Part shown: one piece after another, positions 1 through 43,244 of the stretch
Layout: every line of letters begins with the position of its first letter
How positions within the stretch are numbered: position 1 is the stretch's first letter
IMG/VR virus record: IMGVR_UViG_3300042868_004301
Span: 1-43,244 of that record
Strand: one strand, 5' to 3'
Origin: a virus
Length of the DNA stretch: 43,244 nt
The notes under the pieces: model-generated
The model's database searches: none
Seen by the model: the letters and a program-made list of their open reading frames with translations, nothing else
What the model was told of the DNA's origin: nothing
Made by a program: the position numbers and the translations under genes

Positions 1-1506
1 TAACTCTTGCTTGAGGGCGTAGTGGACGCGGGCCTGTACCGCCGACATCACTTTAAGCTGGCGCTCCAGCAGCGCTAGTGTCGTGCCCACCGGGGCATTG
101 GCCGACATGTCAGACACCTTCATATCCGCCGTGGACGCAAACCTGCGGCCCTCATCAACGATCTGGCCCAGCAACGCCATCAGAACTTGGCTTGGCTCCT
201 TGTATGGCAGGGGTAGGATACTGTCGCGGATGTTGCCGCTTGCCACATCGGCATCACGCCACTCGCCCGGAGCAATCGGAGTGTCATCACCCTTGATGCG
301 CAGGCCACGGGATTTCAAACCACCGGGCAAGTTGGACAACGTACCCGCGTCCACAAGCTGGCGCATGAGGGAGGTGGCCGACTTAGCATAACCACCAATC
401 AGGTGAAATAGGCCAAAGCCGTAGGCCCCAAAGCCGGGGATGTACTGGTAGTGAACAAAGTGCTGGCGCTTGAGCCGGTACTCGTCGTCTTCCAACCAGT
501 TACGGCGGATGGACAGCACATCGTTGGTTCCTTTTATTAGGGTTACTACGTAGGGAAGCATGATTCCCGTAGGCTCGTCCTCGTCGTCCTTGTCCTCGTA
601 CCCTTCCAAATCCAAGTCCACATGGCACTCGTACAGGGTGTACCGGTCGTCGTTCAAATCGTTAAACCCGGTTTCCTTGTCCTTGGCTTTTTGAATGTCC
701 GTGCGATCTTTGGGCGCGTCGGGCAACTCGATGTCCAGATAAAACCCAGCCTGCTGGAGCTTGATGATTTCGTTCTTGGTCTTGCGCATGACATGCGTGA
801 TGCGGTGGCAAGTATCCAAGTCGGTCGTACCGTAGGGCAGGAGGATGTCCTCGGCTGGAATAAACATCGACACCTGACGGCCAAGGCTTGGGTCGTAGTA
901 CACTTTTTTGAACGCCGAACCAGTGGCCGGAAGGCTCCACAGCATGCGCTCATGCTCGGGCCGGAACTCCGCCATCGTTTCAGTTAATTCAAAGTTCATG
1001 TCCTCCTGCACCCGAGCAGCGGCTTCTTTTACCTGTGGAGTGTCCAGTCCGATGATCTTGGTTTTGACCGGCCCAGCGGCAGGAAACGTTTCAGTAATCG
1101 TTTCACTTTGGAACCTTACAACGGCCTCGGTAATCATCGGATGGAACACACCGCAAGCACCTTGCCACGGCTCCGTGCGCTCCTCAATCTGAAGGCCCAG
1201 CAATTTAAGCCCGTCCACGTAGGCTTTCTCCCACTCCTTGCGTGAGGACTTGTCGTTGCCGATGTCCGAGTCCAAATCCCCCGCCATGCTCTGCATGTCG
1301 CCCTCGTTCATATACTCGGCCAAGTTGTCGCTAAAGCCTTCCTCGCCTTCGTCTTCACCGGGCTTTAGGCTAATTTCCAAGCCATCCATACCAATGTTGA
1401 CTTCCTCCGGGTCAATAATCTCAATCTCCAGCGGTGACTCATCTTCTGCAAGCGCGTCAATCCCCATTGGTTGCTGGTATAGGGCTTTGTCTACATTGGT
1501 GGCCAT
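1..1506 (-). CDS. Portal protein (C-terminus cut by window edge)
   Basis: Reading from an ATG at 1506, an uninterrupted frame of 502 codons leaves the window exactly at base 1, so the C-terminus is missing. The product starts MATNVDKALYQQPMG, has a very acidic first 80 residues, then a segment typical of phage portal proteins: LQIEERTEPWQGACGVFHP, a helix with FQSETITETFPAAGPVK, then AFKKVYYDPSLGR and later HFVHYQYIPGFGAYGFG. Portal proteins form the dodecameric ring at the capsid vertex through which DNA is packaged and ejected and to which the terminase docks. It lies 9 bp downstream of the large terminase on the same strand, the standard packaging order. Identification is from these segments, length and position; the exact portal family was not tested. 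Confidence 0.85.
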   Translation of the reverse strand, partial: MATNVDKALYQQPMGIDALAEDESPLEIEIIDPEEVNIGMDGLEISLKPGEDEGEEGFSDNLAEYMNEGDMQSMAGDLDSDIGNDKSSRKEWEKAYVDGLKLLGLQIEERTEPWQGACGVFHPMITEAVVRFQSETITETFPAAGPVKTKIIGLDTPQVKEAAARVQEDMNFELTETMAEFRPEHERMLWSLPATGSAFKKVYYDPSLGRQVSMFIPAEDILLPYGTTDLDTCHRITHVMRKTKNEIIKLQQAGFYLDIELPDAPKDRTDIQKAKDKETGFNDLNDDRYTLYECHVDLDLEGYEDKDDEDEPTGIMLPYVVTLIKGTNDVLSIRRNWLEDDEYRLKRQHFVHYQYIPGFGAYGFGLFHLIGGYAKSATSLMRQLVDAGTLSNLPGGLKSRGLRIKGDDTPIAPGEWRDADVASGNIRDSILPLPYKEPSQVLMALLGQIVDEGRRFASTADMKVSDMSANAPVGTTLALLERQLKVMSAVQARVHYALKQEL

Positions 1507-1515
1507 GATCTGTCC

Positions 1516-3057
1516 TTAGTAATAAGCCGCCGCTCTGCGACGGAACAATTTGGGTTCGTCTTTCTCATCCGTGTCCAACGTGATAAACCCGCCTTGGCGA
1601 AACCGCATCAGCGCTTGGCTGGTTGTGTCCACGTAATCGTCATTATCACCGTTGGGGAAGGCCGCGACCTCCTCAATAACTTCCCGCGCCCAGCGCGTAT
1701 CCGGTGCCCACACTCTACCCGAAGCAAACAAATCGGCAATGGCGTTGACCCGCACGATCTTGTCGTTGCCCCGGCTGGGACTGAACTCCTGCACCGGGAT
1801 GCCCATAACCCGCAGTTCTTGGATCAGCGGTGCCCCAGCGGCTTTTTTCTCCACAATGATGGAGTCGGGCTCCCACTCCTTGTAGTGCTTGAAAGCTATG
1901 GCCTTGAGTTCAGGAAATTCCATCCGGTCTTTGAACGCGTCCAGCAGTATGATTTGCGCTTCGTCGCGCTCATTTTCGTTGTAGAACACGCCCCATGTGG
2001 TGCAGGCTGAATAGTCGGCCCTGCTCTTGGCTTCAAAGGCCGTGTCCCACGACTGGATGATGTACTCACACTTGGGCGGCTCCTCGGGCTCCCATATGCG
2101 CCAGAGCTTGCGGGAAATTATGGCGGCGGCGTTGCTTGTGGGCTGTTGCATGTACTGGGCGTTCCAGTACTGGGGGTCGATGGATGCCTTGGTTGTCTTC
2201 AAGGTGGCCAGCGGCCACTGCTCTGGCCAGAGGGATTTCTCGTCCTCGGTGCCATCGTTCAAGATGGCCGGAAGCTCCACAATCTCCCACGGCAGGGAGT
2301 CCGGGTTGCGGCTTTGGTAGTCAATCAGCCGCCCGGTCAGGTCAAGCTTGCCCCAGCGCGTCATCACAATAATGATTGCCCCTCCGGGCATCAGGCGCTG
2401 CAACGGGCCAGTCTGGAACCAACTCCATGCCGTGTCAAAAGCTAGGCGGCTGTTGGCCTTTACGTCCTGCTCCGAGTGCGGGTCGTCGATCACAAACAAG
2501 TCCGCGCCACGACCGGCAAGCGCACCGCCCACACCCGCAGCGTAGTACTGGCCCCCTGCGGCGGTACTCCATTTACCCGCAGCCTTTTGGTCGTCGGCCA
2601 CCACCGTCTTTGGAAAAATCTCACCGTAGTCTTCGCTGTCGATCAAGTTACGCACCCGGCGACCAAAGTCCTCGGACAGTCCAGCGGTGTGGGTGCCCAT
2701 GATGATTTTCTTCTCGGGGAACTTGCCAAGGAAGTAGGCCGGGAACAAGTAGCTGCTAAATTCTGACTTACCCATACGCGGGGCGATGTTGATGATGACG
2801 CGTAGTTTGCGCCCCTCAATCACGTCTGTGAATATTTTGGCCAGCTTTCTGTGGTGCGGGCCGCTCTTAAACCCCGGATACACCGAGTTGGCAAACCCAA
2901 TCATGTTGTTCTGCGCGGCCAACAGCCGGGCTCGGCGCTCACGTACCTCCAAGTCCTCAAACAACTCCATCTTCTCGGCCAACGTCATGGTTGGCAGAGC
3001 CTTCACAAGTGCGGCAATCTCAGCTTTTGTCAGCGTGGTGATGTTTTCAAGCTGCAT
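1516..3057 (-). CDS. Terminase large subunit (packaging ATPase/nuclease)
   Basis: The 513-aa product is the motor that pumps DNA into the prohead and cuts concatemers. The N-terminal ATPase domain shows a Walker A-like IAPRMGKSEF (residues 91-100), Walker B LFVIDD (187-192) and the coupling motif VMTRW (231-235). The C-terminal RNase H-like nuclease domain shows SWDTA (Asp338), IVEKK (Glu403) and DDYVD (about Asp474) as candidate metal ligands. I start at the ATG at 3057; the frame is open to a TTG at 3108, but the ATG gives the natural N-terminus MQLENITTLTKAE and overlaps the upstream gene by only 11 bp, compatible with translational coupling. No good Shine-Dalgarno is visible at either start. 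The portal gene follows after 9 bp. Confidence 0.95.
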   Translation of the reverse strand: MQLENITTLTKAEIAALVKALPTMTLAEKMELFEDLEVRERRARLLAAQNNMIGFANSVYPGFKSGPHHRKLAKIFTDVIEGRKLRVIINIAPRMGKSEFSSYLFPAYFLGKFPEKKIIMGTHTAGLSEDFGRRVRNLIDSEDYGEIFPKTVVADDQKAAGKWSTAAGGQYYAAGVGGALAGRGADLFVIDDPHSEQDVKANSRLAFDTAWSWFQTGPLQRLMPGGAIIIVMTRWGKLDLTGRLIDYQSRNPDSLPWEIVELPAILNDGTEDEKSLWPEQWPLATLKTTKASIDPQYWNAQYMQQPTSNAAAIISRKLWRIWEPEEPPKCEYIIQSWDTAFEAKSRADYSACTTWGVFYNENERDEAQIILLDAFKDRMEFPELKAIAFKHYKEWEPDSIIVEKKAAGAPLIQELRVMGIPVQEFSPSRGNDKIVRVNAIADLFASGRVWAPDTRWAREVIEEVAAFPNGDNDDYVDTTSQALMRFRQGGFITLDTDEKDEPKLFRRRAAAYY

Positions 3058-3670
3058 CTGGGGCTGGCGTTGGGTTGTCCGTAATGATTCTGGCCGTGGG
3101 GATGTCAATATCTATGTCAGTGACCTCAACGGCGTCCACCACCCCCATGAACTTGGCCAACTTGTCCTTGATGCGCTGGTCAAGCTCGTTGTCGGTGAGC
3201 GCTTCCTTCTTGATTTCAATCTTTTCGGTGAACAACCCCACCTCGGTGACTTTACCAAGCGCTGTAAGAGCCTTGAGCCGGATACTGGCGTTGGGGTTCT
3301 TGGTTTCCTCCACCAACTGGGCCACACAGTAGCCACGCAGTTGCTGCGCTTGGTGAATAAACTCCCAGTCGTAGGCTGTCAGCATGCTTACTAAGTGCTG
3401 GACAGCGGCGGGAGCCTTAATGTTGCTCAGGGAGCTTTTTGTCAGTTCGGTTGGCTGGCCGGTAATGATGTTGGTAAATGCCGCACGGGCAAAAGTGGCT
3501 TGCGCTTGATCCACTACCTCGTCTTCGTCCACTGCGCCCAGACTTTTGAGCCAGTTGGCCGTCTCCACCTTGGCGTCCACGACCTGATTCACCCCCGCTT
3601 TGTTCAGCGGTGTGTAGGGTTCATCGAAAAGCTCGATGTCCGGCTCGTATTCAATTAAATGTTCCAACAT
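3047..3670 (-). CDS. Putative terminase small subunit
   Basis: A 207-aa, largely helical, acidic protein (start MLEHLIEYEPDIELF). The segment NPNASIRLKALTALGKVTEVGLFTEK (about residues 127-150; key part IRLKALTALGKV) resembles DNA-recognition proteins coded just before large terminases in podovirus-like phages. The tail is hydrophilic, Asp/Pro-rich. It is the first gene of the leftward late unit, follows a good promoter, and overlaps the large terminase by 11 bp. The small-terminase assignment rests mainly on position and this weak resemblance; it could be another packaging-associated protein. Start: ATG at 3670 with AAGGGC about 8 nt upstream. Confidence 0.55.
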   Translation of the reverse strand: MLEHLIEYEPDIELFDEPYTPLNKAGVNQVVDAKVETANWLKSLGAVDEDEVVDQAQATFARAAFTNIITGQPTELTKSSLSNIKAPAAVQHLVSMLTAYDWEFIHQAQQLRGYCVAQLVEETKNPNASIRLKALTALGKVTEVGLFTEKIEIKKEALTDNELDQRIKDKLAKFMGVVDAVEVTDIDIDIPTARIITDNPTPAPDAA

Positions 3671-3699
3671 GCGTAAGCCCTTGCAGCCTCGTTGGGGGA

Positions 3700-3729
3700 A
3701 GTATATACTCAGTTCCGGTGATTGTGCAA
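3700..3729 (-). promoter_or_regulatory. Promoter for the leftward packaging genes
   Basis: On the minus strand TTGCAC (3729-3724) and TATACT (3705-3700) are separated by 18 bp, a reasonable sigma70-type -35/-10 pair, placing transcription about 35 bp upstream of the putative small terminase start codon. It is the best promoter-like sequence reading into the packaging genes. Inferred from consensus only. Confidence 0.55.
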
Positions 3730-3778
3730 TTTTTTGTGCATTTGCTTCTCCCTGAGTGGGCCTGACGGCTCATTTTTA

Positions 3779-3808
3779 AACCCTTGGTTTGCGCCGAGGG
3801 TTTTTTTT
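3779..3808 (+). terminator. Rho-independent terminator, plus strand
   Basis: Stem AACCCTTGG (3779-3787) / CCGAGGGTT (3794-3802) with one G-T wobble, a 6-nt loop, and eight T from 3801 to 3808. The orientation is rightward although no rightward gene lies upstream within the window, so it would end either a short RNA made from 3671-3780 or transcription coming from the left. In the reverse direction no U-tract of quality follows the stem. Confidence 0.7.
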
Positions 3809-4046
3809 ATGGGTATTTGTCAATAGTTAGACAAGGGTTTACCCTAATTTTTGTAGTAGTTTTTGGGGGTGACGTTGTTTTTCGGAGACGGGGGGTGTTC
3901 TGGGATTTTTAAAATTTTGATTTGCGGGTGCTAAACACTGTTATGTCGGAGCGGCGGCGGTGACGGCCTAATAGGGCTTCCGGGGGTACGGTGGGGTCGC
4001 CAAACCCCCGTTTTCGGGGTCAATTTGCCCTCAATCCGGTGCCAAC

Positions 4047-4076
4047 TTGGCTATCAAACCATGCCATCCGGATAAT
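4047..4076 (+). promoter_or_regulatory. Candidate early promoter
   Basis: TTGGCT (4047-4052) and GATAAT (4071-4076) with an 18-bp spacer match sigma70 elements at 4/6 and 5/6 positions, and lie about 60 bp before the first rightward gene at 4135. Consensus match only. Confidence 0.4.
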
Positions 4077-4134
4077 GGATATTGTCAGTGGGGCTTTCCC
4101 CTGGCACAACTTAATCCAATTCAAGGAAAACATC

Positions 4135-4509
4135 ATGACTAATAAAGCCCTAGCATTTACCGCACTCAATACCTTTGCCGATTCTCGCACTGCCTTAATC
4201 GAGGGCATGCAAGACGCGGGCTATACAACACTGGAAGAGTGCCGCCCTATCGTTATCGAGTGGGCTTGCGAGAAAACCGGCGCGGCATTCAATGTCAGTG
4301 CCAAAGGTAAGGTAATGCTCGATAGCACACACGCCAAGTATCAGGGCGCGAAAACCACGGTACGCGATATTATGTTGATGTTGCAAGGCACGACGCGCCG
4401 CGCTGAAAGCGCACGAAAAGAGGCTGACCCTTTGGCCGTACTTGCTGCGAAGCTCGCCAAGTTAAGCGCCGCGGATAGGCTCACGGTATTGGCTCTCGCG
4501 GGCATGTAA
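4135..4509 (+). CDS. Unknown early protein, 124 aa
   Basis: First gene of the rightward early region. The ATG at 4135 follows CAAGGAAAAC and gives MTNKALAFTALNTFADSRT; upstream in-frame starts lack a ribosome site. The protein is Ala/Lys/Arg-rich and mostly helical, with a central stretch ending TTVRDIMLMLQGTTRRAES that looks amphipathic, and a C-terminus LAKLSAADRLTVLALAGM. I do not recognise a family. Position right after the early promoter suggests an early host-takeover or regulatory role, which is inference only. Confidence 0.8.
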   Translation: MTNKALAFTALNTFADSRTALIEGMQDAGYTTLEECRPIVIEWACEKTGAAFNVSAKGKVMLDSTHAKYQGAKTTVRDIMLMLQGTTRRAESARKEADPLAVLAAKLAKLSAADRLTVLALAGM

Positions 4510-4618
4510 TGCAGTTTTACCGTGATTGTTTTTTCGTGTGTGCCCCGGATGCGGGGCTACCATGTTGTTCAATACGCTGTCTATCAAAAACCCAAAGTCA
4601 ATAGGCAAAAACTATTCT

Positions 4619-4649
4619 CTATCGACTTCACTGCTTCGATAGCTTTTTT
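4619..4649 (+). terminator. Intrinsic terminator/attenuator after first early gene
   Basis: Perfect 7-bp stem CTATCGA (4619-4625) / TCGATAG (4636-4642) with a 10-nt loop, then C and six T (4644-4649). It sits only 17 bp before the start codon of the next gene, whose AGGAG site lies just after the T-run, so it may attenuate rather than end transcription. A second hairpin, GCCCCG-GATG-CGGGGC (4542-4557), lies just upstream without a T-run. Confidence 0.65.
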
Positions 4650-4665
4650 CAATTAGGAGAATCCA

Positions 4666-4806
4666 ATGACACAAAACCAATTTGCCGCCCTCTGCGCCCA
4701 CTACGGCATAGCGCCAAGCCTAGCCCTAGAAAACCCCGCCATTGTCCAAGCACTGCGTGCCCGTGACAGCGTAGCGGTGGAGCGCATACTGGCAAACGAA
4801 TTCTAA
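4666..4806 (+). CDS. Small unknown protein, 46 aa
   Basis: ATG at 4666 preceded by TTAGGAGAATCCA, a strong ribosome site used almost identically before the gene at 5139. The product MTQNQFAALCAHYGIAPSL... ends VERILANEF. It contains an ALENPAIVQALRARDSVAVERIL helix-rich segment, compatible with a small helical DNA- or protein-binding peptide. No family recognised. It ends 5 bp before the tandem repeat array. Confidence 0.65.
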   Translation: MTQNQFAALCAHYGIAPSLALENPAIVQALRARDSVAVERILANEF

Positions 4807-4811
4807 GGGCA

Positions 4812-4919
4812 CGCCCAGTCTGCTTTATTACCGCCCAGTCTGCTTTATTACCGCCCAGTCTGCTTTATTACCGCCCAGTCTGCTTTATTACCGCCCAGTC
4901 TACTTTATTACCGCCCAGT
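4812..4919 (+). repeat. 20-bp tandem repeat array (iteron-like), 5.4 copies
   Basis: Five consecutive copies of the unit CGCCCAGTCTGCTTTATTAC start at 4812, 4832, 4852, 4872 and 4892, followed by eight bases of a sixth. Four copies are identical; the fifth has one G to A change (4902). There are no spacers. The 20-bp period puts each copy on nearly the same face of the helix. It is non-coding, lying between two small genes, and is followed by a palindrome (4938-4952). Likely a protein-binding array such as replication-origin iterons or a regulatory operator cluster. Confidence 0.9.
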
Positions 4920-4926
4920 ATTTTTA

Positions 4927-4952
4927 ACCCGCTTTGCGGGTCACAGTGACCC
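4927..4952 (+). promoter_or_regulatory. Palindromic operator overlapping a hairpin
   Basis: GGGTCACAGTGACCC (4938-4952) is a 15-bp palindrome with a central A. Its left arm also closes an alternative hairpin ACCCGC-TTT-GCGGGT (4927-4941), so in RNA the two stems exclude each other. It lies 22 bp upstream of the ATG at 4975. The same palindrome recurs at 6028-6042 and 6897-6913. Confidence 0.6.
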
Positions 4953-4974
4953 CGTAACCCTTGGAGACTTAACC

Positions 4975-5127
4975 ATGCACACCAATACCACCTTACCCAT
5001 TCAATACGATAACCATGCAAGCGGCACTGTCTGCGTACTGCGTGAAGTGCATGGCGAACTGGTAGCCCTAGCTATACCCCAAAACCAGTACCGGGAATGG
5101 GTTGGTTGCTTTTCAATTATCAATTAG
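4975..5127 (+). CDS. Small unknown protein, 50 aa
   Basis: ATG at 4975 with CTTGGAGACTT upstream. Product starts MHTNTTLPIQYDNHASG and continues TVCVLREVHGELVALAIP, ending with a short Trp/Phe-rich tail; it looks like a single small beta-rich domain. Its stop codon TAG (5125-5127) overlaps the Shine-Dalgarno TAGGAG of the next gene, so the two are probably translated together. No family recognised. Confidence 0.65.
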   Translation: MHTNTTLPIQYDNHASGTVCVLREVHGELVALAIPQNQYREWVGCFSIIN

Positions 5128-5138
5128 GAGAATCCACC

Positions 5139-5402
5139 ATGTACGCCGAACTAATCAAGGCAAGCCACTACTACGGCAGGCGCAGCCCCGGATGGGTTGC
5201 AGTTATCCACGGGCAACCGTGGCACTTCAGCGGGCGCACCGGAAAGAAAGACGCGCAAGCCGCATTAGGTAGCCCCCATCACTCACACCACGTCATTGCC
5301 TACTACCGCCACCGCCTGCGCATCCTGCGCGATGAAATGGCCTTGCGTGCTGCCGAATACGAACGCCAAAAAAGAGCCACAGTGACCCGTTTTTCAAAGT
5401 AG
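5139..5402 (+). CDS. Unknown basic protein, 87 aa
   Basis: ATG at 5139 is chosen because TTAGGAGAATCCACC precedes it; the frame is open upstream to 5097 without a ribosome site. The product MYAELIKASHYYGRRSPGWV... is rich in His, Arg and Tyr, with a helical, Arg-rich C-terminal half (YRHRLRILRDEMALRAAEY). It may bind nucleic acid, but no family is recognised. The end of the gene carries a degenerate copy of the palindromic operator (5374-5388), and the stop codon falls inside the left arm of an inverted repeat (5400-5408). Confidence 0.7.
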   Translation: MYAELIKASHYYGRRSPGWVAVIHGQPWHFSGRTGKKDAQAALGSPHHSHHVIAYYRHRLRILRDEMALRAAEYERQKRATVTRFSK

Positions 5403-5788
5403 GTGCGGTAATTGTCCCAAAAAGTCGAAAAAATAGCTAGGATATATTCCCGCACCTAACCAATAAACACGACATTAATTAAGCGTTATAAATCAACGAC
5501 TTAGCGAATCACCGACCGCTCTATATATATATAAATCTATTTATTAAGAGTTATATATATACTCTCATACACAAGCCACAAACTCCCTTGACTTTTGTCT
5601 GTTCCTTTTGGGTAAATTCTTTGGCCTTTGTAGTAATTGGTTTTAGATATACACATGTGCCAGTCACCACCTAAACCCTTGATTCATATAACAAATTCAA
5701 TGTCGCCGTTTTTGACTAGTCGCGGAAGAATACCCTACCTATTGGATAGTGATACAATTGCCGCACCAACTTTGAAGGAAAAACCACC
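5403..5788. other. AT-rich intergenic region with inverted repeats
   Basis: No convincing gene in 386 bp. Visible features: 9-bp inverted repeat arms TAGGTGCGG (5400-5408) and CCGCACCTA (5450-5458); an AT-rich stretch about 5520-5570 with TATATATATATAA and a facing TTATATATATA; several near-consensus promoter pieces (TTGACT near 5590 and 5712); and an extended -10 element just before the next gene. Together with the iteron-like array 600 bp upstream this is the most origin-like segment of the window, by inference. Confidence 0.6.
5750..5758 (+). promoter_or_regulatory. Extended -10 promoter candidate
   Basis: TGATACAAT: a TG dinucleotide one base before TACAAT (5/6 match to the -10 consensus), 31 bp upstream of the ATG at 5789. 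There is no good -35, as allowed for extended -10 promoters. Confidence 0.4.
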
Positions 5789-6508
5789 ATGCCTTACGTT
5801 TACCAGCACCTAATGAAGCTCACGCCGAACGAGTTGCACAACCGCTTGAGTAAAAGAAACCTAGCGCCTGAAGTGCGCGAAGATATGAAGGCCCTAATTA
5901 CCGCACAGAAAGCGTCGTTCAAATCCATGCGCTCCAAGACCATCAAGGTTCACGCTGAGTGGCGACCACTGCTGCAAGGCCTGCGCATGGAGCGTGAAAG
6001 CGTGCGCTCAAGCCGCGCCTACAAAAAGGGTCACCGTGACCCGAATCTAATTACCGCACTAGAAGGCTACTCTATGGTGCTTGACCGGCTGCATGGTGAG
6101 TTTGAATTACACAAGCGAGAGCTAAGAACACCTGCGGTAATCGCAAGGGAAAGGAATCTACAGAACAAAGGGATTCACTGGACGGACTGGGTAAAGGATA
6201 AATTCAAAGAGCGCATCCGCCTACTGTTCGACGCAGTACCCCACCAAGGCACCAAAGGCAAGACCCCATTCCCACGCCGAACTGACCCCAAATCAAACGC
6301 CAAACTCAAAGCGCGGCTGCATGCACGCACGGTAAAAGAACACGGCATCGCCCAGCAGAACCATCAACTAAACCCCACCGAAAGGAGCAAAGCCAAGCTA
6401 GACAAGATGAACGAAGCACTCAAACGCATCGACCAACTACAACCTACTGACCCCGTGCCACGCACGTACTCAGGACTATTTTTAACAACCGAAGGAGAAA
6501 GCAAATGA
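5789..6508 (+). CDS. Unknown highly basic protein, 239 aa
   Basis: ATG at 5789 follows TTTGAAGGAAAAACC. The protein is strongly basic and helix-rich (MPYVYQHLMKLTPNELHNR at the N-terminus; a Lys/Arg-rich C-terminal half with TPFPRRTDPKSNAKLKARL near residue 160). It has no transmembrane segment or cysteine cluster. The composition suggests nucleic-acid binding, but no family is recognised. The coding sequence contains one copy of the GGGTCACNGTGACCC palindrome (6028-6042). The stop overlaps the next start by 4 bp (ATGA). Confidence 0.8.
   Translation: MPYVYQHLMKLTPNELHNRLSKRNLAPEVREDMKALITAQKASFKSMRSKTIKVHAEWRPLLQGLRMERESVRSSRAYKKGHRDPNLITALEGYSMVLDRLHGEFELHKRELRTPAVIARERNLQNKGIHWTDWVKDKFKERIRLLFDAVPHQGTKGKTPFPRRTDPKSNAKLKARLHARTVKEHGIAQQNHQLNPTERSKAKLDKMNEALKRIDQLQPTDPVPRTYSGLFLTTEGESK
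6028..6042 (+). promoter_or_regulatory. Palindromic operator copy inside a gene
   Basis: GGGTCACCGTGACCC, a 15-bp palindrome with central C, identical in both arms to the sites at 4938 and 6898 but placed within the coding sequence of the 239-aa gene. It may act as a roadblock or auxiliary looping site, or be coincidental coding sequence. Confidence 0.45.
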
Positions 6509-6888
6509 AAACAAATGAACTAACAGGTGCCGCCCTTGATTGGGCGGTGGCTAAGTGTGAAGGTGGCACAGGCCTTTGGCACGATACGGTAGCTACGTAT
6601 TGGGTCAAGCTAGATGGAAAAGACCGTGCCCTTTCCAAAGGGTGGGCGCAGTCTTACTTGCCCTCAACCGACTGGTCACAAGGCGGGCCGATTATTGAGA
6701 GGGAGAAGCTGTGCCTTGACATTGATTCGGCGGGAGTGTGGCTTGCATGGACTAAGCAAAACTATGACGATGAGCCGCGCCATATGGTAAGCGGCCCCAC
6801 ACCACTAATCGCAGCTATGCGCTGCTACGTTGCCAGCAAGCTGGGTGATAACGTAGAGATACCAACCGAACTAGGGGGCACCAACTGA
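6505..6888 (+). CDS. NinX-like DUF2591 protein, copy 1
   Basis: 127 aa. It matches the DUF2591/NinX family of phage proteins: N-terminal ELTGAALDWAVAKCEG, central STDWSQGGPIIERE and C-terminal GPTPLIAAMRCYVASKLGD. Members are common in phage early regions but have no established biochemical function. The start codon overlaps the preceding stop (ATGA) and has GGAGAAAGCA upstream. A second copy lies at 9515-9850, with near-identical DNA around the start codon, pointing to duplication. Confidence 0.85.
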   Translation: MKTNELTGAALDWAVAKCEGGTGLWHDTVATYWVKLDGKDRALSKGWAQSYLPSTDWSQGGPIIEREKLCLDIDSAGVWLAWTKQNYDDEPRHMVSGPTPLIAAMRCYVASKLGDNVEIPTELGGTN

Positions 6889-6896
6889 AACAAAAG

Positions 6897-6913
6897 CGGG
6901 TCACTGTGACCCG
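6897..6913 (+). promoter_or_regulatory. Palindromic operator, 17 bp perfect
   Basis: CGGGTCACTGTGACCCG, the best copy of the recurring palindrome, lies in the short non-coding gap between the DUF2591 gene and the 468-aa gene, 61 bp before the next start codon. The symmetry suggests a dimeric DNA-binding protein. Confidence 0.6.
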
Positions 6914-6928
6914 AAAATTAAACGGTTC

Positions 6929-6950
6929 GCAGCGTGCCGTCTCACGCTGC
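6929..6950 (+). promoter_or_regulatory. Strong hairpin in leader of 468-aa gene
   Basis: Perfect 8-bp stem GCAGCGTG (6929-6936) / CACGCTGC (6943-6950) with loop CCGTCT. No U-tract follows, so it is not a standard terminator. It sits 23 bp before the ATG at 6974 and just upstream of AGGAGAAG; RNA stabilisation or processing is possible. Confidence 0.5.
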
Positions 6951-6973
6951 ACTAGTAATTAGGAGAAGTAATC

Positions 6974-8380
6974 ATGCGCAAAATGACGCAACAAGAGTTA
7001 GTTAGCTGGCATAAAAACCGCCCACGGCGTACGCTTGAAGCAATGGACTGCTTGCGACGGGTACTTAGGGATAGTCGCTCGTGGCACTTTCGGGAGCAAG
7101 TCAATTCGAACTGGTCGATGCATCCGGCCATCGAGCACGCTGTGTTTGAGGCAGACCCTGACAACTGGCATCAGCTAGTATTGGAGTGGCCGCACATGTC
7201 AGACAAAGGTAGGCATGAGATAGCGTATACCCGTGACGACAAGTACGGCGAGGCGGACAGGCAAATCACAGTGGGCATCGCCAAGTATCTGACGCGCCAC
7301 TTCCCCACCATACCAAGCGACACGATACGCGACATCGCTGCCAAGTATGCGCAGGGTAGCTGTAAGTTTGTACACACCACCATCGAGATGCTTGACGTTA
7401 TTGAGAATGGCCCCACATCATGCATGGGTAAGGGTGCAGGTAATTTTCACGGCGGGCGGCATCCGTACGAGGCCTATGCGCCGGAGTTTGGCTGGCATAT
7501 GGCGGTGTTTATGGAGAATGGCGCATACACAGGCCGTGCGCTGTGCAACGAGAAGTACAAGTACTTTGTGCGCTCGTATCGCAGCGGTACAGGTGAGAGC
7601 TACTCATGCGCTGATGAGAGGCTTGAAGCGTGGCTGCAAGACCAAGGGTATGAGAAAACAAACTCATGGGAAGGGCACAAACTCAAACGGGTAGTAGCGG
7701 CCAATAGCTGCGGGTTCCTTGCCCCGTATATCGACGGCCGTGCGCAGCATGTGTGCGAAGTTCACGATGGTTTTGAGATTACCTGTGATGAAGACGACGC
7801 CGAGTGGGAGTTCACCAATACCGATGGCACTGCCGATGACGTTGAACACGGTGACAACTGCTCAGACTGCGGCGACAGAGTGCGTGATGGTGATGGGTAC
7901 TGGACAGGCGGGCAGGAGGAGACCCTTGTCTGTGAGCATTGCATCAACAACCACTATACGTATGTGTATGGCCGCGGCAGTAACAGGTACTACCTACGCG
8001 ACAACGAGGGCGTCATCCTTGTTGGTGACGAGTACTACGATGGGGACTACCTATCGGACAACAACATCGTGGAGCTTGAGAACGGCGACCATGTGCATGC
8101 AGACGATGCGGTATTCATTGACCGCTTGGACGAGCACCACCCCATAGATGACTGCGTGCACTGTGAGCACAGCGGCGAGTACGAGTTACAGCGTGACTGT
8201 GAGCAGCTATCCGATGGCGAGTGGGCACACGAGGACGATGTGTGGTGCTGTGAGCATAGCGGCGAGTATTACCTAGACGATGACGCTGACAGTAGGTACG
8301 AGACAGAGTGCGGCAAGACAGTACACATTGACTACGCCGACCATTACGCCCCCGAGGAAACAACTTTAACACTGGAGTAA
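6974..8380 (+). CDS. Acidic Cys/His-rich protein, 468 aa, unknown
   Basis: ATG at 6974 after TTAGGAGAAGTAATC. The N-terminal ~270 residues form a mixed helical domain (VSWHKNRPRRTLEAMDCLRR near residues 11-30; TSCMGKGAGNFHGGRHPYEAY about 148-168). The C-terminal ~190 residues are extremely acidic and carry zinc-ribbon-like pairs: CSDCGDRV (about 296) with CEHCINNH (about 321), then DDCVHCEHSGEYEL (about 394) and WCCEHSGEYYLDDD (about 424). The CEHSGEY segment is repeated. This suggests several zinc- or metal-binding modules on an acidic scaffold, perhaps a DNA mimic or protein-binding platform. No family recognised; function unknown. Confidence 0.85.
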   Translation: MRKMTQQELVSWHKNRPRRTLEAMDCLRRVLRDSRSWHFREQVNSNWSMHPAIEHAVFEADPDNWHQLVLEWPHMSDKGRHEIAYTRDDKYGEADRQITVGIAKYLTRHFPTIPSDTIRDIAAKYAQGSCKFVHTTIEMLDVIENGPTSCMGKGAGNFHGGRHPYEAYAPEFGWHMAVFMENGAYTGRALCNEKYKYFVRSYRSGTGESYSCADERLEAWLQDQGYEKTNSWEGHKLKRVVAANSCGFLAPYIDGRAQHVCEVHDGFEITCDEDDAEWEFTNTDGTADDVEHGDNCSDCGDRVRDGDGYWTGGQEETLVCEHCINNHYTYVYGRGSNRYYLRDNEGVILVGDEYYDGDYLSDNNIVELENGDHVHADDAVFIDRLDEHHPIDDCVHCEHSGEYELQRDCEQLSDGEWAHEDDVWCCEHSGEYYLDDDADSRYETECGKTVHIDYADHYAPEETTLTLE

Positions 8381-8383
8381 ATC

Positions 8384-9502
8384 ATGACTAAACAAAACCA
8401 AACCATCCTGCACAAGACCCTGAGCCGTGCGCTATCCCTTGCCCGTCCCCATGCATCCGTCACTACGATGGAGTTCACGACATGGCTATTCAAAAACCTG
8501 CCTGCGCACTTGATGGGCGCGGCTTGGCTGGACGGGGCTAGTAACCTGCACATCGACGCACGCACACAAGACCACCACCGCACGCTATTCGTGGCGCACG
8601 TTGACACGGTACACCGCACACCCGGCCCCAACAAAATCAGGAAAACACAGGCCAAATGGTATGCCGATGGCGCTGCGCTAGGTGCCGATGATGGTGTGGG
8701 CTGTGCGTTACTCGTGCACTTGATACATGCTGGCGTGCCTGCGTACTACGTGTTTACTCAGGGCGAGGAATGCGGGGGCATCGGTGCCAAGCATCTTGCC
8801 GACCAGCACAAAGACCTGCTGGCCCAGTTCGACAGGGCTATTGCATTCGACAGGCGCGGTACTGACAGCGTTATCTCACACCAAGGCTGGGGCCGGTGCT
8901 GCTCGGATGCGTTTGCACAAGGGCTGGCCGATGCGTTCAATGCGACCAACATCAACCTGATGTATGCGCCAGATGATACGGGTGTCTATACGGACACGGC
9001 AGAATTCACCGACATCATTGCCGAATGTACGAACGTCTCGTGCGGGTATTACTTCGAGCACAGCGACAAAGAAGAACTAGATATGCTGCACTTCGAGCAG
9101 CTAGGCGCAGCCGTTGTGTTGGTTGATTGGGATGGCCTGCCCACCGAGCGTGACCCCAAGGCGGTGGAGTACAAAGACGAGAGCTACGACACGTACATGA
9201 GCAAGTGGGGTGCGATGCCTGATGTGTGGAATGACAAAGATGACTACCTTGCAGGGCTTAACCTAAGCTACGAGGAGGAGTTTCTGTACGAGGCGCTGCT
9301 TGATGCTGAAGTAGGGTTCAAGACGCACCTTGTCACGCTGATGGCCGAGTCGGTGTACCCCGAGGAACCCAAGCAAGCCAAGAAGTTTATAAACAGGGAG
9401 CGCATAACACCGGAAGCGGTGCGTGCTGCAATAGATATGCTCGGCCAAGCCGACACGGATACGATTCTTGCAACATTGTTTGACACGGCATACGCCGAAT
9501 AA
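8384..9502 (+). CDS. M20/M28-type zinc metallopeptidase
   Basis: 372 aa. The pattern fits co-catalytic dizinc hydrolases of the M20/M28/M42 group: FVAHVDTVH (His72, Asp74), ALGADDGVGCALL (bridging Asp102), TQGEECGGIGA (Glu128 general base, Glu129 ligand), AFDRRG (Asp156) and FEHSDKEE (His226). All expected ligands are present, so an active exopeptidase or amidohydrolase is likely; the substrate is unknown. The residues after about 260 are an extra acidic helical extension. It starts three bases after the 468-aa gene and is followed by a DUF2591 copy, so it is embedded in the early operon rather than with lysis genes. There is no signal peptide. Confidence 0.85.
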   Translation: MTKQNQTILHKTLSRALSLARPHASVTTMEFTTWLFKNLPAHLMGAAWLDGASNLHIDARTQDHHRTLFVAHVDTVHRTPGPNKIRKTQAKWYADGAALGADDGVGCALLVHLIHAGVPAYYVFTQGEECGGIGAKHLADQHKDLLAQFDRAIAFDRRGTDSVISHQGWGRCCSDAFAQGLADAFNATNINLMYAPDDTGVYTDTAEFTDIIAECTNVSCGYYFEHSDKEELDMLHFEQLGAAVVLVDWDGLPTERDPKAVEYKDESYDTYMSKWGAMPDVWNDKDDYLAGLNLSYEEEFLYEALLDAEVGFKTHLVTLMAESVYPEEPKQAKKFINRERITPEAVRAAIDMLGQADTDTILATLFDTAYAE

Positions 9503-9514
9503 AGGAAAAAGCAA

Positions 9515-9850
9515 ATGAAAACAAATGAACTAATAGACGATGCCCTTAATTGGGCGGTGGCGAAGTGTCTGCCGACACCCAAAGACGCCTTAGGGTTACT
9601 TGACCTAGACGTTTACAACGGGTTTAACCCATCAACCAACTGGGCACAAGGCGGGCCGATTATTGAGCGCGAAGGAATCACGGTTATTCATATCGGCGAG
9701 GATTGGGAAGATACGTGGCAAGCCAGAAAAGGCGACGGGCATTGGCAGGGTTATTTAAGTGGGGGGCAAACACCCCTTATCGCAGCAATGCGATGCTACG
9801 TAGCCAGCACGCTAGGTGTCGAGGTAGATGTACCGGAGGAACTGACATGA
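9515..9850 (+). CDS. NinX-like DUF2591 protein, copy 2
   Basis: 111 aa, paralogue of the protein at 6505: ELIDDALNWAVAKC, then STNWAQGGPIIERE and QTPLIAAMRCYVASTLGV. The 22 bases over the start codon are shared with copy 1, and the central GGCGGGCCGATTATTGAG is also identical, implying duplication within this lineage. The linker between the blocks differs. Function unestablished for the family. Confidence 0.85.
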   Translation: MKTNELIDDALNWAVAKCLPTPKDALGLLDLDVYNGFNPSTNWAQGGPIIEREGITVIHIGEDWEDTWQARKGDGHWQGYLSGGQTPLIAAMRCYVASTLGVEVDVPEELT

Positions 9851-10086
9851 ACATGAATTTAGACTACAACGTATTCGCTGACGACTACGCATTTATTGTT
9901 GACCGAGCATCACCCAAAACGGTATCGCAGTTTATTGGGCGCATGAAGGATGACATGGAGGGTGACGTTGACTACGATGCCTTAGAAGACGAGTTCGGTA
10001 GTGACTTTTCATCCATCATGGACGCAATGCACATGTGGGAAGCAGGAGCAGCACACGCACGCAAACTTTTAACTGGAGAAAAATGA
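9847..10086 (+). CDS. Unknown acidic protein, 79 aa
   Basis: ATG at 9847 overlaps the preceding stop (ATGA), giving MNMNLDYNVFADDYAF; a longer frame from 9703 would overlap the DUF2591 gene and is rejected. The protein is acidic and helical (SQFIGRMKDDMEGDVDYDALE). No family recognised. Its end overlaps the next start by 4 bp. Confidence 0.7.
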   Translation: MNMNLDYNVFADDYAFIVDRASPKTVSQFIGRMKDDMEGDVDYDALEDEFGSDFSSIMDAMHMWEAGAAHARKLLTGEK

Positions 10087-10328
10087 ACTACGACATCGAA
10101 ACCAAAGAGGGCTTAGCCAACTCGGTGGCATGGACTGAGCGCCTATTCACGCTCATGAGTGAGGGTGCTGTATGGAGCATCCCACGTAGCGTAACAATAG
10201 TCAGGGTGTACCCCAGCAAGAAAGAGGTAGTCATCATCGACGGGGTAGCGCCCGAGAAGAGTTTGGCCCGCGTCATTGAGGCGATGGGCTGGACAATAGT
10301 TTCACAACCAACTGGAGAAAAATCATGA
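10083..10328 (+). CDS. Unknown small protein, 81 aa
   Basis: ATG at 10083 with ACTGGAGAAAA upstream; coupled to both neighbours by 4-bp overlaps. It starts MNYDIETKEGLANSVAW and has a beta-rich centre (IPRSVTIVRVYPSKKEVVII) followed by a helix, a compact alpha/beta fold. Function unknown. Confidence 0.7.
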   Translation: MNYDIETKEGLANSVAWTERLFTLMSEGAVWSIPRSVTIVRVYPSKKEVVIIDGVAPEKSLARVIEAMGWTIVSQPTGEKS

Positions 10329-10618
10329 ACGAAACACAATCGACGGGTGTCAATTCCTCTGACACGTACAACGGCTGGCCAAACTACGAAACATGGCTGG
10401 TTGTGCTTTGGCTGGACAATGACTTGCGCACATACAACCACTGGCGTGCAGAGGCCAGCAAACTATCCGAATGGGAGTTAGCGCGTGTGCTGGAGACATC
10501 ACACAAGGATACAAGCTACGACCTAACCGGAGCCGTGGGGATGTGGAATGACCTAGTAGGCGCAGCCCTCAGTCGGGTGGACTGGCAGGCCATAGCCAGA
10601 CACCTGAAAGCAGAATAG
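10325..10618 (+). CDS. Conserved phage/plasmid protein with NGWPNYETW motif, 97 aa
   Basis: Contains YNGWPNYETWLVVLWLDND (residues about 16-34), a signature of a widespread small protein of phages and plasmids with no assigned function. The rest is helical, ending WQAIARHLKAE. It is the last gene of the operon segment before the promoter at 10630. Confidence 0.75.
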   Translation: MNETQSTGVNSSDTYNGWPNYETWLVVLWLDNDLRTYNHWRAEASKLSEWELARVLETSHKDTSYDLTGAVGMWNDLVGAALSRVDWQAIARHLKAE

Positions 10619-10629
10619 TTTGTCTAATG

Positions 10630-10664
10630 CTTGACATATCTCGGGAAACTGAGATATAGTCAAG
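10630..10664 (+). promoter_or_regulatory. Strong sigma70 promoter embedded in an inverted repeat
   Basis: Perfect -35 TTGACA (10631-10636) and -10 TATAGT (10655-10660) with an 18-bp spacer. The whole promoter is an inverted repeat: CTTGAC (10630-10635) with GTCAAG (10659-10664), and ATATCTC (10636-10642) with GAGATAT (10651-10657), off by one base between the two blocks. This is the clearest promoter in the window; its symmetry implies repressor control. It drives the gene at 10690 and probably the operon through RtcB and beyond. Confidence 0.85.
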
Positions 10665-10689
10665 TCACATCTTTTTATAGGAGAAGTAA

Positions 10690-11253
10690 ATGCCTGATAT
10701 ACAGAGCGAACTGAGCAAAGTCTTAGACGAATGGGACAAACCCATAGAAGAAAACAATCAACCGGAGAAACAAATGGAAGCAACACCCTTGTTCAGAACA
10801 ACCAACAACGTGACCCGTGCCACGTTCAACCTAGTCAGGGACAACGCGGGCATCATGCGCAGGGGTGCAGTGGCCAAGCTGGAAACCTTGGGGTACAAAC
10901 CAACGTCAACGACAAGCCTTCTAACGCAGATGATGCGCCAGCGTTTGATACGTGTAGAGGCCGATGGTGGGATGCACGCCAACTTCCCCGAGTACACACC
11001 ACTTAAAGCCAAGCTGCGCAGGGTAATGGCGGACAAGAAACCTGCAAAGGTGAAGGAGGTAAAGCGGACGTACAGCAAGCGCAGCGTTGAGTCCAAAGAA
11101 GGCATTGCCGCGTTGCAGCCGCAGGCTACCCCAGCACCCACGCCAAGGACAGCCATCATCACGACCAACTTTAGCGCTGATGCCATCATCAAGAACCTGA
11201 CCATCTATCAGGCCAAAGAACTGCGCGATGCCCTCAACAACTTGTTCAAATAA
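10690..11253 (+). CDS. Putative winged-helix DNA-binding protein, 187 aa
   Basis: First gene after the strong promoter, with TATAGGAGAAGTAA before the ATG. Residues about 42-88 (TRATFNLVRDNAGIMRRGAV, then TSTTSLLTQMMRQRLIRV) look like a winged-helix domain that senses or binds DNA. A basic, Pro/Ala-rich linker (KPAKVKEVKRTYSKRSV and following) leads to a short helix (NLTIYQAKELRDALNNLFK). Possibly a regulator acting on the adjacent symmetric promoter. Assignment from fold-like pattern only. Confidence 0.7.
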   Translation: MPDIQSELSKVLDEWDKPIEENNQPEKQMEATPLFRTTNNVTRATFNLVRDNAGIMRRGAVAKLETLGYKPTSTTSLLTQMMRQRLIRVEADGGMHANFPEYTPLKAKLRRVMADKKPAKVKEVKRTYSKRSVESKEGIAALQPQATPAPTPRTAIITTNFSADAIIKNLTIYQAKELRDALNNLFK

Positions 11254-11257
11254 CACC

Positions 11258-11452
11258 ATGCACAAACTACTAGCACTACTACGCGAACCATTCCGCAAGC
11301 CCAGCCCCTTGGAAGTCATCGCCACCGAGTTGGCAGAAGCCCACTTGGCTAAGCTAGAAGCAGAGACTGCGGTGGAGTACACCCAGTCAATCGTGGACTA
11401 CAACGTGACCCGCATTGAGCGTTTGAACAAGCGCATGGAGGAGTACAAATGA
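11258..11452 (+). CDS. Small coiled-coil protein, 64 aa
   Basis: ATG at 11258 (MHKLLALLREPFRKPSPLE); no strong Shine-Dalgarno, and only 4 bp from the preceding stop, so translation is probably coupled. Helical with an E/A/L heptad pattern (IATELAEAHLAKLEAETA). A generic phage small protein; function unknown. Confidence 0.65.
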   Translation: MHKLLALLREPFRKPSPLEVIATELAEAHLAKLEAETAVEYTQSIVDYNVTRIERLNKRMEEYK

Positions 11453-11664
11453 GACACCTGCGTGTACACGGCACTGCTGAGAAGTGGAGCGCTAAGTTGG
11501 TAGAGGACTACGACATTGACGAGAAGCACCACAAACAAGCAATTTGCGAATTGATACACGACCTAAAAGAACTGGCGGTGGTACGCAACTATTACATTGA
11601 CCGCGATACCCTGCTGGAGTTATACGACAAACACATGAGTTACCAACAAGGAGAACTGAAATGA
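11449..11664 (+). CDS. Unknown small protein, 71 aa
   Basis: ATGA overlap with the preceding gene, preceded by GGAGGAGTAC. Helical, His/Lys/Glu-rich (DEKHHKQAICELIHDLKE). No family recognised; part of a chain of coupled small genes leading to RtcB. Confidence 0.7.
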   Translation: MRHLRVHGTAEKWSAKLVEDYDIDEKHHKQAICELIHDLKELAVVRNYYIDRDTLLELYDKHMSYQQGELK

Positions 11665-11876
11665 AAGACGAGATTGCAGGTACGATTTACGCCAAAGACT
11701 ACACCGACTGGATGGTAAAGACCGGCGGCTTTGCAAGGGACATGACCTTGCGTGACCACTTTGCTGCGCTTGCTATGCAAGAAATTTATCAACGTGTAGA
11801 AACAGGTGGCTTTGAACGTGTAGCAAAACTGTCTTACGAATTGGCAGACGCAATGCTCAAGGAGCGCAACAAATGA
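11661..11876 (+). CDS. Unknown small protein, 71 aa
   Basis: Four-base overlaps on both sides and AAGGAGAACTGA upstream. Product MKDEIAGTIYAKDYTDWMV... ends YELADAMLKERNK. A single helical domain, function unknown. Immediately precedes and is coupled to RtcB. Confidence 0.7.
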   Translation: MKDEIAGTIYAKDYTDWMVKTGGFARDMTLRDHFAALAMQEIYQRVETGGFERVAKLSYELADAMLKERNK

Positions 11877-13063
11877 AACAAGTAATCCAAGACGAGGGCG
11901 CACGCCCTATCAAAATCTGGACGGACGATGTGGAAGCATCGGCCCTAACCCAGCTAAAGAACCTTGCACGCCTGCCGTTTATCAACAGCAATGGGGTGGC
12001 CTGCATGCCGGACGTACACGCGGGTATTGGCTCCACTGTGGGCACTGTAATCGCCACGGAGAGGGCAGTCATCCCCGCCGCTGTGGGTGTTGATATTGGG
12101 TGCGGCATGAACGCGGTGCGCCTGTCCCTCAAGGCCAGTGATTTGCCTGACAACTTGAAGCCTTTGCGCGACGAGATTGAGCGGCGCGTACCGCTGGGTG
12201 TAGGTGGGGCGCACGATGACAGCACGGACATCGGGGAGGTTACTTCCATGCTGGACAAGACAGTTATTGAGCCGCTGTACAACGGCGACTACGACAAGTT
12301 CCACGCCAAGGCGGCAAGTCAGATGGGCTCACTAGGCTCGGGCAACCACTTCATTGAGGTGTGCATCGACGAGAACCAAGACGTATGGGTGATGCTGCAC
12401 TCGGGCTCACGCGGTATCGGCAACATGATTGGTACGCACTACATCGCCAAGGCCAAGCGCCAGATGGAGCAGTTCTTTATCACGCTGCCGGACGACAACC
12501 TTGCGTACTTCCCTGAGAACACCGAGGACTTTGATGACTACATGTATGCCGTGGGTTGGGCGCAGAACTATGCGTTTGAAAACCGCCGCCGCATGATGTC
12601 TGAAGTGCTGGAGGCCATGAAGCTGCGCATCGACAAACCGTTCACCATCACACAGGAAGCAATCAACTGCCACCACAACTATGTCGAAAGAGAAAATCAC
12701 TTTGGAAGAAATATGTGGGTTACTCGGAAGGGTGCCATCCGCGCACGCGATGGTGATCTTGGCATCATCCCCGGAAGTATGGGTCAGCGCAGCTACATCG
12801 TCCGAGGCAAGGGAGATCTTCAATCTTACTGCTCTTGCTCACATGGCGCAGGTCGCAGCATGTCGCGTGCCGAAGCGAAGAGAAGGTTTAGCCTCAGTGA
12901 TCTGGTGGCACAAACAGAAGGCGTCGAGTGCCGCAAAGATGCAGGAGTCATCGACGAAATCCCAGCCAGCTACAAAGACATCGACCAAGTGATGGCAAAC
13001 CAAACCGACCTTGTTGAAGTCGTCCACCAACTAAAGCAGGTACTCTGCGTGAAAGGAAACTAA
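11873..13063 (+). CDS. rtcB: RtcB-type RNA ligase
   Basis: 396 aa. RtcB joins RNA 2',3'-cyclic-phosphate or 3'-phosphate ends to 5'-OH ends using GTP and Mn2+. Signature blocks are intact: MPDVHAGIGSTVGT (45-58), GVDIGCGM with Asp74/Cys77, GSGNHFIEV (His159), LHSGSRG (His176), NCHHNYVERE (His267/268), GIIPGSMGQRSYIVRG and SHGAGRSMSR, in which His324 is the residue guanylated in the family. The length is near that of compact phage and bacterial RtcB. No RtcA or archease gene is nearby. In a phage the likely task is repair of host tRNAs broken by defence ribonucleases, an inference. Start overlaps the previous stop (ATGA) with AAGGAGCGCAAC upstream. Confidence 0.97.
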   Translation: MKQVIQDEGARPIKIWTDDVEASALTQLKNLARLPFINSNGVACMPDVHAGIGSTVGTVIATERAVIPAAVGVDIGCGMNAVRLSLKASDLPDNLKPLRDEIERRVPLGVGGAHDDSTDIGEVTSMLDKTVIEPLYNGDYDKFHAKAASQMGSLGSGNHFIEVCIDENQDVWVMLHSGSRGIGNMIGTHYIAKAKRQMEQFFITLPDDNLAYFPENTEDFDDYMYAVGWAQNYAFENRRRMMSEVLEAMKLRIDKPFTITQEAINCHHNYVERENHFGRNMWVTRKGAIRARDGDLGIIPGSMGQRSYIVRGKGDLQSYCSCSHGAGRSMSRAEAKRRFSLSDLVAQTEGVECRKDAGVIDEIPASYKDIDQVMANQTDLVEVVHQLKQVLCVKGN

Positions 13064-13282
13064 ATGACTTGCTGTGACTATGGTAAATGCACCAATGGCC
13101 CAGACTGCCCCGTGCGTAAACAACGCATCAAAGAGGTGAACGATGCGTATGCCAACGGCTACAACGATGCACAGTTGGGTGACCCACTGGACGACTTGGT
13201 AGACACGTTTAAAGCCTTGCTAACAATCGTGACTGCGGTGCTAGGTGTATGGGTCGCATTTTTACTTATTTGGAGAATCTGA
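13064..13282 (+). CDS. Cys-rich single-pass membrane protein, 72 aa
   Basis: Starts one base after the RtcB stop. N-terminus MTCCDYGKCTNGPDCPVRK carries a Cys cluster (C-x4-C-x5-C type) that resembles small phage proteins with a zinc- or iron-binding knot. Residues about 49-72 (FKALLTIVTAVLGVWVAFLL) form a transmembrane helix near the C-terminus. Likely inner-membrane anchored with the Cys domain inside; role unknown. Its stop overlaps the next micro-ORF (TGATG). Confidence 0.75.
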   Translation: MTCCDYGKCTNGPDCPVRKQRIKEVNDAYANGYNDAQLGDPLDDLVDTFKALLTIVTAVLGVWVAFLLIWRI

Positions 13283-13323
13283 TGAACAAACGAATTAAAG
13301 AACATTTTGGAGTTGAAGAATGA
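13282..13323 (+). CDS. 13-codon micro-ORF coupling two genes
   Basis: ATG at 13282 overlaps the preceding TGA, and its TGA (13321-13323) overlaps the next ATG (13320). It has a good ribosome site (TTTGGAGAATCTG). It encodes MNKRIKEHFGVEE, and the segment GGAGTTGAAGA near its end serves as the Shine-Dalgarno for the following gene. Probably a translational-coupling element or a tiny peptide; too short to judge as a protein. Confidence 0.4.
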   Translation: MNKRIKEHFGVEE

Positions 13324-13550
13324 AAACAGTATGGGTAATTTGTGCCACGGTGGACTTGGGCTATCACATGGTCAAGGGCTACGATTCGTATGACAAAGCA
13401 AAGGCTGAGTTTGACCGGATGTATGCCGAAGCCGTTGATGAGCAAGTGAAAAACTTGATGAAAAATTGCAACTACACAAAAGAGCAAGGCGAGGATTGGT
13501 GTGCAAGTGTTTCTTTCTATGAATTGGAAAGTGTGGAGGTTGAAGAATGA
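13320..13550 (+). CDS. Unknown small protein, 76 aa
   Basis: Starts MKTVWVICATVDLGYHMVKG and contains a helix SYDKAKAEFDRMYAEAVDEQ; a small alpha/beta fold seen in phage accessory regions. Coupled upstream to the 13-codon ORF and downstream by ATGA. Function unknown. Confidence 0.7.
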   Translation: MKTVWVICATVDLGYHMVKGYDSYDKAKAEFDRMYAEAVDEQVKNLMKNCNYTKEQGEDWCASVSFYELESVEVEE

Positions 13551-13768
13551 ACATCATTGAACTAGCAGAGCAAGCTGGGTTTGAAAGAATTAAACATACA
13601 AATGAAGATTGGGTTTGTTTCTCGGAAGAAATAGAAGCCTTTGCCGCATTGGTAGAAGCACATGAGCGTGAAGCAGCAATAACTGCAATACAAAACATCG
13701 AGCGCAAGGGCGGCTGGATAACACGCGAAGATGCAATTGAAGCCATCACAGCAAGGGGAACAACATGA
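13547..13768 (+). CDS. Unknown small protein, 73 aa
   Basis: Starts MNIIELAEQAGFERI and contains EEIEAFAALVEAHEREAAI, a pattern common to small phage proteins of unknown role that are often coded next to EAD/Ea22-like genes, as here. The C-terminal part resembles a short helix-turn. Overlaps both neighbours by 4 bp. Confidence 0.7.
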   Translation: MNIIELAEQAGFERIKHTNEDWVCFSEEIEAFAALVEAHEREAAITAIQNIERKGGWITREDAIEAITARGTT

Positions 13769-14721
13769 CAGGCTTTAACAGCAAAAGAAAAGCGGCGCAG
13801 GACAAGCTAGAGCAATGGGACAACGAAGCGTTCAATGCGTGGTGGGACAGTGACTACGATGACAGCGCTAACCCATACGAAATAAACACCTTTGCTTATT
13901 GGGCATGGGCAGGATGGCAAGCAGCATTGGCACAAGCAGACATGACAGGCTTTGACAGCAAAACAAAAGCGGCGCAAGGCGAGCTGGCGCAGCGCGTCAC
14001 AGCACAACAACAACAACAGGACGGGATGCGCGGGCCACGGCCCACGAGCAGCGGTGAGCAGACGGCACAGCCAGCGCAGGAGCCTTATGGTTATGTGTCT
14101 ATCGGAGACCACCCGGTTTTTCAGAAAGAAACGCCGGAAATTGGGCGTTGGGAAACTGTCTACACCACCCCACCCGCAGCACAGCCAGCGCCTGTGCAGG
14201 AGCCTGAGTATTGGAATGTGATTGACCCCGCAGGTAATGTTGTTGCGTCCGAGACAGATGCGATTCGTGGATGGGCACGTATTGCAGGAAGTTACAAACC
14301 AACAGTTGAGGGTTTACTTGGGTTTCATGAGCAAGGATGGCGTGTTTTGCCAAAGGCGAACCCACCCCTGCCAGCACAGCGCACAGAGCCAGCGCAGGAG
14401 CCTGTATGTCCCAAATGCAAAGCAGGGGTGTTATATGAATGCGTGGCTTGTAGTAGCAACAACTACCCACCACAGGGAGCGCAGGAGCCTGTGGCGTGGA
14501 TGCGCCCGAGCGAAGAAGGGTACGACTCAGCATTTCGTGACCACAGCACCGTGATGGTTTGCACAGGCAACCCGTGGACTGGTTGGATACCCCTCTACAC
14601 CGCCTCACCACAGCGCCCGTGGGTAGACCTGACGGATGATGAACTGGCTGAATGCTGGACAACAAGCGCAACACAAACGTGGAAAAACTTTGAAGCCAAA
14701 CTCAAGGAGAAGAACACATGA
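13765..14721 (+). CDS. Modular Ea22-like accessory protein, 318 aa
   Basis: Built of repeated pieces. Residues 1-17 (MTGFNSKRKAAQDKLEQ) recur at about 60-76 (MTGFDSKTKAAQGELAQ); between them is an NEAFNAWWDSDYDDS-type segment found in phage Ea22/EAD-like proteins. The middle is a Pro/Ala/Gln linker with four 'AQEP' repeats, each followed by a short aromatic module (YGYVSIGD, YWNVIDPAG, VCPKCKAG, VAWMRPSE). The VCPKCKAGVLYECVAC piece is a Cys4 zinc-ribbon candidate. The C-terminus PLYTASPQRPWVDLTDDEL...AKLKEKN is shared with the genes at 14718 and 15382. No function is known for such proteins. Confidence 0.8.
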   Translation: MTGFNSKRKAAQDKLEQWDNEAFNAWWDSDYDDSANPYEINTFAYWAWAGWQAALAQADMTGFDSKTKAAQGELAQRVTAQQQQQDGMRGPRPTSSGEQTAQPAQEPYGYVSIGDHPVFQKETPEIGRWETVYTTPPAAQPAPVQEPEYWNVIDPAGNVVASETDAIRGWARIAGSYKPTVEGLLGFHEQGWRVLPKANPPLPAQRTEPAQEPVCPKCKAGVLYECVACSSNNYPPQGAQEPVAWMRPSEEGYDSAFRDHSTVMVCTGNPWTGWIPLYTASPQRPWVDLTDDELAECWTTSATQTWKNFEAKLKEKNT

Positions 14722-14981
14722 CACAAGAGACTAAGAGCGTAACTTATAAAGAAGTTGCGGACACAATGAACGCTTTGAGAAAAGGTAATTTCAGTCAGAA
14801 GGCCGCTGCCGAAGAAGTAGGGAAACTAAAACTCTACACCGCCCCACCACAGCGCCCGTGGGTAGGGCTGACGGATGATGAGCTGGATAATTTTCTTAAG
14901 GCGTCATGGGATCGGGGAGTGACTCCAGAACATTTTATTCAAGCCATCGAAGCCAAACTCAAGGAGAAAAACAATGGTTGA
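14718..14981 (+). CDS. Small protein with shared PWVGLTDDE module, 87 aa
   Basis: The N-terminal third (YKEVADTMNALRKGNFSQKA) is unique. From KLYTAPPQRPWVGLTDDE to AIEAKLKEKNNG it repeats the C-terminal module of the preceding gene almost exactly. AAGGAGAAGAACAC precedes the ATG. Probably arose by module shuffling or partial duplication; function unknown. Confidence 0.75.
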   Translation: MTQETKSVTYKEVADTMNALRKGNFSQKAAAEEVGKLKLYTAPPQRPWVGLTDDELDNFLKASWDRGVTPEHFIQAIEAKLKEKNNG

Positions 14982-15192
14982 AGTTGGCGATCTTGTTTAC
15001 ATCCACGAGTCATACGGGCCATTGCCTAAAGACTTGTTTGCAATTGTCACGCGTGTAGCACACCGCTTACCTGCACTGGACGACAGATACCCACCCGTAA
15101 CCGTGGAGCTATGGGTATTCAATGAGAAGCCAAAAATTAGTAGCTGGTATGAACCTAAACACTTAACAATTCTGGAGAAAAAATATGCATGA
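14974..15192 (+). CDS. Small beta-rich protein, 72 aa
   Basis: MVEVGDLVYIHESYGPLPK followed by beta-strand-rich sequence (TVELWVFNEKPKISSWY) and ending KHLTILEKKYA, resembling a small SH3-like barrel. The start overlaps the preceding stop by 8 bp with AAGGAGAAAAACA upstream. Function unknown. Confidence 0.7.
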   Translation: MVEVGDLVYIHESYGPLPKDLFAIVTRVAHRLPALDDRYPPVTVELWVFNEKPKISSWYEPKHLTILEKKYA

Positions 15193-15385
15193 TGATGATG
15201 ATGATGACACACAGGTGTACAAAGACCACGACAATTTACTGACCATCACATACAAATCGGGGTACTACGATGGCAAGAAGGCAGCACTAGCTGGGCAGGA
15301 GCGCAACTTTTGCGAACGCTGCGGTAAGCGCACACCTGACCTGACAACGATACACACTTGCACACCACCACAGGAGAAAACATGA
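15185..15385 (+). CDS. Small zinc-ribbon-like protein with poly-Asp start, 66 aa
   Basis: Begins MHDDDDDDTQV because of a GAT trinucleotide run just after the start codon. The C-terminal half shows FCERCGKRTPDLTTIHTCTPP, a C-x2-C ... H-x1-C pattern that may bind zinc. The overlap with the previous gene is 8 bp and its own stop overlaps the next start. Member of the small Ea22-type accessory cluster; function unknown. Confidence 0.7.
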   Translation: MHDDDDDDTQVYKDHDNLLTITYKSGYYDGKKAALAGQERNFCERCGKRTPDLTTIHTCTPPQEKT

Positions 15386-15597
15386 CTATCGCATGGTACG
15401 ACCCCACCAACCATCACGTTAGCACGGACAAGAACGACCCACGGTTCACGCCGCTTGGTCAGTTGTGGCCTTTGGATGTTCCCCGCGAGTGGGTAGGCCT
15501 GACAGACGAGCAACGGCGTGTGTGCGTAAACACCCCATTCGTTGCAGATCAATGGGCATATATTGAAGCTAAGCTGAAGGAACTCAACAGTGCGTAA
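15382..15597 (+). CDS. Small protein with PWVGLTDE-like module, 71 aa
   Basis: ATG at 15382 is preferred (CAGGAGAAAAC upstream, ATGA overlap); the frame is open 8 codons further to a TTG. N-terminus MTIAWYDPTNHHVSTDKN; C-terminal half PREWVGLTDEQRRV...YIEAKLKELNSA is a diverged third copy of the module shared with 13765 and 14718. Confidence 0.7.
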   Translation: MTIAWYDPTNHHVSTDKNDPRFTPLGQLWPLDVPREWVGLTDEQRRVCVNTPFVADQWAYIEAKLKELNSA

Positions 15598-15934
15598 GTC
15601 CAATCACCACGCCGTAAGGATGCTGCTACAAAAGTATCCTGACGGGCTGACTGCCGCTGAGATAGCCGAGCGGTCAGAAAAAAGTAACACTTCTAGTAGG
15701 CGTGCGCTGATCGGAATGCCCGATGCGTACATAGACAGATGGATAGCTTACAGAAAGCAATGGGTTGCTGTATGGTGTGTTATTGTCCCGCCCGAAAACT
15801 GCCCTAAACCAAGTGAGAAACCAAATGAACCAACCAAAAGACCTACCAAACTTTGCAGCGTGGAACCAAGAGACCTTGGCCAAGTTCTGCACGGACGCGT
15901 ATCTGCGCATGCAAGCACAGCAAGAGGAAATTGA
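15590..15934 (+). CDS. Putative helix-turn-helix protein, 114 aa (GTG start)
   Basis: GTG at 15590 with AAGGAACTCAAC upstream. Residues about 8-60 (VRMLLQKYPDGLTAAEIAER, then SSRRALIGMPDAYIDRW) form a likely winged HTH, followed by a strand AVWCVIVPPENCPKP. After about residue 78 the frame overlaps the next gene for 110 bp and reads low-complexity sequence, so the functional protein may effectively end there. DNA-binding role inferred. Confidence 0.6.
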   Translation: MRKSNHHAVRMLLQKYPDGLTAAEIAERSEKSNTSSRRALIGMPDAYIDRWIAYRKQWVAVWCVIVPPENCPKPSEKPNEPTKRPTKLCSVEPRDLGQVLHGRVSAHASTARGN

Positions 15935-16004
15935 GCACCTCAGACTGGACGCCAAGGCAGCACTGGAAGCAGCGCGTAGGGCGATGGTGGAAGGGAGTAA
16001 ATAG
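15825..16004 (+). CDS. Small coiled-coil phage protein, 59 aa
   Basis: ATG at 15825 gives MNQPKDLPNFAAWNQETLAKF followed by a charged helix (YLRMQAQQEEIEHLRLDAKA) with coiled-coil character, a type of small protein often found in phage early regions. It overlaps the preceding HTH gene by 110 bp in another frame. Its natural composition compared with the overlapping tail suggests this is the selected frame. Confidence 0.7.
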   Translation: MNQPKDLPNFAAWNQETLAKFCTDAYLRMQAQQEEIEHLRLDAKAALEAARRAMVEGSK

Positions 16005-16005
16005 T

Positions 16006-16293
16006 ATGGCAACGCCTGAGTCAAAGGTCAAAGCGAGAGTCAAGAAAAAGCTGGTTGAACTTGGCTTTTATTACTTCATGCCACCGGCCAACGGCTTCGG
16101 GCGTGCAGGGATACCGGACGTAGTGGGATGCAGAACGGATGGCCGGTTCTTTGGTATCGAGTGCAAAGCAGGCAAGGGTAAGACCACCGCGCTGCAAGAC
16201 CGGGAGCTTTACCGGATACAGCAAGCCGGGGGCATAGCCCTCGTGATTAACGAAGACAACTTAGACAAACTCAAGGAGTTATTAAATGAATGA
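16006..16293 (+). CDS. VRR-NUC family nuclease, 95 aa
   Basis: Compact PD-(D/E)XK nuclease of the VRR-NUC type: RAGIPDVVG (catalytic Asp), FFGIECKAGKGK (the E-x-K pair), then an ALQDRELYRIQQAGG helix and strand IALVINED. Stand-alone phage VRR-NUC proteins are candidate structure-specific nucleases or Holliday junction resolvases. The ATG at 16006 follows AAGGGAGTAAATAGT; a longer frame upstream to 15853 has an unnatural N-terminus and is rejected. It sits immediately before the DNA polymerase block. Confidence 0.9.
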   Translation: MATPESKVKARVKKKLVELGFYYFMPPANGFGRAGIPDVVGCRTDGRFFGIECKAGKGKTTALQDRELYRIQQAGGIALVINEDNLDKLKELLNE

Positions 16294-16573
16294 TGAACCA
16301 ATAACCGAAGAAAAATTTAAAGAAATAATTGATTCGCTGGACAAAGAAGAGCGTGATTATTTCCGCGAATGTGTTGAAGAAATGGTGCGCTGCTTTATGC
16401 CGAACACTGAAACACTGGGCGTGTTTGTTACCGCTACGCGCACTGGGTATGGCGCAAAAGTCTACGCAATGAACGCTGGCTCGACCGAGATAAAAATCAT
16501 GTTGGAGTCTGTGCTGTTCAGTAAATTTGAAGACGAAGCCGCAATGAAAGTACCCAAGGAGAAATTGAATTGA
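16286..16573 (+). CDS. Unknown protein, 95 aa
   Basis: MNDEPITEEKFKEIIDSL and an acidic helix (DYFRECVEEMVRCFMP) precede a beta-rich half (LGVFVTATRTGYGAKVYAM). Overlaps VRR-NUC by 8 bp, and its AAGGAG-containing end provides the ribosome site for the polymerase N-terminal gene. Function unknown; position suggests replication. Confidence 0.7.
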   Translation: MNDEPITEEKFKEIIDSLDKEERDYFRECVEEMVRCFMPNTETLGVFVTATRTGYGAKVYAMNAGSTEIKIMLESVLFSKFEDEAAMKVPKEKLN

Positions 16574-17883
16574 GCGCTCCCTACGACCGCATACTGACCA
16601 TTGACTTTGAAACGTACTGGGACAGCAAAAGCTACACGCTGTCCAAGATGACAACTGAGGAGTACATACGTGACGACAAGTTCTTGGCTTTCGGAGCCTG
16701 CATACACGAGTTTGGGGATGACAGACCCACACAGTGGTATCGAGGAGGTGACGAGCTTCATAGAGTCCTATCAACATACGACTGGGGACGAACCGCAGTC
16801 TTGGCACATAACGCCCAATTCGATGTCTCCATACTCTCTTGGCGGTATAACGTCAGACCCGCGTTTATCTTTGACACGCTGTCAATGGGGCGGGCTCTTC
16901 GAGGAGTTGAGGTTGGCAACTCTCTCGCCAAACTGGCCTCCGATTATTCCCTCCCCCCAAAGGGTACTGCTGTTTACTCCACTGACGGACTCAAAGCAAT
17001 ATCACAGGAAGTTGAGAAAGAACTGGCCGACTATTGCGCGCATGACGTATATCTGTGTGAAGAAATCTTCAAGCGCCTCGTTGCGGGCTACCCTGCTTCG
17101 GAACTACGCCTCATCGACATGACGCTAAAGATGTACACGCAACCTGTCTTGCAGTTGGACAAGCTCATGCTGGTCAATGCGTTGGAAGAAGAAAAGGAAA
17201 AGCGCGAAGAGCTACTGACTAGGCTGGGTGTGACTGATGCTGCGTTGGCAAGCAATGGGCAGTTTGCAGAACTGTTGCGCACCCTTGGCGTGGAGCCGCC
17301 GACCAAGAAGAAAAAGCCCACGGCAAAAACCCCTCACCCCAAGGGTGTCAACTTTGCATTCGCCAAGACGGACGCCATGTTCCAAGCCATGCTCAACGGG
17401 AGCAACGAGGATGTGGCACTGCTGTGCGAAGCTAGGCTCAAGGTCAAGTCCACCACCGAGCGCACACGGGCGCAGCGATTCTTGGAGATTTCCCAGCGCG
17501 GCCCGTTGCCTGTGCCGCTTAGTTATTACGGAGCCTTGTCGGGGCGGTGGACGGCTTGTTTAGTTGCAGATACAGAGGTTATTGTGTATGATCGGCACAA
17601 CGGCCAGTGCGTTAAACGTATCGTTGATGTACTGCCAGACGACCTTGTGTGGGACGGTATTGAGTTTGTTCAGCACGAGGGTGTTCAGTTCAGTGGGTAT
17701 AAAGAAGTAATGACTTATGACGGAATCACCGGCACTCCAGACCACAAGGTTTTTATCGACGACAACACAACCGTCAGCCTTCTCGATGCGCAGCAGAGAG
17801 GCCAGAGCATCATGGATGCAGCAGAACCCGACAGTGGGGCTGTGGCGGCTGCTAGGGCACGACTTAAAAGGCTCCGATGGTAA
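16570..17883 (+). CDS. DNA polymerase (family A), N-terminal part fused to N-intein
   Basis: 437 aa from a TTG start (AAGGAGAAATTGAA upstream, TTGA overlap with the previous stop). Residues 1-329 are the N-extein. It has a DEDD 3'-5' exonuclease domain with LTIDFETYWD (Asp12, Glu14), LAHNAQFDVS (Asp85) and LADYCAHDVYL (Tyr155, Asp159), then the start of the polymerase domain, ending at SYYGALSGRWTA just before motif A. Residues 330-437 are the N-terminal half of an intein beginning with Cys330 (CLVADTEV) and containing TGTPDHKVF. The ORF then stops; the rest of the polymerase is coded by the gene at 18514. Not a pseudogene: both halves carry matching intein blocks. Confidence 0.93.
   Translation: MSAPYDRILTIDFETYWDSKSYTLSKMTTEEYIRDDKFLAFGACIHEFGDDRPTQWYRGGDELHRVLSTYDWGRTAVLAHNAQFDVSILSWRYNVRPAFIFDTLSMGRALRGVEVGNSLAKLASDYSLPPKGTAVYSTDGLKAISQEVEKELADYCAHDVYLCEEIFKRLVAGYPASELRLIDMTLKMYTQPVLQLDKLMLVNALEEEKEKREELLTRLGVTDAALASNGQFAELLRTLGVEPPTKKKKPTAKTPHPKGVNFAFAKTDAMFQAMLNGSNEDVALLCEARLKVKSTTERTRAQRFLEISQRGPLPVPLSYYGALSGRWTACLVADTEVIVYDRHNGQCVKRIVDVLPDDLVWDGIEFVQHEGVQFSGYKEVMTYDGITGTPDHKVFIDDNTTVSLLDAQQRGQSIMDAAEPDSGAVAAARARLKRLRW
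17557..17883 (+). other. N-terminal split intein (IntN, 108 aa)
   Basis: Starts at the Cys codon 17557. Block A is CLVADTEVIVYDR; VWDGIEFVQHEGVQF follows; block B is DGITGTPDHKVF with the conserved T-x2-H. The ~40 residues after block B (DDNTTVSLLDAQQRGQSIM and following) match the end of a normal N-intein, and the last ~23 are coded in the overlap with the endonuclease gene. The piece is predicted to pair with the 26-residue C-intein at 18514 and splice the polymerase halves in trans. Confidence 0.9.
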
Positions 17884-18520
17884 GTGGCGCGTAGCATGTG
17901 TCTGCCGCTGCGGCAGGTATGCGGAACCGCGTTACAAGGACTTACGGGCAGGCGGGTCAAGAGGGTGTATGTCGTGCGTAACTAGCGACCGTATGCGTAT
18001 AGAGATTGCGCAGGCACCGGACAAGTACCCTCAGACAAAGCGCCGCAACCCACCGCGAGTACGGGTGCAGGTTACCCCCTACAAAGACCATGAGCTACGT
18101 GTCGTCCGCATCTTGCAGGGGGCAAAAGCTCGTTGTACAAACAAGCTCGAACCCGCATACAAAAATTACGGCGGAAGGGGCATCAAGTTTTGTTTTGCAT
18201 CGGTGCGTGAAGGAGTCTTGTGGGTCATGGAAAACTTGGGCGCTAGGCCAACGGACGCACACAGCATAGACCGTATCGACAACGAGCGCGGCTATGAGCC
18301 GGGGAACCTACGCTGGGCCACTCGTGCTGAACAGGCACGCAACAAGCGCAGCTACACCGGGCACGTTTACGGGAAGCGCCTCAAGCGGCTATTGGCACTA
18401 CGTCAAGACTACACATATGAAGGGTTGCGTAAATACGTGATAGCAGGCTTCAAGGACGAAGAGATCATAAACATGCCAAAGCCCAAGGGCGGCAGACCAA
18501 AAAAGGAGAAGAAATGTTAG
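17816..18520 (+). CDS. Free-standing homing-endonuclease-like gene inside split intein
   Basis: About 234 aa from ATG 17816 (MQQNPTVGLWRLLGHDLKG); the frame is open to 17717 but upstream sequence is antisense-like filler shared with the intein. The N-terminal zinc-knuckle-like segment is KWRVACVCRCGRYAEPRYK ... GCMSC. The middle has GAKARCTNK and YGGRGIKF, and the C-terminal block is HSIDRIDNERGYEPGNLRWAT followed by EQARNK. This architecture is seen in phage-borne HNH/Vsr-like homing endonucleases. It ends in a basic tail (KPKGGRPKKEKKC). The start overlaps the N-intein by 68 bp and the end overlaps the C-intein start by 7 bp. Likely the mobility factor that cleaves intein-less polA alleles; nuclease residues are not proven. 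Confidence 0.8.
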   Translation: MQQNPTVGLWRLLGHDLKGSDGKWRVACVCRCGRYAEPRYKDLRAGGSRGCMSCVTSDRMRIEIAQAPDKYPQTKRRNPPRVRVQVTPYKDHELRVVRILQGAKARCTNKLEPAYKNYGGRGIKFCFASVREGVLWVMENLGARPTDAHSIDRIDNERGYEPGNLRWATRAEQARNKRSYTGHVYGKRLKRLLALRQDYTYEGLRKYVIAGFKDEEIINMPKPKGGRPKKEKKC

Positions 18521-18591
18521 TACCTGTATACGACATCATGAACTGCGGCCCGCGCTCACGTTTTGTTGCCAACGGAAAAGTTGTGCATAAC
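18514..18591 (+). other. C-terminal split intein (IntC, 26 aa)
   Basis: MLVPVYDIMNCGPRSR then FVANGKVVHN, followed by Ser. Block F (VYDIMN..RF.ANG) and block G (VVHN|S) are intact. The piece starts only four residues before block F, shorter than the ~35 residues of typical natural C-inteins. Confidence 0.88.
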
Positions 18592-19593
18592 AGCAAGGGG
18601 TCAGCCATCAACATGCAGAACTTAAAGCGCGGTTCGTTCTTGCGCAAAGCCATCATGGCCCCTGACGGGTGTCAATTGGTGGTGGGGGATTTGTCCCAAA
18701 TTGAACCGCGTGTGCTGGCGTGGTTGTCTGACTACGAGGACATGCTGGACATTTTCCGATCAGGCGCTGACCCATACGCTGCATTTGGTTCGCAGATGTT
18801 CAACATCCCCGGCATGACCAAGGAGAGCCATTCTGATCTTCGCCAATCGAGCAAGTCTGCTTTACTGGGCTGCGGCTATGGGCTAGGGTGGGCATCGTTC
18901 GCGCAGCAGCTTCTGACCGGCTTCCTTGGCGCTCCGCCCGTGCGCTATGACAAGGACTTCGCCCGCAAGCTGGGCGTGGATGCGGTGTACGTACAGAAGT
19001 TCCTTGACTGGGATGACAACGTAATCAAGATGCTGGAGATTCCCCACGTTTGTACGGACAAGGAACTGCTGATTCACTGCGTAGCGGCCAAGAAAATCAT
19101 CGACATCTACCGCAACACGGCGCATCCGGTGGTATCATTTTGGGACATGTGCAGCGGCCTGATCGGTTCAGCGCTTGCGCAGGGCAAGGAGTTCAGGTAT
19201 AAATGCCTGACCTTCAGGAAGGGTGAGATTGAATTGCCTAACGGCATGAAGTTGCTGTACCCTGATTTGCGCCAAGTTGAAGATGACAAAGGTAGGAGCC
19301 AGTGGGTATACGGGCCAGACGCTACCAAACTCTACGCTGGCAAGATAACGAACAACGTAACACAGGCTGTTGCGCGTATCGTTATGACGGATGGGATGCT
19401 ACGCACATCGAAGAAGTACTTCGTGGCGGGCACGGTGCATGACGAGCAGATCGTCGTGGTGCCGGATGCAGAGGTTGAATACGCTAAGACTTGGGTTTTG
19501 GCGCAAATGACTATGGAGCCACGGTACATGCCGGGGATTCCATTGAACGCTGACGGTGGTGCGCATCGTCGTTATGGATTAGCAAAAGGATAG
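18514..19593 (+). CDS. C-intein fused to DNA polymerase (family A), C-terminal part
   Basis: 359 aa with its own ribosome site AAAGGAGAAGAA, so it is translated independently. Residues 1-26 are the C-intein (VPVYDIMNCGPRSRF, ending VVHN). Residues 27-359 are the polymerase: Ser27 as +1 nucleophile, SKGSAINMQNLKRGS, motif A LVVGDLSQIEPRVLAWL, motif B RQSSKSALLGCGYGLG and motif C VHDEQIVV, i.e. all three catalytic motifs of family A polymerases. Joined to the N-part it would give GRWTA-SKGSAINMQNL, a normal polA sequence, and a 662-aa enzyme. The next gene starts 9 bp downstream. Confidence 0.93.
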   Translation: MLVPVYDIMNCGPRSRFVANGKVVHNSKGSAINMQNLKRGSFLRKAIMAPDGCQLVVGDLSQIEPRVLAWLSDYEDMLDIFRSGADPYAAFGSQMFNIPGMTKESHSDLRQSSKSALLGCGYGLGWASFAQQLLTGFLGAPPVRYDKDFARKLGVDAVYVQKFLDWDDNVIKMLEIPHVCTDKELLIHCVAAKKIIDIYRNTAHPVVSFWDMCSGLIGSALAQGKEFRYKCLTFRKGEIELPNGMKLLYPDLRQVEDDKGRSQWVYGPDATKLYAGKITNNVTQAVARIVMTDGMLRTSKKYFVAGTVHDEQIVVVPDAEVEYAKTWVLAQMTMEPRYMPGIPLNADGGAHRRYGLAKG

Positions 19594-19602
19594 GAGAAGT
19601 AA

Positions 19603-19920
19603 ATGGCAACAAAAGAAAAAAACCCAATTCCATGCAGGCTGCGCATTGGGAACAAAAAGTACTCGGTTGAGATTGTCGAAGCCATGCTTAAAAAAGCATG
19701 GCAAGGTTCGATTCAGTACGACAACCATCGCATTCAAATCGCCCGCAACAGCAACGTATCGGGCCGCAGGTTTAAAGACCACGAAATGCACGCTACGTTT
19801 TGGCACGAACTCACGCATGCAATCTTGCACGATATGGATCACTCACTGCACTTGAACGAAAAGTTTGTGGAAGATTTTTCAACACGACTGGCGCAAGCCG
19901 TAAAGACAGCGAGGTTCTAA
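19603..19920 (+). CDS. Small zincin-like metalloprotease, 105 aa
   Basis: After GATAGGAGAAGTAA. Contains HATFWHELTHAILHDM with the HExxH motif (His68, Glu69, His72). A third ligand could come from the following D/H-rich stretch (DMDHSLH) or Glu86. It resembles stand-alone phage zincins with an ImmA/IrrE-like core. Residues 1-55 are beta-rich and basic. The target is unknown; such proteins may cleave a regulator or host factor. Lies between the polymerase and a RecB-like nuclease. Confidence 0.75.
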   Translation: MATKEKNPIPCRLRIGNKKYSVEIVEAMLKKAWQGSIQYDNHRIQIARNSNVSGRRFKDHEMHATFWHELTHAILHDMDHSLHLNEKFVEDFSTRLAQAVKTARF

Positions 19921-20586
19921 ATGAAAGTAATAGCGTGGAGTCACAGTGCCCTAAAAGACTACGAGGGATGCCCCAAGCGGTATCAAGAAATCAAAGTCTT
20001 AAAGAACTTCCCGTTCACTGAGACTGAGGCCACAAGGTACGGCAACAAAGTCCACAAAGCGTTGGAGTTTTACATCCGTGACAACACGCCAGTGCCCGAA
20101 GCCTACGCGCAGTTTGTTCCCGTGGTCGATGCGCTACTCAAAAAGCCCGGACGCAAACTAGCTGAGCAGCAGATGGCGCTGACCAAAGAACTTCAGCCGT
20201 GTGATTGGCGTGCAAAAAATGTGTGGGTGCGCGGCATTGCCGACATGCTCATCATCGACGACGAGAACATGACTGCGTGGGTGGTGGATTGGAAAACGGG
20301 CTCGGATAAATACCCTGACCGTGACCAATTAAAACTCATGTCGATCATGGTGTTCGCACACTACCCGCACATCCGCAAGGTTAACTCCGCGCTGTTGTTC
20401 ATAGTCAAGGGCAGCATGGTCAAGCACAGCATGACGCACGACCAAGCAGACGCCCATTGGTGGGATTACCGTGAGAGGGCTGCACGCATTGAGCAAGCCT
20501 ATGAGACAGGCGTGTGGAACGCCAAACCTTCGCCGCTATGTCCGTGGTGTCCGGCAACCACTTGTGTACATCACCCTAAACACTGA
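19921..20586 (+). CDS. Cas4/RecB-like PD-(D/E)XK nuclease, 221 aa
   Basis: Starts directly after the previous stop. Motifs: WSHSALKDYEGCPKRY (Cys17), GNKVHKALEF (His45), VRGIADML (Asp108), VVDWKTG (Asp123, Lys125) and QLKLMSIMVF, then a C-terminal CPWCPATTC (Cys207, 210, 215). One N-terminal plus three C-terminal cysteines is the pattern of a 4Fe-4S cluster in Cas4/AddB-type nucleases. Predicted single-strand exonuclease in recombination or end processing, here next to polymerase and helicase rather than CRISPR genes. Confidence 0.9.
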   Translation: MKVIAWSHSALKDYEGCPKRYQEIKVLKNFPFTETEATRYGNKVHKALEFYIRDNTPVPEAYAQFVPVVDALLKKPGRKLAEQQMALTKELQPCDWRAKNVWVRGIADMLIIDDENMTAWVVDWKTGSDKYPDRDQLKLMSIMVFAHYPHIRKVNSALLFIVKGSMVKHSMTHDQADAHWWDYRERAARIEQAYETGVWNAKPSPLCPWCPATTCVHHPKH

Positions 20587-20597
20587 AAGAAAACATC

Positions 20598-20831
20598 ATG
20601 GCAACTCGTGACTACAAAAAGGAATACAAGCAAGACTTAAAGACCGGCAAATCAGGGCCGGACTCAGACCAACATGAACGCCAGCGTGCAAGGCGTGCGT
20701 ACGATGCCAAGGGTGTTGACCGCGCTGGTAAAGACATCGACCACGTTAAACCGTTGCGCAAAGGCGGTAAGTCAACACCGGGCAATTTGAGACTACGCAG
20801 CAAGAGCGCCAATCAAGGCGACAACAAATAA
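20598..20831 (+). CDS. Small HNH endonuclease-like protein, 77 aa
   Basis: KDIDHVKPLRKGGKSTPGNL is a compact HNH core: Asp48-His49, the GG turn, Asn62, then Asn71. The first 40 residues are highly charged. It could nick DNA as a small homing-type nuclease or act in replication/recombination. No separate insertion signature is visible around it; it fits tightly between the Cas4-like and helicase genes. Confidence 0.75.
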   Translation: MATRDYKKEYKQDLKTGKSGPDSDQHERQRARRAYDAKGVDRAGKDIDHVKPLRKGGKSTPGNLRLRSKSANQGDNK

Positions 20832-20846
20832 TTACATGAGAAGCAA

Positions 20847-22406
20847 ATGCAAATCGTAGAAGATAAAGCCATACTGTTTAAGACACGCAACCCCGAAAAA
20901 TACAGCATCATCCCAAAACACAAAATCGTCGCCGAGTACGACGATGGGTGTGAGATTGCTGTTTACTGGGGGCTGGACGAAGTGCGCGTACTGCGTAACC
21001 TCGGAGTCAAGAACGTACCCTCCCCAATCACCAAGCGCTACAACTGGCCGGGCAAGTACAAGCCGATGGCGCACCAGATTGAGACCGCTGCGTTCCTTAC
21101 GTTGAACCGCAAAGCCTTCGTGTTCTCTGAACCGGGTACGGGTAAGACACTCTCAGCGCTGTGGGCTGCGGACTATCTGATGCGCATTGGTAAGGTCAAG
21201 CGCTGTTTGATTCTGTGCCCGTTGTCGATCATGCACTCTGCGTGGTTGGGCGACTTGAACAACAGCATCATCCATCGCTCTGCCGTTGTGGCTCACCATG
21301 CGCAGGCTAGTCGGCGTATTGAAATGGTGCAGGAGAACTATGAGTTCGTGATTGCCAATTACGATGGGTTGAACCTGATAGCCAGTGAGATCGTTGCTGA
21401 CGGGCGATTTGACTTGGTGATTGTGGACGAGTGCGGAGCATACAAGACACAGACTACCCGGCGCTGGAAGGTGCTCAAAGCAATCCTCACACCGCAGACC
21501 AACTTGTGGATGATGACTGGCACGCCTGCTGCACAGTCGCCAGTGGATGCATACGGACTGGCCAAGCTAGTTAACCCCGAGGGTGTACCGCAGTTCTTTA
21601 CAGCGTGGCGCGATAAGGTGGTGTACAAGCTCACCATGTACAAATGGGTTCCCAAAAAAGAAGCGAAGGACTTGGTGCATGAAGCGCTGCAACCCTCGAT
21701 TCGCTTCACCAAAGAAGAGTGCCTTGACCTACCACCAGTGGTAACCACCACACGCGAAGTTCCCCTGACCCCGCAGCAGGCCAAGTACTACAACTTGCTC
21801 AAAGAGCAAATGCTCATCCAAGCCGCAGGCGAGACAATCAGCGCGGTCAATGCAGGCGTGGCGATCAATAAGTTGTTGCAGATTTCGTGTGGCGCAGCGT
21901 ACACAGACGACAAGGGAGTAGTGGAGTTCGACTCTGCCCCACGGCTGGCTGTGCTCGACGAGATATTGCAGGAGACCAGCCGCAAGGTCATCATCTTTGC
22001 GCTGTTTCGCAGCACCATCACTACGGTGTTGGACTACCTGAACAAGAAGGGCTACGCGGCGGAGTGCATCCACGGTGACGTACCGGCTTCCAAGCGGGGC
22101 GATATCATCCGGCGCTTCCAGCATGAGCCCAATCCCCACTTCTTGGTGATGCAGCCGCAGGCTACCGCCCACGGGATTACCCTAACTGCCGCCGACACGG
22201 TGGTGTTCTATGGCCCCCTGATGAGCGTGGAGCAGTACATCCAGTGTATTGCTCGTTCTGACCGTAAGGGTCAGGACTCCGACAAGGTAACGGTCATCCA
22301 CATCGAGGGTTCCCCCATTGAGAAAAAGATGTTCAAGGCGCTCAATGCAAGGGTGGACGACCACGCCTTGCTAACGCAAATGTTCGATACAGAAATTAAA
22401 TTATGA
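20847..22406 (+). CDS. SNF2-like DNA helicase/translocase, 519 aa
   Basis: Superfamily 2 ATPase with motif Q-like YKPMAHQIE (71-79), Walker A FSEPGTGKTLSA (93-104), motif II VIVDECGAYK (191-200; DECG instead of DEAH), motif III WMMTGTPAAQS (221-231) and motif VI QCIARSDRKGQDSDKV near residue 460. The layout matches phage SNF2-family proteins coded with family A polymerases. Likely remodels forks or recombination intermediates. The ATG at 20847 follows ACATGAGAAGCAA. Confidence 0.92.
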   Translation: MQIVEDKAILFKTRNPEKYSIIPKHKIVAEYDDGCEIAVYWGLDEVRVLRNLGVKNVPSPITKRYNWPGKYKPMAHQIETAAFLTLNRKAFVFSEPGTGKTLSALWAADYLMRIGKVKRCLILCPLSIMHSAWLGDLNNSIIHRSAVVAHHAQASRRIEMVQENYEFVIANYDGLNLIASEIVADGRFDLVIVDECGAYKTQTTRRWKVLKAILTPQTNLWMMTGTPAAQSPVDAYGLAKLVNPEGVPQFFTAWRDKVVYKLTMYKWVPKKEAKDLVHEALQPSIRFTKEECLDLPPVVTTTREVPLTPQQAKYYNLLKEQMLIQAAGETISAVNAGVAINKLLQISCGAAYTDDKGVVEFDSAPRLAVLDEILQETSRKVIIFALFRSTITTVLDYLNKKGYAAECIHGDVPASKRGDIIRRFQHEPNPHFLVMQPQATAHGITLTAADTVVFYGPLMSVEQYIQCIARSDRKGQDSDKVTVIHIEGSPIEKKMFKALNARVDDHALLTQMFDTEIKL

Positions 22407-22412
22407 AAGGAG

Positions 22413-22440
22413 TTGCATAGCTTAAAAAATCGTGTAGACT
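22413..22440 (+). promoter_or_regulatory. Candidate promoter before SSB operon
   Basis: TTGCAT (22413-22418) and TAGACT (22435-22440) with a 16-bp spacer, in the 68-bp gap after the helicase gene, followed by TTAGACAA (22449-22456) and the ribosome site AGGAGAAGTTA. The gap and the fresh leader suggest a new transcript start. Consensus match is moderate. Confidence 0.4.
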
Positions 22441-22474
22441 GTCCAACCTTAGACAAACAAAACAGGAGAAGTTA

Positions 22475-22876
22475 ATGTCAGAAGAAGCAATCCCGCTGGA
22501 TAAATTAGCCCTGATCTACCGAAAGATTCGGGATAAGATCGCCGCGCTGACCAAGGAGTACGACACGCAAGTGGAGTTGCTCAAGGCACAGCAAGACGAA
22601 GTTAAATTTGCCATGAAAGACCAGATGAAAGCGCTTGGCGTTAAATCTGTTCGCACTGATTTGGGCACAGTAACGCTGACCACAAAGACGCGCTACAACA
22701 CCCAAGACTGGGACTCGTTCAAGGACTTTGTTCTTGAGCATAGGTTGGTTGACCTGCTTGAGAAGCGCATTGCGCAGACCAACATGGCGACCTTTCTTTC
22801 CGAGAACCCCACCATCGTTCCCCCCGGACTCAACTCGACAACTGAGTTCGACATCACTGTAACCAAACCACGTTAA
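22475..22876 (+). CDS. Unknown coiled-coil protein, 133 aa
   Basis: The first half is a charged coiled coil (LALIYRKIRDKIAALTKEYD); the second half is beta-rich (TDLGTVTLTTKTRYNTQDW), then a helix and NPTIVPPGLNSTTEFDITV. Proteins of this shape are often coded directly before phage SSB-like genes. No enzyme motif; probably a replication or recombination accessory protein. Followed at 13 bp by the SSB-like gene. Confidence 0.75.
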   Translation: MSEEAIPLDKLALIYRKIRDKIAALTKEYDTQVELLKAQQDEVKFAMKDQMKALGVKSVRTDLGTVTLTTKTRYNTQDWDSFKDFVLEHRLVDLLEKRIAQTNMATFLSENPTIVPPGLNSTTEFDITVTKPR

Positions 22877-22889
22877 CCAAGGAAATTAA

Positions 22890-23849
22890 ATGAGCAACAT
22901 AGCTATTTTTAGCGGCGTAGCCGTCCCCGCATTTGCACGCAACAACGAGCTTTCTGAAACAGCCAAAGCCCTGATGGGCGGCGCTGGCGGTAACACCAAG
23001 CGTATCAGCATCAAAGGCGGCGTGTTTCGTCTGGTCGCAGGCGGCAAGGAAGTCGCATCTATTGATGAACGCCACTTGGATGTCATCGTGGTCAAGGCAG
23101 CGCCTAAAGTCAGCCGCGTGTTCTACGCGGGCTCATACGACAAAGACGCAGCCGCTGGCCCTCCCGATTGCTGGAGCAACGATGGTGAGAAGCCTGACTC
23201 CGTTGCGAAAAACAAGCAGTCCGTGACTTGCATGGCCTGCAAACAAAACGTAGCCGGTTCGGGCCAAGGCAACAGCCGCGCTTGCCGCTACCAACAGCGC
23301 TTGGCTGTGGTGCTGGCCAGCGCCCCTGAAGGTGATGTGCTCCAGTTGACCCTGCCTGCCACTTCGGTGTTCGGCAAGGAAGAAGGCGACAAGCGTCCGT
23401 TGCAAGCCTTTGTGCGTTATTTGGCGGTTCAAAATCCGCCAATCAACCCTGAGCAGATCGTGACCCGCATGAAGTTCGACACCAAGGCCGAGAGCCCCAA
23501 GCTGTTTTTCCAACCCATGCGCTGGTTGACCGAGGACGAGTACGCCACTGTCAAGACGCAGGCTGATTCCGAGGACGCCAAACTTGCGGTGGTGATGACC
23601 GTGGCCCAAACCGATGGCGTAAAGTCAGCGCCTTTGCAGTTGGAAGGCAAGCCCCTTGCCGCTCCCGCTGAAGAAGGTGAAGAGGAAGAAGCCCCAGCCC
23701 CCAAAGCGAAGGCCAAAGCCAAGCCTACTCCTGTGGAAGCCGAGGAAGACGCTGAGCCGGAAGTACGCAAGACCCCAACCAAGATCAACGCTGTGCCTGC
23801 TGCCAAAAGCAATCTGGCCGGTATCGTTGCTGATTGGGACGACGAGTAA
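22890..23849 (+). CDS. SSB-like protein with Cys4 cluster, 319 aa
   Basis: Central beta-rich region (about 40-235) with a cysteine set C94, C114, C117, C132 (PPDCWSND, VTCMACKQN, RACRYQQ) reminiscent of zinc-stabilised phage single-strand binding proteins. A long acidic/Ala/Pro/Lys linker follows (EEGEEEEAPAPKAKAKAKP), and the extreme C-terminus is LAGIVADWDDE: acidic with an aromatic, as used by SSBs to recruit partner proteins. Together with the neighbouring helicase, polymerase and primase this supports an SSB role. Family assignment is inferred. Confidence 0.75.
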   Translation: MSNIAIFSGVAVPAFARNNELSETAKALMGGAGGNTKRISIKGGVFRLVAGGKEVASIDERHLDVIVVKAAPKVSRVFYAGSYDKDAAAGPPDCWSNDGEKPDSVAKNKQSVTCMACKQNVAGSGQGNSRACRYQQRLAVVLASAPEGDVLQLTLPATSVFGKEEGDKRPLQAFVRYLAVQNPPINPEQIVTRMKFDTKAESPKLFFQPMRWLTEDEYATVKTQADSEDAKLAVVMTVAQTDGVKSAPLQLEGKPLAAPAEEGEEEEAPAPKAKAKAKPTPVEAEEDAEPEVRKTPTKINAVPAAKSNLAGIVADWDDE

Positions 23850-23884
23850 TTAATTCGGGGGGAAAGCGGATGCTGTGCGGATTG

Positions 23885-23910
23885 CCAATTGGGGATGGAT
23901 TCCCGGTTGG
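23885..23910 (+). promoter_or_regulatory. Imperfect inverted repeat before HTH gene
   Basis: CCAATTGGGGA (23885-23895) can pair with TTCCCGGTTGG (23900-23910) with mismatches; it includes the palindrome CCAATTGG. It lies in the 99-bp gap between the SSB-like gene and the HTH gene and could be that regulator's operator or an RNA hairpin. Confidence 0.35.
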
Positions 23911-23948
23911 TTTGAAACTTAGTGCAGCGAGTACCCCCACCTAAAACT

Positions 23949-24227
23949 ATGGCCTATTCACAACGCATCAAAGACTTGATACGGACGGCCCCGCGCACTG
24001 CGGGCAATACGCTTGGGCGTTGGGCCGTTCACTTAGAGTTTCCCGTGACAAAACTAGCTTACGCTCTTGGCGTAACTCGGCAGACCATTTATAACTGGTT
24101 TGCTGGTGGGGAAGTATTCGTCGCCTATCAACAACGCGTTGACCTGATGGTTTCCGTCATGTCAACATCAAAAACAGCAGAAGAAGCATGGAGAAGAATA
24201 TGCAAGGTATACAACCTCAAACCCTGA
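23949..24227 (+). CDS. Small HTH DNA-binding protein, 92 aa
   Basis: ATG at 23949 (MAYSQRIKDLIRTAPRTAG); a GTG nine codons upstream is possible and neither has a clear ribosome site. Residues about 30-58 (FPVTKLAYALGVTRQTIYNW) are a lambda-repressor/XRE-type helix-turn-helix, then FAGGEVFVAYQQRVDLMV. Candidate transcriptional regulator, perhaps binding one of the palindromic sites in the window; no data link them. Confidence 0.75.
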   Translation: MAYSQRIKDLIRTAPRTAGNTLGRWAVHLEFPVTKLAYALGVTRQTIYNWFAGGEVFVAYQQRVDLMVSVMSTSKTAEEAWRRICKVYNLKP

Positions 24228-24376
24228 CCAACGACGAGTTGGAGCGCATGGTTTACATCACCGGCCCAGACAAACTGCCTAAAAACTGGGTAGAGGAAGT
24301 GCTGCGCCGCACGCTAGCTGACTGGCGTGAGACAAACCCCAAAGACCCCGCCCAGCTAAAACTCGACTTCTCTTAA
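24200..24376 (+). CDS. Unknown small protein, 58 aa
   Basis: ATG at 24200 preferred because GGAGAAGAAT precedes it at good spacing (an in-frame ATG at 24188 has none). Product MQGIQPQTLTNDELERMVY... ends PAQLKLDFS, helical. It overlaps the HTH gene by 28 bp. Function unknown. Confidence 0.65.
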   Translation: MQGIQPQTLTNDELERMVYITGPDKLPKNWVEEVLRRTLADWRETNPKDPAQLKLDFS

Positions 24377-24396
24377 ACCATTTCCCAAGGATACCT

Positions 24397-27363
24397 ATGG
24401 AACCGCTTGAGTTTCTAGCGGAGGTACTACCACCCCCTGGAAATGGTAGATACTGTGTTGTTGAACTGCTGACAAAGAAAAAGGAACACTTTTATGTAGA
24501 TACGTTGGAAGAAGCCATGCCAAAAATAGCGGCGTGGAAACAGCGGGGGTTAGATGTTTATTTTGCGCTGGGCACGTTTGGAGATTTAAACCGCCGCATT
24601 GCAACCAACGTACAAATGGTTCGCTGCATAGCAGTGGATGTGGACTGCAATCACCCCAAGGACATACCTGACCCCGAAACGGGAGAGTTGAAAACCAAGG
24701 CGTATCCGTCAGCGCAAGTTGCGGCGCAGGCCATCATGCAGTTTGCTGATGAGGTGGGGCTGTCCGGGTTGGGCAACCCTTGGCTGGTGGCTTCAGGCGG
24801 TGGTGTGCATGCATACTGGCCGTTCAAAGAGGCCGTGGATATCAACGAGTGGAAGCCAGTGGCCGAGGGGTTCAAGCGCCTGTGCTTTCAAAAGAAGTTG
24901 GACATCGACCAGACCATCACGGCAGACGCATCAAGGGTGCTGCGGGTCTTTGATACGGTCAATACCGGCATCAAGGGAAACAAAAAAGTACGCGAAGTTA
25001 CCAACGTCAAGTTCAAAAATGCGGGCGACCATTTTGACTTTGCGGACATCCGAGCGCTGGTAGAGCGCAACTTGATAGGCACGGCCTACGAAACCAAGGC
25101 CCCCAAGGGTGGCGATGGCGGCACTGCGCTAGCGCTGCCGGGTAAGCGGCCCAGCAAGGATACGACTTCGATCAAGCTGTTTGAAAATAGTTCGACAAAG
25201 TTTGAAAATATTTACCGGGCCACCAAGGCTGGCCGGGGCTGCGAACAGCTTCGACACTACGCCGAGCATGCGTCCGAGGACGGTATGGAACCGCTATGGC
25301 GGGCACACCTGAGCATTGCCCAGAAGTGTGACGATGGCTCCAAGGCGGCGATATGGCTCAGTAAGCTGCATCCGTACGACGAAGACCGGATGAACACTAA
25401 GATGGCCGAAATCAAAGGCCCGTACCCCTGTACCAAATTTGATTCAGAGAATCCCGGTGTGTGCGTGGGGTGCAGCCACTGGGGCAAGATCACCAATCCG
25501 TTGTCGCTGGGCCGGGAAACGGCAGTAAGCACCGAAGCCAAGGTGGTGGACATCACCCAAGACGATGGCTCAACAGCCAAAATCCTGCGGCCTGAACCGC
25601 CACGAGGGTATGCCTACGGGCAGCACGGCGGTGTGTTCATGGAGCGTGACGACGAGGATGCCGATGGCAACAAGACCAAGCGCCAGATTATGCTGCTGCC
25701 GTTTGACCTATTCCCGCTGGACATCCTGAACATCAACGGCGACCATACTGTGTACATGGTGGCGCTGCGCAAGTCCGGCCCGCAGGAAGTCACCCTCCCC
25801 CAACGGGCCGTGGTCAGCAAAGACGATACGCTGAAGAGCTTGGCCACGCAGAACATCATTGCTGCCTTCGGGGCGGGCAACGACAAAAACCTGTTTGACT
25901 ACGTGCGGGCCGCAGTGGAAAAGCTCAGTAGTGAACGTGCCCCGCTGGATGTGCCTGACCACTATGGGTGGCAGACTGACGGTAGCTTTGTTCATGCGGG
26001 TATGGTGTACAAGGCCAACGAGGAGCCCAACAAAATCCCGCTTCCGGGGCTGGAAAACATTGTCAAAAACACGCAGATGACGGGCACGATGGAGAACTGG
26101 CTCAGGTTCATAAATCTGCTGGTGTCGCGCAAGCTGTGGGATCAACTAGCCGTTATTTTCCTTGGCGCTGGGGCTCCGCTGATGCGCTTTACGGGGTTGT
26201 ACGGGCTGACCATCCACTGCTGCTCCACCGAGTCTGGCACGGGTAAGTCACTGGCGCTGGACGGCGCGGCATCCATATGGGGGCATCCGACCCACTACCG
26301 CGCTGGCTCGGGCACTTCTCCTGTGGCGATGCAGCACCGCCTTGGCCTGCTGCACAGCATGCCAATGATTACAGACGAGATTACAACCACCAACCACAAG
26401 GACTTTGAGTGGTTCCCCGGCATGACCATGACGGTCAGCGAGGGGCGGGGCAAGGAGCGCATGGAGTCCGGCTCAAACAAAGAGCGGTTGAACTTATCCA
26501 CATGGGCCACCTTTGCGCTACTGTCATCGAACACCCATGCCGTGGACTACATGACCGGAGCGCGTAAGCACTCCTCGGAGGGGGAACTGCGCCGAGTGTT
26601 GGAATGGATAATGGACGAGAAGCTGTCATGGAGCCCCGAAGAAATTGAAATAATCAAATCCTTACAGGAAAATTACGCGGTAGCCGGTGATGTGTGGGCG
26701 CAGTACATGGTGGACAACGTGGATGCGGTCAAGAAAATGACTAAGGAAACCGTGACCCAGATGTACAAGGTTTACACCGCGCCCAACGATGAGCGTTTTT
26801 GGATGGCTGGGGTAGGCTGCGCAGTGACCGCCGCGCTGTGTTTTGGCAGTAAGTACGCTGGCATAGTTGACGTACCTATTGAACCTCTGATAGAGAGCTA
26901 CCGCCGCAGCATCAACACGATACGCACCGCCATGAAAACGGGCAAGCGCACCGCTGAGGACATCCTTAACGGCTTCATACAGGAGCACTACGGCAAGTTC
27001 GTCATCGTGCATTTTGGCGACAAGGCTGGGCCTATGGCAAGGCTGGGGGACAGCAGCGCAGTGGACAAGAACACTACCCGAGCGCAGATCATGGGGCGCA
27101 TCGAGCACGGCCTGACCGTGGGGTACGTGGACTTTTACATCGAGGAGCGCACCCTCAAGTCATACTGCTCCAATCACAGCTTTGGCTACGCCACGCTCAA
27201 GACCCACCTTGAAAAGCAGTTTGTGGTGTCGTACATCGGTAAGAAGGACATGATGGCCAAAACCAACGGCCCGCCAATGCGGGTGGGCGTCATCAAGATT
27301 TCGCGGGAAGAAGACCAGCTTGACGAAGAAATTAAAAATCCGTTGGCCTTGGCCGCAACTTAA
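24397..27363 (+). CDS. AEP primase fused to DUF927-like helicase, 988 aa
   Basis: The N-terminal archaeo-eukaryotic primase domain has motif I CIAVDVDCN (Asp81, Asp83), motif II ASGGGVHAYWPF (132-143) and motif III-like SRVLRVFDTVN (179-189). A Cys cluster YPCTKFDSENPGVCVGCSHW lies around residues 345-365, a likely zinc site. The C-terminal ATPase domain (about 520-900) has Walker A STESGTGKSLAL (about 610-620) and Walker B PMITDEITT (about 656-664), followed by SSNTHAVDYM, resembling DUF927/DnaB-like primase-helicases of phages. It would both unwind and prime the fork for the split polymerase. ATG at 24397 after CCCAAGGATACCT. Last early gene. Confidence 0.92.
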   Translation: MEPLEFLAEVLPPPGNGRYCVVELLTKKKEHFYVDTLEEAMPKIAAWKQRGLDVYFALGTFGDLNRRIATNVQMVRCIAVDVDCNHPKDIPDPETGELKTKAYPSAQVAAQAIMQFADEVGLSGLGNPWLVASGGGVHAYWPFKEAVDINEWKPVAEGFKRLCFQKKLDIDQTITADASRVLRVFDTVNTGIKGNKKVREVTNVKFKNAGDHFDFADIRALVERNLIGTAYETKAPKGGDGGTALALPGKRPSKDTTSIKLFENSSTKFENIYRATKAGRGCEQLRHYAEHASEDGMEPLWRAHLSIAQKCDDGSKAAIWLSKLHPYDEDRMNTKMAEIKGPYPCTKFDSENPGVCVGCSHWGKITNPLSLGRETAVSTEAKVVDITQDDGSTAKILRPEPPRGYAYGQHGGVFMERDDEDADGNKTKRQIMLLPFDLFPLDILNINGDHTVYMVALRKSGPQEVTLPQRAVVSKDDTLKSLATQNIIAAFGAGNDKNLFDYVRAAVEKLSSERAPLDVPDHYGWQTDGSFVHAGMVYKANEEPNKIPLPGLENIVKNTQMTGTMENWLRFINLLVSRKLWDQLAVIFLGAGAPLMRFTGLYGLTIHCCSTESGTGKSLALDGAASIWGHPTHYRAGSGTSPVAMQHRLGLLHSMPMITDEITTTNHKDFEWFPGMTMTVSEGRGKERMESGSNKERLNLSTWATFALLSSNTHAVDYMTGARKHSSEGELRRVLEWIMDEKLSWSPEEIEIIKSLQENYAVAGDVWAQYMVDNVDAVKKMTKETVTQMYKVYTAPNDERFWMAGVGCAVTAALCFGSKYAGIVDVPIEPLIESYRRSINTIRTAMKTGKRTAEDILNGFIQEHYGKFVIVHFGDKAGPMARLGDSSAVDKNTTRAQIMGRIEHGLTVGYVDFYIEERTLKSYCSNHSFGYATLKTHLEKQFVVSYIGKKDMMAKTNGPPMRVGVIKISREEDQLDEEIKNPLALAAT

Positions 27364-27365
27364 AA

Positions 27366-27423
27366 AAGGGCAGGGGTTCTTTATCCCTACCCTTGACCCC
27401 GAGCCCCTCCGCGTGGAGGGGCT
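27366..27423 (+). terminator. Converging hairpins between early and late operons
   Basis: Two stems lie just after the primase stop: AAGGGCAGGGGT (27366-27377) with ATCCCTACCCTT (27383-27394, imperfect), and a perfect 9-bp AGCCCCTCC-GCGT-GGAGGGGCT (27402-27423). No long U-tract follows, so strength is uncertain, but the position between convergent operons supports a terminator function. TAACGC-GCAGT-GCGTTA (about 27450-27466) adds a third stem before the late gene's end. Confidence 0.55.
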
Positions 27424-27473
27424 TGATAAGGCTTTGGAGTCCCGAATTTTTAACGCGCAGTGCGTTACTTGCG

Positions 27474-30400
27474 TTAAGAACGGTCGGTTCGGTCTTTGGT
27501 TCTTTCGTAGACCGCTATCGAGCCACGGGCAATAGTAGTCTTTATCTTGTCGAGACGTTCCAGCATCACGTCTTTTTGCTCCGTGGTCAACTTGGGGGAA
27601 GCGCGAATCATGCGCTCTTGTTTGGCCAACTCGCCAAGCTGCTTCTGTACCGCGCCCGATACCGATGTTAGGGACATTTCAGCAGCGTGTTCCTGCATGA
27701 AAGCGCGGGCTTCAGCAACGCGGCCTTTGGCAACCATATCATCGAACGTGCCCTTGACCTGCTGGATGTACTCCATTTGGTTGTAGGCTGCGTCCAGCGT
27801 ACCCCGGCCCTGCACGGGTTGGAACAGACCGCCAATGAAGGGCTCTTTGCTCATTGGTTTGGTGGGCTTTGCGACATCGGCAGGCAACTCCGTATTGAGT
27901 AGCGGGTTGGCAAGCTGCACCAAAGCGATACCCAAACCGCCCGTGTAGCCCCGGATAAGGTGGTCAATGCTGATGGCTGATATGCCCTCACGCCCCGTGA
28001 GTTTGCGGATTTCTTCAGCGCCGGTCAACTGTGCCAACAGCTTGGCCGCTTCGGTGGTGTTTTCGCGGTAACGCTCGGACGGGAGAACTTTCTTCTCACG
28101 GGCCGATTCAATGTCGCCGCCAAAGAACGAACTGCCCAACGCCACTTCTGTTAGAGGTTTGATGGCAGCAGGTAGTTGGAATGGGTTGGACTGGTCGATC
28201 AGCGTCAGCATGCCGCCCACCGCCGCCTTGGCTTTCTCGTCACCAAAAGCTAAGTTGAACACCGCCTCGGGCAAAGACTTGAACAAGTAGCCCAATTCAA
28301 ACGGCACAGGGATTTTGAGCGGTTCTTTGGAGTCGCCGACATACACGAACCAGTTGCCGTAGCGCTCCTCGGGCTTGGCGCGTTTGTATGCCTCGTCGTC
28401 CTGCATCATGGCGGCATAGGCCATCGTGCCTGCGGCCAGCAGGAGTCCACGGGCCAACATTTTTTCGCGGATTTTTAACTGCTCACTGTAGGGCATGTCC
28501 CCCTTGAACGCCCGGTACAGCACATCCAGACCTTGAATCTGAGCGTTGAAGAACGGAATCAGCGTATTGAGCGCTTGGATGCTGGGTGATAGGCCACGGC
28601 GGTTGAAGTTCATGGACTCCAGCGTGCGCAGCAGCGCCGCCTGCTCGGACATACCCTTGTCCAACGAGTCTTTGTACACCACCGCACGGGTAGCCGCATC
28701 GCCTTGGAGCGCAAAAGCGTCTAGCCTAGCCATCCCTTTAGCCCAACCTGTTTTACCAATGCTGATTTCCTTTAGAAACTTGGACATGTCTCGCTGATCG
28801 CCGGTAAAGACGTTGCTACTGATAGCGCCTGTTGACATCAACTTCGCTTCAGTTTCGCTGCGTCCGGCCACCATACTGGCTAGCTCCCGCATGGACGACA
28901 AGATTGGCGTGGCATCCGTGCCGGTGGTCAACCACGCGGTCATTGGGTCACGGATAACTTGGCGCACGGCGTAGGCTGGGTTGCGCACAATGAAGTTACG
29001 CAGCAGCGTGGCGGGCACACCCATCATCTGCACAATCGCAGGCATGGTTGTCTTGATACCTTCCATGCCCTTGACGATCAAATCAGCCGGGATGCCGTAC
29101 AGATCGGTGTCGATGGTGACAAAGTGCGGCACACCTTTAACTTGGAACCGCACCGTGCTAGCGTTAGCTGGCCCCGTACCTTTACCCATAGCGCTGGCAA
29201 CGCCCATCTTGTGCAGCATGAAAGCGGACTCCTGCACGGATTTATTGCGCAATGCCATGCTGGTGAGCATGAACGTGTTCTGCACCGCGCTGGTAAAGAT
29301 TGGCAGAATCTGTTTGTTGTCGCCCACAAGTGCATGCAACTGTGGCTCGTCCTTGATGTTGCCGATACGAATTGCGTGCTCTTTGTCAATGACCAATTCA
29401 ACATTATTGTTGCTGTTCACACGGTAGAACGGGATGTACGGCGTACGCTTTAACTCGGCTGCACGTTCTTTGGTGAAGTACCCGGCCTGCGTTGCAAAAT
29501 CTATCAAGCCGTTGTTGTACTCTTGGTACAGTCGCGCTGCTTCTTTAACCGCAGCCATCTTCTCTGGGTTAGCCCGCAACATGGCCATGATTTGCGCGTG
29601 CTCTTCTTTGACCTTGGCGGGGTTCTCGTAGTTAAGCTTTTCCCAACCAACGACATCCGCTTTTAGCCCAGCTACATACGCAGTTAAAACTGCTTCGCCT
29701 TCCGTATCGTTGTCGAACTTGCCTTTTTCCAGCGCCTGCGCCACATCCATCATGTTGGGGCCTTTGACGCTCTCGTAAATGTAACCGCCGCCCTCGCCTT
29801 TGCGGATACGGTTGTTTCCGTTGGTCAGCGCTTGGCCTGCAAGCTGGCTGGTATTTTGCCCAAAACGCAGGAAATACTCGGCGTTTTGCGCTTCGAGACT
29901 ACCAATGGCGTTTTTCTCCACGCCTTTTTTCATGACTTCAGACAACGCAGCATAATTGTCCACAAACTGCACACGCCCGGCAAGGCCCAAGAAGTTGCCT
30001 TTGAGCTTGTCAATAATGCCTGTTTCCTTGGCAATAAAAGAACTGCCCAGCGATGTAGGTTCTGTGCGAGTGCGGAACAGTGCCTCGCCTTCGGGGGTTT
30101 TGTACACACCCACGGTTTGGTACTCTTGGGGCCGCTTGCCTTTGACAACGTAGCGTTTTGCATTGGCCACAACTTGCCGCACAGCGTCATCGCCGATAAC
30201 CTGACCACGGAACATCTTATTGAAGAAGGTCTTGATTGCATCAAAGACTTTGCGCAGGGCGCTGCGCTCGGCTGCATTTGGCGTGGAGGTTTCGGCCATT
30301 TCGGCCAGCACTTCTTCCACCGCAACATTGCGGCTCAGGTTCTTGCTTTGCTTTAACTTGGCGTTGGCGGCATCACGCACAGCAGCATTACCGCTGTACA

Positions 30401-33362
30401 GGTCGTTCATGGTCTGGGCGTAGCGATCACCCATCATTTCACGCAAACCAAAGTGACCGGCAATCTCATGGGCCACGGTGGCCACGACATCCTCAGCGGT
30501 GTGCATCTGGTCGCCGACAATATAGGCCGTCTTGGCATCGGGGTCGTAAACGCCGGGGACTTTGTTCTCCACACCGTCCTTGATCGCTTGCTTTTTAATG
30601 GGGTCGGGCAGCGCATCAAAGTTGCGGGCAAACACAATGTTGGGCACAATTTTCCAACTGTCCGTGATACGGGAGATCAGGCGTTTGACTTCTTCCTCAC
30701 GCATCGCAGGGCCAGTATCCTCACTGACGCGGTACACCGCTCCTTCCTTCTCGGACTGGATGCCTTCTTCAAAGTCTTTAAACAACTGCTTGCTAAGTTC
30801 CCGTGGAGCGTGCCGAACTTTTTTGGTTTCCTGCGCGGTGCGTTGTTTCAGCGTCTCTTTGTACTCAGGCGTTTGGCGACCAAACTTCTTTGCATTCTCG
30901 CCTAGCTGTTTGACCGAGCTTGCTTTGTACTCTGCAACTTTCTTGTCGTCCGGGCCATATTTAGCACGTAGCGTTCCAAGGCGTTTTTGCACTTCTTTAA
31001 GCTGCGCCTTGTACTCAGGGTTCTCTTGGCCAAGCAAGACAGACAAATCCCGGAATTCTTTAGCGTTCTCTACTTCGTACTTGATGTCACCGGCATTGAT
31101 ACGCGCTGCGCGTTTGGCTTCGCGGAATGGCCCGGCTGCACCGGCTTCACGCATGATGCGTGCGCTTTCGGCGGCTTTCTCGGCCCGGACAGAAACGGCT
31201 GGTGGTGCAGGCTCAATTGTACGGAACTGCTGGTGCAGCGCAATTACTTTTTGCTTGGCCGGTTCAACATAGGTGCTAACCAGACGCTCATACTCTTTGG
31301 CCAACGTACCCATACGCCGCTGTGCGTAGGCTTTTTGCATGTTGGTTGTTTGCGGAGCCTCAAGGCTGTCGGTTAACGTGGTGTGCTCGTCCGCAATTTT
31401 GTACAGCTTATCCAAAACCGATGTGCGTGCATTACCTTGCGGCTTTTCAATCTTGTTCTTTTCCGCTTGAATTTGTTCAAGCAAGCGGTTGTAGTCCCCA
31501 CCTTCCATTTCGGTGCGAGTAACCTTTGTGCCCTCAAGATTCAAGCGCTCGTCCAAGGACTGAATCAGTTTTTCATTGTCCAGTTTTTCTTGGTCACGGG
31601 TTTTGTAAAGCTCTTGCCGTTTTTGTTGCTCGTACGCCTGCGTTATGCGTTTAACTACCGGCGCATCTTGGTTTTGGATTGCCGTGTTCAGTAGGTTGTA
31701 CTCCCCGAACAAGTCAAATTGCACTGGTGCAGAAACCGGTTTTCCTACTGCGGGTTGTTCCGTCACAGCAGGGGCTTCAACGGCTTGCGGTGTTGTGGGC
31801 ACAGGTGCTTGGGCTGCGGTAAACAAATCGCGGGTCTGTCCGCGCTGGGTCAAGTTGGCCTGCTTTTCAACCAGCGCCCCACTACGTTGGGTGTAGTCCT
31901 GTATCTGATCTTCGCGTTGTTTTTTCAGCGTATCCAAAGTCTGGGAGTGTTTTTCTCCCGCATCAAAATCCGCACTTTGTGCGGCGTCCATCAGTTTTTT
32001 GTGCGCAGTGGTGATCTTGGTGTCCAGATTGGACAGCGCGGCTTGGTGTTTGGTTTCCAGTTCCTCGGGGGTAATCGTAGTGCCGCCAAGCTGCTCAATC
32101 AAATTGGACGAGTCGGTGATCTTGCTCTGCAAGTCTTTGATCTGGGGGCCAAGGGTGCGCACGGCCTCGGTGTCCTGCTGCTCAGCGGCAGCGGTGTACT
32201 GGGTCAACAAGGGGTCAAGCTGCTTGGCCAGCAAGTCATGCTGCTCCATTGAGCGTTGCAAGTTGGGGGCTTCGGGTGCGGGGGTTGGCTCGTCATACCC
32301 GATTTGCAGCGGTTCACCCGCAGGCTGCGCAGCAACGCCTTGGTCATACCCAAGACGCAGTAATTCTTCAGGGGGTGGTGCAACGGGTGTCTGTTGTTGC
32401 TGCGCTGCGCTTTTTTCACTGAAACGGCCAGCGGCTCCGAGGGGAGCTAACAGGCCAACTTGGTACGCAGTCTCACCGTACTCCCGCAAGGCGTCTTCAC
32501 TACTCAAAGACAATCCGGCCTGCGCCCGCTCCAACATTTGTTGGGTAATCTCAGTGGGAATTTCTGCCAGTGCGCCAGTGGCCGTGCCTTTGGCCAGCGT
32601 GGTGAGCAGTCGCTCGTTGGCAATTTTTTCCGCTTGGGCCGCGCTCTTGCCAAATAATGCGCCAGTTGGAATCCCCGTCAGCTTGGTGATTAACTTGCCG
32701 CCAAACGGAATAAACGTACCGGCAACGTCCAAGACAGTTTGCGGAACCGCAGCGGCACCGGCTGCACCGGTATCAATGGAAAGCGGCTGACCACGCTCAG
32801 CTTGCTCTTGCGCTTGGCGCTCGACGTTTCCACCGAACTGCTGCACAAGGGAGGGGAGTGCTGCGCCTGCAAGACCGCCTACAACCGTACCAACGGGGCC
32901 AGCCAAAGAACCCAGCGCAGCGCCAGCACGCGCACCACCAAACATCGTAGCCAGTTGAGGCGCTTGTTCAGCTATGGCGTAGGGGATTTGACTTAGCGCT
33001 TCACCCGCTGCGGGCAGTACACCTCGCTTTTCGTACGCTTCCTTGACTTTATCAAGGCTTACTTGGTCAGCATACTTGCGGCTAATGCCTTCTTGCCTTT
33101 GCTGCGCCTCTACTGCGGCTTCCTCGGGAGAGCCAGTTAAAGCCCCAAAGGCAGTGCGCCCGCTGGAGATTAAAGACTCAATCCCTTTGCCAACCGCAGC
33201 ACCAAACCCCTTTTGTTGTGGGGCAGCAGGTTCTTCCGGGGTGGGGGTAGTAATACCCAAATGCTGTTGCAGTGCAGCAATTACCTGCTCTTGACTTGCG
33301 CCGTCCGGCCCTTGTATGTCGTAGATACGCCCATTTGGGCCTTGAACGCTGTAAATGCGCAT
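27474..33362 (-). CDS. Large polyvalent/ejection protein with zincin, 1962 aa
   Basis: Longest gene of the window. N-terminus MRIYSVQGPNGRIYDIQGPD (tandem RIY-VQGP repeats), then a Gly/Ala-rich membrane-like stretch (about 136-172), long Gln/Glu/Lys coiled-coil regions (about 320-840), a metallopeptidase-like TVAHEIAGHFGL with His965-Glu966-x2-His969, and a C-terminal part with RRGLSPSIQALNTLIPFFNA (about 1585-1605) typical of LPD38-type large polyvalent phage proteins. Such proteins are carried in the virion and ejected into the host to form a conduit and protect or modify incoming DNA or host proteins. AAGGACTTCGCC precedes the ATG. Last late gene before the convergent junction. Confidence 0.85.
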   Translation of the reverse strand: MRIYSVQGPNGRIYDIQGPDGASQEQVIAALQQHLGITTPTPEEPAAPQQKGFGAAVGKGIESLISSGRTAFGALTGSPEEAAVEAQQRQEGISRKYADQVSLDKVKEAYEKRGVLPAAGEALSQIPYAIAEQAPQLATMFGGARAGAALGSLAGPVGTVVGGLAGAALPSLVQQFGGNVERQAQEQAERGQPLSIDTGAAGAAAVPQTVLDVAGTFIPFGGKLITKLTGIPTGALFGKSAAQAEKIANERLLTTLAKGTATGALAEIPTEITQQMLERAQAGLSLSSEDALREYGETAYQVGLLAPLGAAGRFSEKSAAQQQQTPVAPPPEELLRLGYDQGVAAQPAGEPLQIGYDEPTPAPEAPNLQRSMEQHDLLAKQLDPLLTQYTAAAEQQDTEAVRTLGPQIKDLQSKITDSSNLIEQLGGTTITPEELETKHQAALSNLDTKITTAHKKLMDAAQSADFDAGEKHSQTLDTLKKQREDQIQDYTQRSGALVEKQANLTQRGQTRDLFTAAQAPVPTTPQAVEAPAVTEQPAVGKPVSAPVQFDLFGEYNLLNTAIQNQDAPVVKRITQAYEQQKRQELYKTRDQEKLDNEKLIQSLDERLNLEGTKVTRTEMEGGDYNRLLEQIQAEKNKIEKPQGNARTSVLDKLYKIADEHTTLTDSLEAPQTTNMQKAYAQRRMGTLAKEYERLVSTYVEPAKQKVIALHQQFRTIEPAPPAVSVRAEKAAESARIMREAGAAGPFREAKRAARINAGDIKYEVENAKEFRDLSVLLGQENPEYKAQLKEVQKRLGTLRAKYGPDDKKVAEYKASSVKQLGENAKKFGRQTPEYKETLKQRTAQETKKVRHAPRELSKQLFKDFEEGIQSEKEGAVYRVSEDTGPAMREEEVKRLISRITDSWKIVPNIVFARNFDALPDPIKKQAIKDGVENKVPGVYDPDAKTAYIVGDQMHTAEDVVATVAHEIAGHFGLREMMGDRYAQTMNDLYSGNAAVRDAANAKLKQSKNLSRNVAVEEVLAEMAETSTPNAAERSALRKVFDAIKTFFNKMFRGQVIGDDAVRQVVANAKRYVVKGKRPQEYQTVGVYKTPEGEALFRTRTEPTSLGSSFIAKETGIIDKLKGNFLGLAGRVQFVDNYAALSEVMKKGVEKNAIGSLEAQNAEYFLRFGQNTSQLAGQALTNGNNRIRKGEGGGYIYESVKGPNMMDVAQALEKGKFDNDTEGEAVLTAYVAGLKADVVGWEKLNYENPAKVKEEHAQIMAMLRANPEKMAAVKEAARLYQEYNNGLIDFATQAGYFTKERAAELKRTPYIPFYRVNSNNNVELVIDKEHAIRIGNIKDEPQLHALVGDNKQILPIFTSAVQNTFMLTSMALRNKSVQESAFMLHKMGVASAMGKGTGPANASTVRFQVKGVPHFVTIDTDLYGIPADLIVKGMEGIKTTMPAIVQMMGVPATLLRNFIVRNPAYAVRQVIRDPMTAWLTTGTDATPILSSMRELASMVAGRSETEAKLMSTGAISSNVFTGDQRDMSKFLKEISIGKTGWAKGMARLDAFALQGDAATRAVVYKDSLDKGMSEQAALLRTLESMNFNRRGLSPSIQALNTLIPFFNAQIQGLDVLYRAFKGDMPYSEQLKIREKMLARGLLLAAGTMAYAAMMQDDEAYKRAKPEERYGNWFVYVGDSKEPLKIPVPFELGYLFKSLPEAVFNLAFGDEKAKAAVGGMLTLIDQSNPFQLPAAIKPLTEVALGSSFFGGDIESAREKKVLPSERYRENTTEAAKLLAQLTGAEEIRKLTGREGISAISIDHLIRGYTGGLGIALVQLANPLLNTELPADVAKPTKPMSKEPFIGGLFQPVQGRGTLDAAYNQMEYIQQVKGTFDDMVAKGRVAEARAFMQEHAAEMSLTSVSGAVQKQLGELAKQERMIRASPKLTTEQKDVMLERLDKIKTTIARGSIAVYERTKDRTDRS

Positions 33363-33381
33363 GGCGAAGTCCTTATATCTG

Positions 33382-35121
33382 CTATTTAGCTGGGCGATCC
33401 CCTACAACAGTAAACCCGGAACCGCCCGCTTGCGGCATTGTATCCTGACCCACAGCGGCACGGTATGCGCTCATGAAGTTCTGAACTGTAGGGTATTTAG
33501 CTTTGAACTCTTCGCCTTTGGTCATATATTTGCCGCCCAACGATGGTGCTTGGTCGCCCGCCATCTGTTCGTACTTTGCAAACAACTGCGGTGCCGCAGC
33601 TTCTTCTTTGGTTGCACCAAAACCTTTTGCAACATCCCCAGTAGGGTTTTTACCCATTTCGCGGTACAGCGCCAGTGGGTCGGGGCGTAGCTGCGCAGCA
33701 AGGCGTGTCTGAGCCAACGTGTTTTCTCGGTTCAGTCTATTTTCGCCGGACTGGAACTGCTGTGTTGCAACTTCACGCTGGTTAGCCACGATGCCGCTGT
33801 AGATAGTACGCGCATCGTCCTTGCTGACGCCCCAGCTTTTCTCGTACGCGCTGATACCCATTTTTTCGGCTTCGGCAAAAGTGTCGCCAATCTCACGTTT
33901 GTACTTGCGCTTGTCCTTGGCGTTTAGGGTCTGCTCGTTGCGACGGTACTCCTCAATGCGGCCAAACGCATCGTTTAGTTTGTCCTTTGCGCCTTCAATT
34001 TTGTCCAGACCTTCTTGGTAGGACTTCATGCCAATGGTAGCGCCAGCGCCAATGTTTGCCAGCGCGTGTGGGGAAGTTCCGCTCATCATGGCAAACCCAG
34101 CCTGCATCAATGCCATTGCGCCAAGGTCTTTTTCCTGCGCTTCAACACGGCCTTGCTTTGCTTTGAGCCGCGCTTCTTGATCGGAGAAAGCTGTACCCCG
34201 AGCCTCAATGTCTTTTAAGCGTTGCTCTTCTTCCTCGTTGAGCCCCGCACGTTTAGCGTAGCCGTAGTCGTCCATGCGCTTTTGAAGTTCTGGCGGCACT
34301 TCGACTTTTTGTTGAGCTTGGATGTCGGCCAGTTGTTGTGCAGCTTTTGTCGGGTCAGTCACTAACGAGGCAATGCCAGTCCCCGCGCTGGGTGCGGCTG
34401 CTGGGCCTGCTGCCAAAGCTCTCGGTGCTGCCGGAGGCGGGGGTGGTGGAGGTGCTGTTCCATCGCCTGCCGGTACTACGCGTGGCGGCATAGAGCCACC
34501 GGGCATGAAGCCCTGTTGGTTCGGTGTTTGCAATCCCGATGTCACCGCAGGAGGGGGTGGTGGAAGGGGAGCCGTAGGAGCCATTGCCGCAGGGTTGTTT
34601 GCATTGCGGTTGGAGTAGTCCGACATTTTTTGCATCAAGTCCGACAAACCCATTTTTTTCTCGGTCTTGTCAACAGGGACTTTTACCACTCGTCCAGAAG
34701 GATCGCGCACATACTTGTACTCGACATCACCACCGTCAGCGTATCCCGCGATCCCACCGTCAGCCATGCCCTGCATATTGGGCGCAGGTATCTGCGCAAT
34801 GCCTTGCTGCTCAGGCAGTTGTTGCTGGGGTGGTGGCTGCTGCGGTGCGCCTTGGGGCATGCCCTGCGGGGGCATCATGGGTTGCGGTTGTGGCGGAGGT
34901 GGGTTGATGCCCGCAATGGCTTGATCGACCACCTTGGGTTGGGGCATCTGCCCAGCCTGCCCTTGCTGCGCGGCACGCAGTTTCTTGCGGCGGTTGCTCT
35001 CGCTCATGGCCAGCGACATCACATACGGGTCGTCCTTGTGCATCTGCGCATACTGTTGCAACGCAGGGTCAGCCATCAGCGCAAGGCTGTCCATCACATC
35101 TTGTGCTTGTCCCATGTCCAT
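33382..35121 (-). CDS. Internal virion protein, Pro/Gln-rich, 579 aa
   Basis: Order: helical N-terminus, a Pro/Gln/Met-rich segment (about 73-115), a MADGGIAGYADGGD motif (119-132), a Pro-rich linker with PPPPPPP runs, an Ala-rich hydrophobic segment, then a ~300-residue coiled-coil C-terminal domain. No enzyme motif. ADGG motifs also occur in the 823-aa protein upstream, linking the two as a virion set. Likely a minor tail or ejection protein. Gap of 19 bp to the giant gene. Confidence 0.75.
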   Translation of the reverse strand: MDMGQAQDVMDSLALMADPALQQYAQMHKDDPYVMSLAMSESNRRKKLRAAQQGQAGQMPQPKVVDQAIAGINPPPPQPQPMMPPQGMPQGAPQQPPPQQQLPEQQGIAQIPAPNMQGMADGGIAGYADGGDVEYKYVRDPSGRVVKVPVDKTEKKMGLSDLMQKMSDYSNRNANNPAAMAPTAPLPPPPPAVTSGLQTPNQQGFMPGGSMPPRVVPAGDGTAPPPPPPPAAPRALAAGPAAAPSAGTGIASLVTDPTKAAQQLADIQAQQKVEVPPELQKRMDDYGYAKRAGLNEEEEQRLKDIEARGTAFSDQEARLKAKQGRVEAQEKDLGAMALMQAGFAMMSGTSPHALANIGAGATIGMKSYQEGLDKIEGAKDKLNDAFGRIEEYRRNEQTLNAKDKRKYKREIGDTFAEAEKMGISAYEKSWGVSKDDARTIYSGIVANQREVATQQFQSGENRLNRENTLAQTRLAAQLRPDPLALYREMGKNPTGDVAKGFGATKEEAAAPQLFAKYEQMAGDQAPSLGGKYMTKGEEFKAKYPTVQNFMSAYRAAVGQDTMPQAGGSGFTVVGDRPAK

Positions 35122-35124
35122 GAT

Positions 35125-36657
35125 TTACCCCCGGCTCATTTGATACATTGCCAAATCGGCTAGGCCCGCGCCTGACTTTTGTTTGATGCGTCCGCCCTTG
35201 GCTTTACCAAAGAGTTTAGAGGCTCCCGTAAGTGCCGTCCCTACGCCCGCTGCCTGACTGATAAGCGATGGGGGTGGGGTGTACACACTGGAGCCCACTT
35301 GCGAAACCGGGGCACGGTTGACAATATCGGACATGAAGCCAACCATCTTGGGCTGGTAGTTCATTTCGTTGGCATAGTTCTGCTGGCTCACATCCAACAT
35401 GTTCTGGCCTTGTTGTTGCTGCTGCGTGCCAAACGCATTTTGCAATTGTAGGTTGCCCGTGGTCTGGCCGTACAGGTTCTGCCCTTGGGAGCCCAACGCG
35501 CCGTAGCCCTGCATGCCTGCTTGTAGACCTTGCAAACCTAAGTTGGCACCGAACTGTTTGGAGCGCTCAGTTTCTTGCTGACCGGCCAGCCCATATTGAG
35601 CACCCAAAGAGGCAGCTTGCATACCCTGCCCGGCACCGAATTGACGCGACTGCTCTTGTTGCTGCTGCGTGGTCAGGCCCGCTTGCTGGTTTGCCAATGC
35701 TGCTTGCATCGCTTGTTGGGCACTCATGCCCTGCATTTGAAGTTGCGCTGCTTGGTTTTGCACGGCTGCTTGCTGTTGGTTCGACAAGTTGGCCAGCGAA
35801 GTTTGCAACCCAGTTTGCGTACCCAGTTGCTGAATGCCAAGATTTGCCGCCAAGTTTTGTGACCCTGTAGTGAGCCCCGCTTGTTGGTTGGCTTGCTGTG
35901 CTTGCAACCGTGCTTGTTGCTCGGCGTTAAACTGTTGCTGTGCTTGCTGGTATGCGTTTTGTGACCCTTGCGCTTGGATGTCACCCATTTGTTGACCAAG
36001 GTTGCGCTCACGTTCAGCACGCATGATGGCATCACGACCCCCACCAAAAGCCCCGGCCTGCGCTGCTTGCGCCTGCTGCTGAGTACCTTGGATGCCGGAT
36101 TGCCGCGCCGCTTCGCGTTTTTGAATGTCCACCACACTTTGCATGTAGGGATTCATATACGCATCTGCTGATCCGGGCTGGGCAAAACTCTGCGTGCTTA
36201 CACGCTCGGCAGGCCCCATTTGGTAGTTTTGCAACTGGGGGCCGTAACCGGTCTGGGCAGCGCCCATCGTGGGTGCATTTTGTGCATCCGCTGCTACCTG
36301 CTGGTAGTTGAATTGGCCGGGTTGGTAAGCGCCGGGAGCTTGAAATTGGTTGCCAAACTGTGTGCCAGCATAGTTAAGATCGCCAGCCCGTTGGGCTAGC
36401 GCTTGAATGCCTTGAGCCGATGTTTGCGAGTACGGGTCTTGGCCAAGACCTTCAGCGCCGGTAAATGCTTTTTTCTGTAAATCAGTAAATGCTTGAACTT
36501 GGTCGCCAGTTAAACCACGTTCTTTGGCCCAGTCAGCGTAGCTTTTGTAGTCTTTACCCACAAGGTTGGCTGCTTGGCCTAGTACGCTTTCTGCATATGG
36601 TGCAATTACAGGGGCAAAGCCCTGAATGTTTGTCGTTGTTACGGTGCTATCAGCCAT
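35125..36657 (-). CDS. Internal virion protein, Gln/Ala/Gly-rich, 510 aa
   Basis: Starts MADSTVTTTNIQGFAPVIAP with AAGGAATAAATC upstream. Residues about 185-420 are a Gln/Ala/Gly repeat region with recurring NQQAGLTT and QFGA..GLQ..G units, probably one long helical or disordered rod. The C-terminus turns basic (KLFGKAKGGRIKQKSGAGL). It matches the style of podovirus internal core/ejection proteins; function inferred from position. Confidence 0.75.
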   Translation of the reverse strand: MADSTVTTTNIQGFAPVIAPYAESVLGQAANLVGKDYKSYADWAKERGLTGDQVQAFTDLQKKAFTGAEGLGQDPYSQTSAQGIQALAQRAGDLNYAGTQFGNQFQAPGAYQPGQFNYQQVAADAQNAPTMGAAQTGYGPQLQNYQMGPAERVSTQSFAQPGSADAYMNPYMQSVVDIQKREAARQSGIQGTQQQAQAAQAGAFGGGRDAIMRAERERNLGQQMGDIQAQGSQNAYQQAQQQFNAEQQARLQAQQANQQAGLTTGSQNLAANLGIQQLGTQTGLQTSLANLSNQQQAAVQNQAAQLQMQGMSAQQAMQAALANQQAGLTTQQQQEQSRQFGAGQGMQAASLGAQYGLAGQQETERSKQFGANLGLQGLQAGMQGYGALGSQGQNLYGQTTGNLQLQNAFGTQQQQQGQNMLDVSQQNYANEMNYQPKMVGFMSDIVNRAPVSQVGSSVYTPPPSLISQAAGVGTALTGASKLFGKAKGGRIKQKSGAGLADLAMYQMSRG

Positions 36658-36667
36658 GATTTATTCC

Positions 36668-39139
36668 TTATGCGGGAAGGTATTTTTCAGCACGGCTGTT
36701 TGCCGCAACTTTGTTTTTGCCTACTGTCTTGGTGCGTGCCTTCTGAACCCTGTCCATCATTGCGTACAGCTTGCGTGCGCCAGCTTCCGTGGAGCCGTTG
36801 CCCAACTCAGAAACGATACGTGCAGGTACTACAAACTCACCGTCAGCTAAACGTGCGGGTTGCTTTTCCCCGATTGTGGCAGGAATATCGTCAGATACGC
36901 CATCACCCGGCCCGCGCAGCAGTCTGCCGCCATCCGAGTAGGAGCCGAGGTTGTACATGCCGCCATCAGCCAGCGCAGTAATACCGCCTGCTGCAAACGC
37001 AGAGTATTTCATATCAGCATTGGGGTTAATAGCTTGGTTTGTATTTTCAATCATCGAACTGTAGCCGTTACCCATGCCGTAATTCATATCACCTTGCGCA
37101 GCGTTATATCCTGCGGGCATTTGCGTTTGTTCATACATTCGTGAATCACCGCCATTAAACGCTGTAGACCCACCAAACTGATTTGTTCCTCCGCCCTGAA
37201 GCCCCAAACCATACCGCGAACCGCCCATAGTGCCGCCAAATGCGCTAGGTTGTTGCTGTGGCTGGAACTGCTGTTGGTATTCTTGCGCGTAGTTCTGGAA
37301 GTTTTTGTAATCAGCGCTATTTGTAAAGTCTTGCTGTGCTTTCTGCATAGATTGGAAACCGGGTAGGCTATTCATCTGTTGCTGCAAGAAATTAGGGCTA
37401 GGCTGGCTCATTCCACCTTGCATTTGCGGCCCAAAGTCACCACGACCATTTGATCCTTGGTTAAGTAAACCGCCAAGACCGCCACCCATACCACCGCCTT
37501 GGCCCACAGGCTGATACTGCCCGCCGCCAAAGCCACCGCCTCCGCTACCACCCCCTCCACCTTCACCACCTTCACCACCAATATTGATGGGAACGTGCAA
37601 GTCAAGGCTACCGCTGCCCGTAGTTCCGCCGTCAGCAAAACCACCACGGGTTCCGCGATCACCACCGCCTGATGCGTCACCATCACGCCCACCAGTAGCA
37701 GCGCCGCCATCCCCACCGCCATAACCGCCACCGCTGTTTCTACCTTCGTTGCTGTAGTTGTCGTTTGAGGGTAAATCCGAAGTAGTAATGGGGCTGTACG
37801 TTACAGGGGTTGAAACTGCTGCGGCTTGTTGGGCTTGCTCTGCTTGGGCTGCGGCTTGTTGGGCTTGCTCTGCTTGGGCTTGCTGCAAGGTTCTGTATTG
37901 CGCGTACTGGTTAGCCATAGCTTGGTTCTGGGCAGACGCAGCTTCTGCAACGCTGCTGTACCCCGTGGTATCCACAATAGGCGCAGGGACAGCCTGCTGC
38001 CCTAGAAGGGCTGGCAATATTCCGTTTGTGTAGCTATTTACATCAGGGTTATAACCGGTTTGAGTCGAACCCCCAAGACTTGCAATACCGCCAAAGTCAT
38101 CCGCACCCCTACTATTACCACCGCTACGTTGTTCTTGTTGTTGCTCAACTACTTTGGCAATTTCTTTGGTGGCCTCTGCGGCTTTTTCAATTGGGTTTAC
38201 GACCGGAGCTTTACTGTAAAACAGGAACGGGTTTGGCCCCTCACCCATTAAGTAGCGTTGTGCTTTTTCAGAATCCGAGCGCCGGTCGTTCAGGTCGCGC
38301 CCAGTTAAATCTGGTGCGGAAACGCCGCCCCATACTGGAACACCTTTTTTAATTTCGTCCGTGGTTGTGCCGCCATCAGCATAACCCTGCGGTTTTGGAA
38401 CGCCACCCCACTCAATTCCAGGCCTGCTGCCCCACTCGTCAGCCTTGACTGCTTCGGTCTGGTACGAACGGCCTGTTACGGGGTCTGTCTTAAATTGGCG
38501 GATGTAGCCCGGATGAATTTTTGGGGCACCGGAAGTAGGTTGGTCATCATAAACGCCGGAGATTGCTGGGGCTGCGGCAAAGCCAAGGTTCATCATGTTG
38601 CTTTTCATGAAGTCTGTGGGGGCGCTCATTGCCGTATTAGCCCCGGCTTGTAGACGGGCGGCTGTAGCAGCAGGGTTTGTTTCTGCGGCGGCGCTTATGC
38701 CCGCATCTCTAGCCGCTGATGCCGCATCCATACCTGCGCTTGGAGCCCCAGCAGATGCCAAACTACCACCAATACCGGCCCCACCGTACGCCCCCATCCC
38801 GGCCATGAGGCCTTTGCTCAAATCGCCAGATGCCAACGCCGTGGCTCCGCCCACTGCAATTGCTGTGCCTGCTGCGCCGCCCAGACCGAACATGCCGCCC
38901 ACTGCTTGGCCCAAACCCGGCGCAAAGGTATTCAATGCAAACCCGGCCAGTGCGGGTAGGAGACTGTCCAAGAACCCCGCTTCGGGCAAACCGGTCTGGG
39001 GGTTGATCGTCAGCGTGCCGCCGTTGGCCATTGCCAAGGCTTGCAGCCCATGAACTTCACGAGGCGACATGTGGACAAGCGTGGAATCAGGGCCGCGCCC
39101 TGTTGCTGCCATGTGGTTGGCAAGTACGTGTAGGCTCAT
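36668..39139 (-). CDS. Large Gly-rich virion protein with C-terminal DGEFV module, 823 aa
   Basis: N-terminus MSLHVLANHMAATGRGPDSTLVHMSPREVHGLQAL is followed by an Ala/Gly-rich hydrophobic region. The middle is strongly Gly/Gln-rich (GGGG and YGGG runs, 450-690) with a tandem QAEQAQQAAA repeat. The C-terminal ~100 residues hold ADGGMYNLGSYSDGGRLLRG, GPGDGVSDDIPATIGEKQPA and RLADGEFVVPARIVSELGNG, a module found at the end of tail/ejection proteins of many aquatic phages. No enzymatic motif. The start overlaps the preceding gene by 4 bp. Confidence 0.8.
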   Translation of the reverse strand: MSLHVLANHMAATGRGPDSTLVHMSPREVHGLQALAMANGGTLTINPQTGLPEAGFLDSLLPALAGFALNTFAPGLGQAVGGMFGLGGAAGTAIAVGGATALASGDLSKGLMAGMGAYGGAGIGGSLASAGAPSAGMDAASAARDAGISAAAETNPAATAARLQAGANTAMSAPTDFMKSNMMNLGFAAAPAISGVYDDQPTSGAPKIHPGYIRQFKTDPVTGRSYQTEAVKADEWGSRPGIEWGGVPKPQGYADGGTTTDEIKKGVPVWGGVSAPDLTGRDLNDRRSDSEKAQRYLMGEGPNPFLFYSKAPVVNPIEKAAEATKEIAKVVEQQQEQRSGGNSRGADDFGGIASLGGSTQTGYNPDVNSYTNGILPALLGQQAVPAPIVDTTGYSSVAEAASAQNQAMANQYAQYRTLQQAQAEQAQQAAAQAEQAQQAAAVSTPVTYSPITTSDLPSNDNYSNEGRNSGGGYGGGDGGAATGGRDGDASGGGDRGTRGGFADGGTTGSGSLDLHVPINIGGEGGEGGGGGSGGGGFGGGQYQPVGQGGGMGGGLGGLLNQGSNGRGDFGPQMQGGMSQPSPNFLQQQMNSLPGFQSMQKAQQDFTNSADYKNFQNYAQEYQQQFQPQQQPSAFGGTMGGSRYGLGLQGGGTNQFGGSTAFNGGDSRMYEQTQMPAGYNAAQGDMNYGMGNGYSSMIENTNQAINPNADMKYSAFAAGGITALADGGMYNLGSYSDGGRLLRGPGDGVSDDIPATIGEKQPARLADGEFVVPARIVSELGNGSTEAGARKLYAMMDRVQKARTKTVGKNKVAANSRAEKYLPA
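37821..37880 (-). repeat. Perfect 30-bp tandem duplication in coding sequence
   Basis: Bases 37821-37850 and 37851-37880 are identical, coding the doubled QAEQAQQAAA segment of the 823-aa protein. The reading frame is kept. This is a site prone to slippage and copy-number change. Confidence 0.9.
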
Positions 39140-39435
39140 GTTTTTACTTTCAAAACGTTACTAGCCGATGTGTCGTAGTATATATCCCCCACCCGCAAAT
39201 TGGCTAAATCTGCTTGTGTCGGTAGGCTTGGCGTTGTTGAAGTTCCCGTAGGAAAAAAGCTCAGGCCCGCAATAATGTCTGTGCCGTTGCGTTGTGTGCT
39301 AGCCACCATTGGCCCTGCGTTATCTAGCTGATTAAAGTAAATACGCAATACGTTTGCTAACTGGTTTATGAGCGCGGGGTCGTATTGCTGCGTTGCAACA
39401 GGCAGGCGGGGAGCGGTTACGTTTTTCTGTGCCAT
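39136..39435 (-). CDS. Small virion protein, 99 aa
   Basis: MAQKNVTAPRLPVATQQYDP, a helix (ALINQLANVLRIYFNQLDN) and a C-terminal LRVGDIYYDTSASNVLKVK, a pattern seen at the start of phage tail-fibre or fibre-attached proteins. Lies 2 bp after the tail/hub gene and overlaps the 823-aa gene by 4 bp. Probably a structural connector; not assigned to a family. Confidence 0.75.
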   Translation of the reverse strand: MAQKNVTAPRLPVATQQYDPALINQLANVLRIYFNQLDNAGPMVASTQRNGTDIIAGLSFFPTGTSTTPSLPTQADLANLRVGDIYYDTSASNVLKVKT

Positions 39436-39437
39436 AT

Positions 39438-41807
39438 CTACCGCCTCCCATCAGGACGCAAATCGAGTCTAGGAGCGCCAAGCTGCCACTGCGTACCAAG
39501 CGTATTTGAAGTGATTTTCATCTGCATTTGGCGACCACGAACGCGAATGTAAATCTGCCCCGTGAACTCATCGACATTGATAGCTGCGGGTACAGGCCCT
39601 GTGTGCGTAACCCCGGCGTTGCCGGACTGGGTAATACCTGAGCCTGAGTTGTTCAAACCTTGTAGGTACATAGTCACAGCAGGCGTCGTGCCTTCGGTAG
39701 ACCCACTAAATGTCAAGTCAGGCAGCATGCGATACACAAAGGCCATGTTATGCCCATCCCCAATATCAAACTGGGAAGATGTGATGGATGCAGCAATAGC
39801 TGTTGCGGGAGAAGAAACCCCATCGTTAACACCGTTTTCATGTTCAACAATGTTGTAGCTGTAAGTAGCTGCAAGTGGGTAGTCACGTAGGCTGGTATCT
39901 AGCCAAGCGGTGCGCCCCATTGTGCCGTATTGCCAAATATCTTCGGTGTAGTTATATATGACGTACTTATCAATGACAGTGCTGCTTGACGAGCAATAGA
40001 AAAACCAGACCTCATTGAAGCCTTCGTTAGTACTAGCAAATACTTGCAGTGCTTGTTGGCGGTTTATGTCGTTATAAACATATCGAAGCAAGTCACAGCG
40101 CAACGTCTGTACACGACCATCATATTTGTAGAACTTATCCACCCCCATCCAATAGCTGACACCAGAGGCCATTGCTGCTGCATTTGGGCCAAGGATAGAA
40201 ATATTGTCCGCAAGAAGCTGTGTACCCCAGACATATGGTGGGCCAAGGTACTGCAATGAGTACAGCGATGAGTCTGTCCACACCAAAATCTCTTGGCGAC
40301 TTTGCAGGGTGGTAATAATTTCAGACCCATGCGACAAACGTACACTACCTGCCTGATTGGTAATAGCGGGGAACCATGTAGTCAAAGACTCTTGATCCGA
40401 CCAGCGGATAAGCATCGGGTCAAGCGTTGTGCTGCCGTAGTCGTTTGTGCCAAACACAATTAGGAACCGGCTGGCATCCGAAATAGTAAACGTGTTTTGG
40501 TACAGCGGGCACGAGCCGTCAGACCCAGCAAGGCTAGACAACAAAATGCCCCGAGGGGAAACAACTTGTGTACCTGACTGCGTACCGGAAGTATTAATGG
40601 TCGTTGATAGGGTGTAAGTAAGCCCTGTTGGAGTGCCCGCCGTGGTTGTGACCCCCGAACCCCCCGCAGTGGTGGACAGGGTGAATGTTGTGGAGTTGTT
40701 AGTGGCAATGATGTAGTACGTAGTGGGGTTTACATATCCCGTAATAGACCCAGTACCGCCGTATGCGCCACTAATTGTGAGGGACTGCCCAACTGCCAAA
40801 GGCGTACTTGAAGCGGTACAACTAAACTGCCCTGCTATGCCTGTAATAACTACGCCCGATAGTGTTGCGCTTGCAGTAGCCGATGTAGCTAAATTAAACG
40901 TACTGGAAGTCAGATACTTAACGTAGTACGTAACTCCCGGCAACAGCCCTGTTGGCAGCGCACCTGTTGTAGCCAGTGTAATGGGGGTTAAATCCGCAAA
41001 AATAACGGTAGTGCTTGAAACAACGCATGGAGAAGCAACGGTCATTGTTACCGTTACGTTTTGATACCCTGTATTGGCATCCCAGTAATACAAAGGAAAA
41101 CCTCGTGGGCCATAAACTAGGTCTTCACCCCAGTTCAATTGGTTCCAAATACGAATACCCGCATCTGCGGGAGCAACTGTTCCGCCAACACCCCACACAC
41201 CGCTACCCCAAGTGCTTGCCCCCCACCCATCCAATGGGGTGTACGTAGAGGAACCAACCGTAACTTGGTAGACAGCGTAAACCGTACCACCGCCAGTAGT
41301 AGAAGAAGATGCAGTGCCTAAAACACTGATAGTGTACGTGGACGCACTTATATAGGTAAGTTGGTATTCCCCCGACACAGTAACCCCACCAACAGCAGTG
41401 CCGCCATAAAAAGTAACGTAATCTCCATTGGCAAACCCCGGAGTTGCCGTTACTGTTACCGTTGTGTACCCACCAGAATTTGTTGCTGTGCTTGTAGTAA
41501 ACGGGTTAGTTAGTGTGTCACTTGTACGGATTGGGGTGATGTCGTAGTACGCACCGCCGTTTTCAATATAAAACTTTTCAGAAGTTCCAACCCCCAGCAA
41601 GTTCTGTCCTGCCAGAGTTATCCAGTTCCACAAGGAACGACAAACCCCCAAGAATGTAAACGCCGAAATACGCTGCCAGCCGCCTATCTTTTCGGGCGTG
41701 CCTTGACGAAATCGCACCTTGTCGGACTCATACCAACCGCCTTCGTTGGTATACCGAGTGTTTTCTCTATTTACGCCACTTTTTAGTGTCAATTTTTGCA
41801 AAGTCAT
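39438..41807 (-). CDS. Beta-rich tail/hub protein, 789 aa
   Basis: N-terminus MTLQKLTLKSGVNRENTRYT and KVRFRQGTPEKIGGWQRISA, and a C-terminal half with repeated YS/YN..FD..WQYG.MGRTAWL-type strands, match the large head-tail/hub proteins of podovirus-like phages; comparison with P22 gp10-like proteins is tentative. The middle (about 100-400) is a Ser/Thr/Gly-rich insert of repeated beta modules. No catalytic motif. ATG at 41807 with GGAGATTATAAC upstream. A divergent homing endonuclease gene begins 33 bp away. Confidence 0.75.
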   Translation of the reverse strand: MTLQKLTLKSGVNRENTRYTNEGGWYESDKVRFRQGTPEKIGGWQRISAFTFLGVCRSLWNWITLAGQNLLGVGTSEKFYIENGGAYYDITPIRTSDTLTNPFTTSTATNSGGYTTVTVTATPGFANGDYVTFYGGTAVGGVTVSGEYQLTYISASTYTISVLGTASSSTTGGGTVYAVYQVTVGSSTYTPLDGWGASTWGSGVWGVGGTVAPADAGIRIWNQLNWGEDLVYGPRGFPLYYWDANTGYQNVTVTMTVASPCVVSSTTVIFADLTPITLATTGALPTGLLPGVTYYVKYLTSSTFNLATSATASATLSGVVITGIAGQFSCTASSTPLAVGQSLTISGAYGGTGSITGYVNPTTYYIIATNNSTTFTLSTTAGGSGVTTTAGTPTGLTYTLSTTINTSGTQSGTQVVSPRGILLSSLAGSDGSCPLYQNTFTISDASRFLIVFGTNDYGSTTLDPMLIRWSDQESLTTWFPAITNQAGSVRLSHGSEIITTLQSRQEILVWTDSSLYSLQYLGPPYVWGTQLLADNISILGPNAAAMASGVSYWMGVDKFYKYDGRVQTLRCDLLRYVYNDINRQQALQVFASTNEGFNEVWFFYCSSSSTVIDKYVIYNYTEDIWQYGTMGRTAWLDTSLRDYPLAATYSYNIVEHENGVNDGVSSPATAIAASITSSQFDIGDGHNMAFVYRMLPDLTFSGSTEGTTPAVTMYLQGLNNSGSGITQSGNAGVTHTGPVPAAINVDEFTGQIYIRVRGRQMQMKITSNTLGTQWQLGAPRLDLRPDGRR

Positions 41808-41815
41808 GTTATAAT
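41807..41815 (+). promoter_or_regulatory. Extended -10 promoter for GIY-YIG gene
   Basis: TGTTATAAT: TG one base before a perfect TATAAT, on the plus strand, 24 bp upstream of the endonuclease ATG and partly inside the start codon of the divergent structural gene. There is no good -35. It gives the mobile gene its own expression, independent of the late operon that runs the other way. Confidence 0.55.
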
Positions 41816-41839
41816 CTCCATGTCTACAAGGAGAACACT

Positions 41840-42658
41840 ATGTACGTTTATGTTTGGAAATCTAAAGAAGGCATCCCATTTTATGTTGGCATGAGCCAAA
41901 ACATACGCCGCCCAAGCCCAAAAAGTGTGGGGCATAGAAACAAAGCCTGCGCTTTGATGGTTCAAGACGTTGGCGCGGACAATGTAATTATTGAGCTTCA
42001 TACAGTGCCCGATGCTACTACCGCAAAACTTTTGGAGCAATCTCTTATAGCCCAGTACGGGCGTTTGGTTAATGGCTCTGGCACACTAACAAATATATCT
42101 GTTGGGGGAGAATTCCATGAAGTAGGAGACACTACAAAAACTTTATTAAAAGAATTGTGGAGCAATCCCGCACATCGGGTCAAAACAGTAACGGCACGTG
42201 CAGGAAAAAAACGCTCTTTAGCTGAAACAACTAAGGCGGCACTGCGCCAAAACTTAACCAACAACCTCGCCATGAAAGGCTGGTCTGAACGCAACGGAAT
42301 AGACCCTGACTTTGATGCCAAGCGTATTGCAGGCATTAAAGCCGCCCAACCCAAAAGAGCAGAAAAGATGCGTGACCCGGTTGCTTTAGCGCAGCGTAAA
42401 GAACGATTAAAAGCAACCATGAATTCTCCTGAGTACAAAGCTAAACGCGCCCTGTGGGACACCCCAGAGTACCGCGCAAAGTTGTCAGAAAATAAAAAAG
42501 CATATTGGGCTAAGCGTAAGGTCGAGTCCCGGATGCATCAATTATTAACACTTGTTTGCGCGGAGTTGCACCCATTGTATTTGGGACAGAGATGTGTGTC
42601 CATCCCCCTCCGTTTGGCTTTGCAAACTCGCGGATTAACTGGTCGAAGGGTAGTTTAG
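41840..42658 (+). CDS. GIY-YIG homing endonuclease with NUMOD-like tail
   Basis: ATG at 41840 after CAAGGAGAACACT; an upstream in-frame start at 41786 would reach into the structural gene and is rejected. N-terminus MYVYVWKSKEGIPFYVGM is the GIY-YIG motif, with downstream GHRNKAC and KLLEQSLIAQYGR, where Glu is the expected metal ligand. The C-terminal part holds basic repeats (KRSLAETTKAALRQN; SPEYKAKRALWDTPEYRAKL), typical NUMOD-type DNA-binding elements. From about 42510 the frame lies antisense to the endolysin gene for 149 bp, so the last ~49 residues are an accidental tail. The only plus-strand gene within the right-hand minus-strand late block. Confidence 0.9.
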   Translation: MYVYVWKSKEGIPFYVGMSQNIRRPSPKSVGHRNKACALMVQDVGADNVIIELHTVPDATTAKLLEQSLIAQYGRLVNGSGTLTNISVGGEFHEVGDTTKTLLKELWSNPAHRVKTVTARAGKKRSLAETTKAALRQNLTNNLAMKGWSERNGIDPDFDAKRIAGIKAAQPKRAEKMRDPVALAQRKERLKATMNSPEYKAKRALWDTPEYRAKLSENKKAYWAKRKVESRMHQLLTLVCAELHPLYLGQRCVSIPLRLALQTRGLTGRRVV

Positions 42659-42953
42659 CAGCTATCACTGCTTTTACAACCTGATCTGGGGTCACGCCGG
42701 GAACGCGAATATCAGCAGCGCAACCTATCCGGTGCTGAGAGGTGTCTTTGGAGCCAACCGCGTCATTGACCTGCTTAGATCGGAAGGCGGAGTTGACCAT
42801 GATGGGTTTACCTCCAAGCGCCACCTTGACCAACTCCAGTAAGCCAGCCAGTCGCACCAGATTTGCTCGTTCTGCTTCATTAGGTGTGTTGTCAAACTCA
42901 CGGTGGTCTGTGGTAGTTAGCTCTTCAAGGGTGAAGTGTTCAGTTAGGTTCAT
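42510..42953 (-). CDS. M15-type peptidase endolysin, 147 aa
   Basis: Peptidase M15 (D-Ala-D-Ala carboxypeptidase-like) fold: NSAFRSKQVN, SQHRIGCAADI with the H-x6-D zinc ligands (His74, Asp81), and GGGWTHISV with the third ligand His120. It cuts peptide cross-links of peptidoglycan at lysis and carries no signal peptide, so it needs the holin. Overlaps the holin stop by 4 bp (ATGA). The 3' end is overlapped by the opposing GIY-YIG gene. Confidence 0.92.
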   Translation of the reverse strand: MNLTEHFTLEELTTTDHREFDNTPNEAERANLVRLAGLLELVKVALGGKPIMVNSAFRSKQVNDAVGSKDTSQHRIGCAADIRVPGVTPDQVVKAVIAAKLPFDQLIREFAKPNGGGWTHISVPNTMGATPRKQVLIIDASGTRPYA

Positions 42954-43244
42954 TTTGATGCCTTGTCTTGTAGCTTCTCAGCCGTACGCAAACCACCAAG
43001 GCCAAGCATCCCCAGCAGTAGCGGCATCATGGTTCCGGTGTCCATCTGGGGGAACTTGACGGGATGGCCTGCCAGCGCAGCGCCCCACTCAGCCAGCGGG
43101 CCGATGACGAACTGGACGGCAAAGCCTGCACCACACACCCAGCCGATGCTTGGACGCCATCCACTGACGAATAGGCTGGAGCTTGCCGCCTCTACCTTGT
43201 TGATGTCCATCTGCCCCGTAATCTGGGCCAATTCTCCGTTCTGC
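42950..43244 (-). CDS. Holin, 3-TM type (N-terminus beyond right edge)
   Basis: The frame is open to the right edge. The visible part reads QNGELAQITGQMDINKVEA, then ASSSLFVSGWRPSIGWVCGA, a hydrophobic span AGFAVQFVIGPLAEWGAAL and a second span MMPLLLGMLGLGGLRTAEK. This is the C-terminal part of the 3-TM holin family related to gene-transfer-agent holins. A TTG at 43231 could be read as a start, but the sequence before it (QNGE) continues the family pattern, so the gene is probably cut by the window. Gene order holin then endolysin is a normal lysis cassette. Confidence 0.85.
   Translation of the reverse strand, partial: QNGELAQITGQMDINKVEAASSSLFVSGWRPSIGWVCGAGFAVQFVIGPLAEWGAALAGHPVKFPQMDTGTMMPLLLGMLGLGGLRTAEKLQDKASK

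Follow-up and report, generated by a model that had tools for sequence, protein, structure and literature searches.

A tandem array of 20-bp units is found at the beginning of the early region of an uncultured phage, and the question arises whether it forms part of a replication origin, a multi-site operator or neither. The stretch analysed here, a virus record called the window below, spans 43,244 bases. Its terminase shares 45-54% identity with those of Pelagibacter HTVC023P-group phages, DSL-LC04 and Planktothrix Pag-Yong1-type phages, and no DNA-level match to window positions 3000-9000 was found among named phages. A second record of the same phage, IMGVR_UViG_3300044675_001342 (55,987 bp), was 100% identical over window positions 10346-43244 and 1-4103, and the two could be joined into a circle of 62,229 bp. 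The terminase genes run leftward, up to 3670, and the early genes run rightward from 4135. The array is located between a 46-aa ORF and a 50-aa ORF (4975-5127). No plus-strand gene crosses it. No tRNA genes were found.

Tandem Repeats Finder described the array with a period of 20, 5.4 copies, 98% matches, no indels and a score of 209, the highest of the 25 rows obtained for the window. Four copies are identical, the fifth differs by one base (CTG to CTA) and the sixth is a stub of 8 bases. The initial annotation had reported five near-identical copies without spacers, and this was confirmed; its term "perfect" was slightly too strong, given the changed base in the fifth copy. The placement of all copies on one helix face holds only approximately, since a period of 20 bp, with 10.5 bp to the helical turn, shifts each copy by about -34 degrees and the fifth copy by -137 degrees relative to the first. 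A CRISPR-like array was ruled out, since the copies abut and no unique spacers separate them. No further copies of the unit with up to four mismatches were detected in the window, and the backwards control pattern gave 0 matches. The coordinates of the array and of the features discussed below are collected in Table 1.

Table 1. Location in the window of the array, the related sites, the palindromes and the genes under discussion
Feature	Position	Strand	Remark
First early gene, 124 aa	4135..4509	+	mosaic family covarying with the palindrome; candidate palindrome-binding regulator
46-aa ORF directly 5' of the array	4666..4806	+	absent in L006
20-bp tandem array, 5.4 copies	4812..4919	+	unit CGCCCAGTCTGCTTTATTAC, with ATTACCGC in each junction; Tandem Repeats Finder
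Perfect palindrome GGGTCACAGTGACCC	4938..4952		18 bp past the array
GGGTCACAGTGACCC with 2 mismatches	5374..5388		end of 87-aa gene; sisters have their own palindrome near the same place
Left arm of 23-bp inverted repeat (91%)	5393..5415	+	brackets the AT-rich block
ATTACCGC site	5405..5412	-	-71 from core; also in L086, L088 and L101
AT-rich non-coding block	5446..5561	+	about 80-83% identical in sister species
Degenerate site ATTCCCGC	5446..5453	+	-31 from core; related site at -31 in each sister species
Right arm of 23-bp inverted repeat	5754..5776	+	holds degenerate site ATTGCCGC (5757-5764)
239-aa gene, family conserved across the group	5789..6508	+	candidate initiator or partner
ATTACCGC site in 239-aa gene (+108)	5897..5904	+	same place in L086
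GGGTCACAGTGACCC, exact	6028..6042		variable linker of 239-aa gene; L086 and L007 have their own palindrome in the same linker
ATTACCGC site in 239-aa gene (+261)	6050..6057	+	L086 +279, homologous codons
ATTACCGC site in 239-aa gene	6134..6141	-	absent in L086
GGGTCACAGTGACCC, exact	6898..6912		intergenic, after gene 6505-6888

The distribution of the array among relatives was evaluated. A contig from another metagenome (L012), 100% identical to the window over 5,763 bases, also carries 5.4 copies, so the array is not an assembly slip. In L006, 97-99% identical in long pieces, 3.3 copies are present and the array borders a 240-bp deletion or insertion. Thirteen sequences share the conserved core (see below); three of them, all from one species, have the array, and the sister phages lack it. 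In IMG/VR, the exact three-copy, 20-bp spacing of the word ATTACCGC was restricted to contigs from the species of the window. Copy number and period, whose retention in related phages the initial annotation had suggested testing, are thus not kept by relatives. As the copy number varies within the species and the array is missing in the sisters, it is young and variable; its absence from ten of the 13 sequences means that it is not needed for whatever the conserved block does.

The scan covered 58 upstream stretches (51 terminase-relative loci of more than 600 bases and seven others), many of them too short to reach the place of the array. It revealed other arrays: a different 20-bp array of 2.2-3.2 copies in L043, L044 and L045, and a 38-bp array in L034. 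The former, a perfect array of GATACCCTGAGAGCCGAGCC, is located upstream of the terminase small subunit, and its half-word GAGCCGAG recurs nearby, a parallel to the array of the window. When the spacing of three ATTACCGC words was relaxed, at least 120 stretches matched. Of the 114 loci inspected, 110 had two spacings that were each divisible by 3, and 20/20 spacing was seen in none; the matches were therefore discounted as probable coding repeats.

What the array shares with its surroundings is a single word. When the unit was read as 20 circular 8-mers, ATTACCGC was the only one found again (four times) between -600 and +500 around the start of the 239-aa gene of the window. On the circle 12 copies were counted: five in the array, four at the sites listed in Table 1 and three elsewhere (30387, 43420 and 44326). 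Outside the array, the word is concentrated at 5405-6141, surrounding the AT-rich block and continuing a short way downstream of it; with the array excluded, four sites fall in 5300-6300 and three in all the rest of the circle (Poisson 2e-7, post hoc). L086, which lacks the array and is about 81% identical in DNA sequence, has six sites, five of them within 1 kb at the same place (Poisson 2e-8, likewise post hoc). As controls, the letters of the unit were shuffled 20,000 times, and 30 of these trials matched the observed total; so did 43 of 19,101 other 20-mers from the window.

The sites at -71 and -31 from the core, the one at about +269 and those inside the 239-aa gene recur between species. 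At -31 the variant is ATTCCCGC in the window, ATTACCGA in L007, ATTACCGC in L105 and CTGCCGC in L086 and L101, and a second, inverted site precedes the core by 71-72 bp in the window, L086, L088 and L101. The two in-gene sites common to the window and L086 occupy homologous codons (I-T-A-Q and I-T-A-L), so their agreement is partly due to shared descent. Fewer sites are present in L087 and L007-L011, the L007-type phages showing ATTACCG at few places. L089-L096 lack the site pattern near the gene, with one ATTACCG in L091 and none in the others.

The AT-rich stretch that had been placed some 600 bp beyond the array is present, 527-642 bp past it. Within this block lie a 29-bp core (5477-5505) and, at 5522-5561, an AT-rich inverted repeat; the identity of the block to the window is 83% in L007-L011 and 80% in L087 and L099. 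The conserved element resembles an origin or else a major control region. In L087 and L099 a degenerate 21-bp tandem repeat of 3.3 copies, with TATAAT-like boxes, was observed directly upstream of the 239-aa gene.

The product of the 239-aa gene was predicted to be all-helical (pLDDT 86). It showed no relatives in Pfam, PHROG, plasmids, bacterial genomes or the PDB, and one weak, partial match in phages (E 0.1); two viral models of no known function were below E 0.001. Foldseek against the PDB gave no match at E ≤ 0.001 for this model or for that of the first early gene, and neither family nor fold searches linked the 239-aa protein to an initiator. A likeness to BAR domains (best Z 8.0, rmsd 6.1-6.6, 116-120 residues aligned) was too weak to use. 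That this protein binds ATTACCGC is a guess.

The initial annotation had interpreted the locus as a replication origin with iterons and a DNA unwinding element, to be checked by GC skew among other means, or else as a multi-site operator. Cumulative GC skew along the circle reached its minimum at position 6490, no more than about 1 kb from the block. In the relatives, the distance of the minimum from the core was -1.3, +1.4, +4.2, -1.9 and +1.8 kb; some of these loci are truncated on their right side. Because the skew depends on the strand of the genes and its minimum is scattered among relatives, it was rejected as proof of an origin. The origin interpretation itself is supported in part: ATTACCGC is shared with a conserved AT-rich block 0.5-1.3 kb away, in the same way as in the sister without the array, and the conserved parts are this word and the block, not the array. 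Features of known origins found here are direct repeats of about 17-22 bp (period 20, 5.4 copies) and an AT-rich element near the repeats. The distance of 0.5 kb between array and block is unusual for an iteron origin, and of the repeats only the word is shared with related phages.

Our preferred reading, to which we give a probability of roughly 40%, is that the array is a lineage-specific amplification of putative ATTACCGC binding sites tied to the block and serving replication control. It is plausible that the block is a replication origin. Ancestral sites of the ATTACCGC type would flank and follow the block, upstream of and into the 239-aa gene. A phage-coded initiator would bind the conserved sites around the block, and the AT-rich block would then melt. 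The array would offer five extra docking sites 0.5 kb upstream, which may raise the local occupancy of the initiator or titrate it, like auxiliary iterons. We infer the binding of a protein to ATTACCGC, the origin in the block and its modulation by the array.

In the auxiliary iteron arrays of plasmids, such as incA of P1, further iterons located beyond the minimal origin adjust how much initiator is available. By analogy the array might act as such a set; unlike the case of incA-type plasmids, no plasmid-type Rep was found among the proteins scanned. In lambdoid phages, according to PMC7466680, iteron number varies from four in lambda to six in Stx phages, where the two extra iterons, although bound weakly, are required for effective replication. 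The same report describes direct repeats of about 20 bp, a neighbouring AT-rich tract and sites in an early gene, as seen in the window. In lambda, however, the iterons adjoin the AT tract, whereas the array of the window stands 0.5 kb off and the conserved sites are scattered, some of them in inverted orientation; no O-like protein was identified. For SPP1, PMC6316719 places one set of repeats (gp38 sites) within the initiator gene and a second set elsewhere, as oriL and oriR; direct repeats with an AT-rich element, one set being in a gene, are common to both phages. The SPP1 sets lie about 13 kb apart, each with an AT-rich element, whereas the window has one AT-rich block and a nearby, species-specific array. 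For the phage group itself, the literature searches brought up nothing on the array and block or on the palindromes, and a term search of the HTVC023P-type paper (PMC9599517) returned no passage on an origin or on intergenic repeats.

Second in our ranking, not far behind and less likely than not, is a multi-site operator, in which ATTACCGC would be a regulator site, the block an early promoter or control region, and the array a device that blocks or delays transcription from 4975 on. The degenerate site ATTGCCGC overlaps, by eye, a -10-like TACAAT (5753-5758) just before the 239-aa gene, a box missing from the promoter scan, and promoter-like sites near the array were at chance level (3, against a shuffle mean of 2.7). 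Sites within transcribed genes would be expected of elements that block elongation; a promoter, on the other hand, would hardly require an AT-rich block with a highly conserved core of 29 bp and an inverted repeat that is itself rich in AT. The region is rich in another operator-like element, the palindromes, and the multi-site operator idea fits these well. Unlike them, the array word is independent of the type of the first early gene, being present both in the window (type A) and in L086 (type B).

Third, and less probable again, is a neutral minisatellite, in which slippage multiplied a stretch that happened to contain ATTACCGC and has no function. The differing copy number in near-identical phages, the sister species without the array, the indel at its border in L006 and the unrelated 20- and 38-bp arrays in the same region of other relatives all agree with slippage. 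Against it, the unit and the conserved sites have a common word beyond chance, and the sole base change inside the array falls outside ATTACCGC. An RNA element or decoy made from transcribed repeats is very improbable, for although gene order probably places the array inside an early transcript, its folding was no better than that of shuffles on either strand (z +0.3 and +2.2), as expected if the sites act as DNA, and Rfam gave no match anywhere in the window.

The palindromes reported to follow the array were found, and they constitute a more surprising result than the array itself. The palindrome word just after the array is GGGTCACNGTGACCC, and its counterpart in L086 is GGGGACANNNTGTCCCC. 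Besides the copies in Table 1, three looser matches to GGGTCACAGTGACCC, with three mismatches, occur elsewhere on the circle. L086 and L007 have GGGGACA..TGTCCCC at the same places instead, including the linker of the 239-aa gene, and L087 has a GGGTCAG-type palindrome. Among 63 related loci with an early region of more than 1500 bases, redundant contigs included, 51 contain a palindrome repeated at least three times with arms of at least 6 bp, often of different sequence. The same test gave none in 630 Markov shuffles and none in the remainder of the circle, divided into 14 tiles. At least 12 palindrome types are in use.

The type of palindrome follows the first early gene. This gene, which has no Pfam match, appears by eye to be built from exchangeable N- and C-terminal types. 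For the covariation test, palindrome classes were labelled by hand in 38 of the 63 loci, the remainder having no repeated palindrome or being seemingly redundant; L064 and L027 were left out for faulty extraction of the first gene, leaving 36, and L091 represented L092. Allowing for terminase kinship, palindrome identity followed first-gene similarity with a partial r of 0.437 in the 36 loci, 0.482 in 24 non-redundant loci and 0.610 in the 16 loci with the 239-aa gene, a value reached in 0 of 5000 permutations in each case. The 239-aa gene, taken as control, added nothing to palindrome identity given the first gene (-0.028). Two pairs, compared before L064 and L027 were removed, illustrate the pattern: the window and L086 have a terminase similarity of 0.88, a first-gene similarity of 0.08 and different palindromes, whereas the window and L093 have values of 0.60 and 0.56 and the same palindrome. 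Counterexamples were also found. L039 and L092 have first genes that are 69% identical and differ in palindrome (GGGTCA and GGAGCA), while L018 and L086 share GGGACA despite a first-gene similarity of just 0.10. L020, of type A with a single GGGACA palindrome, was outside the test set.

From these sequence comparisons, palindrome and first gene look like a diversifying pair of operator and regulator. The simplest reading is that the candidate first-gene product would bind the palindrome as a dimer, with an RNA hairpin as a conceivable alternative target. The predicted fold of this product had a pLDDT of 84; its best structural match (Z 4.1) and several KH-domain rows (Z 2.1-3.4) were too weak to use.

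The nearest precedent for such covariation is that of the Cluster A mycobacteriophage stoperators, for which PMC6550527 states that motif distance follows repressor distance. As with stoperators, the repeated sites are private to each phage. Stoperators, however, are asymmetric and mostly in one orientation, whereas the sites of this group are palindromes, and the candidate regulator, in contrast to the stoperator repressor, has no Pfam match and exchanges its domains. The SAS/ESAS elements of Cluster K mycobacteriophages are likewise short repeats between genes, some with inverted repeats, as described in PMC3203893. The same paper gives SAS as 13-bp asymmetric elements tied to start codons, whereas the palindromes of the window also occur inside a gene.

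Taken together, the early region could be under two layers of control, a tentative proposal that we consider about as probable as the preferred reading of the array. One layer would be an origin element with an all-helical initiator candidate and species-specific auxiliary iterons. The other would consist of diversifying palindrome operators with a mosaic first-gene regulator, co-changing across the early region and even inside a gene. If the origin layer is right, it would provide a testable origin and an initiator candidate for a large uncultured phage group with a terminase related to that of the HTVC023P pelagiphages. If the palindrome layer is right, it would offer a natural series of matched regulator/operator pairs, with at least 12 palindrome types and a specificity switched often between close relatives, and a good system for how a DNA-binding protein and its scattered sites co-change.

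Other observations were made along the window. Two copies of one small gene family (phrog_4389; 6505-6888 and 9515-9850) flank a 468-aa gene and a peptidase gene, and in L006 the stretch with these copies and genes is rearranged. An RtcB-family RNA ligase gene is encoded in the early region at 11873-13063; its best NCBIfam match was an intein-containing RtcB model, with a score under the cut-off. At 16570-19593 a DNA polymerase A gene lies in two parts, apparently divided by what we take, from intein motifs, to be a split intein. The N part ends with CLVADTEV...GTPDHKVF and a tail, the C part starts with ...CGPRSRFVANGKVVHNS, and a 267-aa ORF lies in between. In Pfam, DNA_pol_A_exo1 was slightly under the cut-off in the first polymerase part, and DNA_pol_A was over the cut-off in the last.

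What the first reader, a model, noticed from the sequence alone, without database searches (positions are those of the whole stretch)
16570..19593. Fractured DNA polymerase: split intein with a free-standing homing endonuclease gene between the halves
The family A polymerase is coded as two separate ORFs. The first ends in an N-intein (Cys330 block A, TPDH block B), the second starts with a C-intein (VYDI...FVANG..VVHN|S). Joining the exteins gives GRWTA-SKGSAINMQNL, a normal polA sequence, and a 662-aa enzyme with all exo and pol motifs. An endonuclease-like gene fills the gap and overlaps both sides. Split inteins with endonuclease genes between their halves are known from environmental phage sequences for a few genes (gp41, NrdA/NrdJ, IMPDH types). 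This arrangement in a family A DNA polymerase, with this endonuclease type, may be new.
Basis: partly seen in the sequence, partly recalled or inferred. Interest (0 to 1): 0.9.

Follow-up and report, generated by a model that had tools for sequence, protein, structure and literature searches.

The report
Phage polymerase split by mobile intein
A phage DNA polymerase gene is broken in two by a self-splicing protein element with a DNA-cutting enzyme gene wedged between its halves; relatives show that the whole cassette moves between phages, and that related elements hide the enzyme gene in an overlapping reading frame.

Summary
The family A polymerase is coded as N-extein + 108-aa N-intein (16570-17883), an out-of-frame HNH-type gene, and 26-aa C-intein + C-extein (18514-19593). 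Removing exactly 1035 nt gives the uninterrupted gene of 90 distinct relatives. It is no assembly artefact: 35 catalogued loci share the split at this site. All splicing residues are conserved, intein halves and nuclease are under strong purifying selection, and the C-half has its own ribosome site and start codon. The cassette is 99.9-100% identical between polymerases whose N-exteins are only 68-70% identical, so it moves. Trans-splicing and homing are inferred, not shown.

It belongs to the known 'fractured gene' class; split inteins are known in phage family B polymerases (with an HNH gene between the halves in MIJ3). Apparently new: a widespread family A version, its intermediates, and over 50 contiguous polA inteins whose HNH gene lies in another reading frame; there the intein frame is kept free of stops but is otherwise little constrained. 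This suggests how split inteins may arise.

The parts
16570..17556 (+). N-extein of the family A DNA polymerase (329 aa; 3'-5' exonuclease and first part of the polymerase, up to GRWTA)
   Evidence: contiguous with the C-extein in 90 distinct relatives
17557..17883 (+). N-intein (108 aa, Cys1, TPDH block B) and stop codon
17717..18520 (+). HNH-type endonuclease ORF in the +1 frame relative to the N-intein; start codon uncertain (17717, 17786 or 17816)
   Evidence: phrog_374 E=2.9e-31; conserved in all but one split relative; purifying selection
18503..18508 (+). AAGGAG, Shine-Dalgarno-like site of the C-half, inside the end of the HNH gene
   Evidence: SD-like site in 31 of 35 split loci
18514..18591 (+). 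C-intein (26 aa, VYDI...VVHN) with its own ATG
18592..19593 (+). C-extein of the polymerase (333 aa, Ser+1, pol motifs A, B, C) and stop codon
17557..18591 (+). the mobile cassette as a whole: 1035 nt inserted in the T/DX2GR motif
   Evidence: absent to the base in empty alleles; 99.9-100% identical between diverged polymerases in related contigs

Best explanation
A mobile split intein sits in the T/DX2GR motif of a phage family A DNA polymerase. Shown by sequence: two polymerase halves, each fused to one part of a class 1-type intein (Cys1, TxxH, His-Asn, Ser+1); an HNH-type endonuclease gene in another frame between them; an independent start signal for the C-half; and horizontal movement of the whole cassette in related phages. 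Inferred: the halves are translated separately, the 108-aa and 26-aa fragments assemble and splice in trans, joining Ala329 to Ser330 of the mature 662-aa polymerase; and the nuclease cuts cassette-free alleles near the junction during co-infection, so that repair copies the cassette into them (homing).
For: Exact empty alleles. All splicing residues in 37/37 intein alleles and Ser/Cys at +1 in 37/37. dN/dS 0.04-0.07 (N-intein), 0-0.05 (C-intein) and pN/pS 0.14 (HNH), against 2.45 for the control frame. C-half start ATG/GTG in 30/35 and SD-like site in 31/35. Halves in different frames in most relatives. 108+26 = 134 aa equals contiguous relative L247, whose model has pLDDT 91 and HINT-fold matches including gp41-1. 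Insert 99.9-100% identical while N-exteins are 68-70% identical. Window allele nested among 18 empty alleles while its intein groups with inteins of other polymerases.
Against: No splicing, cleavage or expression data. The C-intein is short (26 aa). The nuclease alignment has no invariant histidine, no Pfam family at threshold and no PDB fold match, so its activity is uncertain. The joined intein of the window itself was not modelled, only a contiguous relative. Transfer could be ordinary recombination rather than homing.
Confidence: 0.88

Rival explanations
1. The polymerase works as two non-covalently joined subunits ('gene in pieces', like the endonuclease-split ribonucleotide reductase cited in PMC10448857), and the intein remnants do not splice.
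For: The C-half has its own start signals, and separate halves could in principle associate.
Against: Unneeded intein halves would decay, but they are the most constrained parts of the locus (dN/dS 0-0.07), with all catalytic residues kept in 37/37 alleles. The break lies inside a core polymerase motif.
Confidence: 0.05
2. The intein splices, but the HNH gene is no longer an active homing endonuclease (a resident gene or decaying passenger).
For: No invariant histidine in the nuclease alignment; L200 has lost the nuclease yet keeps the split intein.
Against: The nuclease frame is under strong purifying selection, and the cassette recently moved with an upstream boundary exactly at the intein, which fits active homing.
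Confidence: 0.15
3. The interruption is a self-splicing intron, or an assembly or frameshift artefact of an intact gene.
For: Such cases exist in phage polymerase genes; Sodalis phage SO-1 polA is annotated that way.
Against: No Rfam match at E<=1 in 16000-20000; identical structure in independent contigs; 9 in-frame stops between the halves; intein motifs under selection.
Confidence: 0.02

Closest known systems
Pseudomonas jumbo phage MIJ3 split DNA polymerase B (orfs 153-155, PMC6892783); cf. Aes123 PolB1 split intein (PMC11923092)
   Same: Phage DNA polymerase in two ORFs with N- and C-intein parts; in MIJ3 an HNH endonuclease gene lies between them
   Different: Family B polymerase, different insertion site and intein; longer C-intein in Aes123 (39 aa) and no cysteine nucleophiles there
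Fractured genes with split inteins (Dassa et al. 2009; gp41-1, NrdJ-1 and others)
   Same: Conserved enzyme broken by a split intein with a free-standing endonuclease gene between the halves; gp41-1 and NrdJ-1 are among the Foldseek matches
   Different: Here family A polymerase and an HNH-type rather than Vsr-like nuclease (nuclease type of Dassa's set from memory; paper not held), a nuclease ORF overlapping both halves, and a 26-aa C-intein
ShiLan insertion element (out-of-frame HNH in a phage methylase, PMC11855218)
   Same: HNH endonuclease hidden in another frame of an insert that is read through by the host gene
   Different: ShiLan has no splicing domain; the contiguous polA relatives found here are true inteins, and the window's version is split

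Membership tests
Class 1 intein | Cys/Ser nucleophile at position 1, TxxH in block B, penultimate His, terminal Asn, Cys/Ser/Thr at +1 | tested here: met
   Present in the window and in 37/37 alleles at this site
Class 1 intein | HINT fold | tested here: met
   Model of contiguous relative L247, pLDDT 91, matches NpuDnaB, gp41-1 and Ssp DnaB inteins; the window's own joined halves were not modelled
Naturally split intein / fractured gene | Enzyme coded by two ORFs carrying N- and C-intein, each with its own start, and an endonuclease gene between | tested here: met
Naturally split intein / fractured gene | Trans-splicing to a ligated product | not testable with these tools
   Needs co-expression
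HNH homing endonuclease | HNH family profile match | tested here: met
   phrog_374 2.9e-31 and phrog_3377 1.2e-26; Pfam HNH_3 only below threshold, in 4 of 31 members
HNH homing endonuclease | Conserved catalytic His/Asn residues | tested here: inconclusive
   Invariant D176, R177, D179, N180, N188, N200 but no invariant His in 31 sequences
HNH homing endonuclease | Mobility into empty alleles | tested here: met
   Empty and occupied alleles; cassette 99.9-100% identical in diverged genes; cleavage itself not testable here
Family A DNA polymerase | Exo and pol motifs A, B, C in the joined product | tested here: met

The most novel reading that the evidence does not exclude
Phage polA inteins commonly carry their homing endonuclease as a gene in another reading frame, so that the intein frame across it is passenger sequence kept only free of stops. 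Such overlapping-frame inteins are the forerunners of split inteins: once a stop and an internal start appear, the intein becomes naturally split (the window), and if the nuclease is later lost a bare split mini-intein remains (L200).
Probability: 0.4. Interest if true: 0.75.

Novelty: new variant of a known kind. Interest (0 to 1): 0.62.

Why it matters
How naturally split inteins arise, and how endonuclease genes invade inteins, is an open question, and split inteins are major protein-engineering tools. Here one insertion site offers empty, contiguous, split-with-nuclease and split-without-nuclease alleles, with a cassette near-identical between diverged genes, so the steps can be tested directly. 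It also supplies a new set of natural Cys1 split inteins with a very short 26-aa C-part. The overlapping-frame nuclease in contiguous polA inteins is also a likely source of misannotation.

Tried and rejected
Group I/II intron: no Rfam hit at E<=1. Stop readthrough or frameshifting joining the halves: 9 in-frame stops in the window and different frames in most relatives. Artefact: exact copies in other contigs. Close relatives of the polymerase in isolated phages: all below 60% identity; no split version at this site among isolated phages in the tblastn hits inspected, only contiguous inteins. Foldseek of the nuclease model (pLDDT 86, pTM 0.47) found nothing significant. PDB sequence search of the N-half: nothing relevant. 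Intein tree: 110 columns, too weak to say whether contiguous L247 and L226 are ancestral or re-fused. The deep split-only clades of the extein tree are biased, because those loci were fetched by their inteins. Dassa et al. 2009 is not held.

Full report
Observation. The N-half (437 aa, TTG start at 16570) carries the exonuclease and the first polymerase part, then from Cys330 a 108-aa N-intein. The C-half (359 aa) starts with a 26-aa C-intein ending His-Asn, then Ser and the rest of the polymerase. The joined exteins are 662 aa with exo motifs at 12, 80 and 155 and pol motifs at 362, 413 and 611. PHROG and Pfam agree on a family A polymerase. The middle ORF matches PHROG HNH families (phrog_374, 2.9e-31).

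Empty and occupied alleles. Two scans of IMG/VR brought in mostly uninterrupted polymerases; 90 distinct ones abut at exactly the predicted junction with no extra base. Nine sequences (window, L002, L003, L049, L055, L058, L060, L061, L081) carry an insert of exactly 1035 nt there, in four versions; a fifth version (L168) is 1032 nt. L081 (from a 55,987-base contig) and L001 are 100% identical to the window over 11,311 and 6,365 bases, so the structure was assembled more than once.

Wider family. A scan with an N-intein alignment showed the same break in many more contigs, most with 42-62% N-intein identity. I catalogued 35 split loci. In 34 the HNH gene lies in the +1 frame relative to the N-intein. 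The exception, L200, has no nuclease: its insert is 407 nt, and the C-half starts a few bases after the N-half stops. In most loci the C-half is in the third frame, so the halves must be made separately. The C-half start codon is ATG or GTG in 30/35, and an SD-like sequence precedes it in 31/35. Two contiguous mini-inteins sit at the same site: L247 (Bacillota MAG, 134 aa) and L226 (Moraxella phage type, 139 aa). The window's 108 + 26 equals 134, so no intein residue is missing at the break.

Selection and structure. Across four insert versions dN/dS is 0.04-0.07 for the N-intein before the overlap and 0-0.05 for the C-intein; mean pN/pS is 0.14 for the HNH frame, while frame 0 read across the HNH gene gives 2.45. 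Cys1, TxxH, penultimate His and final Asn are present in 37/37 intein alleles, and the +1 residue is Ser or Cys in 37/37, while 26 of 90 empty alleles have Ala there (relatedness not corrected for). AlphaFold of contiguous L247, with an alignment that includes the separate halves, gives pLDDT 91; only about residues 85-108 are poorly defined, which is where the others are broken. Foldseek finds NpuDnaB, gp41-1, Ssp DnaB and NpuDnaE inteins.

Mobility. The insert of L055 is 99.9-100% identical to those of L049, L060 and L061, while their N-exteins are only 68-70% identical in nucleotides; identity steps from about 85% to 100% at the first intein codon. The window's nearest polymerases are empty (L010, 92% aa identity), and it sits alone among 18 empty alleles. 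Its intein groups with inteins from other polymerases (98/94 support). This is the pattern of homing, although ordinary recombination is not excluded.

Out-of-frame nucleases in contiguous inteins. Public phage polymerases with inteins at other sites (Sodalis SO-1, Salmonella Ijeoma, EBPR siphovirus 2, Pseudomonas MR14, Shewanella SFCi1, Streptococcus Javan phages, Vibrio 97.13) have an unbroken intein frame, yet the HNH gene is coded in the +1 or +2 frame across it. An HMM of the window's nuclease family found over 50 such fully overlapped cases in the loci held; eight checked host ORFs are all family A polymerases. In close pairs the HNH frame has pN/pS 0.08-0.24 while the intein frame over the same bases has 0.71-1.77. 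For the two closest pairs that is like the unread third frame (1.47-1.71), but the intein frame has no stop and the third frame 11-14. So that stretch of the intein frame seems constrained mainly to stay open. Several polymerases carry both types, the split intein at this site and a contiguous one with a hidden HNH further on (L191, L197, L198, L199, L202, L206, L208).

Mechanism. Shown: two-part coding, conservation of the splicing residues, selection, mobility. Inferred: trans-splicing to the 662-aa enzyme; cleavage of empty alleles by the HNH protein; origin of the split from an overlapping-frame intein by stops in the passenger frame plus an internal start, with L200 as a later loss of the nuclease. 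The last step is only one reading: contiguous L247 and L226 fall among split ones in a weak tree, so re-fusion is also possible.

Known work. A split intein with an HNH gene between its halves in a phage family B polymerase was reported for MIJ3 (PMC6892783), and the Aes123 PolB1 split intein has been studied biochemically (PMC11923092). Fractured genes in general were described by Dassa et al. 2009, which is not held. An out-of-frame HNH in a non-intein insert is known (ShiLan, PMC11855218). I found no paper in the searchable library that reports the family A version or out-of-frame HNH genes inside true inteins; most subscription papers lie outside that library, so novelty is provisional.

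Noticed in passing
L158, L159, L161-L166, L207, L217, L219, L225, L248, L251, L261 and others: Over 50 contiguous polA inteins carry an HNH gene in another reading frame; the HNH frame is under purifying selection while the intein frame over it is open but otherwise evolves nearly freely.
   Followed up: partly
L200:5001-5407: Split intein at the same polA site without any endonuclease gene; the two halves are separated by only a few bases.
   Followed up: partly
L191, L197, L198, L199, L202, L206, L208: Polymerase genes with two inteins: the split one at the window's site and a contiguous one with a hidden-frame HNH downstream.
   Followed up: partly
window 17744-18517; alignment A3: The HNH-type nuclease family has invariant D-R-x-D-N, N-x-R-W and four Cys but no invariant histidine, and its model has no PDB fold match; the active site is unclear.
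   Followed up: partly
L158:2097-5285 (Sodalis phage SO-1 gp38/gp39): Annotated as a polymerase with a type I self-splicing intron; the sequence reads as an intact intein with an HNH gene in another frame.
   Followed up: partly
L157:2806-3738 (Moraxella phage Mcat21): A contiguous mini-intein of this family sits in a 310-aa protein that keeps only a short polymerase-like stretch around the site.
   Followed up: no
L108:6312-6452: A further intein-like sequence (49% identity to part of the N-intein) lies in the C-extein after about residue 94; the contig ends there.
   Followed up: no
window 20598-20831: A small HNH-like ORF (77 aa, with DIDHVKPLRKGGKSTPGNLRLRSKSAN) lies downstream of the polymerase genes.
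   Followed up: no
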